A stretch of 64,000 bases of DNA from Amphibalanus amphitrite. Taxonomy: Eukaryota > Arthropoda > Thecostraca > Balanomorpha > Balanidae. Below the pieces are notes generated by a model. It had not been told where the DNA came from. It made no database searches and worked only from the letters and a program-made list of their open reading frames with translations. This document shows, one piece after another, positions 1-64,000 of this stretch (position 1 is the stretch's first letter; each line of letters begins with the position of its first letter). The translations under genes were made by a program, and so were the position numbers. The stretch covers positions 1,240,001 through 1,304,000 of the forward strand of contig NW_024881501.1 in the NCBI RefSeq assembly GCF_019059575.1, written 5' to 3'.

Positions 1-514
1 CGATGGTCCGTGCTCCCACCCCACCTCACTCCCCAGCCCTCGCCAGCCGCCGCGCCGCGCCGACCCGAGCCATGCCTCCGGGCTCGGCCCTCACCGCTGC
101 GCTGACGTCACAGGCGGCCCACGTCGCCTTCCAGCCACCGACCCAGACCGGTGTCATACGGTGTGGGTAGGCTGTGCCGCTTGACAAGTAAGTGAAGCGG
201 CACAGTCTACCGGTACCAGGCGGCTGCTGCCAATGCTGAGCCATAGGAACCCGGTGGATAAAGAGTTGTAGAACATCAATCTGCCCCCGAGTGTACATAC
301 CTGCACATATACTCCAGTGTCCTTGCTCCAGCGCGCTTGATATATGACTCTTAGTTCTTACCCAGTGTTCTTGATCAGGACCATGATCGTTTACCCTGAT
401 CCGCTATCCCGATCCTGAACACTGATCCGGGACCCTGACGCACGACCCTGATCCGAAAACATAATACAGGACTCTAACCTGGGACCCCGATCCGTGACAT
501 CAGCGTGGGACTAC
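1..514. other. Non-coding left edge with MITE remnant
   Basis: No exon is recognisable here; on the junctophilin model this is intron 6. Positions 215-297 match one end of the foldback element at 41699-41909, sharing the terminal CTGCCCCCGAGTGTA and an internal stretch around GCTGAGCCAT. Positions 164-211 form a hairpin that recurs at 13064-13110. Positions 370-510 hold loosely repeated 'gaccctgatccg' phrases, a weak degenerate tandem repeat. An open minus frame at 298-26 is explained by these repeats. Confidence 0.5.
164..211. repeat. Stem-loop, copy 1 of a recurring hairpin
   Basis: An inverted repeat in which GTAGGCTGTGCCGC pairs with GCGGCACAGTCTAC (one wobble), with inner pairs CTT/AAG. 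The same outer stem recurs at 13064-13110 with a different inner stem. It is probably the core of a small foldback transposon. Confidence 0.55.
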
Positions 515-540
515 TGTGTATCCATCTGATATCGGAGTTG

Positions 541-680
541 CCCCAGTTAGCCCCGGAGGATGTCGGAGTTACGCCGCGCCTCTAGCCCCGGAGGATGTCG
601 GAGGTACGCCGCGCCTGGCCCCGGCGGATGTCGGAGTTACGCCGCGCCTGGCCCCGGCGGATGTCGGATGTCGGGAGGGG
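541..680. repeat. 33-bp minisatellite next to junctophilin exon 6
   Basis: About four copies of a 33-bp unit reading gccccggcggatgtcgga-gttacgccgcgcctg on the plus strand. On the minus strand each unit contains GCCAGGCG, also found at the exon 6 donor about 20 bp away. Open frames across this block on both strands are a by-product of a repeat whose length is divisible by three. Confidence 0.85.
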
Positions 681-700
681 CGCGGCGGCGGGACACTCGC

Positions 701-819
701 CTGGCTGCAGAAAGTCGGGCGCGAACTGCTTGGCGTGCAGCCGGGCGACGGCCGAGTCCTCTCGCGCGTGCTGCCCGGCCACGTCGGCCTGTTCGGCCTT
801 ACCGCGGGCGGTGGCCGTC
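701..819 (-). CDS. JPH: Junctophilin exon 6 (helical region, partial gene)
   Basis: This exon continues exon 5 in phase: acceptor CCCGCAG at 826-820, and the first G completes the arginine codon begun by AG at the end of exon 5. It encodes TATARGKAEQADVAGQHARE followed by a segment ending KQFAPDFLQP. In junctophilins this conserved stretch follows the MORN domain and begins the long helix spanning the junction between plasma membrane and endoplasmic or sarcoplasmic reticulum. The likely end is CCAG|GCGAGT, a GC donor. Reading through instead gives a repeat-encoded tail ending at 582, which I think is intron. Remaining exons, including the membrane anchor, must lie left of the window. Confidence 0.85.
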
Positions 820-1414
820 CTGCGGGACACGGTGTGTCAGCTGCGGCGCACCGAGAGGGGGGGGGGGGGGTGAGCCGGGCGCCGGTCAGAGGGACTGGTC
901 TGCCCGGCCGGTCAGAGGGGACTGGTCTGCCGGGCCGGTCAGAGGGGGACTGCTCGGCCGAACGGGGCAGTCGGATACTGTGGGCCGTCGAAGATGAATA
1001 AGTTTAAAGTTTAAACCATGTACCATTGTACCATTATCCATTGTATGCTATCAAGAATGACACATTTCACTTTTATATGCAAAACGTTAAAAAGTGGGCA
1101 GGCTTGGTAAAGAACTTATGTTCCAGTTCATGCAATAGGTCCTCTTTACTAAACTACACTGAGAGAAAAGTTGACTCCGTACCAGCTTTAATTCTGGGTT
1201 GATGCGTCGACAACTCCTTATTTATTCACCGTGACCACAGCAAAAACTTGTTGCAAGCTTCCATTATACTTCCCAAGGCTATTGTGATAATTTTGTCAGA
1301 GTCGCCCCTACCTATTTCCGTGCTCTCCTTATACTCCTGCCGGATGCTTATGAAATATTCTTTCAATGTGCTGATGTAACTCTGGCTGAACTGTTCCTAC
1401 CTGGACAACTCTTC

Positions 1415-2372
1415 TTAACCCTCGCCCATGTAGGGGGGGTGGTTGGTGCAACCCCCCCCCCCTGAGGCTTTTCGGAAATAGTGCAAAAACGGCGGCGCGC
1501 AGCGCTGCCAAATTTTGGGTACCTTATGGGGCAAGCCTTGCGCATCTTTTGATAAAAAAAAATTTGACCGGGTCATGTCAGGTCACGGAGTTATGACGTC
1601 ACAAAGGGAACAGCCTCCGGCCGGATTTTCACAAACTGAGTGCCAACGCCCGAGGTTTCCTGCCGGTGGTACGGTCATCGGTTGATGGATCGTGATGAAA
1701 CTTCCCATGCATGTTGGGGCAAGTATTGGCTATCATATGGTATAAGAAACTTGACCGGGTCAGGTCAGGTCACGGAGCTATGACGTCACAAGAGGAACAG
1801 CGTCCGGTACTATTTTTGAAAAGCGCCCGAACCACTATTTTGCTAATTCTTGTCACCTCAATGGGAATATGCAGCAATATTAGCTTCTATAGGGAGCAAA
1901 TGGACCTCCGAAATCCAAAAATACAATCAGATTTCAAAAATTTAAATTTTGATTTTTCGAATTTCTGCCGCCGACTGTGACCTTGCCGACTTCCGGCGCT
2001 CCCAACGCGCCATTTTTAGAGCTAGGGAAACAAAATACATACCAAACGATAGAGAATTGATCAAGGAACACGATAGTGAAGGTTTCAAGTCGATATCTCC
2101 CACCGTTTTGCCGCAATCGCCGCGGAAAGTTGAAAAAAGTCTATTTTTCCGAAAATTTGACCTTTGACCAGTCAAAAGTAGGTCAAATGTTGACCTAGGA
2201 CCAAAAAATATACCACCAATCGCGAGATCTCGGCGAGAGCAATCCGTTGGTCTTTTCCGCTAAGCTCTACGACGCTCCGTTTTCAAACGCCAAGGGGGGG
2301 GGGTCGCACCAACCCCCCCCCCCCCCCTGCATGGGCGAAGGTGGCAGATCGCCGTTTACGGGCGAGGGTTAA
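1415..2372. mobile_element. TTAA-bounded element, family A copy 1
   Basis: The element starts TTAACCCTCGCCCATG and ends CATGGGCGAAGG...GGGCGAGGGTTAA, so both ends are inverted copies with TTAA at each border. Near each end is a G-run/C-run hairpin around GGTTGGTGCAACC or its complement. The 958-bp body has no long coding frame but contains AGGTCA and TGACCT motifs. It is nearly identical to 4107-5057 and related to 27702-28620. TTAA duplication suggests piggyBac-type mobilisation, but no transposase is present. It lies in junctophilin intron 5. Confidence 0.8.
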
Positions 2373-2504
2373 GTCCTACTCCTTTGGGTATTCACCAGAA
2401 GAGTCTTTAAGGAATTCTGACAGCATATGGTAGCCATTTTGTAGAGTGCGTTTGTCCGCCATATTGGTTTATTTGCAAATGGCAGTTGTGGGCAGGCGGC
2501 TCAC

Positions 2505-2839
2505 CTGCTGATGGCGATGTCAGCCTTCTGCAGGGCGATCTTGGAGCCACGGCCGGCCGCGCTCACGGCCGCCTCGATCCGCTCACGAAACTTGGCAGAG
2601 CGCATCAGCAGCAGGTGCTTCTTCTTATGCGACGTCACCAGCACGTTGTTCTTGTACTTGCCCTCCTCGCGCGTGCCGTCCTTGAAAGTGGTGACGCCGT
2701 AGCCGTACTTTTTGTTGTTGTACCACTCGCCCTCGTAGCGCAGTCCGTCGGAGCGCTCGCAGACGCCGTAGCCGACACGCCGGTCGTTTTTCCACTCGCC
2801 CATATAAGTTTCGGTGACGTTGCTGTCCATTTGCTCGTC
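2505..2839 (-). CDS. JPH: Junctophilin exon 5 (MORN 7-8 and start of helix)
   Basis: The acceptor is CTGCCCACAG (2849-2840) and the donor AG|GTGAGC (2505/2504). The 335-bp exon starts in phase 0 with [12 protein letters not shown]. It carries MORN 7 ([15 protein letters not shown]) and MORN 8 ([17 protein letters not shown]), then a basic segment with [18 protein letters not shown] and [12 protein letters not shown], characteristic of junctophilin. MORN repeats bind plasma-membrane lipids; junctophilin tethers the plasma membrane to the calcium-store membrane in muscle and neurons. The exon ends with AG, completed by the first base of exon 6. Confidence 0.95.
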
Positions 2840-2874
2840 CTGTGGGCAGAGAAGCAGTGTCAGCAGCGCTGCGG

Positions 2875-3475
2875 TCCAGCCGTCCACAGCACGGCGTCCA
2901 ACGCGTCCGCAGCACAGCCGTCCACAGCACAGCCGTCCGCAGCACAGCCGTCCGCAGCACAGCCGTCCACAGCACAGCCGTCCACAGCACAGCCGTCCAC
3001 AGCACAGCCTTCCACAGCACAGCCTTCCGCAGCACAGCGCCCAGCGCGCCCAGAGCACAGCCGTCCACAGCACAGGCCCAGCGCGCCCACAGCACAGCCG
3101 TCCACAGCACAGCGCCTAACGCACCCACAGCACAGCCGTCCACAGCACAGCGCCCAGCGCGTCCACAGCACAGCCATCCACAGCACAGCGCCCAGCGCGT
3201 CCACAGCACAGCCGTCCACAGCACAGCGCCCAGCGCACCCAGAGCACAGCGGTCCGCAGCACAGCGCCTAACGCACCCACAGCCCAGCCTTCCGCAGCAC
3301 AGGCCCAGGGCGTCCACAGCACAGCCTTCCACACCACAACCGTCCACAGCACAGCCTTCCACAGCACAGCCGTCCACGACTCCACAGCGCGGCGCCTAAC
3401 GCACCCACAGCGCGGCGCCTAACGCACCCACAGCGCGGCGCCTAACGCACCCACAGCGCGGCGCCCGACGCGGAC
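2875..3475. repeat. 15-bp minisatellite (CCGTCCACAGCACAG) with 23-bp tail array
   Basis: A tandem array of CCGTCCACAGCACAG with variants (CCGTCCGCAG, CCTTCCACAG, CGCCCAGCG), followed from about 3385 by a 23-bp unit reading CACAGCGCGGCGCCTAACGC plus ACC. It begins about 36 bp upstream of the exon 5 acceptor. Several long open frames on both strands are artefacts of the repeat. Confidence 0.9.
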
Positions 3476-4106
3476 CTAACGGTCGCTCGGGTGGCCGGCT
3501 AACGATACGGGCTCGCCGGTGTATGAGGCCGTGGGACGGGCACTGGGAGGCTTTGTTTGGCAAATTTGCCCTAGTTTGATTTAGGTGGTGCTGCCACAAG
3601 CGATCAAAAGCTCTTCCGCTTCGGCCGGCACAGCGCCCATCATATCTATCTCCGGGACCCTGCAGTTGCCACTCTACAGAAACCCAAACTCGAACGATTC
3701 GAGTCGAACCGTCAGTCCTGTCCAGCAACAACTGTGTGCAGTAGTATCAGCAGCGACTCTCTGTACAGCAGCAACTGCAGGGGTTTCTGTAGGTAAGTGC
3801 GTTCTGACAGTTTATTGCAGTTTCTTGTAATGGTGCTGTGACAGTTTTCCGAGCATTTCTGTACTCATGTAGTAGCCATCTCGGTCCCGTGCCATCGGGT
3901 TTCGTACTGGCGACCACAGCGCGCCGCCGGTTAGGGGGGAGGGGGGAGTTCCGGTGGCAGTCTACCCCACCGGCTGACCGGGGCCTCCCTCCCTCCCTCG
4001 GTGGTGCATCCCTGTAAAGGACGCAATCGATTTATCCAGTCAATATCTAGCGTAAGTCTCCGGTTTTAGAAGTGTGCCTCCTATCCATTATTTTTCTTTT
4101 CGTCCC

Positions 4107-5057
4107 TTAACCCTCGCCCATGTAGGGGGGGGGGGGGTTGGTGCAACCCCCCCTGAGGTTTTTCGGAAATAGTGCAAAAACGGCGGCGCGCAGCGCCGCC
4201 AAATTATGGGTACCTTATGGGGCAAACCTTGCGCATCTTTTGATAAAAAAAAATTTGACCGGGTCATGTCAGGTCACGGAGTTATGACGTCACAAAGGGA
4301 ACAGCCTCCGGCCGGATTTTCACAAACTGAGTGCCAACGCCCGAGGTTTCCTGCCGGTGGTACGGACATCGGTTGATGGATCGTGATGAAACTTCCCATG
4401 CATGTTGGGGCAAGTATTGGCTATCATATGGTATAAGAAACTTGACCGGGTCAGGTCAGGTCACGGAGCTATGACGTCACAAGAGGAACAGCGTCCGGTA
4501 CTATTTTTGAAAAGCGCCCGAACCACTATTTTGCTAATTCTTGTCACCTCAATGGGAATATGCAGCAATATTAGCTTCTATAGGGAGCAAATGGACCTTC
4601 CCAATCCAAAAATACAATCAGATTTCAAAAATTTAAATTTTGATTTTTCGAATTTCTGCCGCCGACTGTGACCTTGCCGACTTCCGGCGCTCCCAACGCG
4701 CCATTTTTAGAGCTAGGGAAACAAAATACATACCAAACGATAGAGAATTGATCAAGGAACACGATAGTGAAGGTTTCAAGTCAATATCTCCCACCGTTTT
4801 GCCGCAATCCCCGCGGAAAGTTGAAAAAAGTCTATTTTTCCGAAAATTTGACCTTTGACCGGTCAAAAGTAGGTCAAATGTTGACCTAGGACCAAAAAAT
4901 ATACCACCAATCGCGAGATCTCGGCGAGAGCAATCCGTTGGTCTTTTCCGCTAAGCTCTACGACGCTCCGTTTTCAAACGCCAGGGGGGGGGTCGCACCA
5001 ACCCCCCCCCCCTGCATGGGCGAAGGTGGCAGATCGCCGTTTACGGGCGAGGGTTAA
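4107..5057. mobile_element. TTAA-bounded element, family A copy 2
   Basis: A near-identical copy of 1415-2372 in the same orientation, with TTAA at 4107-4110 and 5054-5057 and the same hairpins near both ends. Few substitutions separate the two copies, suggesting recent movement or local duplication. Its right TTAA is also the left border of another element (TTAACCCGCACCCC) beginning at 5054. Confidence 0.8.
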
Positions 5058-5400
5058 CCCGCACCCCACCTGGGGCGGGTCCTGGATGTCCACACCTCAT
5101 GCTGGGGGAGTTTAAACAGCCCCTTCTAACTCGGCTCCTGGGCCACGTAGGCTCACGCTGTAGGCGGCGTTCAAAAGAGCGTAAAAAATAATGAAGAAAT
5201 TATGTCGGGCATGTTTTAGGTCATGTCAAAGGCCAGGGTCACCAGATGTCATGGAAGGTAAAATTTTGCCAATTTCGAGGTCAAACTTCGACAATTTTCG
5301 ACAAACCAGCTCATAGCTCAGGAGCCGGATGAGCTAGAACGCCACAGAAAAGCGCATTCGTTAGCTCTTTTTCATCTTCGAAGCTTTAAAGCCTTGGCTT
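5054..5400. mobile_element. Truncated TTAACCCGC-family element
   Basis: It starts TTAACCCGCACCCC and contains CTTCTAACTCGGCTCCTGGG, the subterminal phrase of the elements at 9693 and 11877, plus AGGTCA-type motifs. The far end is not found, so it looks truncated at about 5400. Confidence 0.55.
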
Positions 5401-8111
5401 TATTGGCACATCATGTATGTACATGCATAGTTGGGTGTTCCCAACTAGGTATGCATCGCTCCCACTGACCGTAGAGTACAGGCAAGTAGATACCTATGCT
5501 TTTAGTCACCACATGCTGCATATCTGATGTCTATGCGACTACCCGAAGCCGCGGCCGTCTGGCTCGCTGGTGGCAGCGGAGGGCCGTCCAATGCGCACCA
5601 CCAGCTCGCACCAGAGGTGCGCGTCACACGCACATGCACACAGACGCGCCGGCCGGGCTCCGATGACCGGGATTGGAGCGGCACCAGCTGGCCGGGTCCG
5701 GGGCCGGGGCCGGGGCCGCCCTGACGCCGCTCCGCGCGCACACCTGTGCCCGGCCGGCCGACACAACTGCGTGGCCAGTCGCGTCCGCTCCCACTGACCG
5801 TCACCGCCACCGACGGCACCGGCACCGGCGGCGGTCTCTGCAGTCTTTGGGGCACACACTGGCTACTGAGCCTCCCTCCCCCGCCAGATCCCCCTACCCG
5901 ACAGTCTCCGAGCAAGCCTTCGAGTCCTGTGGGGGCTCTGAGACCCCAACCTGTTTCCTAGGCCCCATACCGGCTTCTCTATGCATCCTTACTGCACCTG
6001 AGCCCCCTTACTCATGGTCCCAAAACGCGGTCTTTGTGGGCCCCTACGCAGGCTGCAGAGGCGAGCCCACATCCGCTTCTGAGGGTCCTCCTGACGGCAT
6101 CAGAGGGGCCCACTGCGGCACTGCCCATGTGGGCACCTCTGATGATGCAGTTGGGTGGGTGGAAAAGCCACCCAACTTTGAAAATCGGTTCGGTGGAAAA
6201 TCAAACAACGACCGAGGTCTTTAAGAAATAATTCCGGCCTAAGGGCCTAAGTGTGGTATTTATTTTATCATATGGTGCACATGGTTGCAAAATGAGCCTT
6301 TTCAAAACCACGCTTCCCACCAGTTTCTAAGGATTTGACTTCGGCGATTTTATTAATTTTTATTTTAGAAAAAATGAAAGTAAGGAAACGTTGAGAAAAA
6401 GTGACCAATGCGTAAGAAGTTGAAGGCTTTCTTCAAAATATCAGTTTACGGCTCTTCATATATCGTGCTCAACATCAGTAGGTATCCATGGAATCGTGAA
6501 CATCAAGATGAACTAAGAAACACGGCACCTGGAGCTGTCAACACTGTCCTGTCGACGGGTCCAAAATGACGCTATCTGAATAAAATTTGATTATTGGCGT
6601 TTATTTGCGTTTCGTACCTACGGATAGATATCGCCACATGGCCCCCCCAAATTAATTATCCCGTCTTCCGGGCAACGCAAAGATAAAAGAAGCATTGCTA
6701 GAAATGAGCTTTGACTGTAAGCAATGTTGAGAGATGGGTCAATGACCTCGAAACAATTTTCTGCTGGCATACGAAAAATGACCACAGGCCGAAAACGTTT
6801 CCCAGCTACTTAAAGCACTACAGTCTGAGCGGGCCGAAAGCATAGGTATACCAGAGATTTCCGAACGCTCCTGCTAATACTAAAGAGATACTCCACCATA
6901 TGGTAAAAGCGGATACCTGCCTCGACAATTTTTAAAGATATTGAGCTAAAACTTTCTAGATTTGGCCGTTGTATCTGTCTGATATGATCTGATTTTTCGA
7001 AAGGTCAAAACTCTATAGTTTGAAGTTTTTTTTTTAAGGCTTTATGTGAAAGTTCAAAATTTTCTCAGTTTTAAAAGCCAAGATCACAGTTTGATAGCCC
7101 TCTGTAAGTGTGTATTGTACGCCCTCTCTGGTAAAGACATTGGTGCCAGCTGTAAAAAATTGGGCTCTTGAAAGCGATTGCCGTCGATCAACATTTTACA
7201 TCAAAATCGGTCGAACATGGCGTAACTCTGACGTCATTTCCGACTGACCTATCGTAGCTAAGAAAGTTCTATTTGGACAAAAAATGTCAAATTAATGCAG
7301 ATGAAGGTGCTGAAACTTCGTGTTGATAGCCTAGAGATTTAGAAGATATTGAAGAAAATTTCAAGTCACAGGAGTTCAGGTCAAGCCATCAGGTCATAAA
7401 ACCGGTACAAGGCCACGGTATATTTGCACTATAATTTGTTTTCGACCCTCCCTGTAAACGTCTCTTCGAACACAGCACGATAATTGCTGGCTGAATTACT
7501 GAGAAAATTGGTTGATGCACATTGATTTCGCAGACGACCAACTGCATCAAAATTATTTCTACCTGGCTCCTTTTTTCCCAGACTCGCAGCTCGGCACTTG
7601 CCCATGTTTACAAATCCACAATGAGAGAGGACTTGTCTGGAATTATAATTGGACAAAATAATAAGTCGAATGGCGTTTAACATACCCGTACCTACATCAT
7701 CGGTGTTACAAACTTATTGTGAAAATATTATTTCATATCTCCAATGCAATGTGCGTTAACTAGTTTTTCAGTATTTCAGCTACCAATTCTCGTACTGTGT
7801 TAAAAAATATTTAGTGAGGGTCAAACTAAAAAACGAATTATAGTTTAGCGACAATGAAATCACAAAGTTTTTCGTAAAAACATGAACACCGTGGCACCAG
7901 TTTTGAGGCACTTTTAGGGGCATCCATTTGACACGCGTCTTAGTTCCAGTGACCTAAGGTCAGGTCAGGAGGTTACCAAAACAAACACATTGTCAAAATA
8001 ACACTGAAATTACACTATTTTTTCCAGCTATGTAGCCTAGAGCTTGATATCAGTTGATATCACTGCCTGGTGTGCGGTGTCAGTCTGCGCTGGCCGCGCG
8101 GCGCCACCCAC
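5400..8111. other. Intron 4 remainder, no gene recognised
   Basis: A GC-rich block at 5525-5900 has overlapping open frames on both strands but no recognisable protein and no matching splice pattern. From 6240 to 7990 the sequence is AT-rich with scattered AGGTCA motifs and phrases such as 'aaaatcggtcgaac' and 'gacgtcatttccg' shared with the 11.7-kb region, so it probably contains old relatives of the TTAA elements. The minus frame at 7683-7429 does not resemble a known family. Confidence 0.4.
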
Positions 8112-8285
8112 CTCCACCACGAAGCTGGCGTTGGACTCGGTGTGGTAGCTGCCGTTGGTCACGTGTGACTTGGTCGAGTCGCTCGACTGCCACGAGGAGG
8201 TGCTGCGCGTCGAGCGCACGCTGCCGCCGGCCGCGGTGCGTCTCTCCAGCTCGCCAGTGCTGCGCTGCTTCCGCAACCGCAGCCC
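8112..8285 (-). CDS. JPH: Junctophilin exon 4 (joining region)
   Basis: The acceptor is GGCCAG|GGG at 8286/8285 and the donor GAG|GTGGGT at 8112/8111. The exon is 174 bp, phase 0 at both ends. It encodes a serine-rich segment beginning GLRLRKQRSTGELERR and ending SNASFVVE. In junctophilins this lies between MORN 6 and MORN 7 and is a flexible joining region. The RKQRSTGE part is basic and serine/threonine-rich, so phosphorylation is possible but not shown. Intron 3 is only 176 bp, the sole short intron in the gene. Confidence 0.85.
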
Positions 8286-8461
8286 CTGGCCGGCACGGAG
8301 GGGGGGGGGGGGCTCAGTCGGACGTCCGACACGGGGGGCGTCTCACGGTGTTCCGACTGTGTTCCGCTCCTCTCCTCACTCTCACCCTCGTATCAGCCAG
8401 TCCCCGCCTGCGCCGCTACTATCTGCCGTCACTGAGTCGCTACAAAGGCCAGCCGCCTCAC

Positions 8462-8739
8462 CTGGAGGATATTCTGCCGCAGCGTGGTGGGCTTGTCGAC
8501 GGCGGAGCCGCGCCGCGGCGGCGGCTCCTCAGAGTTCACCTGCAGCACGAAGCCGCCGCGCGTGTCGTTGACGCGCCGGTCGCGCTCGGCGGTCGGGTCG
8601 GCCGGCGGCTCCGAGCGCAGAGACGCCGCCGACTGGTGGTGCGCCTTGCTCTTGGAGGTGGACGCCGCGCCGAACGCGGCCGACGTTCGCACGCCGTAGC
8701 CGTGCCGCGAGCCGCGCTGCCACTGTCCCTGGTACGTGC
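8462..8739 (-). CDS. JPH: Junctophilin exon 3 (MORN 6 and joining region)
   Basis: The acceptor is GGTTGGCAG|GC (8740/8739) and the donor CTCCAG|GTGAGG (8462/8461). It enters in phase 1, completing the glycine of a DSG-TYQGQW junction with exon 2, and leaves in phase 0; the length is 278 bp. It encodes MORN 6 (TYQGQWQRGSRHGYGVRTS) and then a variable segment with RRVNDTRGGFVLQVNSEEPP and an RQNILQ end. A 33-bp minisatellite starts directly beyond the acceptor, and its longer unit carries copies of this acceptor. Confidence 0.92.
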
Positions 8740-8743
8740 CTGC

Positions 8744-9518
8744 CAACCGGGGGCGGGGTCAGACTGCGTCCAACTCATACCGGGGGCGAGGTCAGACTCC
8801 GTCCAACTCATACTGCGGGGGCGGGGTCAGACTCCGTCCAACTCATACCGGGGGCGGGGTCAGACTCCGTCCAACTCATACCGGGGGCGGGGTCAGACTC
8901 CGTCCAACTCATACCGGGGGCGGGGTCAGACTCCGTCCAACTCATACCGGGGGGCGGGGTCAGACTCCGTCCAACTCATACCAACCGGGGGCGGGGTCAG
9001 ACTCCGTCCAACTCATACCGGGGGCGGGGTCAGACTCCGTCCAACTCATACCATGTCCCTGGTTATAGGTGCCTGCCAACCGGGGGCGGGGTCAGACTCC
9101 GTCCAACTCATACCAACCGGGGGCGGGGTCAGACTCCGTCCAACTCATACCGGGGGCGGGGTCAGACTCCGTCCAACTCATACCGGGGGGCGGGGTCAGA
9201 CTCCGTCCAACTCATACCATGTCCCTGGTTATAGGTGCCTGCCAACCGGGGGCGGGGTCAGACTCCGTCCAACTCATACCAACCGGGGGCGGGGTCAGAC
9301 TCCGTCCAACTCATACCGGGGGCGGGGTCAGACTCCGTCCAACTCATACCGGGGGGCGGGGTCAGACTCCGTCCAACTCATACCATGTCCCTGGTTATAG
9401 GTGCCTGCCAACCGGGGGCGGGGTCAGACTCCGTCCAACTCATACCAACCGGGGGCGGGGTCAGACTCCGTCCAACTCATACCGGGGGCGGGGTCAGACT
9501 CCGTCCAACTCATACCAT
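8744..9518. repeat. 33-bp minisatellite with 166-bp higher-order unit
   Basis: The basic unit is 33 bp (CGGGGGCGGGGTCAGACTCC plus GTCCAACTCATAC). Groups of units are separated by a spacer reading CATGTCCCTGGTTATAGGTG followed by CCTGCCAACC, at about 9052, 9218 and 9384. These are spaced exactly 166 bp, a higher-order repeat. The spacer resembles the exon 3 boundary at 8722-8750. Open plus-strand frames encoding an 11-residue GRGQTPSNSYR repeat are artefacts. Confidence 0.92.
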
Positions 9519-9692
9519 GTCGCCGTAGCAGTGAGACATCAGACGTCAAAATCTTAATCCGGACAGGATCTTAATGCGCCTGGGGCGCGTGCGTGCGCCC
9601 CCTCCCGTCCAACCTCACATACGTGTGCCTTTTGATGGGTACGGAGGCCAGGAAAAGACTTGGCATGCTTGAGCCAGCGTGCCACTACCGTC

Positions 9693-10839
9693 TTAACCCG
9701 CGCCGGGCCGGTGCTCTGAGATTCCGCGCCGGGCCGGGGGGTTGTCTGAACACTCCCCTTCTAACTCGGCTCCTGGGCCACGTAGCGACACGCGGTAAAC
9801 GGCAATCGAAAGAACGTCCAAAAAAAGGACGAAAACACTTCAGTCATTTTTTGGGTCAGGTCAAAGGTCAGGTCACCAGAGGTCACCAAAGGTAAAATGT
9901 TGACTATTTCAACTTTTTGGAAACTGCCAACGGCTATCTCGGGAACCGATAGAGCTACAGCGCCGCGGAAAAGCGCATTCGATAGCCCTTTTACAGGCTT
10001 TTCTGACTAATGTTCTCAGATTTGACCTCAGGTCAACGGTTTAGCCTCCAGAGGGCAAAAACTCCAAAAATAGCCGTTTTTACGAAAATCGGTTTTTCGG
10101 CGATAACTTTTGACTCAAAAAAGCCATGACATTACTTTTGCCAGTATCGTGTTCCTCTCGTCGAGACGCGTCGGATGAACTGTATGTTGACCTTGAAAGG
10201 TCAACTTGAAAATTTGACCTCAGGTCAAGGTCATGACCTGACCGGAAAAGGTCATGTTGCATATCAGTCGATCCGCAACGTCGAGCCAAACACATCTAAG
10301 GCGTTTTCAGCGCTCTAGGACGCCTCTATCAGTTATTAGCGAAAAACTGTTAGATTCTGTTCGTGACCTGAGATGACCTCGGGGACATAACGAGGAGTCA
10401 CAGTTGCCATTTTCTGGTTCAGTGTGTCAATTTTACCTACATCTCGATGTTTGAGAATGTCTAGAATGGCGTTCGTGCAAAACAGACGCTTTTCAATTTT
10501 CTCCCATTGACTTATAATGGAGAGGCCGCAAAATTGAACTGACCTTAGGTCACCGATATCAAAATTCCCAGATATACATTTTATAGATACTGTTGCTCTA
10601 ATCAATCGCTGAAAGTTTCAAGGCAATCGATCAATCGGTGTGGCTATGACGAGCATTCTTATTTTTTCTGAGGTGAAGTCACTTGGCGTGACCTGGTGAC
10701 CTGACCTAAGGCGACCTGGGTCTGAAATTTTCACAACATGTGCGGAAAAGATGAACAAACAGGTGCCGCCGTTTTTGAGATATCTGCGAAAAACCGCAGG
10801 GGGGGGGTGTTCAAACACCCCCGGCCCGGCGCGGGTTAA
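9693..10839. mobile_element. TTAA-bounded element, family B copy 1
   Basis: It begins TTAACCCGCGCCGGGCCGG and ends CCGGCCCGGCGCGGGTTAA. Subterminal hairpins are present at both ends (loops around GTCTGAACAC and GTTCAAACAC). The 1.15-kb body has no coding frame of note but many AGGTCA/TGACCT hexamers. Internal phrases (GATATCAAAATTCC, GACTTATAATGG) are shared with the other TTAA families, so the families share a core. Confidence 0.8.
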
Positions 10840-10928
10840 AGCTCATAGTTGTGCAAATTCGACGAAACAACGCCCACAGAGACCTACCAACAGCAGCTGG
10901 GACCCAGGCAGCTGGGACTCAGGCTCGG

Positions 10929-12853
10929 TTAACCCGCGCATGACTGGGGTATTTTCCATAACGCGAGTGACTGCGGGCGGGGGGCTCTACAAAGCCCCTC
11001 CTATCTCCGAAACTACTGGGCCGATCGTCAAAATTCAAACGGCGTCTGAAAGCCGTGGAAAAAACTGCTCAACGAAACCTAATTTCATTAACCTCGAAGT
11101 CACCGATAACGTCACAGGTCAGATAAAAGTATAAATTATCAGCATTTTGGCTTGTTCATAGTTTAGGCTGTGGCCATATGCCTTAGATACCCTGAGGGTA
11201 TGGAACTTGTACTTCGATTTTTTAGGTCAAGGCCAGGTCATCCTTGGTCAGTTCAGGTCACTTTCAGGTCAAAAACAGTCAAATTTTGAAATGAAATTTT
11301 TCAACAAAAATGTGTTTATCGGATGCAAATTGAGCTCAGGAACACACGATGGGTGCTATTTATTTTGCTGTACGATGTCAAAACGTACAAAAAATGGATC
11401 GAAAAATCTATGTATATTTGTTCAATTTTTTTTATAATGCATATAACTTGGCAATTTTGACCATTTTTGGCCACTATAACTTGGCCATTATTGGGCTAAA
11501 ACTTCCTAGAGTAGGTCATCGATGGGTGGCCTATTGCATTTATTCCGTGTTTCGAAAAGTAAAAAACTGTTTGAAAAAATCAAAACATATATATTTTGTT
11601 TTTATATCTTTTTCGAAATTTTATAAGTTTGGAGAATCCGAGATAGTAGTTTGATAGTCACGTTCATTCAAAGACCACTCAAAGAAATCAGATCTAGCTT
11701 AAAAACTAAGCTCTTGAGAGCGATAACCGTAGATCAATGTTTTGCATAAAAATAGGCCGACATTACGTCACTCTGACGTCATTTTCCGTCGATCTATTGT
11801 AGCTAAAAAGTTGAAATTTAGACACAAGGTGTCAAATTGATGCCGCTGAAGGTGCCACAACTTTCGTGTTGATAAGTTAACCCGCGCCCGGCTGGGGGTC
11901 CTGGATTTCCACGCCCTGCTGGGGAGGGGGGGGGTGTTTGAACACCCCCCCCCTTCTAACTCGGCTCCTGGGCCACGTAGCGATACGCGGAAGGCGGCGT
12001 TCGAAAGAGCGTCAAAATTAATGACGAAATTACTTTTATCAATTTTTGGTCAGGTCAAAGGTCAGGTCACCAGAGGACATTGAAGGCAAAATTTCGCCGA
12101 TTTCCAGGTCGAATGTCGAAAATTTCCAAGAAGCCAACGCATAACTCGGGAACCAATAGAGCTACAGCACCGCAGAAAGGCGCATTCGATAGCCCCATTA
12201 ACGCCCTTTCTGAGCAACTCTCTTAGATTTGACCTAACGTCAACGGTTTTGCCTGCAGGGGGCAAAAACTGCAAAAATAGCCGATTTTTTTCGGAAACAG
12301 TTTTTCTGCAATAACTTTTGACATAAGCCTTGAACGAGCTTACTGTTTCCGGCATCGTGTTCCTCTCGTCAAGACGCATCGAATGAACTATAATTTGACC
12401 TTGAAAGGTCAACTTGAAATAAATGGGCAGAAATTATAATGGGGAGGTCGCAAAATTGACCTGACTTTATGTCATCGATATCAAAATTCTGAGATATACA
12501 TTTTATACATGCTATTGCTCTTAGCAATCGCTGAAAGTTTCAAAGCGATCGGTCACTCGGTGTAGCTATGACAGACATTGAAACTTTTTATGAGGTGAGG
12601 TCACTTCAAGTGACCTGGTGACCTGACCTTGAATGACCTTGGTCTGAAATTTTCACAACATGTGTAGAATTGATGTATGATAAGGTGTACCAAAGGCGCT
12701 CCGCGCCGCCGTTTTTGAGATATTCGCGGAAAACCACAAGGGGGTATTCAAACACCCCCCCCCCCCAGGGCGCGGGTTAAATGGTTTGGAAGATATTGCC
12801 GAAAAACGGGAGAGGGGCTCTGTAGACCCCCCCCCCCATTCATGCCGGGTTAA
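10929..12853. mobile_element. TTAA-bounded element carrying a nested insertion
   Basis: The left end is TTAACCCGCGCATGACTGG and the right end CATGCCGGGTTAA, with hairpins around GGGGCTCTACAAAGCCCC (left) and GGGGCTCTGTAGACCCC (right). The interior resembles 6900-7400 and 21000-21600. A complete family B element (11877-12780) sits inside near the right end, so this copy is older. Confidence 0.7.
11877..12780. mobile_element. TTAA-bounded element, family B copy 2 (nested)
   Basis: TTAACCCGCGCCCGGCTGG at the left and GGGCGCGGGTTAA at the right. Hairpins are G-run/TGTTTGAACA/C-run on the left and GGGGTATTCAAACACCCC on the right. It is flanked on both sides by the outer element, giving a clear order of insertion. 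Confidence 0.78.
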
Positions 12854-13063
12854 CGGCAGCTGTCCTAGCAGACAGGGCTGCTAAACATCAGCCGCAACGG
12901 AAACAGTATGTACATATTTGGACTGATTCGACTGCTCTGTTTCTAGTGGTAAATGGCAACTACATGAAATGTAGCCCCCCCCCCCCCCCGCAGGAACCGA
13001 GAGTCAGAAGACGCCTTCGAGACCAGACGGAGGGCGTTTGCCGGCCGCTGCCGCCTGCCAGCC

Positions 13064-13110
13064 GGCGGGTAGGCTGTGCCGCCGGCCGCGAGTGTCCGGC
13101 GGCACAGTCT
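13064..13110. repeat. Stem-loop, copy 2 of a recurring hairpin
   Basis: The same outer stem as at 164-211 (GTAGGCTGTGCCGC / GCGGCACAGTCTAC) but with inner pairs CGG/CCG in place of CTT/AAG. Sequence outside the stem differs from copy 1. Confidence 0.55.
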
Positions 13111-13164
13111 ACCGGGCCAGGCCAGCCGAGGCTCGGCGTGGACACTGCCGCGGTGTAACAGCGG

Positions 13165-13316
13165 TGTAACAAAAAAGACCGCAGGCCAATCGGTCCAGCG
13201 GTTGCTGAGACATAAGCCTCTCAAAAGCGTTACAGGCCGGGCCGCTCATACTGAGATTTTTCCGTTATATTGAAAAGACTTCGCTTCGCTCGCTGCTCTC
13301 GCTCGCTCGTAAGTTG
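13165..13316. repeat. Fragment of the ACGGAGCGAGCGA family
   Basis: It matches the right-hand part of the elements at 32644 and 43331: GGTTGCTGAGA-ATAAGCCTC, a CTCATACT-AGA-TTTTCCGTTA stretch and the CGCTTCGCTCGCT terminus. The left half is absent. Confidence 0.6.
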
Positions 13317-13495
13317 ATTGTTAGATATGTTTTGTGGATGTCTGTTGGTATGTGGTGGTGAGCGAATGCTTTATTCCAATACGTTCATACCTAAATTGCC
13401 TTGGCACAGTAATAATAGCCAGTCTTGTATGTTGTCATCAGAGTGCACTATTAGAATGCGCCCCAAAGTAACTACATGCATGGATGCATATATAC

Positions 13496-13981
13496 CAGGC
13501 GCGGATACAAGGGGGGGGGGGGCATGGGGGCCATGGCCCCCCCTTGGCCGATTTTTTTTTTTCAAAAATAAAATAAAAAGTTAAAAAGTTAAAAAGCTGA
13601 AAAGGGGGCCTCCTGAAAATAAGGTGGCCGAAATCCGATGAGTTTTTTTTTTAACCTACCCACTTAGTTATTTCTTAGAAGACTAGCTGAGAAGACTTCT
13701 TTGTTAGAAGATTGGTAAAGCTTTTCATAACTTGGAGGTCTCTTATACTCACAGAGATGACCACTTTTACAGGGCCTCCTAACCTGCACAGAGGGCCTCC
13801 AAGCCTGCACAGATGTTGAGATGTTGCCTGAACAGCTAGATAAGCTCAATAGACGCAGTTTTTTTTTGGGGGGGGGGGGCCAACAAGTGGGAAGATGGGG
13901 CCTCTAACAGGTGGGATTATGGGGGGGGGCCTCCTGGTTTCTAATGGCCCCTCCCTTGGAGATTTTCTGGATCCGCCCCTG
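13496..13981. mobile_element. hAT-like non-autonomous element with 8-bp duplication
   Basis: Ends CAGGCGCGGATACAAGG and CTGGATCCGCCCCTG are imperfect inverted copies. They are flanked on both sides by ATATATAC (13488-13495 and 13982-13989), an exact 8-bp target duplication typical of the hAT superfamily. The interior has G/C homopolymers near both ends and no transposase. Confidence 0.75.
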
Positions 13982-14499
13982 ATATATACAATATACCTAC
14001 ATAGAGGGACGGTCCGAGCAGGATGAAGGTATGGAACTGGACAGACCGGCATATACTTTGCAATGACATGGTGTTATACTAGTAATTGGGAAATGCATGC
14101 ATCTGCGGTTTTATATGCAGTGTTCAGCTTGTAAATGCTAAGGTTGGCGGTGACAGCACTCCAGTGTGCTGCACTGGCGGATCCAGGGGGGGCCACGGGG
14201 GCCATGCCCCCCCCCAAAGGCCTAAAGTGGCCTGTTTGGTCCCCCCCCCCCAAAACGCCAGAAAAATTGCTAAGAAAATATACCTTGATGGAGGTTTTTA
14301 GCCACTTGGTGAAGTAAAGCTTTCCACAGCATAATATGGAAGCAATATAGTAGCAGTGAGGGTCAGTCAAAAGTTGCGCGAGCGGAGTCGACCTTAAAAA
14401 AAAGACTGTTGTTGGCACGTGTTTATGGCGCGGCAGCCATGGTAGTTGGCGGTGTTTCGCGTGGTGTGGGATCACTGGCGGATCTGGGGGGAGGGGGGG

Positions 14500-15410
14500 G
14501 GGGCACGGGAGCCTGAGGTGCCCCTGACAGGCCCGTGGTGCCCTTGCTAGGCCTGTGGTGCCCCTGGACCCTGGCAGGCCTGTGGTACAGTCCACAGCAG
14601 AAGTAATGTGGGGTTTCAGTCATGGGTATGTTCTGCTTCTGAAGCTTAGGAACGATTAGCCAGACTACAATGAAACTTTGAATGTAGCTTATATGTATCG
14701 TCACCCTTGCAGCTGCAACTTTAGCTATTGACATCTTCTTTTCAATCACTTCGCATTAAACAATCGCCAGTCAAAGCCAACCGTTGAGTTTGGTAAAACC
14801 CTACATTACTTTAGCGGTGGGCTGTACCTCTGGCGGGCCTAGGGTGCCCCTGCTAGGCTGCTGATGCCCCTGGGACCTGACAGGACTGTGGTGCCCCTGA
14901 CAAGCCTAAAGTGCCCCCAACAGGCCCGTGATGCCCCCGACAGGCCCAAGGTGCCCCTGCGTGATGCCGTGATGCCTGCGAGGCCGGTGGTGCCCCCTGC
15001 GAGGCCGGTGGGGCCCCTGACAGGCCCATGGTGCCCCTGCTAGACCGGTAGTGCCCCTGGCAGGCCTGTGGTGCCCCTGCTAGGCCGCTGGTGCCCCTGG
15101 GCCCTGACAGGACTGTGGTGCCCCTGACAGGCCCAAGGTGCCCCTGCAAGGCCGGTGGTGCCCCTGTAAGGCCTGTGGTACCCCTGCTAGGCCTCTGGTG
15201 TCCCTGACGGCCCATGGTGCCCCTTCGAGGCCGGCGGCGCCCCTGGCAGGTCTCTGGTGTCCCTGACAGACCTGGGGTGCCCCTGACAAGCCTGTGGGGC
15301 CCCTCACAGGCCCGTGGTGCCCTTGCTAGGCCTGTGGTGCCCCTGGCGGGCTGGTGGTGCCCCTACTAGGCCGGTGGTGCCCCTGACAGGCCTTTGGTGC
15401 CCCCGGGCAC
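14500..15410. repeat. 20-bp minisatellite (GTGCCCCTGACAGGCCTGTG)
   Basis: Tandem copies of a 20-bp unit with variable centre (GACAGG, GCTAGG, GCGAGG), interrupted at about 14590-14830 by unrelated sequence. Because 20 is not a multiple of three, the minus-strand open frames show a 20-residue period. They are not genes. Confidence 0.88.
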
Positions 15411-15912
15411 CAATCGGGTCATGACCCATGTGGCCCCCCTTGGATCTGCCCCTGATGCATAATATATTGATTTGCAAAGGCGTTATGGCTTATGCAATAT
15501 GCAATTGCAGGCACTTGGTATCCCTCACTTATCCCTCATTGGGGCTCTGGCGGGCTCCTGAGGGCCCACGTCTATCTCCGGGAGCCCATATAGACAGGCT
15601 CCTTTGGGTCCTTTCAGTACACTATAGCATAAGAGGTCTCCATGCGAGTCCTATACATACATCTGAGGGCGTACCCTGATGTCTGAGGTACCCAACTGCA
15701 GCTCCAATGGTCTCTTCTTACACTGGCGGATCCAGGGAGGGGGCATTTAGGGCCATGCCCCCTTCCCAGAGGCCTAAAGTGGCCCGTTTTCCCCCTCCCC
15801 CAAACGATAATGAAACATAGTTCAATCAGGGCGTGGCCCAGGAGCCGAGTTAGACAGGGCTGTTTTACCACCTCCGGCCCGCAAAGGGACCCAAGCACGG
15901 ACTCGAAGCGGG

Positions 15913-16395
15913 TTAAAGAGACCCTCCCACCTTCAAAAAAGTTAATGAATTGGCATGAAAGTGATGTCGCTAGGTTCAGAAAGGGCGAAAACGAATATCT
16001 ACCAAATTTTATCGAAAAATATTCACCGGTTTTCAAGAGATTAGACTTTTATTTTTGTTTACTTTTTGGGATATCCGCTGCTGTTCCTAGCCACTTTATT
16101 TGAAAGTGCGGCATTTGTTGCGCGCAAAGCAGCCTATACCACCGCATGCTACCAAACGTTTTAGTAAAATATTAAAAAAATCATTAGATCTCCGCTGACG
16201 TCACACATTCAGAGGGGTATCCAAAAGCATTAGCCCCCTCTGAATCAAAATGCTGCAATTTTGAAATTCAATATTTCCGATTTAAGGCATTTCTCGATGT
16301 TGTGAGTGCGTGCCGAAACCGGTAATTGTGAGCCAGGGACCCCATTTTGGCTATCTCAGCTCAAATATAATGTTAAGGTGGGAGGGTCCCTTTAA
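15913..16395. mobile_element. TTAA-bounded MITE, family C copy 1
   Basis: TTAAAGAGACCCTCCCACCTT at the left and AAGGTGGGAGGGTCCCTTTAA at the right. The 483-bp copy has the interior shared with 17951-18425 and 35650-35873, in opposite orientation relative to those. Confidence 0.82.
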
Positions 16396-16709
16396 CTGGT
16401 CGATAGAAACAATGGTAAGTGTTTACAAAGTAATATAAAGGCATGGGTCGGGTGGGCTACCATTCATATATTTTTCTTTTTAGTTAAAAAAAAATCATAG
16501 TGTCAGGGCTGTGACGAAAAATAAGTGGCCTAAATCCGATGAGAAAACAGGATTTGGGGGTACCCTAGGTTTGGCTCCTGCATGAGTTGCCCCCCCCCCC
16601 AAAAAAAAACGCAAGCCTGGATCCGCCAGTGGTGTGCTGAGCACAGCTGAGCCGCAGCTGAAGACTGGGCCGAGAGGCCGAGTTGGAGGTCGCGGCCGCT
16701 GGACAGTGG

Positions 16710-16794
<85 letters not shown>
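16710..16794. repeat. (GGC)n trinucleotide repeat
   Basis: About 28 uninterrupted GGC triplets in a GC-rich block at 16640-16980. Poly-glycine, poly-alanine or poly-proline frames across it have no other sign of being coding. Confidence 0.95.
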
Positions 16795-16795
<1 letters not shown>

Positions 16796-16979
16796 TGAGC
16801 TGTCAGCCGGCCCCGCGAAGGCCGCCCCGCCTGGCCGGCTGCCAGCAGGCCGCATGCCACCGGGCCGGCGCGCCGCGCGGGCGACCACAATCCGCGGCGC
16901 CGCCACCGCGCCCACTTGGGAGCCCCTGCCCGACCGACACAGCTCCGTTTGCGAGCCCCCGCGCCCGGCTCCGAGACCT

Positions 16980-17950
16980 TGACAGCAGCGCTGTGCGGTT
17001 GGATTGCCAATGTCTTATTCGTTACAGAAAAAGCATGAACAGCTGGCTGGCTGGCCGTTATAAAAGTAACGGTAAGGGTGGTATAGCAATGATGCACAGT
17101 AAATGGCCCCGGCCGCGCTCTGTAAAAGGGGAGCCGCCTGCCTCAGGGGAAAAAAGGCGAGCCAAGGCTCTAGTGTCCATCTCTTACCATGCAGTGCAAA
17201 AGCCGTACTGTTAAACCTATACGATTGGCTGCGGAATGGTTTACCGGAGCGTCGTCCCGTTATTCTGCGGTATCCCCTAACCCAGTGAACCTATCGGCAA
17301 TAGCCTCAGTGCCTTCTGCTGCATCACTGTAGCACTTCCTGTCCTAAGGAAAAGTTCGTAGGATAGGCATGAATAACATCGGAGTGACCTCATGTTCGGT
17401 CAACTTTGATGTAAAATTAAGGTCGAAGGGCCTATGTGAACAGTGCCGAAGCTAAGCTATCACTGCTGAGCCACTTGCATCAGATGACGACGAATACCTG
17501 TACCTAAATGTAAAAAAGAACTTAAGTTCGTTTTCTTTCAAAGGAATCGTTCACTTTCCTGAAATTAGTTTTTTTTTGTAATGGATTTATGTTTTTTTTA
17601 TGCTCAAAATGATCAGAAAATAACAAAATTTTTCTGTAAAAAGATTATTTTCTATATTTTATTATAGGAAGAACTATATTCTTTATAAAATAATGCTTTA
17701 CGGGAAGCTTATTACGCGTTGACCAATCATATTGCGTAGTTCAAACCTACCCATGCTGCATTGGCTTAAGCAGCATGCTAATTGGCTGACAATGACGTGG
17801 CTGCATTCCTCAGCAAGGCACGCTTCCCTCAACAAGGCACTCTTTACGGAACGAGAAATGGAATATCTTCGTCTAGGGTGATCGTTGGGCCGTAAAAGCT
17901 CTAGTCTCAGCTAAAGCTACCAAACTGCTATTTCTGTTCAAACCCCCATG
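16980..17950. other. Intron 2 sequence, nothing recognised
   Basis: Short open frames at 16993-17290 show no family resemblance. From 17500 the sequence is AT-rich. No paired ends or tandem repeats were seen. Confidence 0.4.
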
Positions 17951-18425
17951 TTAAAGTGATCATCCCACCTTAACATTAGTTTTGAGTTGAGATAGCCAAA
18001 TTGGTGGCCATGGCCTGAAAATACCGGTTTGGGCACTCACAACATCGAAAAATGTTTTAATTCGGAAATATGGAATTTCAAACTTGCAGTTTTCGGATTC
18101 TAAGGGGCTAATGCATTGGTATGCCCCCTTAGAATTTGTGACGTCAGCGGAGATCTAACGATTTTTAAATCTTTTACTAAAACGTTTGGTAGCACGCGGT
18201 GGTATATGCTGCTTTGCGCGCAACAAATGCCGCACTTTCAAATAAAGTCGCTAGGAACAGCGGAGATCCCAAAAAGTAAACAAAAGTAAAAGTCTAATAT
18301 CTTGAAAACCGGTGAATATTTTTCGATGAAATTTGGTAGATATTCGTTTTCGCTCTTTCTGAACCGAGCGACATCACTTTCATGCCAATTCATTAACTTT
18401 TTTGAAGGTGGGAGGGTCCCTTTAA
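17951..18425. mobile_element. TTAA-bounded MITE, family C copy 2
   Basis: TTAAAGTGATCATCCCACCTT to GAAGGTGGGAGGGTCCCTTTAA. The inner sequence is an inverted copy of 15913-16395 with scattered substitutions. It ends about 70 bp before the Penelope-like element. Confidence 0.82.
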
Positions 18426-18515
18426 ACATGAACTATTTCGAGATATGACTTGAGTGTCATGATTAAAAAACTTTTCCTCAGGACTGTATGTAATTAATGT
18501 TTATGTTTTTTCGGA

Positions 18516-19114
18516 GTTGCACCGAAGGTGCACCGATGGGTCTGAGCCTGTCCGTAGTCCTCGCTAATGCCTACATGGAGCACCTTGAGGAGTCGGTATT
18601 AGGCACAGCATCCAGTCAGCCAGTCATCTGGAGAAGGTATGTCGACGACACATTCATCTTGTGGAAACATGGGAATGAAGCACTTGAACAATTTCACAGG
18701 GAGCTGAACAGCTTCAGCCCAGCCATTCAGTTCACGGTAGAGAGGGAAAAAGACCAGCAGCTCCCGTTCCTTGACGTCCTCGTTCGTCGCGACAGGGCAA
18801 GACAGGGCAAGACAGGGCAAGTGTATTCGAAGCCAACAGCATCTAATCTGTACCTGAAGTACGACTCCAATCATCCGGCGTGCATAAAAGCTGGCAGTGT
18901 AAGATGTTTGGACACGAGAGCCCAGGTCATCTGCAGTGAGCCATCAAGCCGGCACGAAGAGAGGGCGCACCTCTGTGACCTTCTACAAAGTAATGGCTAC
19001 CCAAAAAGTTTCATCGAAAAATCGATGAAGAAAAGAAAACAGATCGGGCAGCAAGCTGAAGATAACGCGCAAGAAAAAAACATTCGTCAAGCTACCATAC
19101 GTGAGGGGCGTTAG
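18516..19114 (+). pseudogene. Penelope-like reverse transcriptase (C-terminal part)
   Basis: The frame begins in the conserved EGAPMGLSLSVVLANAYME motif and contains the catalytic RRYVDDTFILW motif (YVDD, about residues 48-51 of the open frame from 18497). It continues with QLPFLDVLVRR and YLKYDSNHPACIK, typical of Penelope thumb regions. The fingers and first palm motifs are missing, so the copy is 5'-truncated. A 10-bp unit GACAGGGCAA is present three times near 18791-18820, lengthening the FLDVLV-RR segment. The frame runs off at 19114; the following part continues in another frame from about 19080. Confidence 0.85.
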
Positions 19115-19551
19115 TGAAAAACTAGCTAAAGTCCTCCGTCCCATTGGAATCCAAGTGGCACACTCATCGAACCGCCTACGAAGCCGCCTAGTCAAAGCCA
19201 AAGACGCCCCCAAACCCGAAAAGAAAAAAGGAGTAGTCTACCAGATATCCTGTTCCTGTGGCTCAGTCTACATACATCGGCGAATCGGGAAGGCCAAAGG
19301 ATGTCCGACTCAAAGAACATGTCGCGGACATCAAGCACGCACGGCTGGACAAATCTGCTACAGCAAGACACTTCAGCACCTGCAGGGGTGACTTGAACCC
19401 ACTCACCGCCAAGACGCTAGCCACTGAAGGTCACTGGAAGAGGCGCAAGGTCCGAGAAGCCATAGAGGTCAAGCTAACGCCACAGGCCACTATGAACCTT
19501 GACGAGGGCGGCGTCCGTTTGAGCCCCATATGGGACATTCTCTTAACCTAG
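19080..19551 (+). pseudogene. Penelope GIY-YIG endonuclease domain, frameshifted
   Basis: A linker frame (LAKVLRPIGIQVAHSSNRLR) leads to KGVVYQISCSCGSVY. After another frameshift near 19265 the second half continues with YIGESGRPKDVRLKEH and KSATARHFSTC. Together these hold the GVVY...YIGE signature, the arginine helix and the distal H-x3-C region expected in Penelope GIY-YIG domains. The shifted frames show the copy is not active as it stands. It ends with a TAG at 19549. Confidence 0.85.
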
Positions 19552-20055
19552 ACCCGCAGCATACATAGTATCGTCGTCTTCAAACCGCTAGCTTATAGAA
19601 CCTCTAGTATTTACCCAGCGGCCGCCATCTTTTCTCATATCGTTTTTCGTATATTTTGTCCTACAATTACGCCCATTGTGAACCTTACATTACAAGTTTG
19701 TCCCCAACAGTTATAAGTTTTATTTTAAAAAAAGTCACCAACAGCTGGTAGATTGCCTGTAATATGCTTGGTGCTAAATTAGGTTTAGGTAATTAGTTCT
19801 TCTCAGGCATGTTTAAAATGTAGGTTTTTAGATGACGTTGTCGCGTGTTTTGTATTGTATGTGATTGTCGAACTACGAACCGAAACTTTGTGCGCCATTT
19901 CACCGATGAAGGTACCACAACGAGTACCGAAATATCTGAATAAATGTAATATTTGTACTTATCCTCTTTAACAACTCCGAAAAAACATAAACATTAATGA
20001 ACTATTTCCTTTAACCCGCGCCCCGTTGGGGTCTGCCGAGCAACGCGCCCTGCTG

Positions 20056-20476
20056 CACTGTAAAAAAGTTAAGCAGTTTGCCTGCTATTCTCGCGCCAAA
20101 TTTCAGCAGTTCATAGCTGCTATTTTCGACTGCTAACAGCCCTGTAAATCGGTTCCAGCTAAAATTTTAGTAGCATTAAGCTGCTAAATTACCTGCTAAT
20201 CGTGGTGCTAATTAACGTGTTGCGTTTATGCACCCTATGATAGGGTGCGTAAATGCAACACGTGAATGCAACACGTGAATATGCACCCTATATATAGGGT
20301 GCGTAAATGCAACACGTGAATTAGCACCACGATTAGCAGGTAATTTAGCAGCTTAAGGCTACTAAAATTTTAGCAGGAACCGATTTACAGCGCTGTTAGC
20401 AGCCGAAAATAGCAGCTATAAACTGCTGAAATTTGGCGCGAGAATAGCAGGTAAACTGCTTAACTTTTTTACAGTG
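20056..20476. mobile_element. Long palindromic (foldback) element
   Basis: Both ends are CACTGTAAAAAAGTTAAGCA and its complement, and pairing continues through nearly the whole 421 bp to a centre at CTATATATAG (about 20288). Around the centre, CAACACGTGAAT and GGGTGCGTAAATG are repeated. No coding capacity. The superfamily is uncertain; no clear target duplication was found. Confidence 0.8.
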
Positions 20477-20904
20477 TGTGGGGGGGGGCAATTTGGCCCC
20501 CCTAAGATCTCGAGAACCACGCAACATAGCGACAAGCAGCAAACGGCGTTGGATAGCCCCAACAGAGAAGTACATTGTGACCCAATTTCATTGACCTAGG
20601 TCAAACCGATGACGTCACAGGTCAGGTCAAATGTCGAATTTTCACCGTTTACAGGCATTTAAAGAAATGCGTTGTAAAATCGAGCAAAATGCATTTCATT
20701 GAAAATCATCGATGGGGTAATGTTCGCCAAGCACATATTTTGCTATTTGAGGTCACTTATACCAGGTCAGGTCACAGAGGTCAGGTCACTGAGGGTCAAA
20801 ATATGAAAATATCATGTGATACATGTTTTATGGTCCATTTTATATGTCAAATGCCATTATGTGGGTCAGGCAGCCTTTGGGGTAAGTTTAGATTATGTTC
20901 TGGT

Positions 20905-20996
20905 GAAGGTCAGGTCAAGGTCAGGTCAAGGTCAGCTCAAGGTCAGGTCAAGGTCAGGTCAAGGTCAGGTCAAGGTCAGGTCAAGGTCAGGTCAAA
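20905..20996. repeat. 11-bp array of AAGGTCAGGTC
   Basis: About eight head-to-tail copies with one variant (GGTCAGCTC). Each unit creates a TCAAGGTCA site, the extended half-site bound by FTZ-F1/SF-1/ERR-type receptors, and adjacent AGGTCA half-sites. It lies inside the TTAA element at 20011-21661. Confidence 0.9.
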
Positions 20997-21917
20997 TTAG
21001 GTCAAATTTCAAAGTTGATATTTTTGCATAAAATGGGTATCGATTCGATGCAGCTTGTCTCGGGTAGTTCAATGGTGGTCTTTGTTTTTCCGCTACGTGC
21101 TCTAGAATTGCCAAAAATTGAGTTCAAAAATTTGACGTCATCAATTTTGAACAGTTTTTTCGCTATAACTTGGCCAAAAAGAGGTATCGATCTAAAAATT
21201 GGTATGTAGATAGAAGAGCGCAGGGATTATCACATATATTCCGTTTTTTGCTAAATGGAACAAACTTTTGGGATTTTTTAGCGTTTTTCTAAAAAAAAAT
21301 TGATTTTTGGGGGTCAAAATCCAAAAGTTTTGAAAACCCAAGATAGCAGTTTTGTAGCGCCGTCTTTTCTCTACATGACCATATAAAGAACTTTGAAATT
21401 GCTAAGTAACTGTAGCTTTGGTGAGCGTTTCAAGATGTCATGTTTTTTACTCATTTTTGCTCGAATATGACCTCAGTTTGACCTCAATAACTCCTGACCT
21501 AAGGTGACCTAAGACTTGAAATTTTGTGTGGAGGTGTCAAATTGATGCTCAGTAAGGTACTGAAAATTTTGCGGCGCTGGACGCCGCCCTTTTCTTGCTA
21601 TTCAGGAAAAACCACGGGCGGGGGGCAAATTGCCCCCCCCCCTCAGCAGGGTAAGGGTTAAATGGTTTGGCTCCAAATTCATTATCCAAGCTGCCACTCG
21701 AGTCAGTTTTTGGGTCTGGCCAAGAAATTCCAATAGCTACAATATCCATTTTGGATTTGTGCTCGCTAAATACATGAAAATTGTGTCTACCAAAAGAGCA
21801 TGTAAGCTATGATAACGTCACTCGAAGTGCAGCTGGTACCCAATGTTTAAATCCTGATGGCCTTTCTACATACACCATGCGTTTTCTGCGTGCGTTTTTT
21901 TCGCGAGTTTGCGTGTT

Positions 21918-22914
21918 TTAACCCTATTCCTGGCGGGGGGGGGGGCTCAGGAGCCCCCCCTGAGGTTTTTTGGTTATATCTCCCAAACGCGTTGAGCTAG
22001 GAAGCTCAAATTTTCTGACTGTTCCTAAAAGGCTTCTACGCAACATGTCTGAAAATTTTGAGTTGATCTGACCTCAGGTCAGGTCACCAGAGGCGGTTTG
22101 GTGACGCTACCTCAGAAAAGTTTGCAATCACGCCAGAGCTAGAGTTTTTGACCGATCAATTTCTTCTCTTCAGGGTTTAGTTAGGGTACCAGTATGTGCA
22201 ATTTGTATATCTAGGAATTTTGATATCGGTGACCTAAGGTCAGGTCAATTTCGCGACCTCCCCATTATAAGTCAATGGGGGAAAAATCAACTCCCTGTTT
22301 TTACCACTAAAACGGGTCGGAATGGCCCCATATACCATACATGACTTCATATACGATCAACCTTCACTACCTTTAGGTCTGTTTTGCTGTTGGGCAGCTG
22401 TGAGGTCATGTGACGTCATCAAAGGTCACCAAAGGTTTTTGGTCAATAACTCCGTACAGGAACAAGATACAGACGCGTGGATGGTCTCATTGTGTTCAGC
22501 TCGTCAAGACGCATCGAATGATATACAAGATGACCTCGAGGTCACGTGACCTGAGGTCAACCTTTGACCTTGACCTTTCGAGGTCAACATATATATCATT
22601 CGATGCGGATTGACGAGAGGATCACGATGATGCCCTTAGTTTGTTCCTATCTTGACTAATTCGAAAGTTATTCGAGAAAAACTCTCTCCATATCTAGTGC
22701 CGCCATTTTGACTTTTTCGACCCCTGTGACGTCATCTTTGACCTGACCTGAAAATGACCTTTGTAAAAATTGTAGATCTTGGCCGTGCGTATCCGATGCC
22801 GTTTACCGCTTGTCGCTATCTTGCTTCGTTCTCGAGATCTCAGGGGGGGGGCCGAATCGGCCCCCCCCCCCGCCAGTTTCTTGTCCCGGCGGAGCCCGCC
22901 AGGAATAGGGTTAA
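21918..22914. mobile_element. TTAA-bounded element (TTAACCCTATTCCTGGCGGG ends)
   Basis: Left TTAACCCTATTCCTGGCGGG and right CCCGCCAGGAATAGGGTTAA are exact inverted copies with TTAA on both sides. Hairpins are GGGGCTCAGGAGCCCC (left) and GGGGGCCGAATCGGCCCCC (right). The interior is rich in AGGTCA and shares GATATCGGTGACCTAAGGTC and CCATTATAAGTCAATGG with other families. Confidence 0.85.
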
Positions 22915-23560
22915 GTAATATCGTTCTAGAAAAAAAAACGAGATTACGTTTTTGCGGTATGTTTTTTTGTAATATTATAGTTTTTAGTCAATATAAGAGA
23001 GTTATATTGTCTTTTATATACAGGGGAGAGAGGTGGGAGAATTGGGACGCAGGAGAGTAGGGAAACGACAATATTTAAAAAAATGGGCAGCATCCTTCCA
23101 CGATTTTTGCTTTTGCCTTTTGATTTTATGTCTCATGCAACACTTAAAGGTTTCAGGAACCCTTTTCTGGCCGTCGGCTTTGCGAGTTGAGCACCAAAAA
23201 ACATGTTTTTCGAGTGTTTATCTGAGTTGTCTGTGTATTTCATATGACAAATCATCTTTCTTTCCACATGCCACGTTATGAGCTTAACACCGTCTTTATG
23301 CGATTGCTAGTTTGCATGATCACGCTACGTAACTGAGGAATGACGAAAATGTAAGCTATGATAACGTCACTTGATATGACGGTGCTCTGGGAGAATTGGG
23401 ATTCCGCCCTTTAACGAAACAGATAGTGTGAAGACAAGTTCCAATGTATCAAATGTTTGCCTAGACATAGGCACGACATATAATTCAAGATAGAGTCGCT
23501 GTCCCAACTCCCAATACCCAATTTTATGTCTGTCAATTCAGCCTCGTGTCTGTCCCTTTT
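22915..23560. other. Intron 2 sequence, nothing recognised
   Basis: AT-rich DNA with two GGGAGAATTGGGA phrases (23035 and 23390) and a CCCAACTCCCAAT phrase near 23503 that may be ends of an old element. No coding evidence. Confidence 0.35.
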
Positions 23561-23869
23561 CACTGAGAGCTGTTTTGATTCCTTTTAAGCATATTAGGGG
23601 AATTGGTCTAAAACAACACCCTGCACTGAAAACTAAAATGATTCCGGGGGTGTGATATTAGGAGAATGGTCTAAAACGAAACCCCAATTATTCCCGTAAT
23701 ATACTTCAAGTAGCACCTTTTTGGCCTTAGATACCCCCCATATCCCAACATTATTACCCTAATATGCCTGTTGGATGGCTAAGTGGAATCAAAATGATTA
23801 TCTGGTTATGCCTCCATTATTCTTACGAAATGCCTAGTGTATTCCCCCTGAATCTCCTCTATGCCCCTT

Positions 23870-24150
23870 TGATGCCCCCTAGCATAGTTCGGATGCTCCG
23901 TCTAAACCCGATCTATGCTCCTTTGATGCTATCTATATACCCCATTGATGCTCCTTTGATGCTTGCTATAAACCCCATTGATGCTCCTTTGATGCTCTCT
24001 ATATACCCCATTGATGCTCCTTTGATGCTCTCTACATACTCCATTGATGCTCTCTATATACCCCATTGATGCTGATTTGATGCTCTCTATGCACCACATT
24101 GATGCTCCTTTGATGCCTCTCTATATACCCCATTGATGCTTCGTTCCGCA
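23870..24150. repeat. About 33-bp minisatellite (CCCCATTGATGCTCCTTTGA...)
   Basis: About eight degenerate copies of a unit built from CCCCATTGATGCTCCTTTGA and TGCTCTCTATATA. It is not coding. Confidence 0.85.
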
Positions 24151-24451
24151 GTGGCGCGGATCAAGGGATGGGCTCGCGGGGTCATGCTATTCCTCGTGAG
24201 ATCCCCATGAGATACCGAGCGCACTGATTTCTTTACCCACACAAAGGTAAGAGACGCCATTTATGTAACCACCTTCGCCCTTCCTCTGAATTTCCTGGAT
24301 CCGCCCATGCCATCGACGCTCAGCCACACCAACAGCAACCACGATACGCTTGTGTGTATAAGAAAAACGTACTGTATTGATTGGAAAGACAACTGCCTCT
24401 GCATTCATTTCAAAATCACAGCTTCCTAGTTGCCAAGAGACATTCAATTTG

Positions 24452-24671
24452 TACAGTCGGTCTTAAAAGTACCGCGCAAAGTAACGGTGGATCCATCAAG
24501 CCTGACCGAGGAAGGGCCTGCTAAATTTGAATCACCGAAGCAATTGACATTCTCGACCACTCCCCAGGTCAATTGGTTCGGTGACTTTCAAATTAGGTAT
24601 AGCAGGCTCTTCTTCGGTCAGGCTTGATGGATCCACCGTCACTTTGCGCGGTACTTTTAAGACAGACTGTA
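24452..24671. mobile_element. mariner-like MITE flanked by TA
   Basis: Arms of about 62 bp begin CAGTCGGTCTTAAAAGTACC on the left and CAGTCTGTCTTAAAAGTACC on the complementary strand at the right, each next to TA. The centre has a second inverted pair (ATTTGAATCACCGAA / TTCGGTGACTTTCAAAT). At 220 bp with TA borders, a Tc1/mariner-mobilised MITE fits best. Confidence 0.65.
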
Positions 24672-25116
24672 CATACTATCCATATTAAACATACGTCACG
24701 CACACGCCTCATACCATAACAAACAAATAACAAATGCCATATCACATGTTGAGATCCAGGCTGTAAAAAAACACACATGACACACGAGAAGCGCCGCTGG
24801 CTCTTCTACGATGACCGTTGTTTTGCGACTCTTACGAAGGAGTCGCAAAACAACCGGTGCCCCTTCAAATGGCGTGGTTTTTCCCACCTTTGCTACACAA
24901 CGAAAGTTGAGCGTGTGGCTCCTACGAGTTCCCCCTCCCTGACCTCAAGAAAGTCCGACAACGTAGCCCAGGGGCTGCCACAGGATGTCAACAGGCCCGC
25001 CCATGCCGCTTGTGACCCCTTTCCCTGTGGGGCGGGCCATCACGTCCGTCTCCATCATCTCCGTCCATCACTCCGTCTCCACTCTGCCCCTGGGCTTACC
25101 TCACTGCGCGGGCACA

Positions 25117-25425
25117 CTATGCTGTCAGCACCGACAGATTTTTCAGCGCGTCCGCCGTCGCTGTTGACTCTGCCGGCAGCCCCATGATGTCGTGGACGAT
25201 GAACCACATCGTGGAGCGCGATGCACGGGACACTTTCTGGTTGAAGACGTAGTAGGCGACCCCGAAGAGAAGGAGTGCCTCTTCAAGGCACTGGGCGCTG
25301 GCCACCACTGTTTCTTCGACCACGATGTCGAACTCGTCTCCCGCTCGTGTATCAGGGGACGTGTCATCGTCGCCGCTGGCGCCTCCATGACGACCGTTCC
25401 CTCCTCACCCAGAAGGCGCAGCAGT
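25117..25425 (-). CDS. Unassigned open frame, coding-like
   Basis: Reading back from 25425, an open minus frame of about 100 codons runs to a stop at 25117. It has an acidic start (ASGDDDTSPDTRAGDEFDIV), a hydrophobic middle (EEALLLFGVAYYVFNQKVS) and MWFIVHDIMGLPAEST near the end. Composition is protein-like and GC3-rich, unlike the AT-rich surroundings. No start codon with upstream context, splice partner or known family was recognised. It may be the end of a transposon protein or a stray exon. The opposite strand is also open. Confidence 0.3.
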
Positions 25426-26511
25426 ACCAGCGCCGCGTCCTCTGTGGATCAGGCAAGGAGGACGACGGACATATCACTTACTCATTTGAGAATATTTTTT
25501 ATTCACACTGACGGGTCCAGGGATGCTCACACATACTCAAGAGTATGAGGCAATCCCCCCCCCCCCCCCCAATGCATTTTGTATAAGATTGGTTGAACAG
25601 GTTCGCTTATACTCGATATGTAAGAAGTTAACATGTATCAGAACAACGATGTTCAACTGTTGGGTACCTACCTATTTAAACAAATATAATGCTGTATAGT
25701 AATGATCTCATTTAGACATCAGAAGCACAAGTACACGCAACCTTAGAAGAACACTACATATGAAAAATCAAGGGCCTAAGTCAATCCAAGCATTTCATCG
25801 TCATATGAGTTCCTGCTAAGGATGGTACTCACCCTCAATAAGGCTCAATTCCAGCCTAAAATGGCACGATCGCAACCACACAGCACCCAACACCGCTCTT
25901 CACTGATCACCGGAAATGGCGGAGAAAAATGGCGGACCTTTGGCGTGTTCCTGATGCCTCCAACGAAGAATCATTGAGGAATACTATGGTTCTGCTCGGG
26001 TGATATCAAGAGTATTTTGAAAGAATCAGGCAAAGGAAGCATAACAGAAGAATATGAAAGCATCTCAAGGGAATATGAGCCTCCCTGTGATTCCGGCAAG
26101 ATACCCTCTGGGCAATGAAAGGGTATATTGCAAGAATAGTTAGAGAATCATAAAGGCATAACTATCAGCGACTGGGGTATCAACAGCATCTTATACGCAC
26201 GGAATCATGCAGAATCATTTGGGGTATCAATGGCATAGTATGGTTCTCACAGGGTGATATCAAGAGCTTATTAAGAGAATCAATAATTCATGGAGGTCGA
26301 GGGAATATCATGGGAATATGAAGCCAACTGCGATTCCATGAATATACCCCATAGGTATAATGAAGAGATCAAAAGGGAATAATTGGGGTATAGACTTCAA
26401 TGATCAGGGCATCAGGAGATTCATTTTGGTTTTCAGTGTGATCATTTCTCCGAATATACCCCAAATACACTTTCTTTGAATATCACTCTGAAATTCTTCT
26501 AATATACCCTA

Positions 26512-27445
26512 CACTGAGAACCTTTTTGATTCCTTTTGAGCATATTAGGGGTTTTGGTCTAAAACAACACCCTGATCATTTCTTCGAATATACCCAAACT
26601 ATACCCTTGTTCTTTAAATAGCTCCCTTGAATTCTTCTAATATACCATAGTAAGTACCGAAGAGGAAAGGAATATGATTCCTGTTCTATTCCCTGCGATA
26701 CCCACAGTACACTCCTTTTAACCTACCAAAATACCCTTACATCGAAACCTCTAGTATTCCTTCTAAGCGTATAAGGGGAATATTTTGCAAACTATACTCG
26801 CATTATACCACGTAACACTCCCGTATTATTCTGTGATTTCCATCACTGATCTCAATGTATTCTTGCATTAGACCCCACATAAACCCAGAAGGGAAAATAA
26901 TAATGCCCTAGGTATATTCGTCGTAGAACTTGCTCAGAAACTGTCTCATTACTCTCAGCTCCCTCGTCCGATTTCCCTTTATATATCGTAACACATCCAA
27001 AACGAGGGTTAAGGTTCTATCCCCAGCAGGGCGCGTATGGCTGAATAGCCCAGCGGGGCGCGGGTTAGTGGTCAGCAACACGTCCAGGGAGCGACTGCCC
27101 GTCCTCCTCGCCCGCCCGGCCGGCCAGTCCCGGCCCGCCGACCGGTCACCGCCGGAGGCGCCGAGCGGCACAGGTACGGTATCTGACAGTAGCGGCAGAG
27201 ACTGTACACTAGGGTATATTAGAAGAATTCAAGGGAGGAATTTAAAGAACGAGGGTATAGTTTGGGTATGTTCGAAGAAAATGATCAGGGTGTTGTTTTA
27301 GACCAAAACCCCTGATATGCTTAAAAGGAATCATTTGAGGAATCATTTGAGTATCTTAAGGGCATTCCGCCAGGAAAACGGCAGAGTTATAGGAGCATGA
27401 CACACCATGATCAAAGGGAATAGAGAATCGTTTTGGTTTTCAGTG
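26512..27445. mobile_element. Element with CACTGAGAACC / GGTTTTCAGTG ends
   Basis: The terminal pair CACTGAGAACC...GGTTTTCAGTG is supported by a longer inner inverted pair: GGTCTAAAACAACACCCTGA (about 26554) and its complement near 27283-27302. The inner part holds a GC-rich segment at 27005-27180 with GCGGGGCGCGGGTTA, possibly a TTAA-family remnant. No coding capacity. Confidence 0.55.
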
Positions 27446-27701
27446 TTCTCCTACATGTGTTCCCATTTTCCTGAAAATGAATGGTTTTGTTTTTGTCCAG
27501 GTCACTGACCTATGACGTCATAAGTGAACCTCTGCACGGTCATCAGATGTCGCAACTTCGCAACGCCCTCGGTGCCAGAGGAACTTTCACGGGGAGATGA
27601 ATTTTACATAACGTAGTATCCTCCAGAGGTCTCACAACTTTTTTTCTCGGATTTTTCCTAAGGGTCACATGAGGCCAGGTCGGTCACGTGACCTCACCAA
27701 T

Positions 27702-28620
27702 TTAACCCTCGCCCGTAAACGGTGTTTTGCCACCTTCGCCCATGCAGGGGGGGGGGGGGTTGGTGCGACCCCCCTGGCGTTTGAAAACAGAGCGTCGTAG
27801 AGCTTAGCGGAAAAGACCAACGGATTGCTCTCAACGAGATCTCGCGATTGGTGGTATATTTTTTGGTCCTAGGTCAACATTTGACCTACTTATGACCGGT
27901 CAAAGGACAAATTTTCGGACAAATCTAACTTTTTCAGATTTCCGCGCCGATTGCGGCAAAACGGTAAGAGATATCGACTTGAAACCTTCACTATCGTGAT
28001 CCTTGATCAATTCTCTATCGTTTGGTGTATATTTCGATGTCATAACTCTAAAAATGATGCGTTGGGAGCATCGGAAGTCTGCAAGGTCATTTGTGCATTG
28101 GGTCACGTCAGGCGTGTGACGTCACTGACCTGACCCTGACCCAAAATGAACTACAAGAAACAACCGACGATGCCTGAAATGGATAGCAAATTCGAATTCA
28201 GGGCATCAAAATACCCCGAAAAGGCATACAAGTGCAAGAAGTCATTACAGGTCAACCGAGGTCACTGACCTTACCTTGACCTTTAGTAACCTTCAAAATG
28301 TCAACGGACATTGTGCCAATGTCAAATCAGCCAGTTGTGATTCTAAAACAATCCATCAGTGTGTCAGGTCAGTCGGCATTTATACCAATGTGAAGCAATC
28401 TCCAATTTAGCGTAAATCCGGCCGGGGGTTGTTCCCTTTATGACGTCATAACTCCGTGACCTGACATGACCTTGACAAAAAATTTTACCAAAAGTTGCGC
28501 AAAGGATGCCCCAAAGGGTACTGAAAATTTGAGCAGGCTATCTGAAACGGTTCGGCGTGTAGCTAAGAAAAACCTCAGGGGGGGGGGTGCACCAACCCCC
28601 CCTACATGGGCGAGGGATAA
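27702..28620. mobile_element. TTAA-bounded element, family A copy 3 (inverted)
   Basis: It begins TTTAACCCTCGCCCGTAAAC and ends CATGGGCGAGGGATAA, the reverse orientation of copies at 1415 and 4107, with the right TTAA mutated to ATAA. Hairpins around GGTTGGTGCGACC and GGTGCACCAACC are present. It is more diverged than the other two copies. Confidence 0.75.
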
Positions 28621-30380
28621 GTCAATGGGGAAAATGAGAACCACTATTTTGGCGCCCGGAACGATCTCAAACTATCTCAAGCACACGGCTTTCTGATTTC
28701 ATGCACTCTTTGCAAGGTCCGATGCTTCACTTTCCCACGGTCACGAGAGTTTTTCGTTAATAACTTCCGATCGAATTGAGCTAGCGAGTCGGGAAAGCCA
28801 CCAGTGGACTCGGGCAGACCTGCCGGATCGAATGGTATGCAATATGACGTCATTGGAACAACTCCCTGACCTGGAGGATTCTGACCTTACCTTGACCCGA
28901 GCTAAACATCTCAACTTGACCTCACTCGAACAAAAAGTATACCATTCCACGCACCTGAGTGAGGCAAACACGATGAAGCCAAATTCGCGGCGATGCACCC
29001 GTTTTTTTGCGAGGTGTTAGTTACCAAAAAACGAGCCCGTTGCTTGAGCCACTTGACCTGATCTCAGAGGTCACCGGTTGACCTGAGACCTTAAATTCGG
29101 GTACCAGTCGCTGCGTCTCGTAATGGCGCATACGCTCGTTTTTTTTCTGTGACGCTCTATCTCCATCAGAGGCGAAATGGCTAGGGGACATACTTCTCTC
29201 TGCCGGCGCGATATGTAGAAAACCAACAGGTCCGGCGAGGGTTACCCTTCGCCCCAGTGCAGTGGTGGTGGTGGTGGGGGGGGGGGGCATATGTTACCAC
29301 CCTGTCGCGTTTTCTGCGTGTGAATAAAAAACCGCGGCGCCTAGCGCCGCGCCGTTTGAAGTAGCTTTTTGTACATCAATGTTGGACAATGTGTGAAATT
29401 TTTGACCCCAGGTCATGTCAGGTCAGGTCACCAGGTCAAGTTAACTGACCAAGCCTAAAGAAGTTTGCAATCATGTCCAGCCTGCACTGTTTGTTGGAGA
29501 GGTTTTAAACTTTGTGGATTGCATGATGTTATGGGCGCCTATAATTTTTATGTCTCGAATTTTGTATGTCCGTGACCTAAGGTCAGGTCAGTGGCGTGAC
29601 CTTTCCATTATAAGTCAATGGAGAAAAACGAAAATGCCTCTAGATCCGTGTGTACGCATAGGAACAGTCCAAATATTTCAGAATCACAATGATCTGGACC
29701 AACCGTGACGACCAAGGTGTCTTTTTTACTGATAGCCTCTAGAAAGGTCATCCGAGGTCATTTGAGGCTACAAACAGATTTTTGCCAATAACTCTCGATT
29801 GGAAAGAGATAGAACGCTTGGGAAGGCCTCATTGTGTTTGTCTTGCCGAGACGCATCGACTTATATGCAACATGACTTTTTCCGGTCAGGTTATGACCTT
29901 GACCTGAGGTCAAATTTTCAAGTTGACCTTTCAAGGTCAAATTATAGTTCATTCGACGCGTCTCGGCGAGAGGAACACGATTCTTGCAATAGAAATGTCG
30001 TGGCGTTTTTTTAGTCAAAAGGTATTGCCAAAAAACACTTCGTAAAAACAGCTACTTTTGGAGTTTTGGCCTCATGGAGGCTAAACCACTGACCTAAGGT
30101 CATTTTTGATGATGACCTTATCAAAAGAAGAATTCAAAAGCTATCGACTGCTTTTCCAAGCGTTTTTCTAGCTATCATAGTCCCTGAGATAATGGCATGT
30201 TTTCTGAAAAATATAATGACAATTCACAAATTTTGAACTTCGATGACCTCTGGTGACCCCAATATTGCTCTAAGATGAAAAAGGACTGAAATACTTTCAA
30301 ACGTACGCATCGAGAGCTTTCGACTGCTTTTTACCGTTTAGGTTTAGGAATTTAGTAAAAGGTATCAAGAGAAATTCAAG
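28621..30380. repeat. AGGTCA-rich dispersed repeat, borders unclear
   Basis: The segment contains phrases shared with the TTAA families (TCCATTATAAGTCAATGG at 29605, GACGCGTC-CGGCGAGAGGAA at 29955, GACCTAAGGTCAGGTCA at 29575). A (GGT)n/G-run block occurs at 29265-29288. One end may be the GGCGAGGGTTACC phrase at 29233. No gene was seen. Confidence 0.5.
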
Positions 30381-30399
30381 CTACGAAGTACTATGTCAC

Positions 30400-31170
30400 A
30401 CTGCCAGACTCGTGTCCCGATCCGGTCCGGGTCAGAGCAGCCGGCCGGTCCGGCCCGGGTCAGAGCAGCCGGCCGGTCCGGGTCAGAGCAGCTCCGCCGG
30501 CAGGCCCGGCCCGGGTCAGCTCCGCCGGCAGCTAGCTCTGCGCCCGTCTCCCGGCTGACCGCTAGGCGCGCCACCGCCAGCAAGGCCCTCGTCACCGGCC
30601 ATTGTTGCCAAATCTGCGAGTCTACCGACTCTGTTGCCAGAGGGGAGGGGAGGGGAAGGGGAGGGCTGGCCGACGCGGACCGGAGGAGGCTGCAGGTGCC
30701 GATGATTGCACAGGAGAGAACACGGCCGATTCCGACTCGTTGTCATATACGCTATACGGTATACAGCATACACTACACACATATACACGTGCGGGGAACG
30801 GGACTAGAGAAGAGCGCTGCACAGTTCTGCAGTACCTCATCACTGTGCAGGCGACTGGGAGGGCACTAGATATACCAATTGCAGAAAATCGGGATACCGA
30901 TACCAAATCAATACCAACGAAAATCATGCAAAAATAACGATACCGAAACAGCCTGGGAATGTCAGGGAAATGCCAATTTTTTACGAACTTCACAGCGTCA
31001 ATAGTGAGGATTCATAATACTAACAAACTACCAAAAACATAGGAGGATCGGAATAACAAATACCAAGTTGGTATCGGTTTGGCATCAGTAAACCGAAAAG
31101 GTTGGTATTCGATTGACATCTGAAGGTACGATGGCACTCGGTATATGAACGGACCACCCAGATGGATTCG
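30400..31170. other. GC-rich block then AT-rich intron, no gene recognised
   Basis: At 30415-30510 the phrase GGTCCGGGTCAGAGCAGCCG is repeated about four times. Open frames at 30393-30993 on both strands lack family resemblance or splice partners. From 30870 the sequence contains loosely repeated 'gataccgaaatacc' phrases. Confidence 0.35.
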
Positions 31171-31179
31171 ATTATCGGC

Positions 31180-31395
31180 AGCCTCTCAGTGCAGTCCGAC
31201 ACTGGTATGGGATCGGTAGGGCAGCCTCTCAGTGCAGTCCGACACTGGTATGGGATCGGTAGGGCAGCCTCTCAGTGCAGTCCGACACTGGTATGGGATC
31301 GGTAGGGCAGCCTCTCAGTGCAGTCCGACACTGGTATGGGATCGGTAGGGCAGCCTCTCAGTGCAGTCCGACACTGGTATGGGATCGGTGGGGCA
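31180..31395. repeat. 43-bp minisatellite, five near-identical copies
   Basis: The unit starts GCAGCCTCTCAGTGCAGTCC and continues GACACTGGTATGGGATCGGTAGG. The copies are almost identical, implying recent expansion. Confidence 0.95.
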
Positions 31396-31759
31396 GCCAT
31401 TTAGCGGCGTCAGTCGGCCGGAGTTGCCGGTGGCAGGGCTCGCGGCGACCGCCAGCCGGCGGCAGAGACAGAACAGTAGCCCCAGTCGGCCGGAGGGAGC
31501 CGCCGGTGGCTACTGCTGGCAACGGCGGGCCGTGACATCCCCCGCCGACCACGTCCTGGACACTGTCCAGCCCCCCCCCCCCGCCGCCCCTTCCCCCCTC
31601 TGACGGCCGGCAGCCAGCCCGCCCGCCCGACCGCTCTCTGGCCCCGCCGCGCCGGTCCGACCTCGCCGGCGAGTGGAGTGGACGTGAAGATTGCCAGAGA
31701 CCTACCCGCCCTGGTAACGGATCCCCAGAGGCAACCGAGACACTACGGAGTCGATTGAA

Positions 31760-32045
31760 ATGCTCCTGAGACGACTAGGACGCACCTGAGTCGGCTGGGG
31801 CCCGCCTGAGTCGACTGGGGCCCTCCTGAGTCGGCTGGGGCCCGCCTGAGTCGACTGGAGCCGCCGGAGTCGACTGGGGCCCGCCGGAGTCGGCTGGGGC
31901 CCGCCTGAGTCGACTGGAGCCCTCCTGAGTCGACTGGAGCCCTCCTGAGTCGACTGGGACCCACCTGAGTCGACTGGGGCCCGCCTGAGTCGACTGGGGC
32001 CCACCTGAGTCGACTGCGGCCCTCCGGAGTCGACTGGAGCCCTCC
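31760..32045. repeat. About 21-bp minisatellite abutting exon 2 donor
   Basis: About 14 copies of a unit of about 21 bp such as CACCTGAGTCGACTGGGGCC. On the minus strand most units read GACTCAG followed by GTGGG, GCGGG or GAGGG, matching the exon 2 donor GACTCAG|GTGGG at 32056. The array begins directly beyond the exon. Confidence 0.92.
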
Positions 32046-32047
32046 TA

Positions 32048-32290
<243 letters not shown>

Positions 32291-32643
32291 TCAGCACAGG
32301 TCAGCAGAGCTCACCAAAACGCAGACAGCTTTTACCTAAAGAACCTGCTCTCAAATAGAAAGCTAGATTTTTCCCGAGCAGACATTGACAAAACAATTGC
32401 AGCAAAAATAAAACCATACATTTGTAATGAATTGGGTCAGTGAAAAATACGAAGTATTTAGAACTAAACTGAATACTGATATATTTATTTCATCAAGGTT
32501 AAATATATATTCATAATTTTTAATTGACGGCGGTATGCACGTAATGCTGAGGGCACGGGAGCGAAGGCACATACACGCATTGGCGCCTTTATGTCAATGC
32601 GTGTATCTGTATGGTATGCAGCACCAATGTGAATATGTTGTAA

Positions 32644-33496
<853 letters not shown>

Positions 33497-33779
33497 GGGC
33501 ACTGATGCTGTCGGTAGAGGACTGCCGTTGGCGCAGGCGGATCATGCGCGACGCGAGTCGGTCAGCTCTATAAAAAAAAATTCCTAACGTCGACTTCAAA
33601 AAGGTTATATCGACCATCAAAAGATCGAACTAAGCTATTTTCATGATTTTCCATCTTGTCTTAAAAAATAACATTTACGTTGTGAAGTATTCTTTTCTGA
33701 CAGTGGCCAAAACAGCGGCCAGCCCCCTATGTATGTATGTTGGGCCGCGTAGGCCTGTGTATGTTGTGCCCTATGTATG

Positions 33780-34690
33780 CGTGCCGTACAGGCCAGCGGC
33801 GGCTGTGGACGGGTGCGAGCGGCTGTGAACGGGTGCGGGCTGCGGCTGTGGACGGGTGCGGCCGGCGGCGGCCTGCTGTGGACGGGCGGCGGCCGCCGGC
33901 TGTGGGCGGGCGGCGGCCGCCGGCTGTGGGCGGGTGCGGGCGGCGGCTGTGGACGGGTGCGAGCGGCGGCGGCCGGCTGTGGACGGACGCGGCCAGCTGT
34001 AGACGGGTGCGGCCGGCGGCGGCCGGCTGCGGACGGGTGCGGGCTGCGGCTGTGGACGTGTGCGGCCGGCTGTGGACGGGTGCGGGCTGCGGCTGTGGAC
34101 GCGCGGCGGCCGCCGGCTGTGGAGGCGCGGCGGCCGCCGGCTGTGGAGGCACGGCGGCCGCCGGCTGTGGACGGGTGCCGCCGGCTGTGGTGCGCGGCGC
34201 GGCGGCCGGCTGTGGAGGCGCGGCGCGGCGGCCGGCTGTGGACGGGCGGCGGCGGCCGGCTGTGGACGGGCGGCGGCCGCCGGCTGTGGAGGCGCGGCGC
34301 GGCGGCTGTGGACGGGTGCGGGCTGCGGCTGTGGACGCGCGGCGGCCGCCGGCTGTGGACGCGCGGCGGCCGGCTGTGGACGGGTGCAGGCTGCGGCTGT
34401 GGACGGGCGGCGGCCGCCGGCTGTGGACGGGTGCGGGCTGCGGCTGTGGACGGGTGCGGCCGGCTGTGGACGGGTGCGGCCGGCGGCTGCGGACGGGCGG
34501 CGGCGGCCGGCTGTGGACGGGCGGCGGCGGCCGGCTGTGGAAGGGTGCCGCCGGCTGTGGAAGGGTGCCGCCGGCTGTGGACGGGTGCGAGCGGCCGGCT
34601 GTGGACGGGTGCGAGCGGCCGGCTGTGGACGGGCGGCGGCTGTGGAAGGGTGCCGCCGGCTGTGGAGGCGCGGCGCGGCGGCCGCCGACA
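33780..34690. repeat. GC-rich minisatellite (CGGCTGTGGACGGGTGCGG)
   Basis: More than 30 degenerate copies of a short unit combining CGGCTGTGGACGGG with TGCGGGCTG, CGGCGGCCGC or AGGCGCGG. Unit length varies (about 18-30 bp). Six overlapping open frames of 200-430 codons cross it on both strands, which shows they reflect composition, not genes. Confidence 0.92.
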
Positions 34691-34694
34691 TCTG

Positions 34695-35640
34695 AGTGGA
34701 ATGCAGCCGGGGTCACCGAGCCAGCCCGCCCCCGTCACGTGGTGCGGTCCGCACAATCAGCACTGGGTCACGTGGTGGCTGCAAATGCCCGACATAAGAC
34801 GTTGGCCGGATGACATGAAGGCTTGTCCGCTGTTCCTGGCGTGCAGACCTTTGAACCTGCAATTTAGCGACTCAGAATTCACAGACCATTTGGTCTTCCC
34901 GCTGTCTGTGCGGGCGCAGAGAGCCAGGGTCAGCCGCCGCCGAGAGCGGGCTGGTGCTCCCGGCCGCGGGGGCAAACCACCATGTGCCTGCGGCTCCAGA
35001 GAACATGGTAAAAAGTGCACAGCACAGGTAAGGCTCAGGTCGCAGAGAAGGACTCGGGTCTCAGAGAGTGCCCAGTTCTCCCTGTAGGGCCCGGTTTCGA
35101 AGTGGGACCGTGGAGGCCGAATGCTCCTCACAGCCAACTCTGGCGCGCGCCCGACGGCCGGCGCCCAAAATAGCACCGTCACCGTGCCGCCGAGCCGGGC
35201 CTATCTCAGCACGGCGGGGAGGGCCCCGGAGCACGGCCACAGGGTGGTACACACACACACGCACCCACGCGCACACGTACAGGGCAGCCAGGACCATAGC
35301 GCATGACAGAACGGACGGGGTTAGCGATTCGTGACTGACAAGGTCTGAAGGAAGGGATGCGGGATAAGACTGAAAGGACACAGGACAAGACTGGGATAAG
35401 GCAGGGCAAGACTGAGAGGAGGCAGGGCACGTCTGGATAGAACTTGCAATGGTGGAGCACATAGTGCTGGAAAAGGCTGCAAGTGCTGCAAGGCACGGTG
35501 ATAGAGGAAGGTTACGGTAGTGCGCAGCAGCTAGGATAGCACAAAATACGAAAATGGACCAAGGACAACAGGCAACCTTGGGTTCAAATTTCAGGATTGT
35601 TGCACATATGTCTGGGTGAGACCTTTCCTACGGCGTCTCG
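34695..35640. other. Intron 1 sequence, no gene recognised
   Basis: GC-rich to 35320 with a CA-rich stretch at 35250-35270, then repeated GACTGGGATAAGGCAGGGCA-like phrases at 35340-35440. Open frames lack recognisable domains. Confidence 0.35.
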
Positions 35641-35649
35641 CTACGTTGC

Positions 35650-35873
35650 TTAAAGTGACCATCCCACCTTAACATTAGTTTTTAGCTGAGATAGCCATAT
35701 AGAAACAGGGGAGATCCCAAAAAGTAAACAAAAGTAAAAGTCTAATATCTTGAAAACCGGTAAATATTTTTCGGGGAAATTTGGTAGCTATTCGTTTTCG
35801 CTCTTTCTGAACCGAGACACATCACTTTCATGCCAATTCATTAACTTTTTTGAAGGTGGGAGGGTCCCTTTAA
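35650..35873. mobile_element. TTAA-bounded MITE, family C copy 3 (internally deleted)
   Basis: It keeps both ends (TTAAAGTGACCATCCCACCTT and GAAGGTGGGAGGGTCCCTTTAA) but lacks about 250 bp of the middle found in the other two copies. Its right TTAA is shared with the next element. Confidence 0.8.
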
Positions 35874-36601
35874 CCAGCGCAGAGACGGGGGGGGCGGCTG
35901 ACCGCCCCCTGAGGTTTTTCGTGAATAGCGGGAAAACCGCGGCGCGTAGCGCGCGAAATTTGTATGACTTTTCCCTCATCGATTTTACACATGGTGTGCA
36001 AGTTTGAACCTCCTACCTTTCAAGGTCAGGTCACCAAGTCACTTCGAATGACCCAACCTTGAATCACTTTTTTGCAACTTTGTCCCCGTGTCAGAGCTAC
36101 AGTAGATGACGGAATCCTTTGAGAGTCGTAGGATGTTATTAAGTCATTTATAGCTACATTTATTATATCTCGGAATTTTGATATCGATGACCTAAAGTCA
36201 GGTCAATTTCTTGAACTCCTCATTGTAAGTCAATGGGGGAAAAGTCAACTCCCTGTTTTTACCACTAAAACGGGTCGGAATGGCCCAATATATCATGAAT
36301 GACTTTATATACGATCAACCTTGACTACCTTGACAGCCTTTTGTGCTCTTGGGCAGCTGTAAGGTCATCTGACGTCATCAAGGGTCACCAAAGGTTTTTT
36401 GCCAATAACTCCGTACAGGAACAAGATACAGCCACGCGGATGGTCTCATTGTGTTCAGCTCGTCAAGGCGCATCGAATGATATACATAATGAACTTAAGT
36501 TCACGTGACCTGAGGTCAACCTATGACCTTGACCTTTCGAGGTCAACTCATGCATGATTCGATGCGGATTGACGTGAGGATCACGATGGTGCCATTAGTT
36601 A

Positions 36602-37927
36602 GGGGAAAGTGGGGTAAGACGGTCAGGGTAGGTAAGACGGGCACCCCTTCTGCAGACCAAACCAATAGCGCTACGAGCGAGAAAAATTAGGACCAGAATT
36701 GCCTTTCCCACTACACACCACCATTGAAGTCTGGTGAATTTGTGTTCAGTCGATAATCTTTTATTTTGTTTTCTTTAAAACACTCATTTCATTGAAAGCA
36801 TCCATAATGTATTGTGCAAGCTTTTGTGTGCAGCACTATAGAGTTAAAAACTGCCAATCACTTGTGGTACACTCATATGCCACCAGTGTTCATTTACCGC
36901 AGATTTGCTTTGTCTGCATCAAATTGTTCACAGAGAAAAATCGTGCTGAACTTCTGACATTGAGTTTGGGGTGGCAACTATGAATCCAATGGGTCTGTAA
37001 TGGTGAAAATATTTTTGTTGCTGTAGGAAAAAAAGCATTTTTAATAAAAATATGTTCGATTCCGATACTCACAGACATGTGATATTTATTCACTTTCGAT
37101 GACAACACAAAAACAAATATTCTAAATAGCCAGACGTTTCGGCCTCAGGGTGCCTTCGTCAGTGACAATATCGAGATACTAATACATTAATAAATTAATC
37201 AATATGTTTTACACTTTCAAAATACACATGACCTGGACATTTTTCAACCACTTTCAACCATTCTGAACATGGTTGAAAAATGTCCAGGTCATGTGTATTT
37301 TGAAAGTGTAAAACATATTGATTAATTTATAAATGTATTAGTATCTCGATATTGTCACTGACGAAGGCACCCTGAGGCCGAAACGTCTGCAGACGTTTCG
37401 TCATTTCGTGTCCAGGTCATCGAAAGTGAATAAATATCACAATGTCTGACACGATATACTCACAGACATGTTAGCAATATTCCTTCGGCACAGTTTATTC
37501 TCGAATATTGAACGTGAAAACGGTTCTACATGGCTTCTGAACTAGAGCCATATATCCGAGCATACGCCTTCTGCACAAATCACGTATACTGCCATTTCCG
37601 AAGCACTTGTGACCAACGAGCGACTGTATCAATGCAGCTAATCTCGGGCATTTGTTGCGATCTGTGTTGGTCGGTGAAAAAAGCTGGCCGTCTTGCCCTA
37701 CCCATGTGACCGTCTTACCCCATGGGGTGGGGTAAGACGGGTTTTGCAAGGTTTTGCAAAAATAGCTGCAGTTTATTTGTTGAATCAGGTCTAAGTCTCA
37801 TTCTTCTGGCAAATGGAAGTAAAATGCCTAAAAAAGGTTTTCACTCAGTTTCCCGTTTCTATGATGTTTCTATCCGGCCGAAAAAATGGCTCCAAAGTTA
37901 AGGTGCCCGTCTTACCCCACTTTCCCC
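36602..37927. mobile_element. Element with GGGGAAAGTGGGGTAAGACG ends and TAGTTA duplication
   Basis: The ends are inverted copies of GGGGAAAGTGGGGTAAGACG, and TAGTTA stands on both sides (36596-36601 and 37928-37933). The 1326-bp interior has a second GGGGTAAGACGGG phrase near 37731 and an inserted foldback segment (37075-37447). No transposase was found. The superfamily is not certain. Confidence 0.75.
37075..37447. mobile_element. Foldback remnant of a Penelope-type 3' region with ribozyme-like core
   Basis: Two arms of about 175 bp are inverted copies (outer phrase TGATATTTATTCACTTTCGA and its complement; inner AAAATGTCCAGGTCATGTG). Each arm carries CTGACGAAGGCACCCTGAGG with CCGAAAC following: a CUGANGA box, a short GGC/GCC stem and a GAAA box, then in the right arm the palindrome ACGTCTGCAGACGT. 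This matches the layout of hammerhead ribozymes known in Penelope-like elements. The insertion is flanked by ACTCACAGACATGT on both sides (left ending 37076, right ending about 37472). Confidence 0.55.
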
Positions 37928-38509
37928 TAGTTACTAGCTTGGCTACTTCGAAAGTTATTAGAGAAAAACTTCATTTCTAGCGCCGCCATTTTGATATTTT
38001 GACCCCTCCGACGTCATATTTGACCTGACCTGAAAATGACCCTTGTAAAAATTGTAGGCATTGTCCGTGCATATACCATGCCAAATGCCCTCCCCCTCCC
38101 TCGCTCACTCAATGGCGTTCGAATGGGGCGGGGGGGGGGGGGGGTAAGTCAGGTGCGCGTAAGGTAATTAAATGCTGGGCACTGCTGTTGTCCTTTAGGC
38201 AGAGCGTCTTCTTTGTTATGCCAGCGATATCCAGTAAGTGGTTGGCCTCCTTCGCCGCCGAATATCATCTGAATACATGAATGCGCTAATGCCACGAACC
38301 ACGTGCTTTAAACTGAGATGACGCTTCAGCCGCCGGGAGACGTAGCTGAAAGTTAGCACTTAGTCCTTATTAACAACGTCAAACTACCAGTGAACCTTAT
38401 CACAAAATAGTTTTAAAAAATAATGAAATCAAAATGAGTAAAAGCCGTGTTCTGCAGCTGAGCTTCAGCCGGTGGTGACATATCCATTCTACGGCCTTTA
38501 TAAGACTGA

Positions 38510-38745
38510 CCCAGGTGCCAATCTTCCGGACCGAGGGGGCGTCCATCTGACCCAGGTGACACATCCCACACCGAGGGAGCGTCCATCTGACCCAGGTGAC
38601 ACATCCCCGGAACGGGGGGGGGGGCGTCCATCTGATTCAGGAGACACATCCCGGACCGAGGGGGCGTCCATCTGACCCAGGTGACACATCCCAGACCGAG
38701 GGGGCGTCCATCTGACCCAGGTGACACATCCCCGGAGCGGGGCTG
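38510..38745. repeat. About 40-bp minisatellite
   Basis: Five to six copies of a unit GGCGTCCATCTGACCCAGGT plus GACACATCCCAGACCGAGGG, with local differences. Confidence 0.92.
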
Positions 38746-38989
38746 GTCCAGGTGGCCTGGGTAGCTGACGGTAGGTATAATATACTCACTCCGCCACCGC
38801 TCACACCGGCGCGGCGCGGTGGCTGGCCGCGGCGCCGGCCCGTGTGCCGTGTGACCTTGTGCCGGCTGCGATCGATCCGTCAGGTGCCCCCCCCCCCCCC
38901 CTCCCGCTGCCCGTGAGGCCGTGACGCCACCCCCGCGACGGCCCGGCCCGGCGGCGTGTCGGACGGGCCTCGGGTCAGCCGCGGCAGGG

Positions 38990-39345
38990 AGGCGGACCAC
39001 CGGAGGTCAGCTCTCCCCTCCCAGTCCCAGGCGCCGGCCGCCCTCCCCGGCCCGGAGGCGGACCACCGGAGGTCAGCTCTCCCAGGTCCCAGGCGCCGGC
39101 CGCCCTCCCCGGCCCGGAGGCGGACGGCCGAAGGAGGGCCGAACCCAGTCGGGAGGCGGACGGCCGAAGGAGGGCCGAACCCAGTCGGGAGGTCGGACGG
39201 CCGAAGGAGGGCCGAACCCAGTCGGGAGGTCGGACGGCCGAAGGAGGGCCGGACCCAGTCGGGAGGTCGGACGGACGAAGGAGGGCCGAACCCAGTCGGG
39301 AGGTCGGACGGCCGAAGGAGGGCCGGACCCAGTCGGGAGGTCGGC
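38990..39345. repeat. 37-bp minisatellite and related units
   Basis: From 39115 about seven copies of GGAGGTCGGACGGCCGAAGG plus AGGGCCGAACCCAGTCG. The first 130 bp hold two larger units with CGGACCACCGGAGGTCAGCT. Open frames on both strands are artefacts. Confidence 0.92.
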
Positions 39346-40084
39346 GCCGGAGAGAGCCATGCTATAGTTACATCTGCAGTCACCTCTACCTTAATGTGTG
39401 CGGTTCAACAAATACATAGTCGACCCGGCGCTCGTTGCAGTAATTCATCTACGTGTAGGTATTATTACCAGTTATAGCCAATCAGGTATGATTTCAAGCT
39501 TTTACGACTAGACGTCGTAATTCGACGTACGTTTTTTCGACTACTAGTCGTTTATTGTTTTCGTTCCGAATTTTCGACCTTCGCATCGAGGCCGTCGTCA
39601 GAAATATGGCAACCATGATAATATAAAGCGTTGTGGACACATTTGAAAAACAATCATCATCTCTTAAAACGTGCATATCATCCCTCCAGCTATCTGTAAT
39701 TTGAAACTCTGAATCCCAATGCCAATGAACTAAGGGGTAGGTAATTGTATGACAGAATGACTGGCTGAATGACTGACTGACTAAATGACTGACTGAATGA
39801 ATGAAGGAGAGAATGAATGAATGAATGAATGAATGAATGAATTGAAAAGTGAATGAATAAATCAATGAACGAATGAATGGAAGAATGGGATGAAGTGATT
39901 TTCTACATGAAATACATAATCATGCTGTGACACATTACACAATACTTAGGTGAAAATCACAGAGTGCTTGGTCGTTGGCTCACGCACAGACTTCTCTATA
40001 TATGGAGAAGTCTGTGGCTCATGCCGTACTACCAGCACTGATTCCATAGAGGACTGAATGCGGTACCATCTACTCGTTGATCGT
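39346..40084. other. Intron 1 sequence with (GAAT)n
   Basis: A GAAT microsatellite lies at about 39790-39845. A perfect AGACTTCTCTATATATGGAG / AAGTCT palindrome lies near 39990-40010. No gene recognised. Confidence 0.5.
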
Positions 40085-40770
40085 GTTAGTTAAGGTCAAG
40101 GATTAAGGCGAGGGTTAAGGTCAAAGGTTGACCTCAGGTCACGTTCCCTCAAGGTCATCATGCATGCCATTCATTCCATGCGCCTTGATGAGCTGAACAC
40201 AACTGAGACCATCCGTGCGGTTGTATCTCGTTCCTGTAAGGAGTTATTTGTAAAAGAAGCCTTTGGAGGCCTTTGATGACGTCATATGACCTTACAGCTG
40301 CCCAAGAGAAAAAGGCATCAAGGTAGTCAACGTTGATCGTATATAAAGTCCTTCATGGTAAATGAGTCCATTCCGACGCATTTTAGTGAAAAACATCAGG
40401 CAGTTGGTTTTCCCCTTTGACTAATAATGAGGTCGCGAAATTGACCTGACCTTAGGTCATCGATATCAAAATTCCGAGATACGCAATACTAATGATTTCA
40501 TTACTTCCTGCGACTTTCAAAGGCCTCCGTCATCTTCTGTAGCTCTGACTCGGTGACAAAACTGCAAAGTAGTGATTTGAATTTGGGTCATTCGAAATGA
40601 GCTGGTGACTTGACCTTGAAAGGTAGGAGGTTCAAATTTGCAAACAATGTGTAAAATTGATGGTGAAATAATCATCCCAAATTTCGCGGCCGTAGCACCG
40701 CGGTTTTTCCGCTATTTACGAAAAACCTCAGGGGGTCGGATATCCACCCCCTTACGTCGGTGCGCGGGTA
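40085..40770. mobile_element. Inverted, truncated copy of the 35870 element
   Basis: Reading on the minus strand from 40770, this follows 35870-36600: terminal GCGCACCGACG region, hairpin, GGTAGGAGGTTCAAATTTGC, the ATCGATATCAAAATTCC phrase and GCAACTTTGTC-like text. The terminal TTAA has decayed to GTAA. Confidence 0.6.
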
Positions 40771-40974
40771 AAGTAGGTCAAAAATTGCACCTTTCGTATG
40801 CTATCAACATCTTAATCTCGCCAAAACATGCAAAGACTTTCCGCATCGTTAAAATAAGAAAGACGACAAACGCTTGCGGTCTGGTCGGGCGGACCGACTT
40901 GGCAGCGTGTGCCTGCGAGTGGGCCGACCGCGCCAGACTGTCCTCCGGGAATAACCGACTGAGCAGCCACCGCC

Positions 40975-41400
40975 AACCCAGCAGCCACTGTTCCCTCCCC
41001 CCCCCCCAGCAGCCACCGCCAACCCAGCAGCAGCCACCGCCAACCCAGCAGCCACCGCCTCTCAGCAGCCACTGACCCCTCCCACCCAGCAGCAGCCACC
41101 GTCAACCCAGCAGCCACCGCCTCTCAGCAGCCACCGCCACCCCCCCCCCCCCCCCCAGCAGCAGCCACCGACAACCCAGCAGCCACTGCACCCCTCCCCC
41201 CAGCAGCAGCCACCGCCTCTCAGCAGCCACTGCACCCCTCCCCCCAGCAGCAGCCACCGCCAACCCAGCAGCCACCGCCAACCCAGCAGCCACTGACCCC
41301 TCCCCCCCCCCCCCCCAGCAGCCACCGCCAACCCAGCTCAGCCACCCATCCCCCACCAGCGCCTCTCCCCCCCCCCCCCATCAGCCACCGCCTCTCAGCG
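40975..41400. repeat. CAGCAGCCACCGCCAACC minisatellite
   Basis: Degenerate tandem copies of CAGCAGCCACCGCCAACC, with variants CTCTCAG and long C-runs. Pro/Gln and Trp/Gly frames on either strand are artefacts. Confidence 0.9.
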
Positions 41401-41697
41401 CCCGCGCTGGCCACCCGGCTGCCCTGTACAATATACAAATACATTTACCCTGCGACTGCCGACCGCTCAGCCAAGGCTCAGAGCTGTACTGTACTTACAC
41501 CTTTTGTAACGCTCACTGATGTTTAAGGTCGGAGGGACTTTTCGGATAGGCTATGTGACTTTTTTAGAGCGATGCTCGTACATACTCATACATACATACA
41601 TAATCAACTCTTGAGATAACTCAGTCTTTCCATATTTATGCCAAAATTTCAGCGGCGCCCAGAACGCGCAGCACAGCGCCGCCCAGGCATGACAGGT

Positions 41698-41909
41698 ACA
41701 CTCGGGGGCAGAGTGATGTTCCACCACTCCCTACCTATCGGGCTCCCATGGCTCAGCACTGGCTGCTGCCAGTGGCAGCACTGGCAGCACTGGCACTGGC
41801 AGGCAGTGCTGATCAGTGCTGAGGGCAGGCAACACTGGCAGCAGCCAGTGCTGAGCCATGGGAGCCCGATGGGTGGGGAGTGGTGGAACATCAATCTGCC
41901 CCCGAGTGT
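41698..41909. mobile_element. Foldback MITE with ACACTCGGGGGCAGA ends
   Basis: A long inverted repeat from ACACTCGGGGGCAGA to TCTGCCCCCGAGTGT, with inner arms GAGCCATGGG-like and CACTGGCAGC phrases pairing to a centre near 41810. It is flanked by ACAGGT on both sides (41692-41697 and 41910-41915), a 6-bp duplication. A partial relative lies at 215-297. Confidence 0.75.
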
Positions 41910-42134
41910 ACAGGTACGAGCGCTCGTACATATAGCACAACGCCACCCGGTCACGGGTTGGGGCATATTACAGCGCCGCCAGGAAGGCACGGGATGGGGC
42001 ACAGTCAGCGTCTATGTATGAGGTATGTATGTAATGTACGTTGTCTTTGTCTTCGACTGTGGTCAGTGCCGGCGTGTGTGTGCTGAGGAGGGAGCCAGCG
42101 ATGGGCGGTCGCGGCCAGCCGGCCGGGCCACTCA

Positions 42135-42599
<465 letters not shown>

Positions 42600-43036
42600 T
42601 TAACCCGGAGCCGGCGAATTAACCCTCGCCCGCACATAGGGTGAGGGGTGGTTGCCACACCCCCCCCCCCCCAGGTAGTTTTTTTTTGCTCTGCACTCAA
42701 CATCTTTCGAGCTAAAAGGCTGATTTTTCGTATCGCTGCTCCTCTATCCTTTCTTAACATTAGTGGCAGGGGGGATTGTTTTTATCCACCCCTCAGGTTT
42801 TTCGGGAATATCTCCGAAACCGCTGAAGCTACGATGCTGAAATTTTCTGACTTTTCCTAAAACTAAATTGGGCACATTCCCTGAAAATTTCAAGTTCATA
42901 ACTTTACCAGGGGCGGCTCCAGAGCACTGGGAATTGGGGGGTCCTATTCGTGAAGCGAGTCATTTGGGCGAAGATCACGATGCTGCACCATTTTTACGAA
43001 CAGTGAATGAAAGGTATCATGTGATAACATATACAT

Positions 43037-43248
43037 GTGAGATGATGTTTTTCGTACTCCAGCGTAGATGGGTAGCCATACTGCTTCCACGGTTGACAGT
43101 GATGACAACAGTCATCTATCCGGGGTTCGAGTCCCCGTATAGTCCAAATCTTAAACGAGCTTGCAAAAGATGACTGTTGTCATCACTGTCAACCGTGGAA
43201 GCCGTATGACTACCCATCTACGCTGGAGTACGAAAAACATCATCTCAC
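43037..43248. repeat. 80-bp-stem hairpin with tRNA-like B box in the loop
   Basis: Arms 43037-43116 and 43169-43248 are 80 bp each and pair with only about three mismatches. The 52-bp loop contains CGGGGTTCGAGTCCCCG (43121-43137), which folds as a T arm and contains the RNA polymerase III B box GGTTCGAGTCC. No convincing A box or full tRNA cloverleaf was found, so this is not called a tRNA gene. Confidence 0.75.
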
Positions 43249-43330
43249 GCTCTCAGTCCCAGCGGATAAAAACAACACCTAAGGATAACATATACAGTTA
43301 TTGTGCATCCTCTTTTGACACGTTTTTGCT

Positions 43331-44032
43331 ACCAGTATAGCGCCTTTTGGGGCGACTAACGGAGCGAGCGAGGGGGTGAGTCTTGCACGTGCGAAATTTC
43401 GAGGGGGTACCTCCAACTGACCTGTGCACGGCACCCTACTGACTGGTTTCTAGCGATGTGCCAAATTTGAGCACAATCGGCCCAGCCGTTCTCGAGATCT
43501 GGGAGCGGCACCCTGCACGTGCGCACGTGCTAAATGGGTCCCAACTGACTTGTGCACGGCACCCTACTAACTGGTCCCTAACCGTGTACCAAATTTGAGC
43601 GCCATCGGTCCAGCCGTTCTCGAGATCTGGAAACGACCCCTGCACGTGCGCACGTGCAGCAGCACCCCAACTCTGGCACATGGATATGCAGTGCCTAGTG
43701 GGTGCCTACCTACATGCCAAGTTTCAGCGCAATCGGCCAAGTAGTTACCGAGATATTGCAACAATTACAAAAGTGACACCTCTTCGTTTTGCACGTGGCA
43801 CGTGCATAAGGAGTCACCCACATGCATCGGGAATAGTCCAATACTTGGTAGAAGGAATGAAGCTACCCTACAAAAATTACCGCGTGTAAATCGGTCAAGT
43901 GGTTGCTGAGATATAAGCCTCGCAAAAGCGTCCGCACGGCCGGCCGGCCGGCCGGCCGGCCGGCCGCTCATACTCAGAAATTTCCGTTATTCTACGTAAG
44001 ACTCCGCTCGCTTCGCTCGCTCCGTAATAATA
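43331..44032. mobile_element. ACGGAGCGAGCGA-family element, copy 2
   Basis: A close copy of 32644-33334 in the same orientation, starting ACCAGTATAGCGCC and ending CGCTTCGCTCGCTCCGT. It differs by an expanded (GGCC)n stretch at 43939-43967, compared with only three units in copy 1. Confidence 0.75.
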
Positions 44033-44588
44033 GGCGGATCCAGGCGTCCAAAAAGGGGGGTTATGTTTTACCTCCCAACATAGGTGCCCTGACACCGCCT
44101 ATGCATGACCAATACAATTGTAGTCGTTCTCTCATAAGAAAATTGTAACATAACAAGACCATTACCACCCTTTTTAGAAACAGTACCAACAAAAACCTAA
44201 TTTACTATACTTTTTGTGTACCACCAATCTCAATGATCTGTATCCGCCTATGATTTTTGAAAATGCATATTTTTTTGGATCCATGTGAATTTCTGGTTCA
44301 TTCTCTATCGATCGGCAAAAGTTGCGTTAAGATTGGTTCAGAAACCTGGCCGTGATAAACAGTCTAAAATGTATCTGCAATTTGCCCGTTTTTACCCCCT
44401 TCTACCCCCTATTGACATTTTTTAATTTTTATTTTTTAGAAATGTAGATCACGTTGAGCGAAATCGAATGCCGTTTGAATTTTGAAAATCGGCCCGTTAG
44501 ATCTCGAGATATCAAGGGGGGTCGTAAACAGCCCCCCCCCCCCTGCCACTAATAGGGGTAGCCAGGAGCCTGCCACTAATAGGGTTAA

Positions 44589-46197
44589 TGACCACTGAAA
44601 ATGTCAAGTTTCTGTGATCTTTTGTTTCGGAGTTATGACCTTGTTCTTCAGGTCATGTCATGACCCAAATGACAAATATCCAATATCTTGCGTTGGCTAT
44701 GGGTCTTGAGAGCTTTTGACACCTTGATTTCGGCCTTTTTTGCCAGTCTTACCTCCCAACTAGCATGAAACATGCTGTTCGACGATGTACAGATGTCAAG
44801 GTCAGGGTCAAGGTGAACCTAGGTCATCTAAAAACATTGCGTTTTAGGCAAGCTGAATTTACTTTTCGTGAACTTTGGCTGTATTTTTGATAAAAGCTTC
44901 TCATTTCATGATATGTAATATGGACACATAAACAATCGGTGCACACATCAGTAGGGGAAGCCGGGGGAAGCCCGGGCGCGGGGGAAGCCCGGCCACCCCG
45001 TTTCCGGCTAAATTATTCACAATAAAATGCTCAACTGTTTGTCCTTTCAGCGTGGCAGCTAAGGTAACGCCAGCAAAAAAGTTAACCCATTTATGCCCAG
45101 GAATATTGACCATCATGAAAATCGACGAAATCAAAATATGTTATGCTCCTACCAGGGCCTTGCATGGAATCGAAAATAATTTTTGCCTGCAGCAAAAGTT
45201 TTTCGAGAAAAACGTAAAAAACATGCGTTGCGAAATCGCAACGAAGGGCACACCGGGCGCCATCAGCGTTGCGAAAACGCAACGACGGGCACACCAGACG
45301 GACATAAAGTATACACTGAACTGCCGTATATGCTAATTTGTTTTGACAAAACATCAATCAACTGTTGACAACTATTGCTTGAAAATGCGGAACCCACATC
45401 CGTCATGCTCTATAACCCGCCTAAGAGCCTCAGTGAGGAAGCATAACTTCATGATTCGCGAACGGGGAGATGGCAACACGGTCATTATCAACCATTTACG
45501 TTGTCCATTGCTGTTCATTTAAAGTTGTGGTCGACACGTATCCAGGGTGATGTTTTCTTTTTGGAAGCTAGACAGAGCCATTACCCCCACCTATCAGACC
45601 CCACACTAATACAATTAAACGAAGGATTGGGAGTAAACCAGTGCCTCACGTATGCGCGTATATCCGCAATCAATAGCCGCGTTTACATAGGGCTAGTTGC
45701 CAGATAGTGGAATTCCACTAACGAGACATTTTTTCCACTAACGAGACATTTCAGGCACCTTCAGATAATTCTGACGACCTATCCGGCCAGAAGGACCAAA
45801 CCGATTGACAAAAATAAATACATCGTGGCGGATGAACACTAAAGAGGTACTTCAGGCCTAGACATAGTATAGATGTCGCAACTCGCGGCCTTCGCGGCAG
45901 TAAGGGCGAGGTATAGATGACGCTTCTGCAGCAAGTCACTGGAACGTGCGAGTCGTGGAATGGAACGGAAGATACGGAACGGGGGCTTCTTAACGGAAGC
46001 TTATTCGTTTTATTTTCATTTAAGAATTGATTTCGTGCGCTAGGGAAAGAACATTGTCTTCTTTTTTCTTACGTCTGCACCCCCCCCCCCCGTCCCTTCC
46101 ATCCTTTGGATCAGCCAGTGTGCAGCAAGAGGGTTCATCGGAGAAAAACAACAAAGAGCAATCCTCCCTGAGCCTGTCAGGTCAGAAATAACCTGAG
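44589..46197. other. Upstream intergenic sequence, no gene recognised
   Basis: AT-rich DNA. At 45228-45296 two GTTGCG-NNN-CGCAAC palindromes are each followed by a GGGCACACC phrase; a counterpart lies inverted at 63672-63741. A terminal-type repeat lies at 45671-45722. AGGTCA motifs occur at 44640-44840. Confidence 0.45.
45671..45722. repeat. CAATAGCCGCG terminal-type repeat, left copy
   Basis: CAATAGCCGCGTTTACATAG through TTCCACTAAC is matched in inverse orientation at 61950-62001 with one inserted base. It is followed by a second TTCCACTAACGAGACATT. The sharp outer border at CAATAGCC suggests a transposon end. Confidence 0.6.
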
Positions 46198-46351
46198 CAT
46201 AGGCGGCGGAATGGGGAGGGCACCGGGGCACCGTGCCCCCCTTTGATTTTGGCATTTTAACATTAGCCCTATGGGCGCTGCATGGAAAGAATGGGACCAA
46301 AAGTCGGCGGTGCCCCCCCCCCCCTCCTTAATTGAAGGTGCTCCGCGGCTA
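46198..46351. mobile_element. TAGGCGGCGGA-ended MITE, copy 1
   Basis: It begins CATAGGCGGCGGAATGG and ends GTGCTCCGCGGCTA, with an internal GGGGCACCGTGCCCC palindrome and ATTTTAACATTA. A second copy in the same orientation is at 63286-63459. Confidence 0.7.
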
Positions 46352-46416
46352 CTGAACCTGATGACCGTTCGTTATGCCCTACTGCCCACGCTTCTTAAAA
46401 TTTCAGTAGTAGTCAG

Positions 46417-46710
46417 TTATCTGGCCAATGTTTCCGTATAGGGGTTGGCAAACACAACTGAGCCTCGTGAGTGGGATGAGTACTGGACACAGAAGTGGAC
46501 AATCTGTTGGCAAGGAGCCCGCAAGGATAATATCTCGAAACTCAGGACTACGTATACAAACACTTTAAAAGCATCTAAATCTATACTATAATCGAAAGCC
46601 GCATTGTTGTGAACTACCGGCACGTGCGTCCAATCACCATCAAGAACGGAAGTCCGACCTACAGCAAGCACGACAGTCCGATCATAGATGTATTGAAAAA
46701 TAACTAGCAA
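46417..46710 (-). pseudogene. Possible PIF/Harbinger-like transposase fragment
   Basis: A 97-codon frame contains VLDGDWTHVPVV, reminiscent of the DGTHVPI region around the first catalytic aspartate in Harbinger-type transposases, followed by an FKVFVYVVLSFEI strand. The rest does not fit a continuous domain and frameshifts are likely. The assignment is tentative; it may be unrelated. Confidence 0.22.
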
Positions 46711-47079
46711 CTTTAAACATCGCCTTCCTCAGCCACGCTCTACACCGCATCACATAAGAAAACCGCCAATATCGATTACAAAACACACATAAAGGAATTT
46801 CGTAGGTAGAGATCAGAGGAATACTTCACCTCCTTTATCTGGCGCGTCAATAGGTATAAAGTAATCTTTGGCGTCTACGCACTAGGAACATCTATAATGC
46901 AAACAGCAGTTCAGAAACCATCCACTAAAATTGCAACAAGGCAAGGGTTGGTCAAAATAAATTATAGTCACCGTGATAAATAGCAAACGAAATACAGAAC
47001 GAGCAAGCACAACAAAGCATTCCACACTCGTTTAGACTGTACCTACAATATGCCTACATAAGACATTGCAGCAGTGTAC

Positions 47080-47380
47080 AAGGGAAACATTCTTTAAAGA
47101 TGCTAACGTGAGGAGTTTTAAAAGTTTGGTGAACATAGTTACGAGTCACTGCACAAGAAATGTCGCGGTCGCCAGCCGGCCCAGGCGAAAGAGTCGACGG
47201 AGACGGCGTCAAACAAACCCGAGAGGGGGTAGTTTCATCCGCATCAGCGGAGGCGCTCTCTCTGTTAAGGTCGTCAGTTACCAGCCGCAGCACCCTGCTG
47301 GCGATTTGATAGCTGCTCTCATTCTCAGCTGGCTGAGCGCCATGTGCCGGGTCATCCGGCTCCATGATTTCCCCTTTCAT
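47080..47380 (-). pseudogene. Retroelement-like coding fragment
   Basis: The frame has DDPAHGAQPAENE and SSYQIASRVLRLVTDD, loosely like the linker after RNase H in the Gypsy element at 51.7-56.5 kb (DDPAPEDEEAE, HQLASVLSRLATDG). It could equally be the tail of the LINE just upstream on the minus strand. Confidence 0.35.
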
Positions 47381-47399
47381 TAGCAGCTGCTGTTGTAGT

Positions 47400-48110
47400 T
47401 ATTGTTGTTGCGTTCCTTTCAGCTGCTGCCGCAGCATAGCCGTACGGTTCTGGATGGTTCTCACGGCGGCAGCCAGGGTCACCAAATCCGTCTCCCCGTA
47501 GCCACACCAGACTCGGAAAAATGTACCGAGATGTACCGAGCCAATGTTGCAGCACTCGCGGCATTCATCGGTAGGACTCCGCCCAACCCAATGTCGGCAC
47601 TGGCAGGAGCCCGACCAGTGGTCCAAGCGAAACTGATGAAAATCGACAGCTGATGAGCGGTCCTCCACTGACGCCGGACGGGTGGCGACGGCGCGGCCGG
47701 TCCTGGAGCTGGAACAGCAGAATGGACCGGATAGACGGCGGTCGACCCATATCGACCGGTACCATCCGTCCGGCCAGCTCCTCCAACACCGCTCTTAGGG
47801 CGAATAGCTCGCCGCGCGTGCTAGAGCAGAGGGCGCCTGCCGCGACACGCACCTCTCGGATGTCGCGGTTCGGGGGGGGGGGGGTGGCCCCTCCTCCTCC
47901 ATCTAGCACACCATCGGTGGCGGAGCTGTCTGACCAGATCAAGCTCGCCTCAGACGGGAGCTCCGCCAGACGACTTTCCGCCGCCTTGGCTCGCCAGCCG
48001 TCGCGCCCAAACTCGCTTCAGGCCGTGAGTCTATAGCCGGCGCGGTGGCGTGGCTTCGCCATGGTAGCCTTGGGCGGGTTGTCCTCAGAGAACGCATTCG
48101 CATTGGCGAG
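47400..48110 (-). pseudogene. LINE fragment: RNase H domain and C-terminal region
   Basis: Minus-strand frames carry ANAFSEDNPPKATMAK, then SLIWSDSSATDGV and REVRVAAGALCSSTRGELFA, an RNase H core with its aspartate and glutamate as in I/Jockey-group LINEs. After a frameshift near 47680 comes LDHWSGSCQCRHWVGRSPTD with a following Cys-rich segment. An in-frame stop occurs near 48020 and a C-run interrupts the core at 47872. The copy is dead. Confidence 0.75.
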
Positions 48111-48149
48111 GAGGCGAGCAGCGCCACGAGTCCTGAAAAGACCAAACAA

Positions 48150-51100
48150 TATCAATAGACAATCAAAACTGTAAAAATTGGCATTAACTGCGCAACTGAT
48201 GTTTGCTTGTTTGTTTATTAGGGTTTACGGGCGCTGCGGTGGTCATTTTGCACCCATGAAGCTGTTCTGGTGAACCTGCGCAACTGAGCAGTGATCATGC
48301 TATAACTTATGTTTGGCGTAGTACCAGGGTTCCAACTCCACCTAAAATTTCGGCGCACGTCAGGTGTAACGTCACATGCGACAAATTCAGCGCATGTCAG
48401 TTGGGCAAACTAAGGCTGATGGAATAATATAAAACGAGGGCACCAACAATTGATCCTAAATGACCATACTTGGACATTAATGCAGACCCTCTCTGTATCA
48501 CCAATTGTCAGAAAACAAGCGGTTTCAAGGAGCGTTAGAGAGTCATGAAGCCAGGATAAAACACAGTGCTATTTTCTAAAAACAGTTTTTACATGATAGA
48601 GTTGGGCAACTCTCTCCCTCTCTCTCCGTTTACTATTCGCAAGGCCAAAAAGGCCAATTGGTTTTGAAAGACATTGGATTACAAGCTGAGAATTTTTTAC
48701 TTTATCATAAAATGTTAAACCTGCGTGTAGATAAAGTCTGAACGGTGGTTTGTAGGCTGATAGGTTGGAGGTTGAAGGTTAGTAGGGAAGTTAAGGTCAG
48801 GATAATTTCTGCTTTTTATTTTCATTGGACTTCAGTCTTCATCAACACACGCATCAAAAATATCATCTATTTGAGCATCTTCAAGCCTCAATATACAAGT
48901 TGTACCACAAAAAATTAAAAATTGATGTCATGCCAACATATGGTCATGATTTTTACCACCAGAATTGAATTAAATGCCTATTGATGCTTTACCTAATATT
49001 TTGAAGCCTGAAATCTGATTAACCAAACATTTTTTTTCTTGTGTTGGCAGTCTAAAATTTGGCTGGCTTGAGCGCGATGCTATTGCTCTAGCAGAATCTC
49101 AAACGGATGTCTACCAAGTGCCACTCCCAAGAAAGTTTTTCAAGATTCTAAAACCACAAACTTTGTTGCTGCCTGATCGTGTGATGGTAAATCAAATGAT
49201 AGCACTCCGTCTGAGGCCAGTTTTACAAACAGAAAATAGCCACCTGCCGGATTATTTTGCCTAAAGGCTAATTCACATATGGAGTGTAGGTAAATGGTGA
49301 AGCCCTCACTGCTTACATGCCTATCGCGTTTACCCTCTGTATGTTGTACCTACGTGGAATGGATATATGAGGAGAAAAATTCCAGGCAGCTATTTTTGTT
49401 GGTAAATCGGGTAAAGTAAAACTGGCCTCTGAACGAAAATTTGGACTGAGTGAGATGTCGGCTCTTTGGTGGTTTGGATAGGAGTTGATGATTTTAATTG
49501 AAAGATTAAAAGGAAAGGGCAGGGGCGCGGGAACTACTTTCCGACTGGGGGGGCACACCATAATAGAGATCAACCTAGGGTACCCCCAAATCTAGTTTTC
49601 TCACCGGTTTTAGGCCACTTATTTTTCACCCCTCGGCTTTTTCAACAAAAAAAGAAAACATTTGCAAAAAAAAGTGTGGTATTCCGTCTCAAAGATGTGG
49701 GGGCACCGCCCCCACGGCCCCAGAGTTGGGGGGGGGGGGGGGCAAGCTGCCCCCACTGCCCCCCCGGCTCCCGCGCCTATGGGAAAGGGTTTCAAGACAA
49801 TCGGCATGACAAACCAACACCTTACCTGCAGTTCAAGTTTGTCGATTTCTTCATCAAAATCTAGTCTTCGTCTAGTCCACAAATCAAGATAAAATTACTG
49901 GATAGGTACAACTTCTTCTTCTTCTTCTTCTTCTGCACCTCACCTGCCACCCCCTACACTTCTACCTTATTCTGATAAATATCTTTACATAATTTTCACA
50001 AGAATGCCACTCAACGGGGTAGATCTAAAAGAGTGCAGGGCTTAAGTTTTGAGCTACAGAGTTCTCAGTGATTTTGAGACACCCAATATGTCTTTGGCAC
50101 GCCGTATTTGTCTCTCACCGCTTGCGAATTCGGCGATATGATTGGTCGAAGGCCGAGGCTATGGGTCCAAGAAAAGGCCAAGATTCCTGCCAAGATTCTT
50201 ACAGATAGCCAAGACCGATGACTGACGTGACTGACGGCATGTTACTGCCCTTGGCATATTGCCAATGCACTGCTCCGTCATATCGGCAGTGATGTCAACA
50301 GTCATATCGGAAGTAATATGGTAGCTAAACGCAAAAACCATTTGGTGTATGGCTACCATACTTTTCCGATAACGAGACATTCTAGATCAATCTCTCTACT
50401 GTTGGCGACATCTGCTGAGAAATCCCAAGACCGAACGCAAGCACATAAAAGTAATGCACTCTAAGGATGCGTTCGAAATCTGGGAAGTGACGGATTTCAT
50501 TCCTCAATGCGTGTCCCAGCGTTCCCCATGCTGTTTGTTCCGCCATCTATTGCCATGTTTCGCATTCGCACTTCATGAATTCACCACCCCGCCAAGTAGG
50601 TTGGTATCAAGTTGGTATAGGTGTCGCATTGCTCTGGTCGATTAGGCTGAGCCAGCTGTCTGGAGAGTGGAGCCGATCCAAAAAACGCAGAAATTCAAAA
50701 CACCGACTCCAAAGCAATGGCAATTGGCAGCATGCATATCGACATTAGAGCGTAATTCTGTCGTGATTGCGTCAGAAGCAAACATAATGGCAAGAGTTTC
50801 TTGTGTGTCGGTAGGCGCGTGTGGAGTCGCTGGACCGACCGGGGACGTACCCAAGGGGGGACGGACGGGGTGCGCCTCCCCCCTAGGGGTTTTCAGGGCC
50901 CATGCTGGCAGAAGGCCAACGTTGGCCAAAATCACGTCGGAGACGAACGAAATTCATGGGAATCCCCCAAAAAATCACGTCAGGACTCAGGACAATCAAG
51001 ACTCTCCGACTCGCCTGCCACCTAGGGCCCTTCAATTTACTGCGTGGGGCCTCCTGTGAATAACCGCTAGTGTCTGTGTCTGACCACTAGGACCCTGGAC

Positions 51101-51685
51101 CCCTCTGACTCCTCGGGTAGAGGGCCCTCTGTAGGTAGGAGGCTCTCTCTACGGGATTCCTCCGCTCCCCCCTCGGCCAAATTCTAGGTTATACGTGCCT
51201 GCGTTAAGCCGGGGTCGGAGAGAGGAGTTGACGACCGAATGACAAGGAGTACTCGTCCTGAAAGTAAACATTTGGAATATAAACAATCCAAAGCTGTTCA
51301 GTATTTATATCATTCGAGAGCAGTGCCTTCAATTTGGATACACTTAGCATTCATTTCCCACACCCGTGTACACTCCACGAAGGCTTCTCCGCTGCGGACT
51401 CCTGCTTCCGCCGATGCGTCAGTTCTGTTATGGTCGGTAGTGGCGATTAACACGGCGATATCCTTGGAGCGACACAGGACGACCGAAACACGATGGCGGC
51501 GACCATGGAACTGTTTATTTTTTATGTGCTTCCATATGACCGGGGGGGTGAGACCAAATGAAGGGAAAGGAAAACGTGCCCCATCACAACACCCCCCCCC
51601 CCCTCAAGACGCATGCGTCGGTACAAGATACGCATTGCGTCTAACACATAAACAAAAATGTACACCACACACGGTGTGGACGCAC
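48150..51685. other. Intergenic sequence with degenerate repeats, no gene recognised
   Basis: 48150-49500 is AT-rich with no domains. 49530-49790 is a G/C-run element with GCGCGGGA...CTCCCGCGCC ends. (TTC)n lies at 49911-49933. 50080-50400 shares phrases with 61520-61670. 51211-51600 was searched for a 3' LTR of the Gypsy element; none was found. Confidence 0.4.
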
Positions 51686-51689
51686 GAAC

Positions 51690-53699
51690 TCAGTCGTACG
51701 TCTGGTCCGCCCAGCGCACGGTCAGTCGGGCCGGACGGCGACGGCGGCGCGTCCCACGGCGCACTGAGCTGGGGTCGTCGGCGCTGTTCCGCAGCACCGG
51801 TGGTGCCGGCTGTCCGCCCGCCGGCGCAGCGGCGGCGGTCTCCTCCGTGCCGTCGGGTGCCGAGCTCGGAGCGAGCTGCTGCCGGCGCCCGGGTGCAGGT
51901 GTGGCGGCGCCCTCCGAGATGAGAGATCTCTGGGGTCGCAGATAGCGCTGGTTCCGCCAGTAGACTCGGCCACTGGGCAGCCGGACCAGGTAGTCGCGCC
52001 GCTGCCCGACCGCCGTGATGACGCCGACGCGGTCCCACAGCCCCGACCGCGGGTCTTGGACGAGCACACGCTGACCCATGGTGAGCGCGCTGTGCTGGCG
52101 GGCTGTCGTGTCGTACCGCTCGACTGTTTCCTGTTGCTGCGCGGCGGCCCTGGCGTCACAGTCGTCCGCCGCCCGCTGCCAGCAGTCGGCGAAGGCCCGG
52201 TGGTGCGCCGGCACTGCCGATCTCAGCGGGTGGCCGAACAGGACCTGAGCCGGAGAGCGGCCGTCGGCGCGCGGCGTGTTGCACAGCTCCAGCAGCCCCT
52301 GCGCGTAGGCGTCCGTGTCGAGCTCGCCGCTGCTGGTCGCCTTCTGGATGAGCCGTTTGGCGGCCTTGACCGCCGACTCGGCGTGCCCATTAGACTGAGG
52401 GTAGTGCGGTGTAGAGATCTGGTGCTCCACTCCCCAGCGGCGCAGAAACTCTCGGGTGAGCCGGGCGGTGAACTGGTGTCCACCGTCTGTCCGGAGGGTG
52501 GTGGGCACGCCGGTGGCCGCGAATATCTGGCGCAGGCTGCAGACCAGGTCTCTGGCAGTCGCCTCGCCGGCCACGTGCGACACAAACGGCCACCCGGACA
52601 GCCGGTCCGCGTATACCAGGAACGTGCGGCCGGCCCAGGCGAAGTAGTCAGCGGAGACAGCCTCAAGCACTCGTGATGGCGTCTTTTCCGGCATCAGCGG
52701 CTCCTTCTGCTGACTGGGCAGGTACTGCTGGCAGGCCGGGCACGCTCCGACATGGTTCGCAATGTCACTGTCCAGGAACGGCCAGTAGACTACCTGCCGC
52801 GCGCGGCGTTTGGTGCGCTCGACGCCCTGGTGACTGGCGTGCAGGCGCTCGAGCGTGGCGCGCCGCAGACTGGGCGGTATCACGAGCCGCTGGCCGCACA
52901 CCACCAGGCCGTCGTCCACGGCCAGCCGGTCCCGAACTCCCCAGTACGGTCGGAGGCGCGGGTCCAGCTGTGACCGGTGCTCTGGAAACCCGTTCAGGAT
53001 CAGGTCAGTGACTGCGATGAGCTCCGGATCGGCGGCGGCGGCGGCGCGCACCTCTGTCAGCGCCGCGTCTTTGAACGGGCTGGGACCGTCGTCCGCCCCG
53101 TCGGTGGCCAGCCGTGAGAGCACGCTGGCGAGCTGATGGCTGGCGTCCCTCTCGGCTTCCTCGTCCTCAGGCGCCGGGTCATCCACCGGCGCGCGCGACA
53201 GCGCGTCCGGGATGGCGTGCAGCTTGCCTTGCCGCCAGATGGCGAGCAGGTTGAACGGCGCCAGCCGTTCTCGTAGCCGCTGGAGCCGCGGATTTTCGAT
53301 CTCCGCAAGGCTCTTACTGTTGAGGATCGGGATGAGCGGCCGGTGATCGGTCAGGACTTCAAACCGCTGCATCCCGCCGAGATAGATGCTGCATTTCTTG
53401 CAGGCCCAGGCCAGGGCCAGCAGCTCCAACTCGATCACGGCGTACCGCGACTCGGCGTCCGATAGGAAGCGTGAGCCGCACTGGATCAGTCGCCACCGGC
53501 CTGCGGCGTCTTGCTGCAGCAGGCAGTAGCCCAGGCCGCCGGAGCGAGCGGCGTCAGTCTCAAGGACTGTGCAGCGGCGAGGGTCGAAGAAGTCGAGCAC
53601 GGGAGGCGACGTGAGTGCCATCTTCACCGCGCTGAACGCCTGCTCGTGCGCTGGCGTCCACAGCCACGCGTTCCGCGGCCGCAGCAGCTGTCTCAGCGG
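51690..53699 (-). pseudogene. Gypsy pol: RNase H and integrase
   Basis: Counted from the Met at 53627: RNase H with VLETDAA (D25), ELELLALAW (E66/E68) and LTDHRPL (D94). Then the integrase zinc finger H263/H266 and C296/C299, and the catalytic core with D327 (VSADYF), D381 (RTDGGHQF) and E417 (NGHAES), giving the D-x35-E spacing. The C-terminus has LVQDPRSGLWDRVGVI and YLVRLPSGRVYWRNQRYLRP, typical of Gypsy integrase tails; no chromodomain is evident. The frame is open for 645 codons but separated from the reverse transcriptase by the stop at 53700. Confidence 0.92.
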
Positions 53700-54580
53700 C
53701 TAGGCGGCGGCGGCGACCTCTGGGGAGAAGGCGCCGAGCTGGGTCACCAGGCCGAGGAACGACCGTAGGTCGGTGATGTTGCCCGGCCTGGGGAAGGCCT
53801 GGATGGCACGGACTTTCTTGCCGTCGGCGGTATAGCCAGCCGAATTGATGCGAAAGCCGCAGAATTCGACCTCGTCTTCCGCGAACTGACATTTGTCCGG
53901 GTTGAGTGTGATACCGTGCTGGTCACACCTTAGCAGAATCTGCCGCACGTGCTGCAGGTGGGCGGCGTAGTCAGCGTCATAGGCCAGGACGTCGTCCACG
54001 ACCTTACACGTGCGCGGGATGTCGCCGAGCGCGGCGTCACCGCGCTGGTTGTACACGTCGCCAGAGCTGACGATTCCCATTGGAGCCCTCAGGTACCGGT
54101 AGCGGCCCCACGGCGTGATAAAACACGTCAGGTCTCGTCTCTGTCTTCTGGCCGGATGGGGACCTGGTGGTACCCCGCCTTGCTGTCCAGCTTGGTGAAG
54201 TACGCAGCGCCGGGTGAGACGAAGGCGAGTGCGTCTTGAGGCGAGCGGACCGGGTACGTCGGTCGCTTCACGAACCGGTTCAGTTTCGTGAAGTGCACGG
54301 TCAGCCGACAGCCGGACACTGTGCCGTCTGACGACCCCTTGGCCACAGGAACGATCGGATGACACCAGTCTGTGGGGTGCTCCACCGGCTCGATGATGTC
54401 CTTTTCCATCAGCTCGTCGAGTTGCAGTCGCACGTCCTCTCGCCAACAGAACGGGATATTCCGGGCGGTGGTCACAGCGTGAGGGACGGCGTCGTCTGTC
54501 AGCTCGATCTTCATCGGCTCCCCCGTCATCTTCCGCAGGGTCGACTCCGTATCGAAGACCCTCGGGAACTCGGCTTTCAA
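53700..54580 (-). pseudogene. Gypsy pol: reverse transcriptase (two frames)
   Basis: The first part (54580-54128) holds VFDTESTLRKMTGEPMKIEL, the HPTDWCHPIVPVAK region and motif A LDSKAGYHQVPIR. The second part, in a different frame from about 54125 to 53700, holds WGRYRYLRAPMGIVSSGDVY and the catalytic KVVDDVLAYD. It ends with FLGLVTQLGAFSPEVAAAA and a TAG in a GCC-rich stretch. All catalytic residues are present; only frame and stop defects mark it as inactive. Confidence 0.9.
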
Positions 54581-54599
54581 TTTGTCGAAATCTGCCCGC

Positions 54600-55724
54600 C
54601 GCTGCCGTGCGGAGGGGGTGCCACCGGCGGCCGGGCGGCGGCGCGCGCGTAGGGCCGGGCGGCGGCGCCCGCCCGGTCGGGTCGGCGCCGGCCGAGCTGG
54701 CGGCCGGCCGGTCGGCGGCAGAGACGCGGCTTATGTCCCGGGTCTCCTCAGGTGCCGCCGTCGTGCCGCTGCAGCGCCGTAGTGCGGGCTGTCTGCCGGC
54801 GGCGGGGGCCTCAGGCGGCTCGCCGGGCGGCGGCGGCTCCGGTGCCCCACCGTCCGTCCCAGTCTCGGCTGCCGAGCCGCGCTGGCAAATCTGCCGGGGA
54901 AAGCTCGCCGGTAGAATTCCCAGGCCGATACAATCGTGCCACGACAGCAGTGGTGAGTGCAGTGCTCGCAGAACGGACACCTGCACGGTCTGTATGACGT
55001 CACCGAGCTGAAGGGTGAGGGCGCACGTGCCCACACAGTCCAGCCGGCGGCTGTCGGCGGCCCACAGCACAGCCGTGGAGGGCGTGAGGTCCGCTCTGCT
55101 CACTCCCATGGACTCGGCTTGTTGCAGTGAGAGGGCTGATATCTCGGCGCCTGTGTCGGGCGTCCATACGGTCGTCCGCCTGACTCCGTTTGGCAGGTGC
55201 AGCTGTAGCCGGACCTGCGGCGACCGGTGGGCCGTCACACTGTTGAGGCGCGCGCCCGGCGTCCGGGCTGCCGGCGGCGCTGACTGCTGCCGGTTCCCCG
55301 TGTCTCTCGTGGTTGCATTCGCTGCCAGCACCGAAACCTGCCGGTGCGACGCGTCGGCAGCCGTGCTGACACGGCGGCGGCTGATTGCGCTACGGTGGCG
55401 CCGGCCCCTCCCCTGGCGGCTGCTGCTCGCGCTACGGAAGCGCCAGTCCTGTCCCTGGTGGCTGCGCTCGGAACTAGGCGTCTGCCGGCGCCGCTCTTCA
55501 GTGCCCGCGGCATGCCGACAGACCGAGGAAAAGTGGTCCCGTTCGTGGCCATCGGTGGCAGGTGCGACCCAGGGCGGGGCAGGCACGACCGTCCGTGTGC
55601 TGCGCGGCACCGCAGCGGTCACACCGCCGGGTCTGGTCGGCCGAGCGCGAGTCCGCGCCGCTCGGCCGACCGCGCTGTCGCCGGTACTCGGAGAGCCGGC
55701 GCAGAGACGGCTCGCCCGGGCCAC
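54600..55724 (-). pseudogene. Gypsy pol: protease region
   Basis: The frame contains RRTTVWTPDTGAEISALSL, with the DTGA active site of a retropepsin, and a downstream hydrophobic LLSWHDCIGLGILPASF segment matching the flap-to-ILG part of the domain. Before it lies a low-complexity Arg/Ser-rich stretch overlapping the end of gag in another frame. After 54600 this frame continues but no longer resembles pol. Confidence 0.8.
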
Positions 55725-56493
55725 GGATCGCCGAGCTGTTGAGACGGGCGCTCTCGGACGCCCGGCACAGGTCGGCGGCCATCTGGAAGGTCAGATCGGG
55801 CAGTTCCAGCATGCGGCGTCTGGCCTCGTCATCACTGGTGCCCACCACCAGATGGTCTCGGAACCTATCATCGGTGCAGTTCGGGCAAAAATCACAGCAG
55901 GACGCTATCTCCTTCAGGGCGCAGATAAAATCGTCCACTGACTCGCCTGGCTCCAGCATCCGCATGTTAAACTCGCAGCGGTCGATCACCACGTTCCGCT
56001 GCCGCCGAAGGTGGGTGTGCATGGCGGTGATTACATCGGCCATGGACGCCTCGGCCGGGATGGGCAGGCCAAACCGGACCACGCGGGCCCAGTCGTCGTC
56101 GAGAACAGCGAGCAGGGCGGCCCGCTGCTCAGCCTCGGTGAGATCGTGGACGCCGGTGAGGAGGCAGTAGCCGGAGAACTTCTCTTTCCAGGCCTCAAAC
56201 TCCTTGAGGGTAGCGGTAGCCGCCAGCCGGGGCGTGGGCGTGCCGGCGGCGGGCATGCGTGCACGCGGCCGGGCGCCGGAATCGGGCCCCGCGGCTGCCT
56301 GGGCGGGTGCCGTGGCGTCCTGCACGGCCGTCGGGCCGGGAAGCACCCGCTCCAACAGCGCCGCCATCCGCTCCTCACGTCGCGCTGCCGCTGCAGCCAG
56401 CTCCAATTGCTGCTGCAGCATGCCCCGAAGTAGCTCCATCTCAGACGGCTTCTCGGCGGCGGCGGCCGACTGCGCCTCATCGCCGCCCGCCAT
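55498..56493 (-). CDS. Gypsy gag
   Basis: A 331-codon frame has an N-terminal coiled-coil-like segment (LLRGMLQQQLELAAAAARRE), then capsid-like FEAWKEKFSGYCLLTGV, and MRMLEPGESVDDFICALKEI. A single Cys-His knuckle-like motif CDRCGAAQHTDGRAC sits near the end. The last 20 residues appear frameshifted. Its base composition is GC-rich and it is clearly a different lineage from the gag at 57934. Confidence 0.8.
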   Translation of the reverse strand: MAGGDEAQSAAAAEKPSEMELLRGMLQQQLELAAAAARREERMAALLERVLPGPTAVQDATAPAQAAAGPDSGARPRARMPAAGTPTPRLAATATLKEFEAWKEKFSGYCLLTGVHDLTEAEQRAALLAVLDDDWARVVRFGLPIPAEASMADVITAMHTHLRRQRNVVIDRCEFNMRMLEPGESVDDFICALKEIASCCDFCPNCTDDRFRDHLVVGTSDDEARRRMLELPDLTFQMAADLCRASESARLNSSAIRGPGEPSLRRLSEYRRQRGRPSGADSRSADQTRRCDRCGAAQHTDGRACPALGRTCHRWPRTGPLFLGLSACRGH

Positions 56494-56576
56494 CTTGGAC
56501 GCGCGCGCCGCACACAGATGTCACTCGCGACTGGCGACACGAGCATGAATCAGAGATTATCCCAGCCGCTCGCCAG

Positions 56577-57250
56577 GTTTCGTGCCCCACCCCACGCCAG
56601 CCCGTCACCGACTTCAGTCGGCTGGGCGGCCCATCTTCCGCGATAGTCCTGAGGGCTTGCCCTCGGGGAGCGCGTGCGCCTTGGCGAAGAGCTTCGCTAC
56701 CAGCACGTCTCGCCGGGCGGCCAGCGGGCACCGGCATCAGTCCGGACTTCACCATCACTGCGTGGGCTGGGATAAACAAGGGGCAGCCGGTGATATACGG
56801 GTCACCGCCTGCATCTCCCTTTGGAGGAGTTCCACGTGGGATTGTGGCGTCACCGGGAGCCAGGTGGCGGCCGCGTGCACCAGCACTCCACGGACGTATC
56901 CAGACGCTACAGCGCAGAGCTGTCGTTCCTCTAGTCCCCAGCGCCGCGCTGTCAGCTTGCGAAGCTGCTGGATCCGGGGCGCACTCGGGAGCGGAGACTG
57001 CGGCAATGGGCCCCGAAGTGAAGGAGCAGGTTGAGGGGGTGGCTCCGAGTAGTTTGAGACGGTCGGCTGCTGGAACCGACTTTCCGTCGACTTTGATGGC
57101 ACAGTCCACGGCGTCCGCGGCGCTCTAGGAGACGACGAGCAGCTGCGTATTTCACCCGCTACCAGCATCTTGGACTGTTTTGCCCAGCGCAACACAGCGT
57201 ACGTCGTCTGCCGCGTCCGGCCCCAGTTCAGTATCGTCTGTTTCCATTAA
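56577..57250 (-). pseudogene. LINE fragment: C-terminal part of reverse transcriptase
   Basis: Minus-strand frames contain VLRWAKQSKMLVAGE, DCAIKVDGKSVPAADRLKLL, HFGAHCRSLRSRV, QLRKLTARRWGLEE, CAVASGYVRGVL and a final RLKSVTGWRGVGHETWRAAG. This is the thumb/connection region of I/Jockey-group LINE reverse transcriptases, spread over three frames. It ends exactly where the Gypsy element begins. Confidence 0.75.
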
Positions 57251-57363
57251 CACTCTGAAATGACAAAATAATTAGCCATTAAAATCAAAGTTCAGCACTG
57301 ACGAAGTTTAACCAAACTTGCCATTTCAACATAACACAGTGAGCTGTCAGAATGCTGTTCTTT

Positions 57364-57572
57364 TGTGCTTTGACACAGTTGCAAAATAGGTACCTTCATA
57401 CGTATATCATAGAAGTAATTACTGGTTATTATTATTGGAGGATTTTTTTGCAGCATTCTCGTCAAGTAAAATACATTATCTTCTTTAAAAGGACCATAGT
57501 GTGAGGTGTAAATACAGTCTGTAAGGTTGTCCAGACTAATTGTGCCCCTATTTGTACGGTCTGGGCTGGAGC
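57364..57572. repeat. Left terminal inverted repeat
   Basis: About 209 bp from TGTGCTTTGACACAG to GTCTGGGCTGGAGC. It pairs along its whole length with 60535-60744. Confidence 0.93.
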
Positions 57573-57933
57573 ATGTACTGTTGGCATGTTTGCACGTCCA
57601 CTTTGGATTAATCTGGCTTGCTAAGCGAATGCGATGGCAGCGCCTTGCATTGCTTGCATGCGGTGGTTGGCATTGTTGGGAGGTGTTCTAACTATCTGTT
57701 TGTCCCGCTTTGCCCACAGCGTCGACTGGGTTGAATATACTTGTATTTCTGAGTGAACAGTTTCTCACATTTGGAGGCAGCCATTCAACCCAGTCTGGAA
57801 CCCACTCTTGCTTCCGAAGACGCTTGAGGTGGCAGAATTCCAGCAAGTCAATGATTTTTTTTTGTGATAGCGTGGATGAAAAAGTTCAAGCACTCTCTTT
57901 AAAGTAGCGGCCAAGGAGCCACGGACACAGGAC
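57573..57933 (+). promoter_or_regulatory. Leader of the gag gene with candidate splice acceptor
   Basis: TTTGTCCCGCTTTGCCCACAG at 57699-57719 is a strong-looking 3' splice site (pyrimidine tract and CAG), so the gag transcript may have a spliced leader. After it, 57826-57907 has coding-like text (QQVNDFF, DSVDEKVQALSLK) broken by a T-run and a TAG at 57905. This may be an eroded N-terminal extension of gag. GACTGGGTTGAAT and its complement 50 bp apart could form a small hairpin. Confidence 0.4.
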
Positions 57934-58743
57934 ATGGCGTGTGCCCCTGTTAAGCCAGACAGATTTAATGGTTCTGGTGATGTGGAAAGATTCTTGGCCC
58001 ATTTTGAAGTGGTGTCAAAAGCCAATGAGTGGTCAGAACAAAAGCAGTTCCTGCAGCTCCCTGCCTGCCTGACTGGACCAGCTTTTGATTTTTATCGCCA
58101 GTTGCCTGCCATGGAGTGTACTGACATTCACACACTGAAAAAGGCGCTCAAAGCTGAGTATCATACACCAGCTCTCCCTACAGATTATGCCATCATGCTG
58201 TCCAAGCGTTCACGCATGCCCGGAGAAACTGTCATGCAGTATGGCGAGGCTTTGAAGAGCCTTGGCAGGAAAGCATATGCTCCCTTCAGTGAAGAACAGT
58301 TGGGAACTGTTTGTCGCTCCACATTTCTGAACAATGTTGATGAAGCTATGAGAGTGCAGTTACTACTGACCCTGAAGGAAACAGAAAGTTACAGGGACCT
58401 ACTGCAAAGAGCTCGACAGCTGGAGCAGGTAATGGGACCTCGTGTACGTCATATTGAGGAACAGTCTCAAGAGCACCGCCTGGAGGATGAGGTATCCAAG
58501 CTGTCCCTGGTTGTGGCGAATCTGGAGAAGAAGGTGGATGCACTCCAGGCAGGACGACAGGAAAGGACTCACAGACGTTCACCGCCGGGGCCGTGTCCGA
58601 ACTGTGGCCTGGAGGGGCACTGGCGTAGGGAATGTACCAAGCCCAGTAAGGATCGACAGCAGACAAGTGCTGCAGAGGTTATTTGCTTCAAATGCAATAC
58701 GCCTGGACATTTTGCTAAGGGTTGCGCGGCCCATTTTCAGTAG
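57934..58743 (+). CDS. Retrotransposon-type Gag with two CCHC zinc knuckles, intact
   Basis: The 269-codon frame is uninterrupted. The ATG has G at -3 and G at +4. Residues about 8-190 form a Retrotrans_gag-type capsid region (KPDRFNGSGDVERFLAHFEV, LPACLTGPAFDFYRQLPAM, RSRMPGETVMQYGEALKSLG). A short coiled coil follows (EDEVSKLSLVVANLEKKVDA), then knuckles at about 221 (CPNCGLEGHWRREC) and 251 (CFKCNTPGHFAKGC), both C-x2-C-x4-H-x4-C. It stops five residues after the second knuckle, with no protease or pol following. Codons are not GC-biased, unlike the adjacent Gypsy gag and junctophilin. Such a protein would be expected to self-assemble and bind nucleic acid; that is inferred from the family. 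Confidence 0.9.
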   Translation: MACAPVKPDRFNGSGDVERFLAHFEVVSKANEWSEQKQFLQLPACLTGPAFDFYRQLPAMECTDIHTLKKALKAEYHTPALPTDYAIMLSKRSRMPGETVMQYGEALKSLGRKAYAPFSEEQLGTVCRSTFLNNVDEAMRVQLLLTLKETESYRDLLQRARQLEQVMGPRVRHIEEQSQEHRLEDEVSKLSLVVANLEKKVDALQAGRQERTHRRSPPGPCPNCGLEGHWRRECTKPSKDRQQTSAAEVICFKCNTPGHFAKGCAAHFQ

Positions 58744-58879
58744 GCGCGGCTGGCGGGGGTGGGCGGAGAGTGATTCGTACCTCTGTACGTCCACTTTACC
58801 CCGAGTCGGCCGCGCCTTGCAGCTGGAGCGCGGATTACCTGAACGGTGATGTTGTGTCGTCCTCCGTATGGAGGCCGGC

Positions 58880-60540
58880 CGCGGCGGCCCGCGGCTCGTC
58901 GGTGCGTGGATCTTAGAGCCGGCCCGCTCCGGCCGGCGGCTCGTCGGCGCTGGAGTCCAGTAGCGCGCCTGCTGCGGCCGGCGGCTCGTCGGTGCGTGAA
59001 TCCTGGAGCGCGCTCGCTACGGCCGTCAGCTCGTCGGCGCTGGAACCCTGGAGTCCGCCCGCTGCGGCCGGCGGCTCGTCGGCGTTGGAGTCCAGTGGCG
59101 CACCTGCTACGCTCGACTACTCGTCGGCACCGGACCCCCGTGGCGCGCCCGCTGCGGCCGGCGGCTCGTCCGCGCTGGAGTCCAGAAGCGCGCCTGCTGC
59201 GCTCGGCTGCTCGTCGGCGCCGGACCCCGGTGGCGCGCCTGCTGCGGCTGGCGGCTCATCGATGCTGGAACCCTGGAGCCCGCCCGCTGCGGCTGGCGGC
59301 TCATCGATGCTGGAACCCTGGAGTCCGCCTGCTGCGGCCGGCGGCTCGTCGGCGCTTGAGTCCAGTGGCGCGCCTGCTACGCTCGACTGCTCGTCGGCGC
59401 CGGACCCCCGTAGCGCGCCTGCTGCGGCCGGCGGCTCAACGGCGCTGGAGCCTCGGGGCGCGCCTGCCGCGGCCGGCGGCTCGGCGCTGGAACCTCGGGG
59501 CCCGCCTGCTGCGCTCGGCTGCTCGTCGGCACCGGACCCCCGTGGCGCGCCTGCTGCGGCCGGCGGCTCATCGGCGCTGGAGTCCAGTAGCGCGCCTGCT
59601 GCGCTCGGCCGCTCGTCGGCGCCGGACCCCGGTGGCGCGCCTGCTGCGGCTGGCGGCTCATCGATGCTGGAACCCTGGAGTCCGCCCGCTGCGGCCGGTG
59701 GCTCGTCGGCGCTGGAGTCCTGCTGCGCTCGGCCGCTCGTCGGCGCCGGACCCCGGTGGCGCGCCTGCTGCGGCTGGCGGCTCATCGATGCTGGAACCCT
59801 GGAGTCCGCCCGCTGCGGCCGGCGGCTCGTCGGCGCTGGAGTCCAAAAGCGCGCCTGCTGCGCTCGGCTGCTCGTCGGCGCCGTACCCCCGTGGCGCGCC
59901 TGCTGCGGCCGGCGGCTCATCGATGCTGGAACCCTGGAGTCCGCCCGCTGCGGCCGGCGGCTCGTCGGCGTTGGGGTCCAGTGGCGCACCTGCTACGCTC
60001 GACTACTCGTCGGCACCGGATCCCCGTGGCGCGCCCGCTGCGGCCGGCGGCTCGTCGGCGCTTGAGTCCAGTGGCGCGCCTGCTACGCTCGACTGCTCGT
60101 CGGCGCCGGACCCCCGTAGCGCGCCTGCTGCGGCCGGCGGCTCATCGGCGCTGGAGCCTCGGGGCGCGCCTGCCGCGGCCGGCGGCTCGGCGCTGGAACC
60201 TCGGGGCCCGCCTGCTGCGCTCGGCCGCTCGTCGGCACCGGACCCCCGTGGCGCGCCCGCTGCGGCCGGCGGCTCGTCGGCGCTGGAGTCCGGTGGCGCA
60301 CCTGCTACGCTCGACTACTCGTCGGCGCCGGACCCCGGTGGCGCGCCTGCTGCGGCTGGCGGCTCATCGATGCTGGAACCCTGGAGCCCGCCTGCTGCGG
60401 CTGGCGGCTCATCGATGCTGGAACCCTGGAGCCCGCCCGCTGCGGCCGGCGGCTCGTCGGCGCTGGAGTCCGGTGGCGGGCCTGCTGCGCTCGGCTGCTC
60501 GTCGGCGCCGGAATCCCGTAGCGCGCCTGCTGCGGCTCCA
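58880..60540. repeat. 45-bp minisatellite (15-residue period)
   Basis: About 36 copies of a 45-bp unit in two alternating subtypes: GGCGGCTCGTCGGCGCTGGA plus GTCCAGTAGCGCGCCTGCTGCGGCC, and a variant with TGCGCTCGGCTGCTCGTCGG and CCGGACCCCCGTGG. All lengths are multiples of three except near 59720, so every frame is open: Ala/Pro/Ser (GGSSALESSGAPAAA-like) in one, Arg-rich in another. It is most likely a VNTR. It lies inside the inverted repeats and meets the right one at 60535. Confidence 0.95.
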
Positions 60541-60744
60541 GCCGAGGCTGTACAAATAGGGGCACAATTAGTCTGGACAACCTTACAGACTGTATTTACA
60601 CCTCACACTATGGTCCTTTTAAAGAAGATAATGTATTTTACTTGACGAGAATGCTGTAAAAAAAAACCTCCAATAATAATAACCAGTAATTACTTCTATG
60701 ATATACGTATGAAGGTACCTATTTTGCAACTGTGTCAAAGCACA
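60535..60744. repeat. Right terminal inverted repeat
   Basis: The complement of 57364-57572. The outer end is TGTGTCAAAGCACA and the inner end GCTCCAGCCGAGGCTGTAC. Confidence 0.93.
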
Positions 60745-62806
60745 TGTAAAACAACCATTCCCGCAATTGCTCCTTCTCAGTGGAATTGGGAGTGGAAAAT
60801 TGGGCTTGAAAACTGGAGGTGAGAGTGGAAAATGATTTGCATTTGGATGTCGTTTCCCACCCACATCTACAAATTTTGGGACACTGCGCAGCAGTCAATG
60901 CACATTATGGTTCAGTCGCAAGCCTTGCTTTAATCAACGAAAGAAAATTATTTGCTCTATCATGCATCATGAATTAACGAAATTTTTGTTCATATTTTTT
61001 TTTTTTACCTTTTCTCATAATTTCATGCACACCTTAAAATCATGAAACTGTAGCGAGCAACTGATTTGAAGATAGAAAAGTCCTTGCTACATTTCTCGAC
61101 ATTATCAAAACATCTTTTTCCAAACATACCTATCAACATCCTGGAAATATGAGACTTAGCAATATATTGAGGTTCCATACCCTTGACAAGGCAAATGCAC
61201 CAGCTTTTAAACCAAAACAACTTTACCAACTTTTAAATAAATTTGTGACTTCCATTGATACTCCCATACAAAAAATCATTGTTGTTGCCTGCTGGATCGA
61301 AAAGCGAAAGAGCGCCCTCGCCCCTTCCGTGAGACCTGCACAAACTTACCAGGAGTCTGCAGTCAGAACACGACACCGTAATCATATTGAAAAAGGGCAT
61401 AGCGTATAGAAGAGTAGCAACTAGCGTCTCACTGACCTTAGACCAAAATATTTCTCTTCATGATATCCACGCAAGGCCAATGCAATGTATGTAGATAGGC
61501 ATATCAATACAGAAATGATATGTCCAAATATGTCTTTGCCGCGTCATAGTTGTAACGCACTACGGGGATCTCCAGAGATCTGATTGGCTAATATTAGCCA
61601 ATCAGTAGCATATGTTACTGGAAACTGTCATAGTGGAAGTAAATTGGTAGCTGTTTCAGCTACCAAATTGATGAAGGAAATAGGGAAAATTGCTTATTTT
61701 ACACGAACACCAGTCATACGCTAATCAAAGTAGAGCTAATGAGAATGGCATTATCCCACGAAGGAAAGCCAATTTGCCACGTAAGCCACCATGAATAGAT
61801 TTGCTGAGCTTGTCATCACGTGTTTTTAACAAAAAAAGTCAATGAAATCATGTAATTTACGAATTTCTAGCACTCACATGCATATTTTCGTCTGCACACC
61901 GAATTGCGTCCAGGATATTGGCCATGGCGTATTTCTCGTGAACCCTCTGTTAGTGGAAATTCCACTATCTGGCAACTAGCCCTATGTAAACGCGGCTATT
62001 GTTAACCACCCTCCTAGGAGTAAAGTTAAATTCCATTGCAGGTTAGTCGTACCCACTCTCAGCAAAAAGAAAAAAAGGACCGATCCGGCTCTAACAAATA
62101 ACCCGCGTAAGGCGTAGCGCATCACAACAAATCGACTCCCAGTTTATCATGTTTATTGTTTACACCTAATCCAAAATTTTCATGGCCCCACTCTCAGCGA
62201 CCTTCACGTGTAACCTCTTTCTCGAGACAATGCCAGGACAGAATGGTGATTCGACGTCAATCCGTCCTTTCCATCTTCAGGATAGTTGAATCCTCCTCCA
62301 CGCCTCAACCCCCTGTTCCGGGCTGGACCGGCAACGTATATCGCAATCGGGCAGCTCACATAGGAGCGCGCCTGTAGCCGGGTGCAGTGAGTGCTTGGGA
62401 GGGGGTAAGGGGGTGGGTCATGGGTGGCCTGACCACTGGCTGGGCTCAGTCTCCAGTCTACGATTAACCGTGTCCGGTCAGACAAATGTCTCCCCTAATT
62501 CCAATAATCCTGCTAGCTCTAAAAATGGTCTGATTAGATAAAAAGCCTATCAAAGCAAGAAAACAAGCGTATACTCTACATTAAGCAGCTTATGAATCTA
62601 TGCGAGTTATGAATCCTAAAAATCATTATTTTCCCAGGTCCGCCCTCATTACCCCTGCCGAAGGGCTCAGCTACCCCCAGAGCTACCCCCAGAGCTCAGC
62701 TACCCTATCCCACTATTTGCCGACCCTCAGTTATCTTTTCTAACGTAAATGTTGGTAGTCAGCAGATTCTATCCAGAGAATGGCGATGCCTATCGGTCGC
62801 CTGATA
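60745..62806. other. Intergenic sequence, no gene recognised
   Basis: AT-rich. A GGCTAATATTAGCC palindrome lies at about 61586-61599 and GGTAGCTGTTTCAGCTACC at 61649-61667. Phrases at 61520-61560 recall 50090. The inverted partner of the 45671 repeat is at 61950-62001. A weak open frame at 61149-61409 shows no domain. Confidence 0.4.
61950..62001. repeat. CAATAGCCGCG terminal-type repeat, right (inverted) copy
   Basis: GTTAGTGGAAATTCCACTAT through CGCGGCTATTG, the complement of 45671-45722. The repeat again ends sharply at the CAATAGCC border. Confidence 0.6.
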
Positions 62807-62958
62807 CAGTGGCGGATCCAGGGGGGGGGGGGCAAAATGGGCATTTGCCCCCCAAACGGCATAATTTTAACATTACGCCTATGGACGATGCATGGAAAGA
62901 ATCGATAAATTGTTATGGTTTGCCCCCCCCCCAAACCTCTGAGCTGGATCCGCCTCTG
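62807..62958. mobile_element. hAT-like MITE with 8-bp duplication GCCTGATA
   Basis: CAGTGGCGGATCCAG and CTGGATCCGCCTCTG are inverted ends. GCCTGATA stands at 62799-62806 and again at 62959-62966. The interior has G-run and C-run near the ends and the ATTTTAACATTA...GATGCATGGAAAGAATC phrase shared with 46198 and 63286. Confidence 0.85.
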
Positions 62959-63285
62959 GCCTGATACCAGAATACATCCCCCTTATTCATTATATATGCA
63001 CAATGTACATAGTAGATCCAATTTCCAAAGGACCTAATTATCTCTCAGCTCCGTTAGCATCGCCGACCGTTTGATGCATGGGTCCTTTTCCTACCATGCG
63101 ATTTTCAGATGCATGGGGACACATTGCTTAGTAACAGCCCGAGGCCGAAATCTGCGAGAGAATAAGAAAGGAGTGTTTGGTGTTTGTGGCTGTTTGAGCC
63201 AGCAAATATGAAATGTGTCGCAACATTTTACGTGCGAACGCACCGTGCAATAAACATACCTATACACGTCCCTCGACCCTCATGG

Positions 63286-63459
63286 CATAGGCGGCGAAGC
63301 GCGGGGGGAGGGGGCACCGGGGCACCGTGCCCCCTTGATTTTGCCATTTTAACATTATTCCTATAGGCGTTGCATGGAAATGGAAATGGAAAGAATGGGA
63401 CCAAAAGTTGGCAGTGCCCCCCCCCCCCCCGCCCTTAATTGAAGATGTTCCGCCGCTAC
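63286..63459. mobile_element. TAGGCGGCGGA-ended MITE, copy 2
   Basis: A copy of 46198-46351 with the same ends and internal GGGGCACCGTGCCCC palindrome, plus a duplicated GGAAAT unit. Confidence 0.7.
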
Positions 63460-63478
63460 AGCCTCATGGCTACAAAAT

Positions 63479-63487
63479 GAGAGAGAG

Positions 63488-63553
<66 letters not shown>
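63479..63553. repeat. (GA)n microsatellite
   Basis: About 70 bp of GA dinucleotides followed by GA-rich degenerate sequence to 63615. Confidence 0.97.
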
Positions 63554-63559
<6 letters not shown>

Positions 63560-63615
63560 AGAGAGTTGGGGAACGAGGAGGAGAGGGAGGAAGATGGGGG
63601 AGAGAAAGAGAGAAC

Positions 63616-64000
63616 CCACAGCGTATCACGAGTGAAGTCTATTGTTGATATTCATACTTCCGCTACCCTGCAAATGTGCCCATCGTTGCGTTTTCGCAAC
63701 ACCGCTGTCTTTCCGATGTGCCCTTCGTTGCGTTCCCGCAACGCGACCGTAGTCATATTTGAAAATAGTCACAAACCCTTTTTGTAGCATTATTTCTTAA
63801 CAAAATGCATATCTACGCTATTGTAAGGACTCTGCAGAATATGTTTACACAATTTTCATTACGATATTGTTAAGCACTTAGCCTACTTATCTTGGTTTTC
63901 GTGACGTCATCACTCACAAAACCTTCGACTTCCCTCTGGGAGCTCTAGGCAGTAACTTACCGGCCGCACAGACTTGTAACTGCGTAGCATCATGCGCGCA
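63616..64000. other. Right edge, no gene recognised
   Basis: Two GTTGCG-NNN-CGCAAC-type palindromes with GTGCCC phrases at 63672-63741 are the inverted counterpart of 45228-45296. Nothing else was identified. Confidence 0.45.

Follow-up and report, generated by a model that had tools for sequence, protein, structure and literature searches.

Does a gag gene enclosed by long inverted repeats, with no pol beside it, represent a transposon class built around gag, or the remains of something more familiar? The locus that raises this question lies in the window, by which we mean the whole stretch of 64,000 nucleotides analysed (C4:1240001-1304000), and we searched the genome to which it belongs, an assembly of 807.6 Mb in 2644 contigs. 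A left arm (57364-57572) and a right arm (60535-60744), each of about 210 bp, stand in inverted orientation with 97.1% identity (blastn E 1.9e-97), and between them lie an uninterrupted Gag frame with two CCHC knuckles and no pol that we could find. In these respects the original prediction is borne out. The arm-gag-arm arrangement is not a new transposon class: very probably, the locus is a rearranged 5′ piece of a Ty3/Gypsy element, nested in a larger DNA transposon with terminal inverted repeats (TIRs) and spread as its passenger. The parts between the arms are as follows:

57573-57933: leader stretch, 361 bp between the left arm and gag
57934..58743, plus strand: Gag ORF of 269 aa, uninterrupted, with two CCHC knuckles
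58871..60536, plus strand: GC-rich tandem array with a 45-bp unit, its length differing among copies

The Gag protein matches Pfam zf-CCHC (E 1.7e-8), and its stop codon follows immediately after the second knuckle, as in the Gag family. The tandem array had been overlooked in the original prediction; base composition shifts at the end of gag, with a CpG observed/expected ratio of 0.46 in gag (TpG 1.48, CpA 1.33) against 1.14 in the array. No target duplication was found at the edges of the arms, and a candidate extension of the arms beyond 57364 (GAATG...) did not exceed chance expectation (P about 0.06). The uneven spacing of the arm differences (3/20 against 2/188, Fisher P 0.007) was considered as a sign of gene conversion, a reading that we rejected, as the same left/right differences recur across many copies; because they are kept in this way, the differences predate the spread.

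A genome search with the arm, in which the best 40 of 90 candidates were scored, gave 19 inverted pairs including that of the window, all of which enclose the gag, together with two unpaired arms. Outside the window, arm, leader, gag and post-gag sequence follow one another in identical order at every one of these loci (20/20, made up of 18 pairs and two unpaired), so that the module of arm, leader and gag is present in 21 copies; at L027 the left arm is shortened to 88 bp, and at L028 both arms are incomplete or split. A query with the leader returned 25 candidates, all of them scored and accounted for by the 21 modules, three hits within a single Gypsy element on contig C40, and one solo LTR on contig C70. 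Sequence outside the arms is common to all 18 other pairs; the shared stretch measures 300 bp on the left side and 233-300 bp on the right. The arms are thus not the outer limits of the repeat, and the view of them as boundaries of a mobile unit falls away.

The leader points to the origin of the gag, which had been described as lacking LTRs. An LTR begins within the left arm:

57500..57769, plus strand: 5′ LTR (270 bp, TGTGAG...CTCACA) belonging to the Gypsy that bears the gag; the inner left arm consists of its first 73 bp
57772..57779, plus strand: PBS-like TGGAGGCA, 2 bases past the LTR

The LTR terminus CTCACA occupies 57764-57769. A start at 57364, which would give a TGT...ACA repeat of 407 bp, proved wrong. 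Matches to CA-N0-4-TGG are expected by chance 1.6 times per 361 bp, and we take TGGAGGCA, from its resemblance to a tRNA 3′ end, to be a candidate only. The same LTR is observed as two directly repeated copies at C40:1333690 and C40:1344663, identical in 269 of 271 columns (one LTR having been cut one base too long) and with GTAC on both outer sides, and as a solo copy at C70:293499-293770. Paired direct TG...CA ends with a duplication in the 4-6 bp range are therefore found on C40, of which the window copy keeps only the 5′ LTR. The C40 element gave Pfam matches to Asp_protease_2 (4.6e-5), RVT_1 (1.2e-31), RT_RNaseH_2 (1e-36), Integrase_H2C2 (3.8e-19) and rve (4.9e-15), in the order gag-protease-RT-RNase H-integrase, and between gag and protease it has a 45-bp array, as the window copy has after its gag. 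This element is itself damaged: a 2.17-kb piece composed of its own inverted parts interrupts the gag, and its pol is spread over more than one ORF. Similarity to the window copy is high throughout (LTR 96.7-97.0%, leader 93.9%, gag 97.9%, post-gag 97.6%), whereas the window copy has no protease, RT, RNase H, integrase or 3′ LTR and ends on the right in an inverted copy of its own start and of the DNA upstream. The apparent TIR-gag unit is therefore a Ty3/Gypsy element from its LTR through leader and gag into the beginning of its repeat-coded linker. That the arm might be an ordinary direct Gypsy LTR, which the original prediction had named as the reading opposed to its own, holds for the inner 73 bp but not for the outer 136 bp.

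The outer 136 bp are explained by copies of the surrounding repeat that have the outer left end and lack the module's gag, on contigs C22, C408 and C440. All three align unbroken through 57042-57500 and then diverge into a common sequence beginning TTTGTACATCC, with GGACCATAGTTTTGTAC in common at the insertion site, which is thereby seen uninterrupted. The two that could be traced far enough, C22 and C408, resume at window position 60741, the outer edge of the right arm, and in neither was a second, inverted arm copy found; the examined stretches of the three contain no gag (best tblastn E 0.31). The gag-bearing Gypsy sits in the outer element where ...GGACCATAG and TTTTGTAC... meet, at 57499/57500. 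Because the gag-less copies run through it unbroken, 57364-57499 is plain outer-element sequence, and because they cross the arm's first 136 bp and then continue differently, the arms are not the ends of an element. The gag module replaces the outer-element sequence beyond 57499. The two arms then read as follows:

57364..57499, plus strand: left arm, outer 136 bp, consisting of normal sequence of the outer element that continues the left flank in C22, C408 and C440
60535..60744, minus strand: right arm, an inverted copy of 57364-57572, that is, the LTR's first 73 bp and 136 bp of outer element

Since two unrelated sources are joined in it, the right arm cannot be a transposon end.

What actually transposes is considerably larger, and its spread together with the gag is likewise observed directly:

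45674..61998, strand not assigned: composite outer TIR element of about 16.3 kb, mobile as one unit, AGCCGCG...CGCGGCT
45671..45722, plus strand: outer left terminal inverted repeat, pairing with 61949-62001
61949..62001, minus strand: outer right terminal inverted repeat, pairing with 45671-45722
60745..61998, plus strand: right part of the outer element, common to gag-less copies, which resume at 60741-60744

As in TIR DNA transposons, the ends form terminal inverted repeats, 98.1% identical over 53 aligned columns. A first look genome-wide gave 440 candidates for the left end, of which 40 were scored; alignment to the window begins at 45675 for copy C721 and at 45670 for copy C206, and several copies end at about 62000 in window coordinates. 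The right end was found in 13 of the 17 copies tried, in 12 distinct flanks, with C94 and C945 being the same. Both ends could be read in 11 rows representing 10 loci, and at nine of these loci the ends AGCC...GGCT are bordered by matching duplications of a fixed 3 bp (AAT, ATT, ATG or GAT); the window copy has AAT and ATT at its ends and no matching 3-bp duplication. None of four ORFs from the left and middle parts had a Pfam match (E 0.01), and no transposase was found in these. In C721 the outer element interrupts what looks, on visual inspection, like a Gypsy RNase H frame.

The decayed Gypsy next to the gag belongs to the same larger repeat:

51426..56558, minus strand: nested Gypsy with protease/RT/RNase H/integrase matches, one LTR lost
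51426..51589, minus strand: its single remaining LTR, TGTTATG...CACAACA, placed by eye at the junction against the short copies C12 and C4b

It has one in-frame stop between RT and RNase H; its position inside this repeat had been overlooked. It is present in some outer copies, while C12 and C4b have 176-180 bp of other sequence in its place, and the copy on C945 has the same ORF breaks with 19 differing columns over 5.4 kb. It is a second nested insertion, unrelated to the gag-bearing Gypsy.

We suggest the following history. A Gypsy element would have inserted at 57499/57500 of the outer element; a template switch during repair or replication, presumably after that insertion, may then have deleted the pol and 3′ LTR of the Gypsy along with some outer-element sequence, the gap being filled by an inverted copy of 57364-57572 that would have created the apparent TIR. 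Such a switch would be the simplest maker of the join within the right arm. Finally, a transposase acting on the 53-bp ends would have moved the outer element, and the module with it, to new sites. Among the three origins put forward by the original prediction, an inverted duplication around a gag insertion fits best, given a right arm made of 136 bp of outer element and 73 bp of LTR in inverted order. Capture of gag by a DNA transposon is true only of the large outer element, which acquired it through nested insertion, and a TIR class built around gag is unsupported, since outer copies that lack gag reveal the arm edges to be no element ends.

The separate short Gag is a feature of its family. 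A protein search gave 13 relatives, and a profile search gave 28 among the best 8000 candidates scored; in an alignment of 26 relatives, 23 end within 8 residues of the last CCHC knuckle, and a separate short Gag ORF is therefore the family norm. No Gag-Pol fusion was found among 1158 candidates of 500-1580 aa, and scans of viral contigs and of genome contigs gave no confirmed relative. The capsid region claimed for this Gag finds backing in its aligned relatives, 7/26 of which match Retrotrans_gag (E 0.1). PNMA is matched by 5/26 at that threshold, and the window protein itself matched neither.

Whether the gag is also kept by selection is a separate matter. It is open in 17 of the 21 copies, those at L009, L012, L016 and L020 being broken, and the open copies hold 9 synonymous and 10 nonsynonymous variants (pN/pS 0.34). 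The nonsynonymous share, 10/19 against an expectation of 0.765, is lower than expected (one-sided binomial P 0.020, with no correction for transition bias or for the relatedness of the copies). Among the copies that align without gaps, L020 excepted, no more than 9/810 bases separate any one from the window gag; at such distances few inactivating changes are expected, and the openness of the gag is mostly what youth alone would give. We therefore regard the gag as passenger DNA, open mainly through the youth of its copies, and the deficit of amino-acid changes leaves room for selection. A rival view credits selection, acting for host or outer transposon, with preserving the cargo in place of youth; its evidence lies in the 17 open copies and in that deficit, but the closeness of the copies and the four broken ones speak against it, the copies being related and the test consequently not independent, and we hold it to be improbable. 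A fuller version, in which the large TIR transposon took up an LTR-promoted gag as lasting cargo, possibly transcribed from the LTR and selected since its capsid helps carrier or host, appears distinctly improbable. A domesticated Arc-like capsid locus is unsupported: in place of the low-copy, selected gene of the Arc/PNMA type there are 21 copies, 4 of them broken.

Three other explanations deserve weighing against the nested and rearranged Gypsy. A gag-carrying TIR transposon with the 210-bp arms as its ends, sitting inside the outer element, would account for 19 inverted pairs with the same gag in each and for arms 97% identical; it is very improbable, given that the flanks are common to 18/18 pairs with no target duplication at the arms, that the arm's first 136 bp occur in C22 and C408 without gag or second arm, and that the LTR of the gag starts inside the arm. 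For a non-autonomous DIRS1-like retrotransposon the probability is minute. Such elements (PMC3266345) resemble the window module in having inverted repeats that flank a gag-type gene, with no duplication at the arms, whereas the module has no internal complementary region (the outer 70 bp of either end share 0 9-mers with the interior) and no tyrosine recombinase was seen. The gag belongs, moreover, to an element whose complete relative on C40 has Gypsy-type LTRs and DDE integrase domains in place of the tyrosine recombinase and methyltransferase of a DIRS1-like element. An assembly artefact is suggested by contigs that are likely duplicates, C94 and C945 having common outer flanks, but the arrangement recurs within 12 or more different outer flanks, its left and right arms differing in a consistent way, and we consider this reading hardly credible.

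The nested and rearranged Gypsy thus illustrates how a truncated LTR element that has gained a local inverted duplication can pass for a new transposon class if one copy is read, and how copies of the surrounding element settle such cases. It also provides a countable case in which a DNA transposon has multiplied an open gag of retrotransposon origin, with 21 module copies and 12 distinct outer right flanks among the 13 read. In the part of the literature covered, on gag between TIRs, inverted LTRs, autointegration and domesticated gag, no description of such an arrangement appeared among the matches listed. TR-GAG elements (PMC10025401), plant non-autonomous LTR elements with gag only and two direct LTRs that move as LTR elements, share with the window module a gag without pol; the module differs in having one LTR and an inverted partial copy, only 73 bp of the second repeat being LTR. 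Troyka (PMC12440569) makes 3-bp target duplications like those of the outer element, but its CG...CG LTR ends differ both from the inverted AG...CT ends of the outer element and from the TG...CA ends and 4-bp duplication of the gag Gypsy. A further likeness is to composite TIR transposons with nested insertions, in which passenger retrotransposon DNA likewise travels with the outer TIRs, here into 12 distinct right flanks; what sets the window copy apart from these is that its passenger has a gag that is open, together with an inverted duplication resembling terminal repeats.

When the region corresponding to window positions 51426-57500 was compared among copies of the large outer transposon from the same genome, all four combinations of presence and absence were found for its two nested insertions, the gag module and the minus-strand Gypsy element:

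Both gag and Gypsy: the window copy and C945
gag without Gypsy: C12 and C4b (C4:805-816 kb)
Gypsy without gag: C22
Neither: C440

The finding of every combination suggests exchange between the outer copies, by recombination or gene conversion. The nested Gypsy element itself carries one in-frame stop, between reverse transcriptase and RNase H (window 53700-53702), and since the ORF lengths of its C945 copy are identical to those in the window, this stop is either older than the spread of the insertion or tolerated.

Variation is also evident within the gag module, where the 45-bp array that separates gag from the right arm (window 58871-60536) differs among copies; across 18 measured copies, the distance from the gag stop to that arm ranged from 1529 to 3229 bp. 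The public record P0001 encodes the window Gag with a single change, G258R, which is carried by 6 of the 17 gag copies with an uninterrupted ORF in this genome.

Other repeats and fragments lie in the window:

15913-18425, 35868-40773, 20056-20476, 37072-37448, 26527-27333 and many others: further long inverted pairs
18494-19111, plus strand: reverse transcriptase fragment (RVT_1 match, 3.9e-8)
47402-48017 and 56480-57246, minus strand: ORF pieces of the outer element, resembling LINE RNase H and reverse transcriptase ends by eye, with no Pfam matches at E 0.01

The inverted pairs are likely MITE or foldback families. Some have related tips (TTTGAAGGTGGGAGGGTC), and such pairs are also present within the gag-less cargo of C22. 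The reverse transcriptase fragment appears Penelope-like by eye.

In the related Gypsy element on C40, which has a direct LTR pair, gag is split (L075, C40:1334788-1336955) by inverted parts of the element itself, comprising the pol end and part of an LTR together with a linker array. The inverted pieces are 99-100% identical to their source sequences in that element, and the interruption might be a trace of self-integration.
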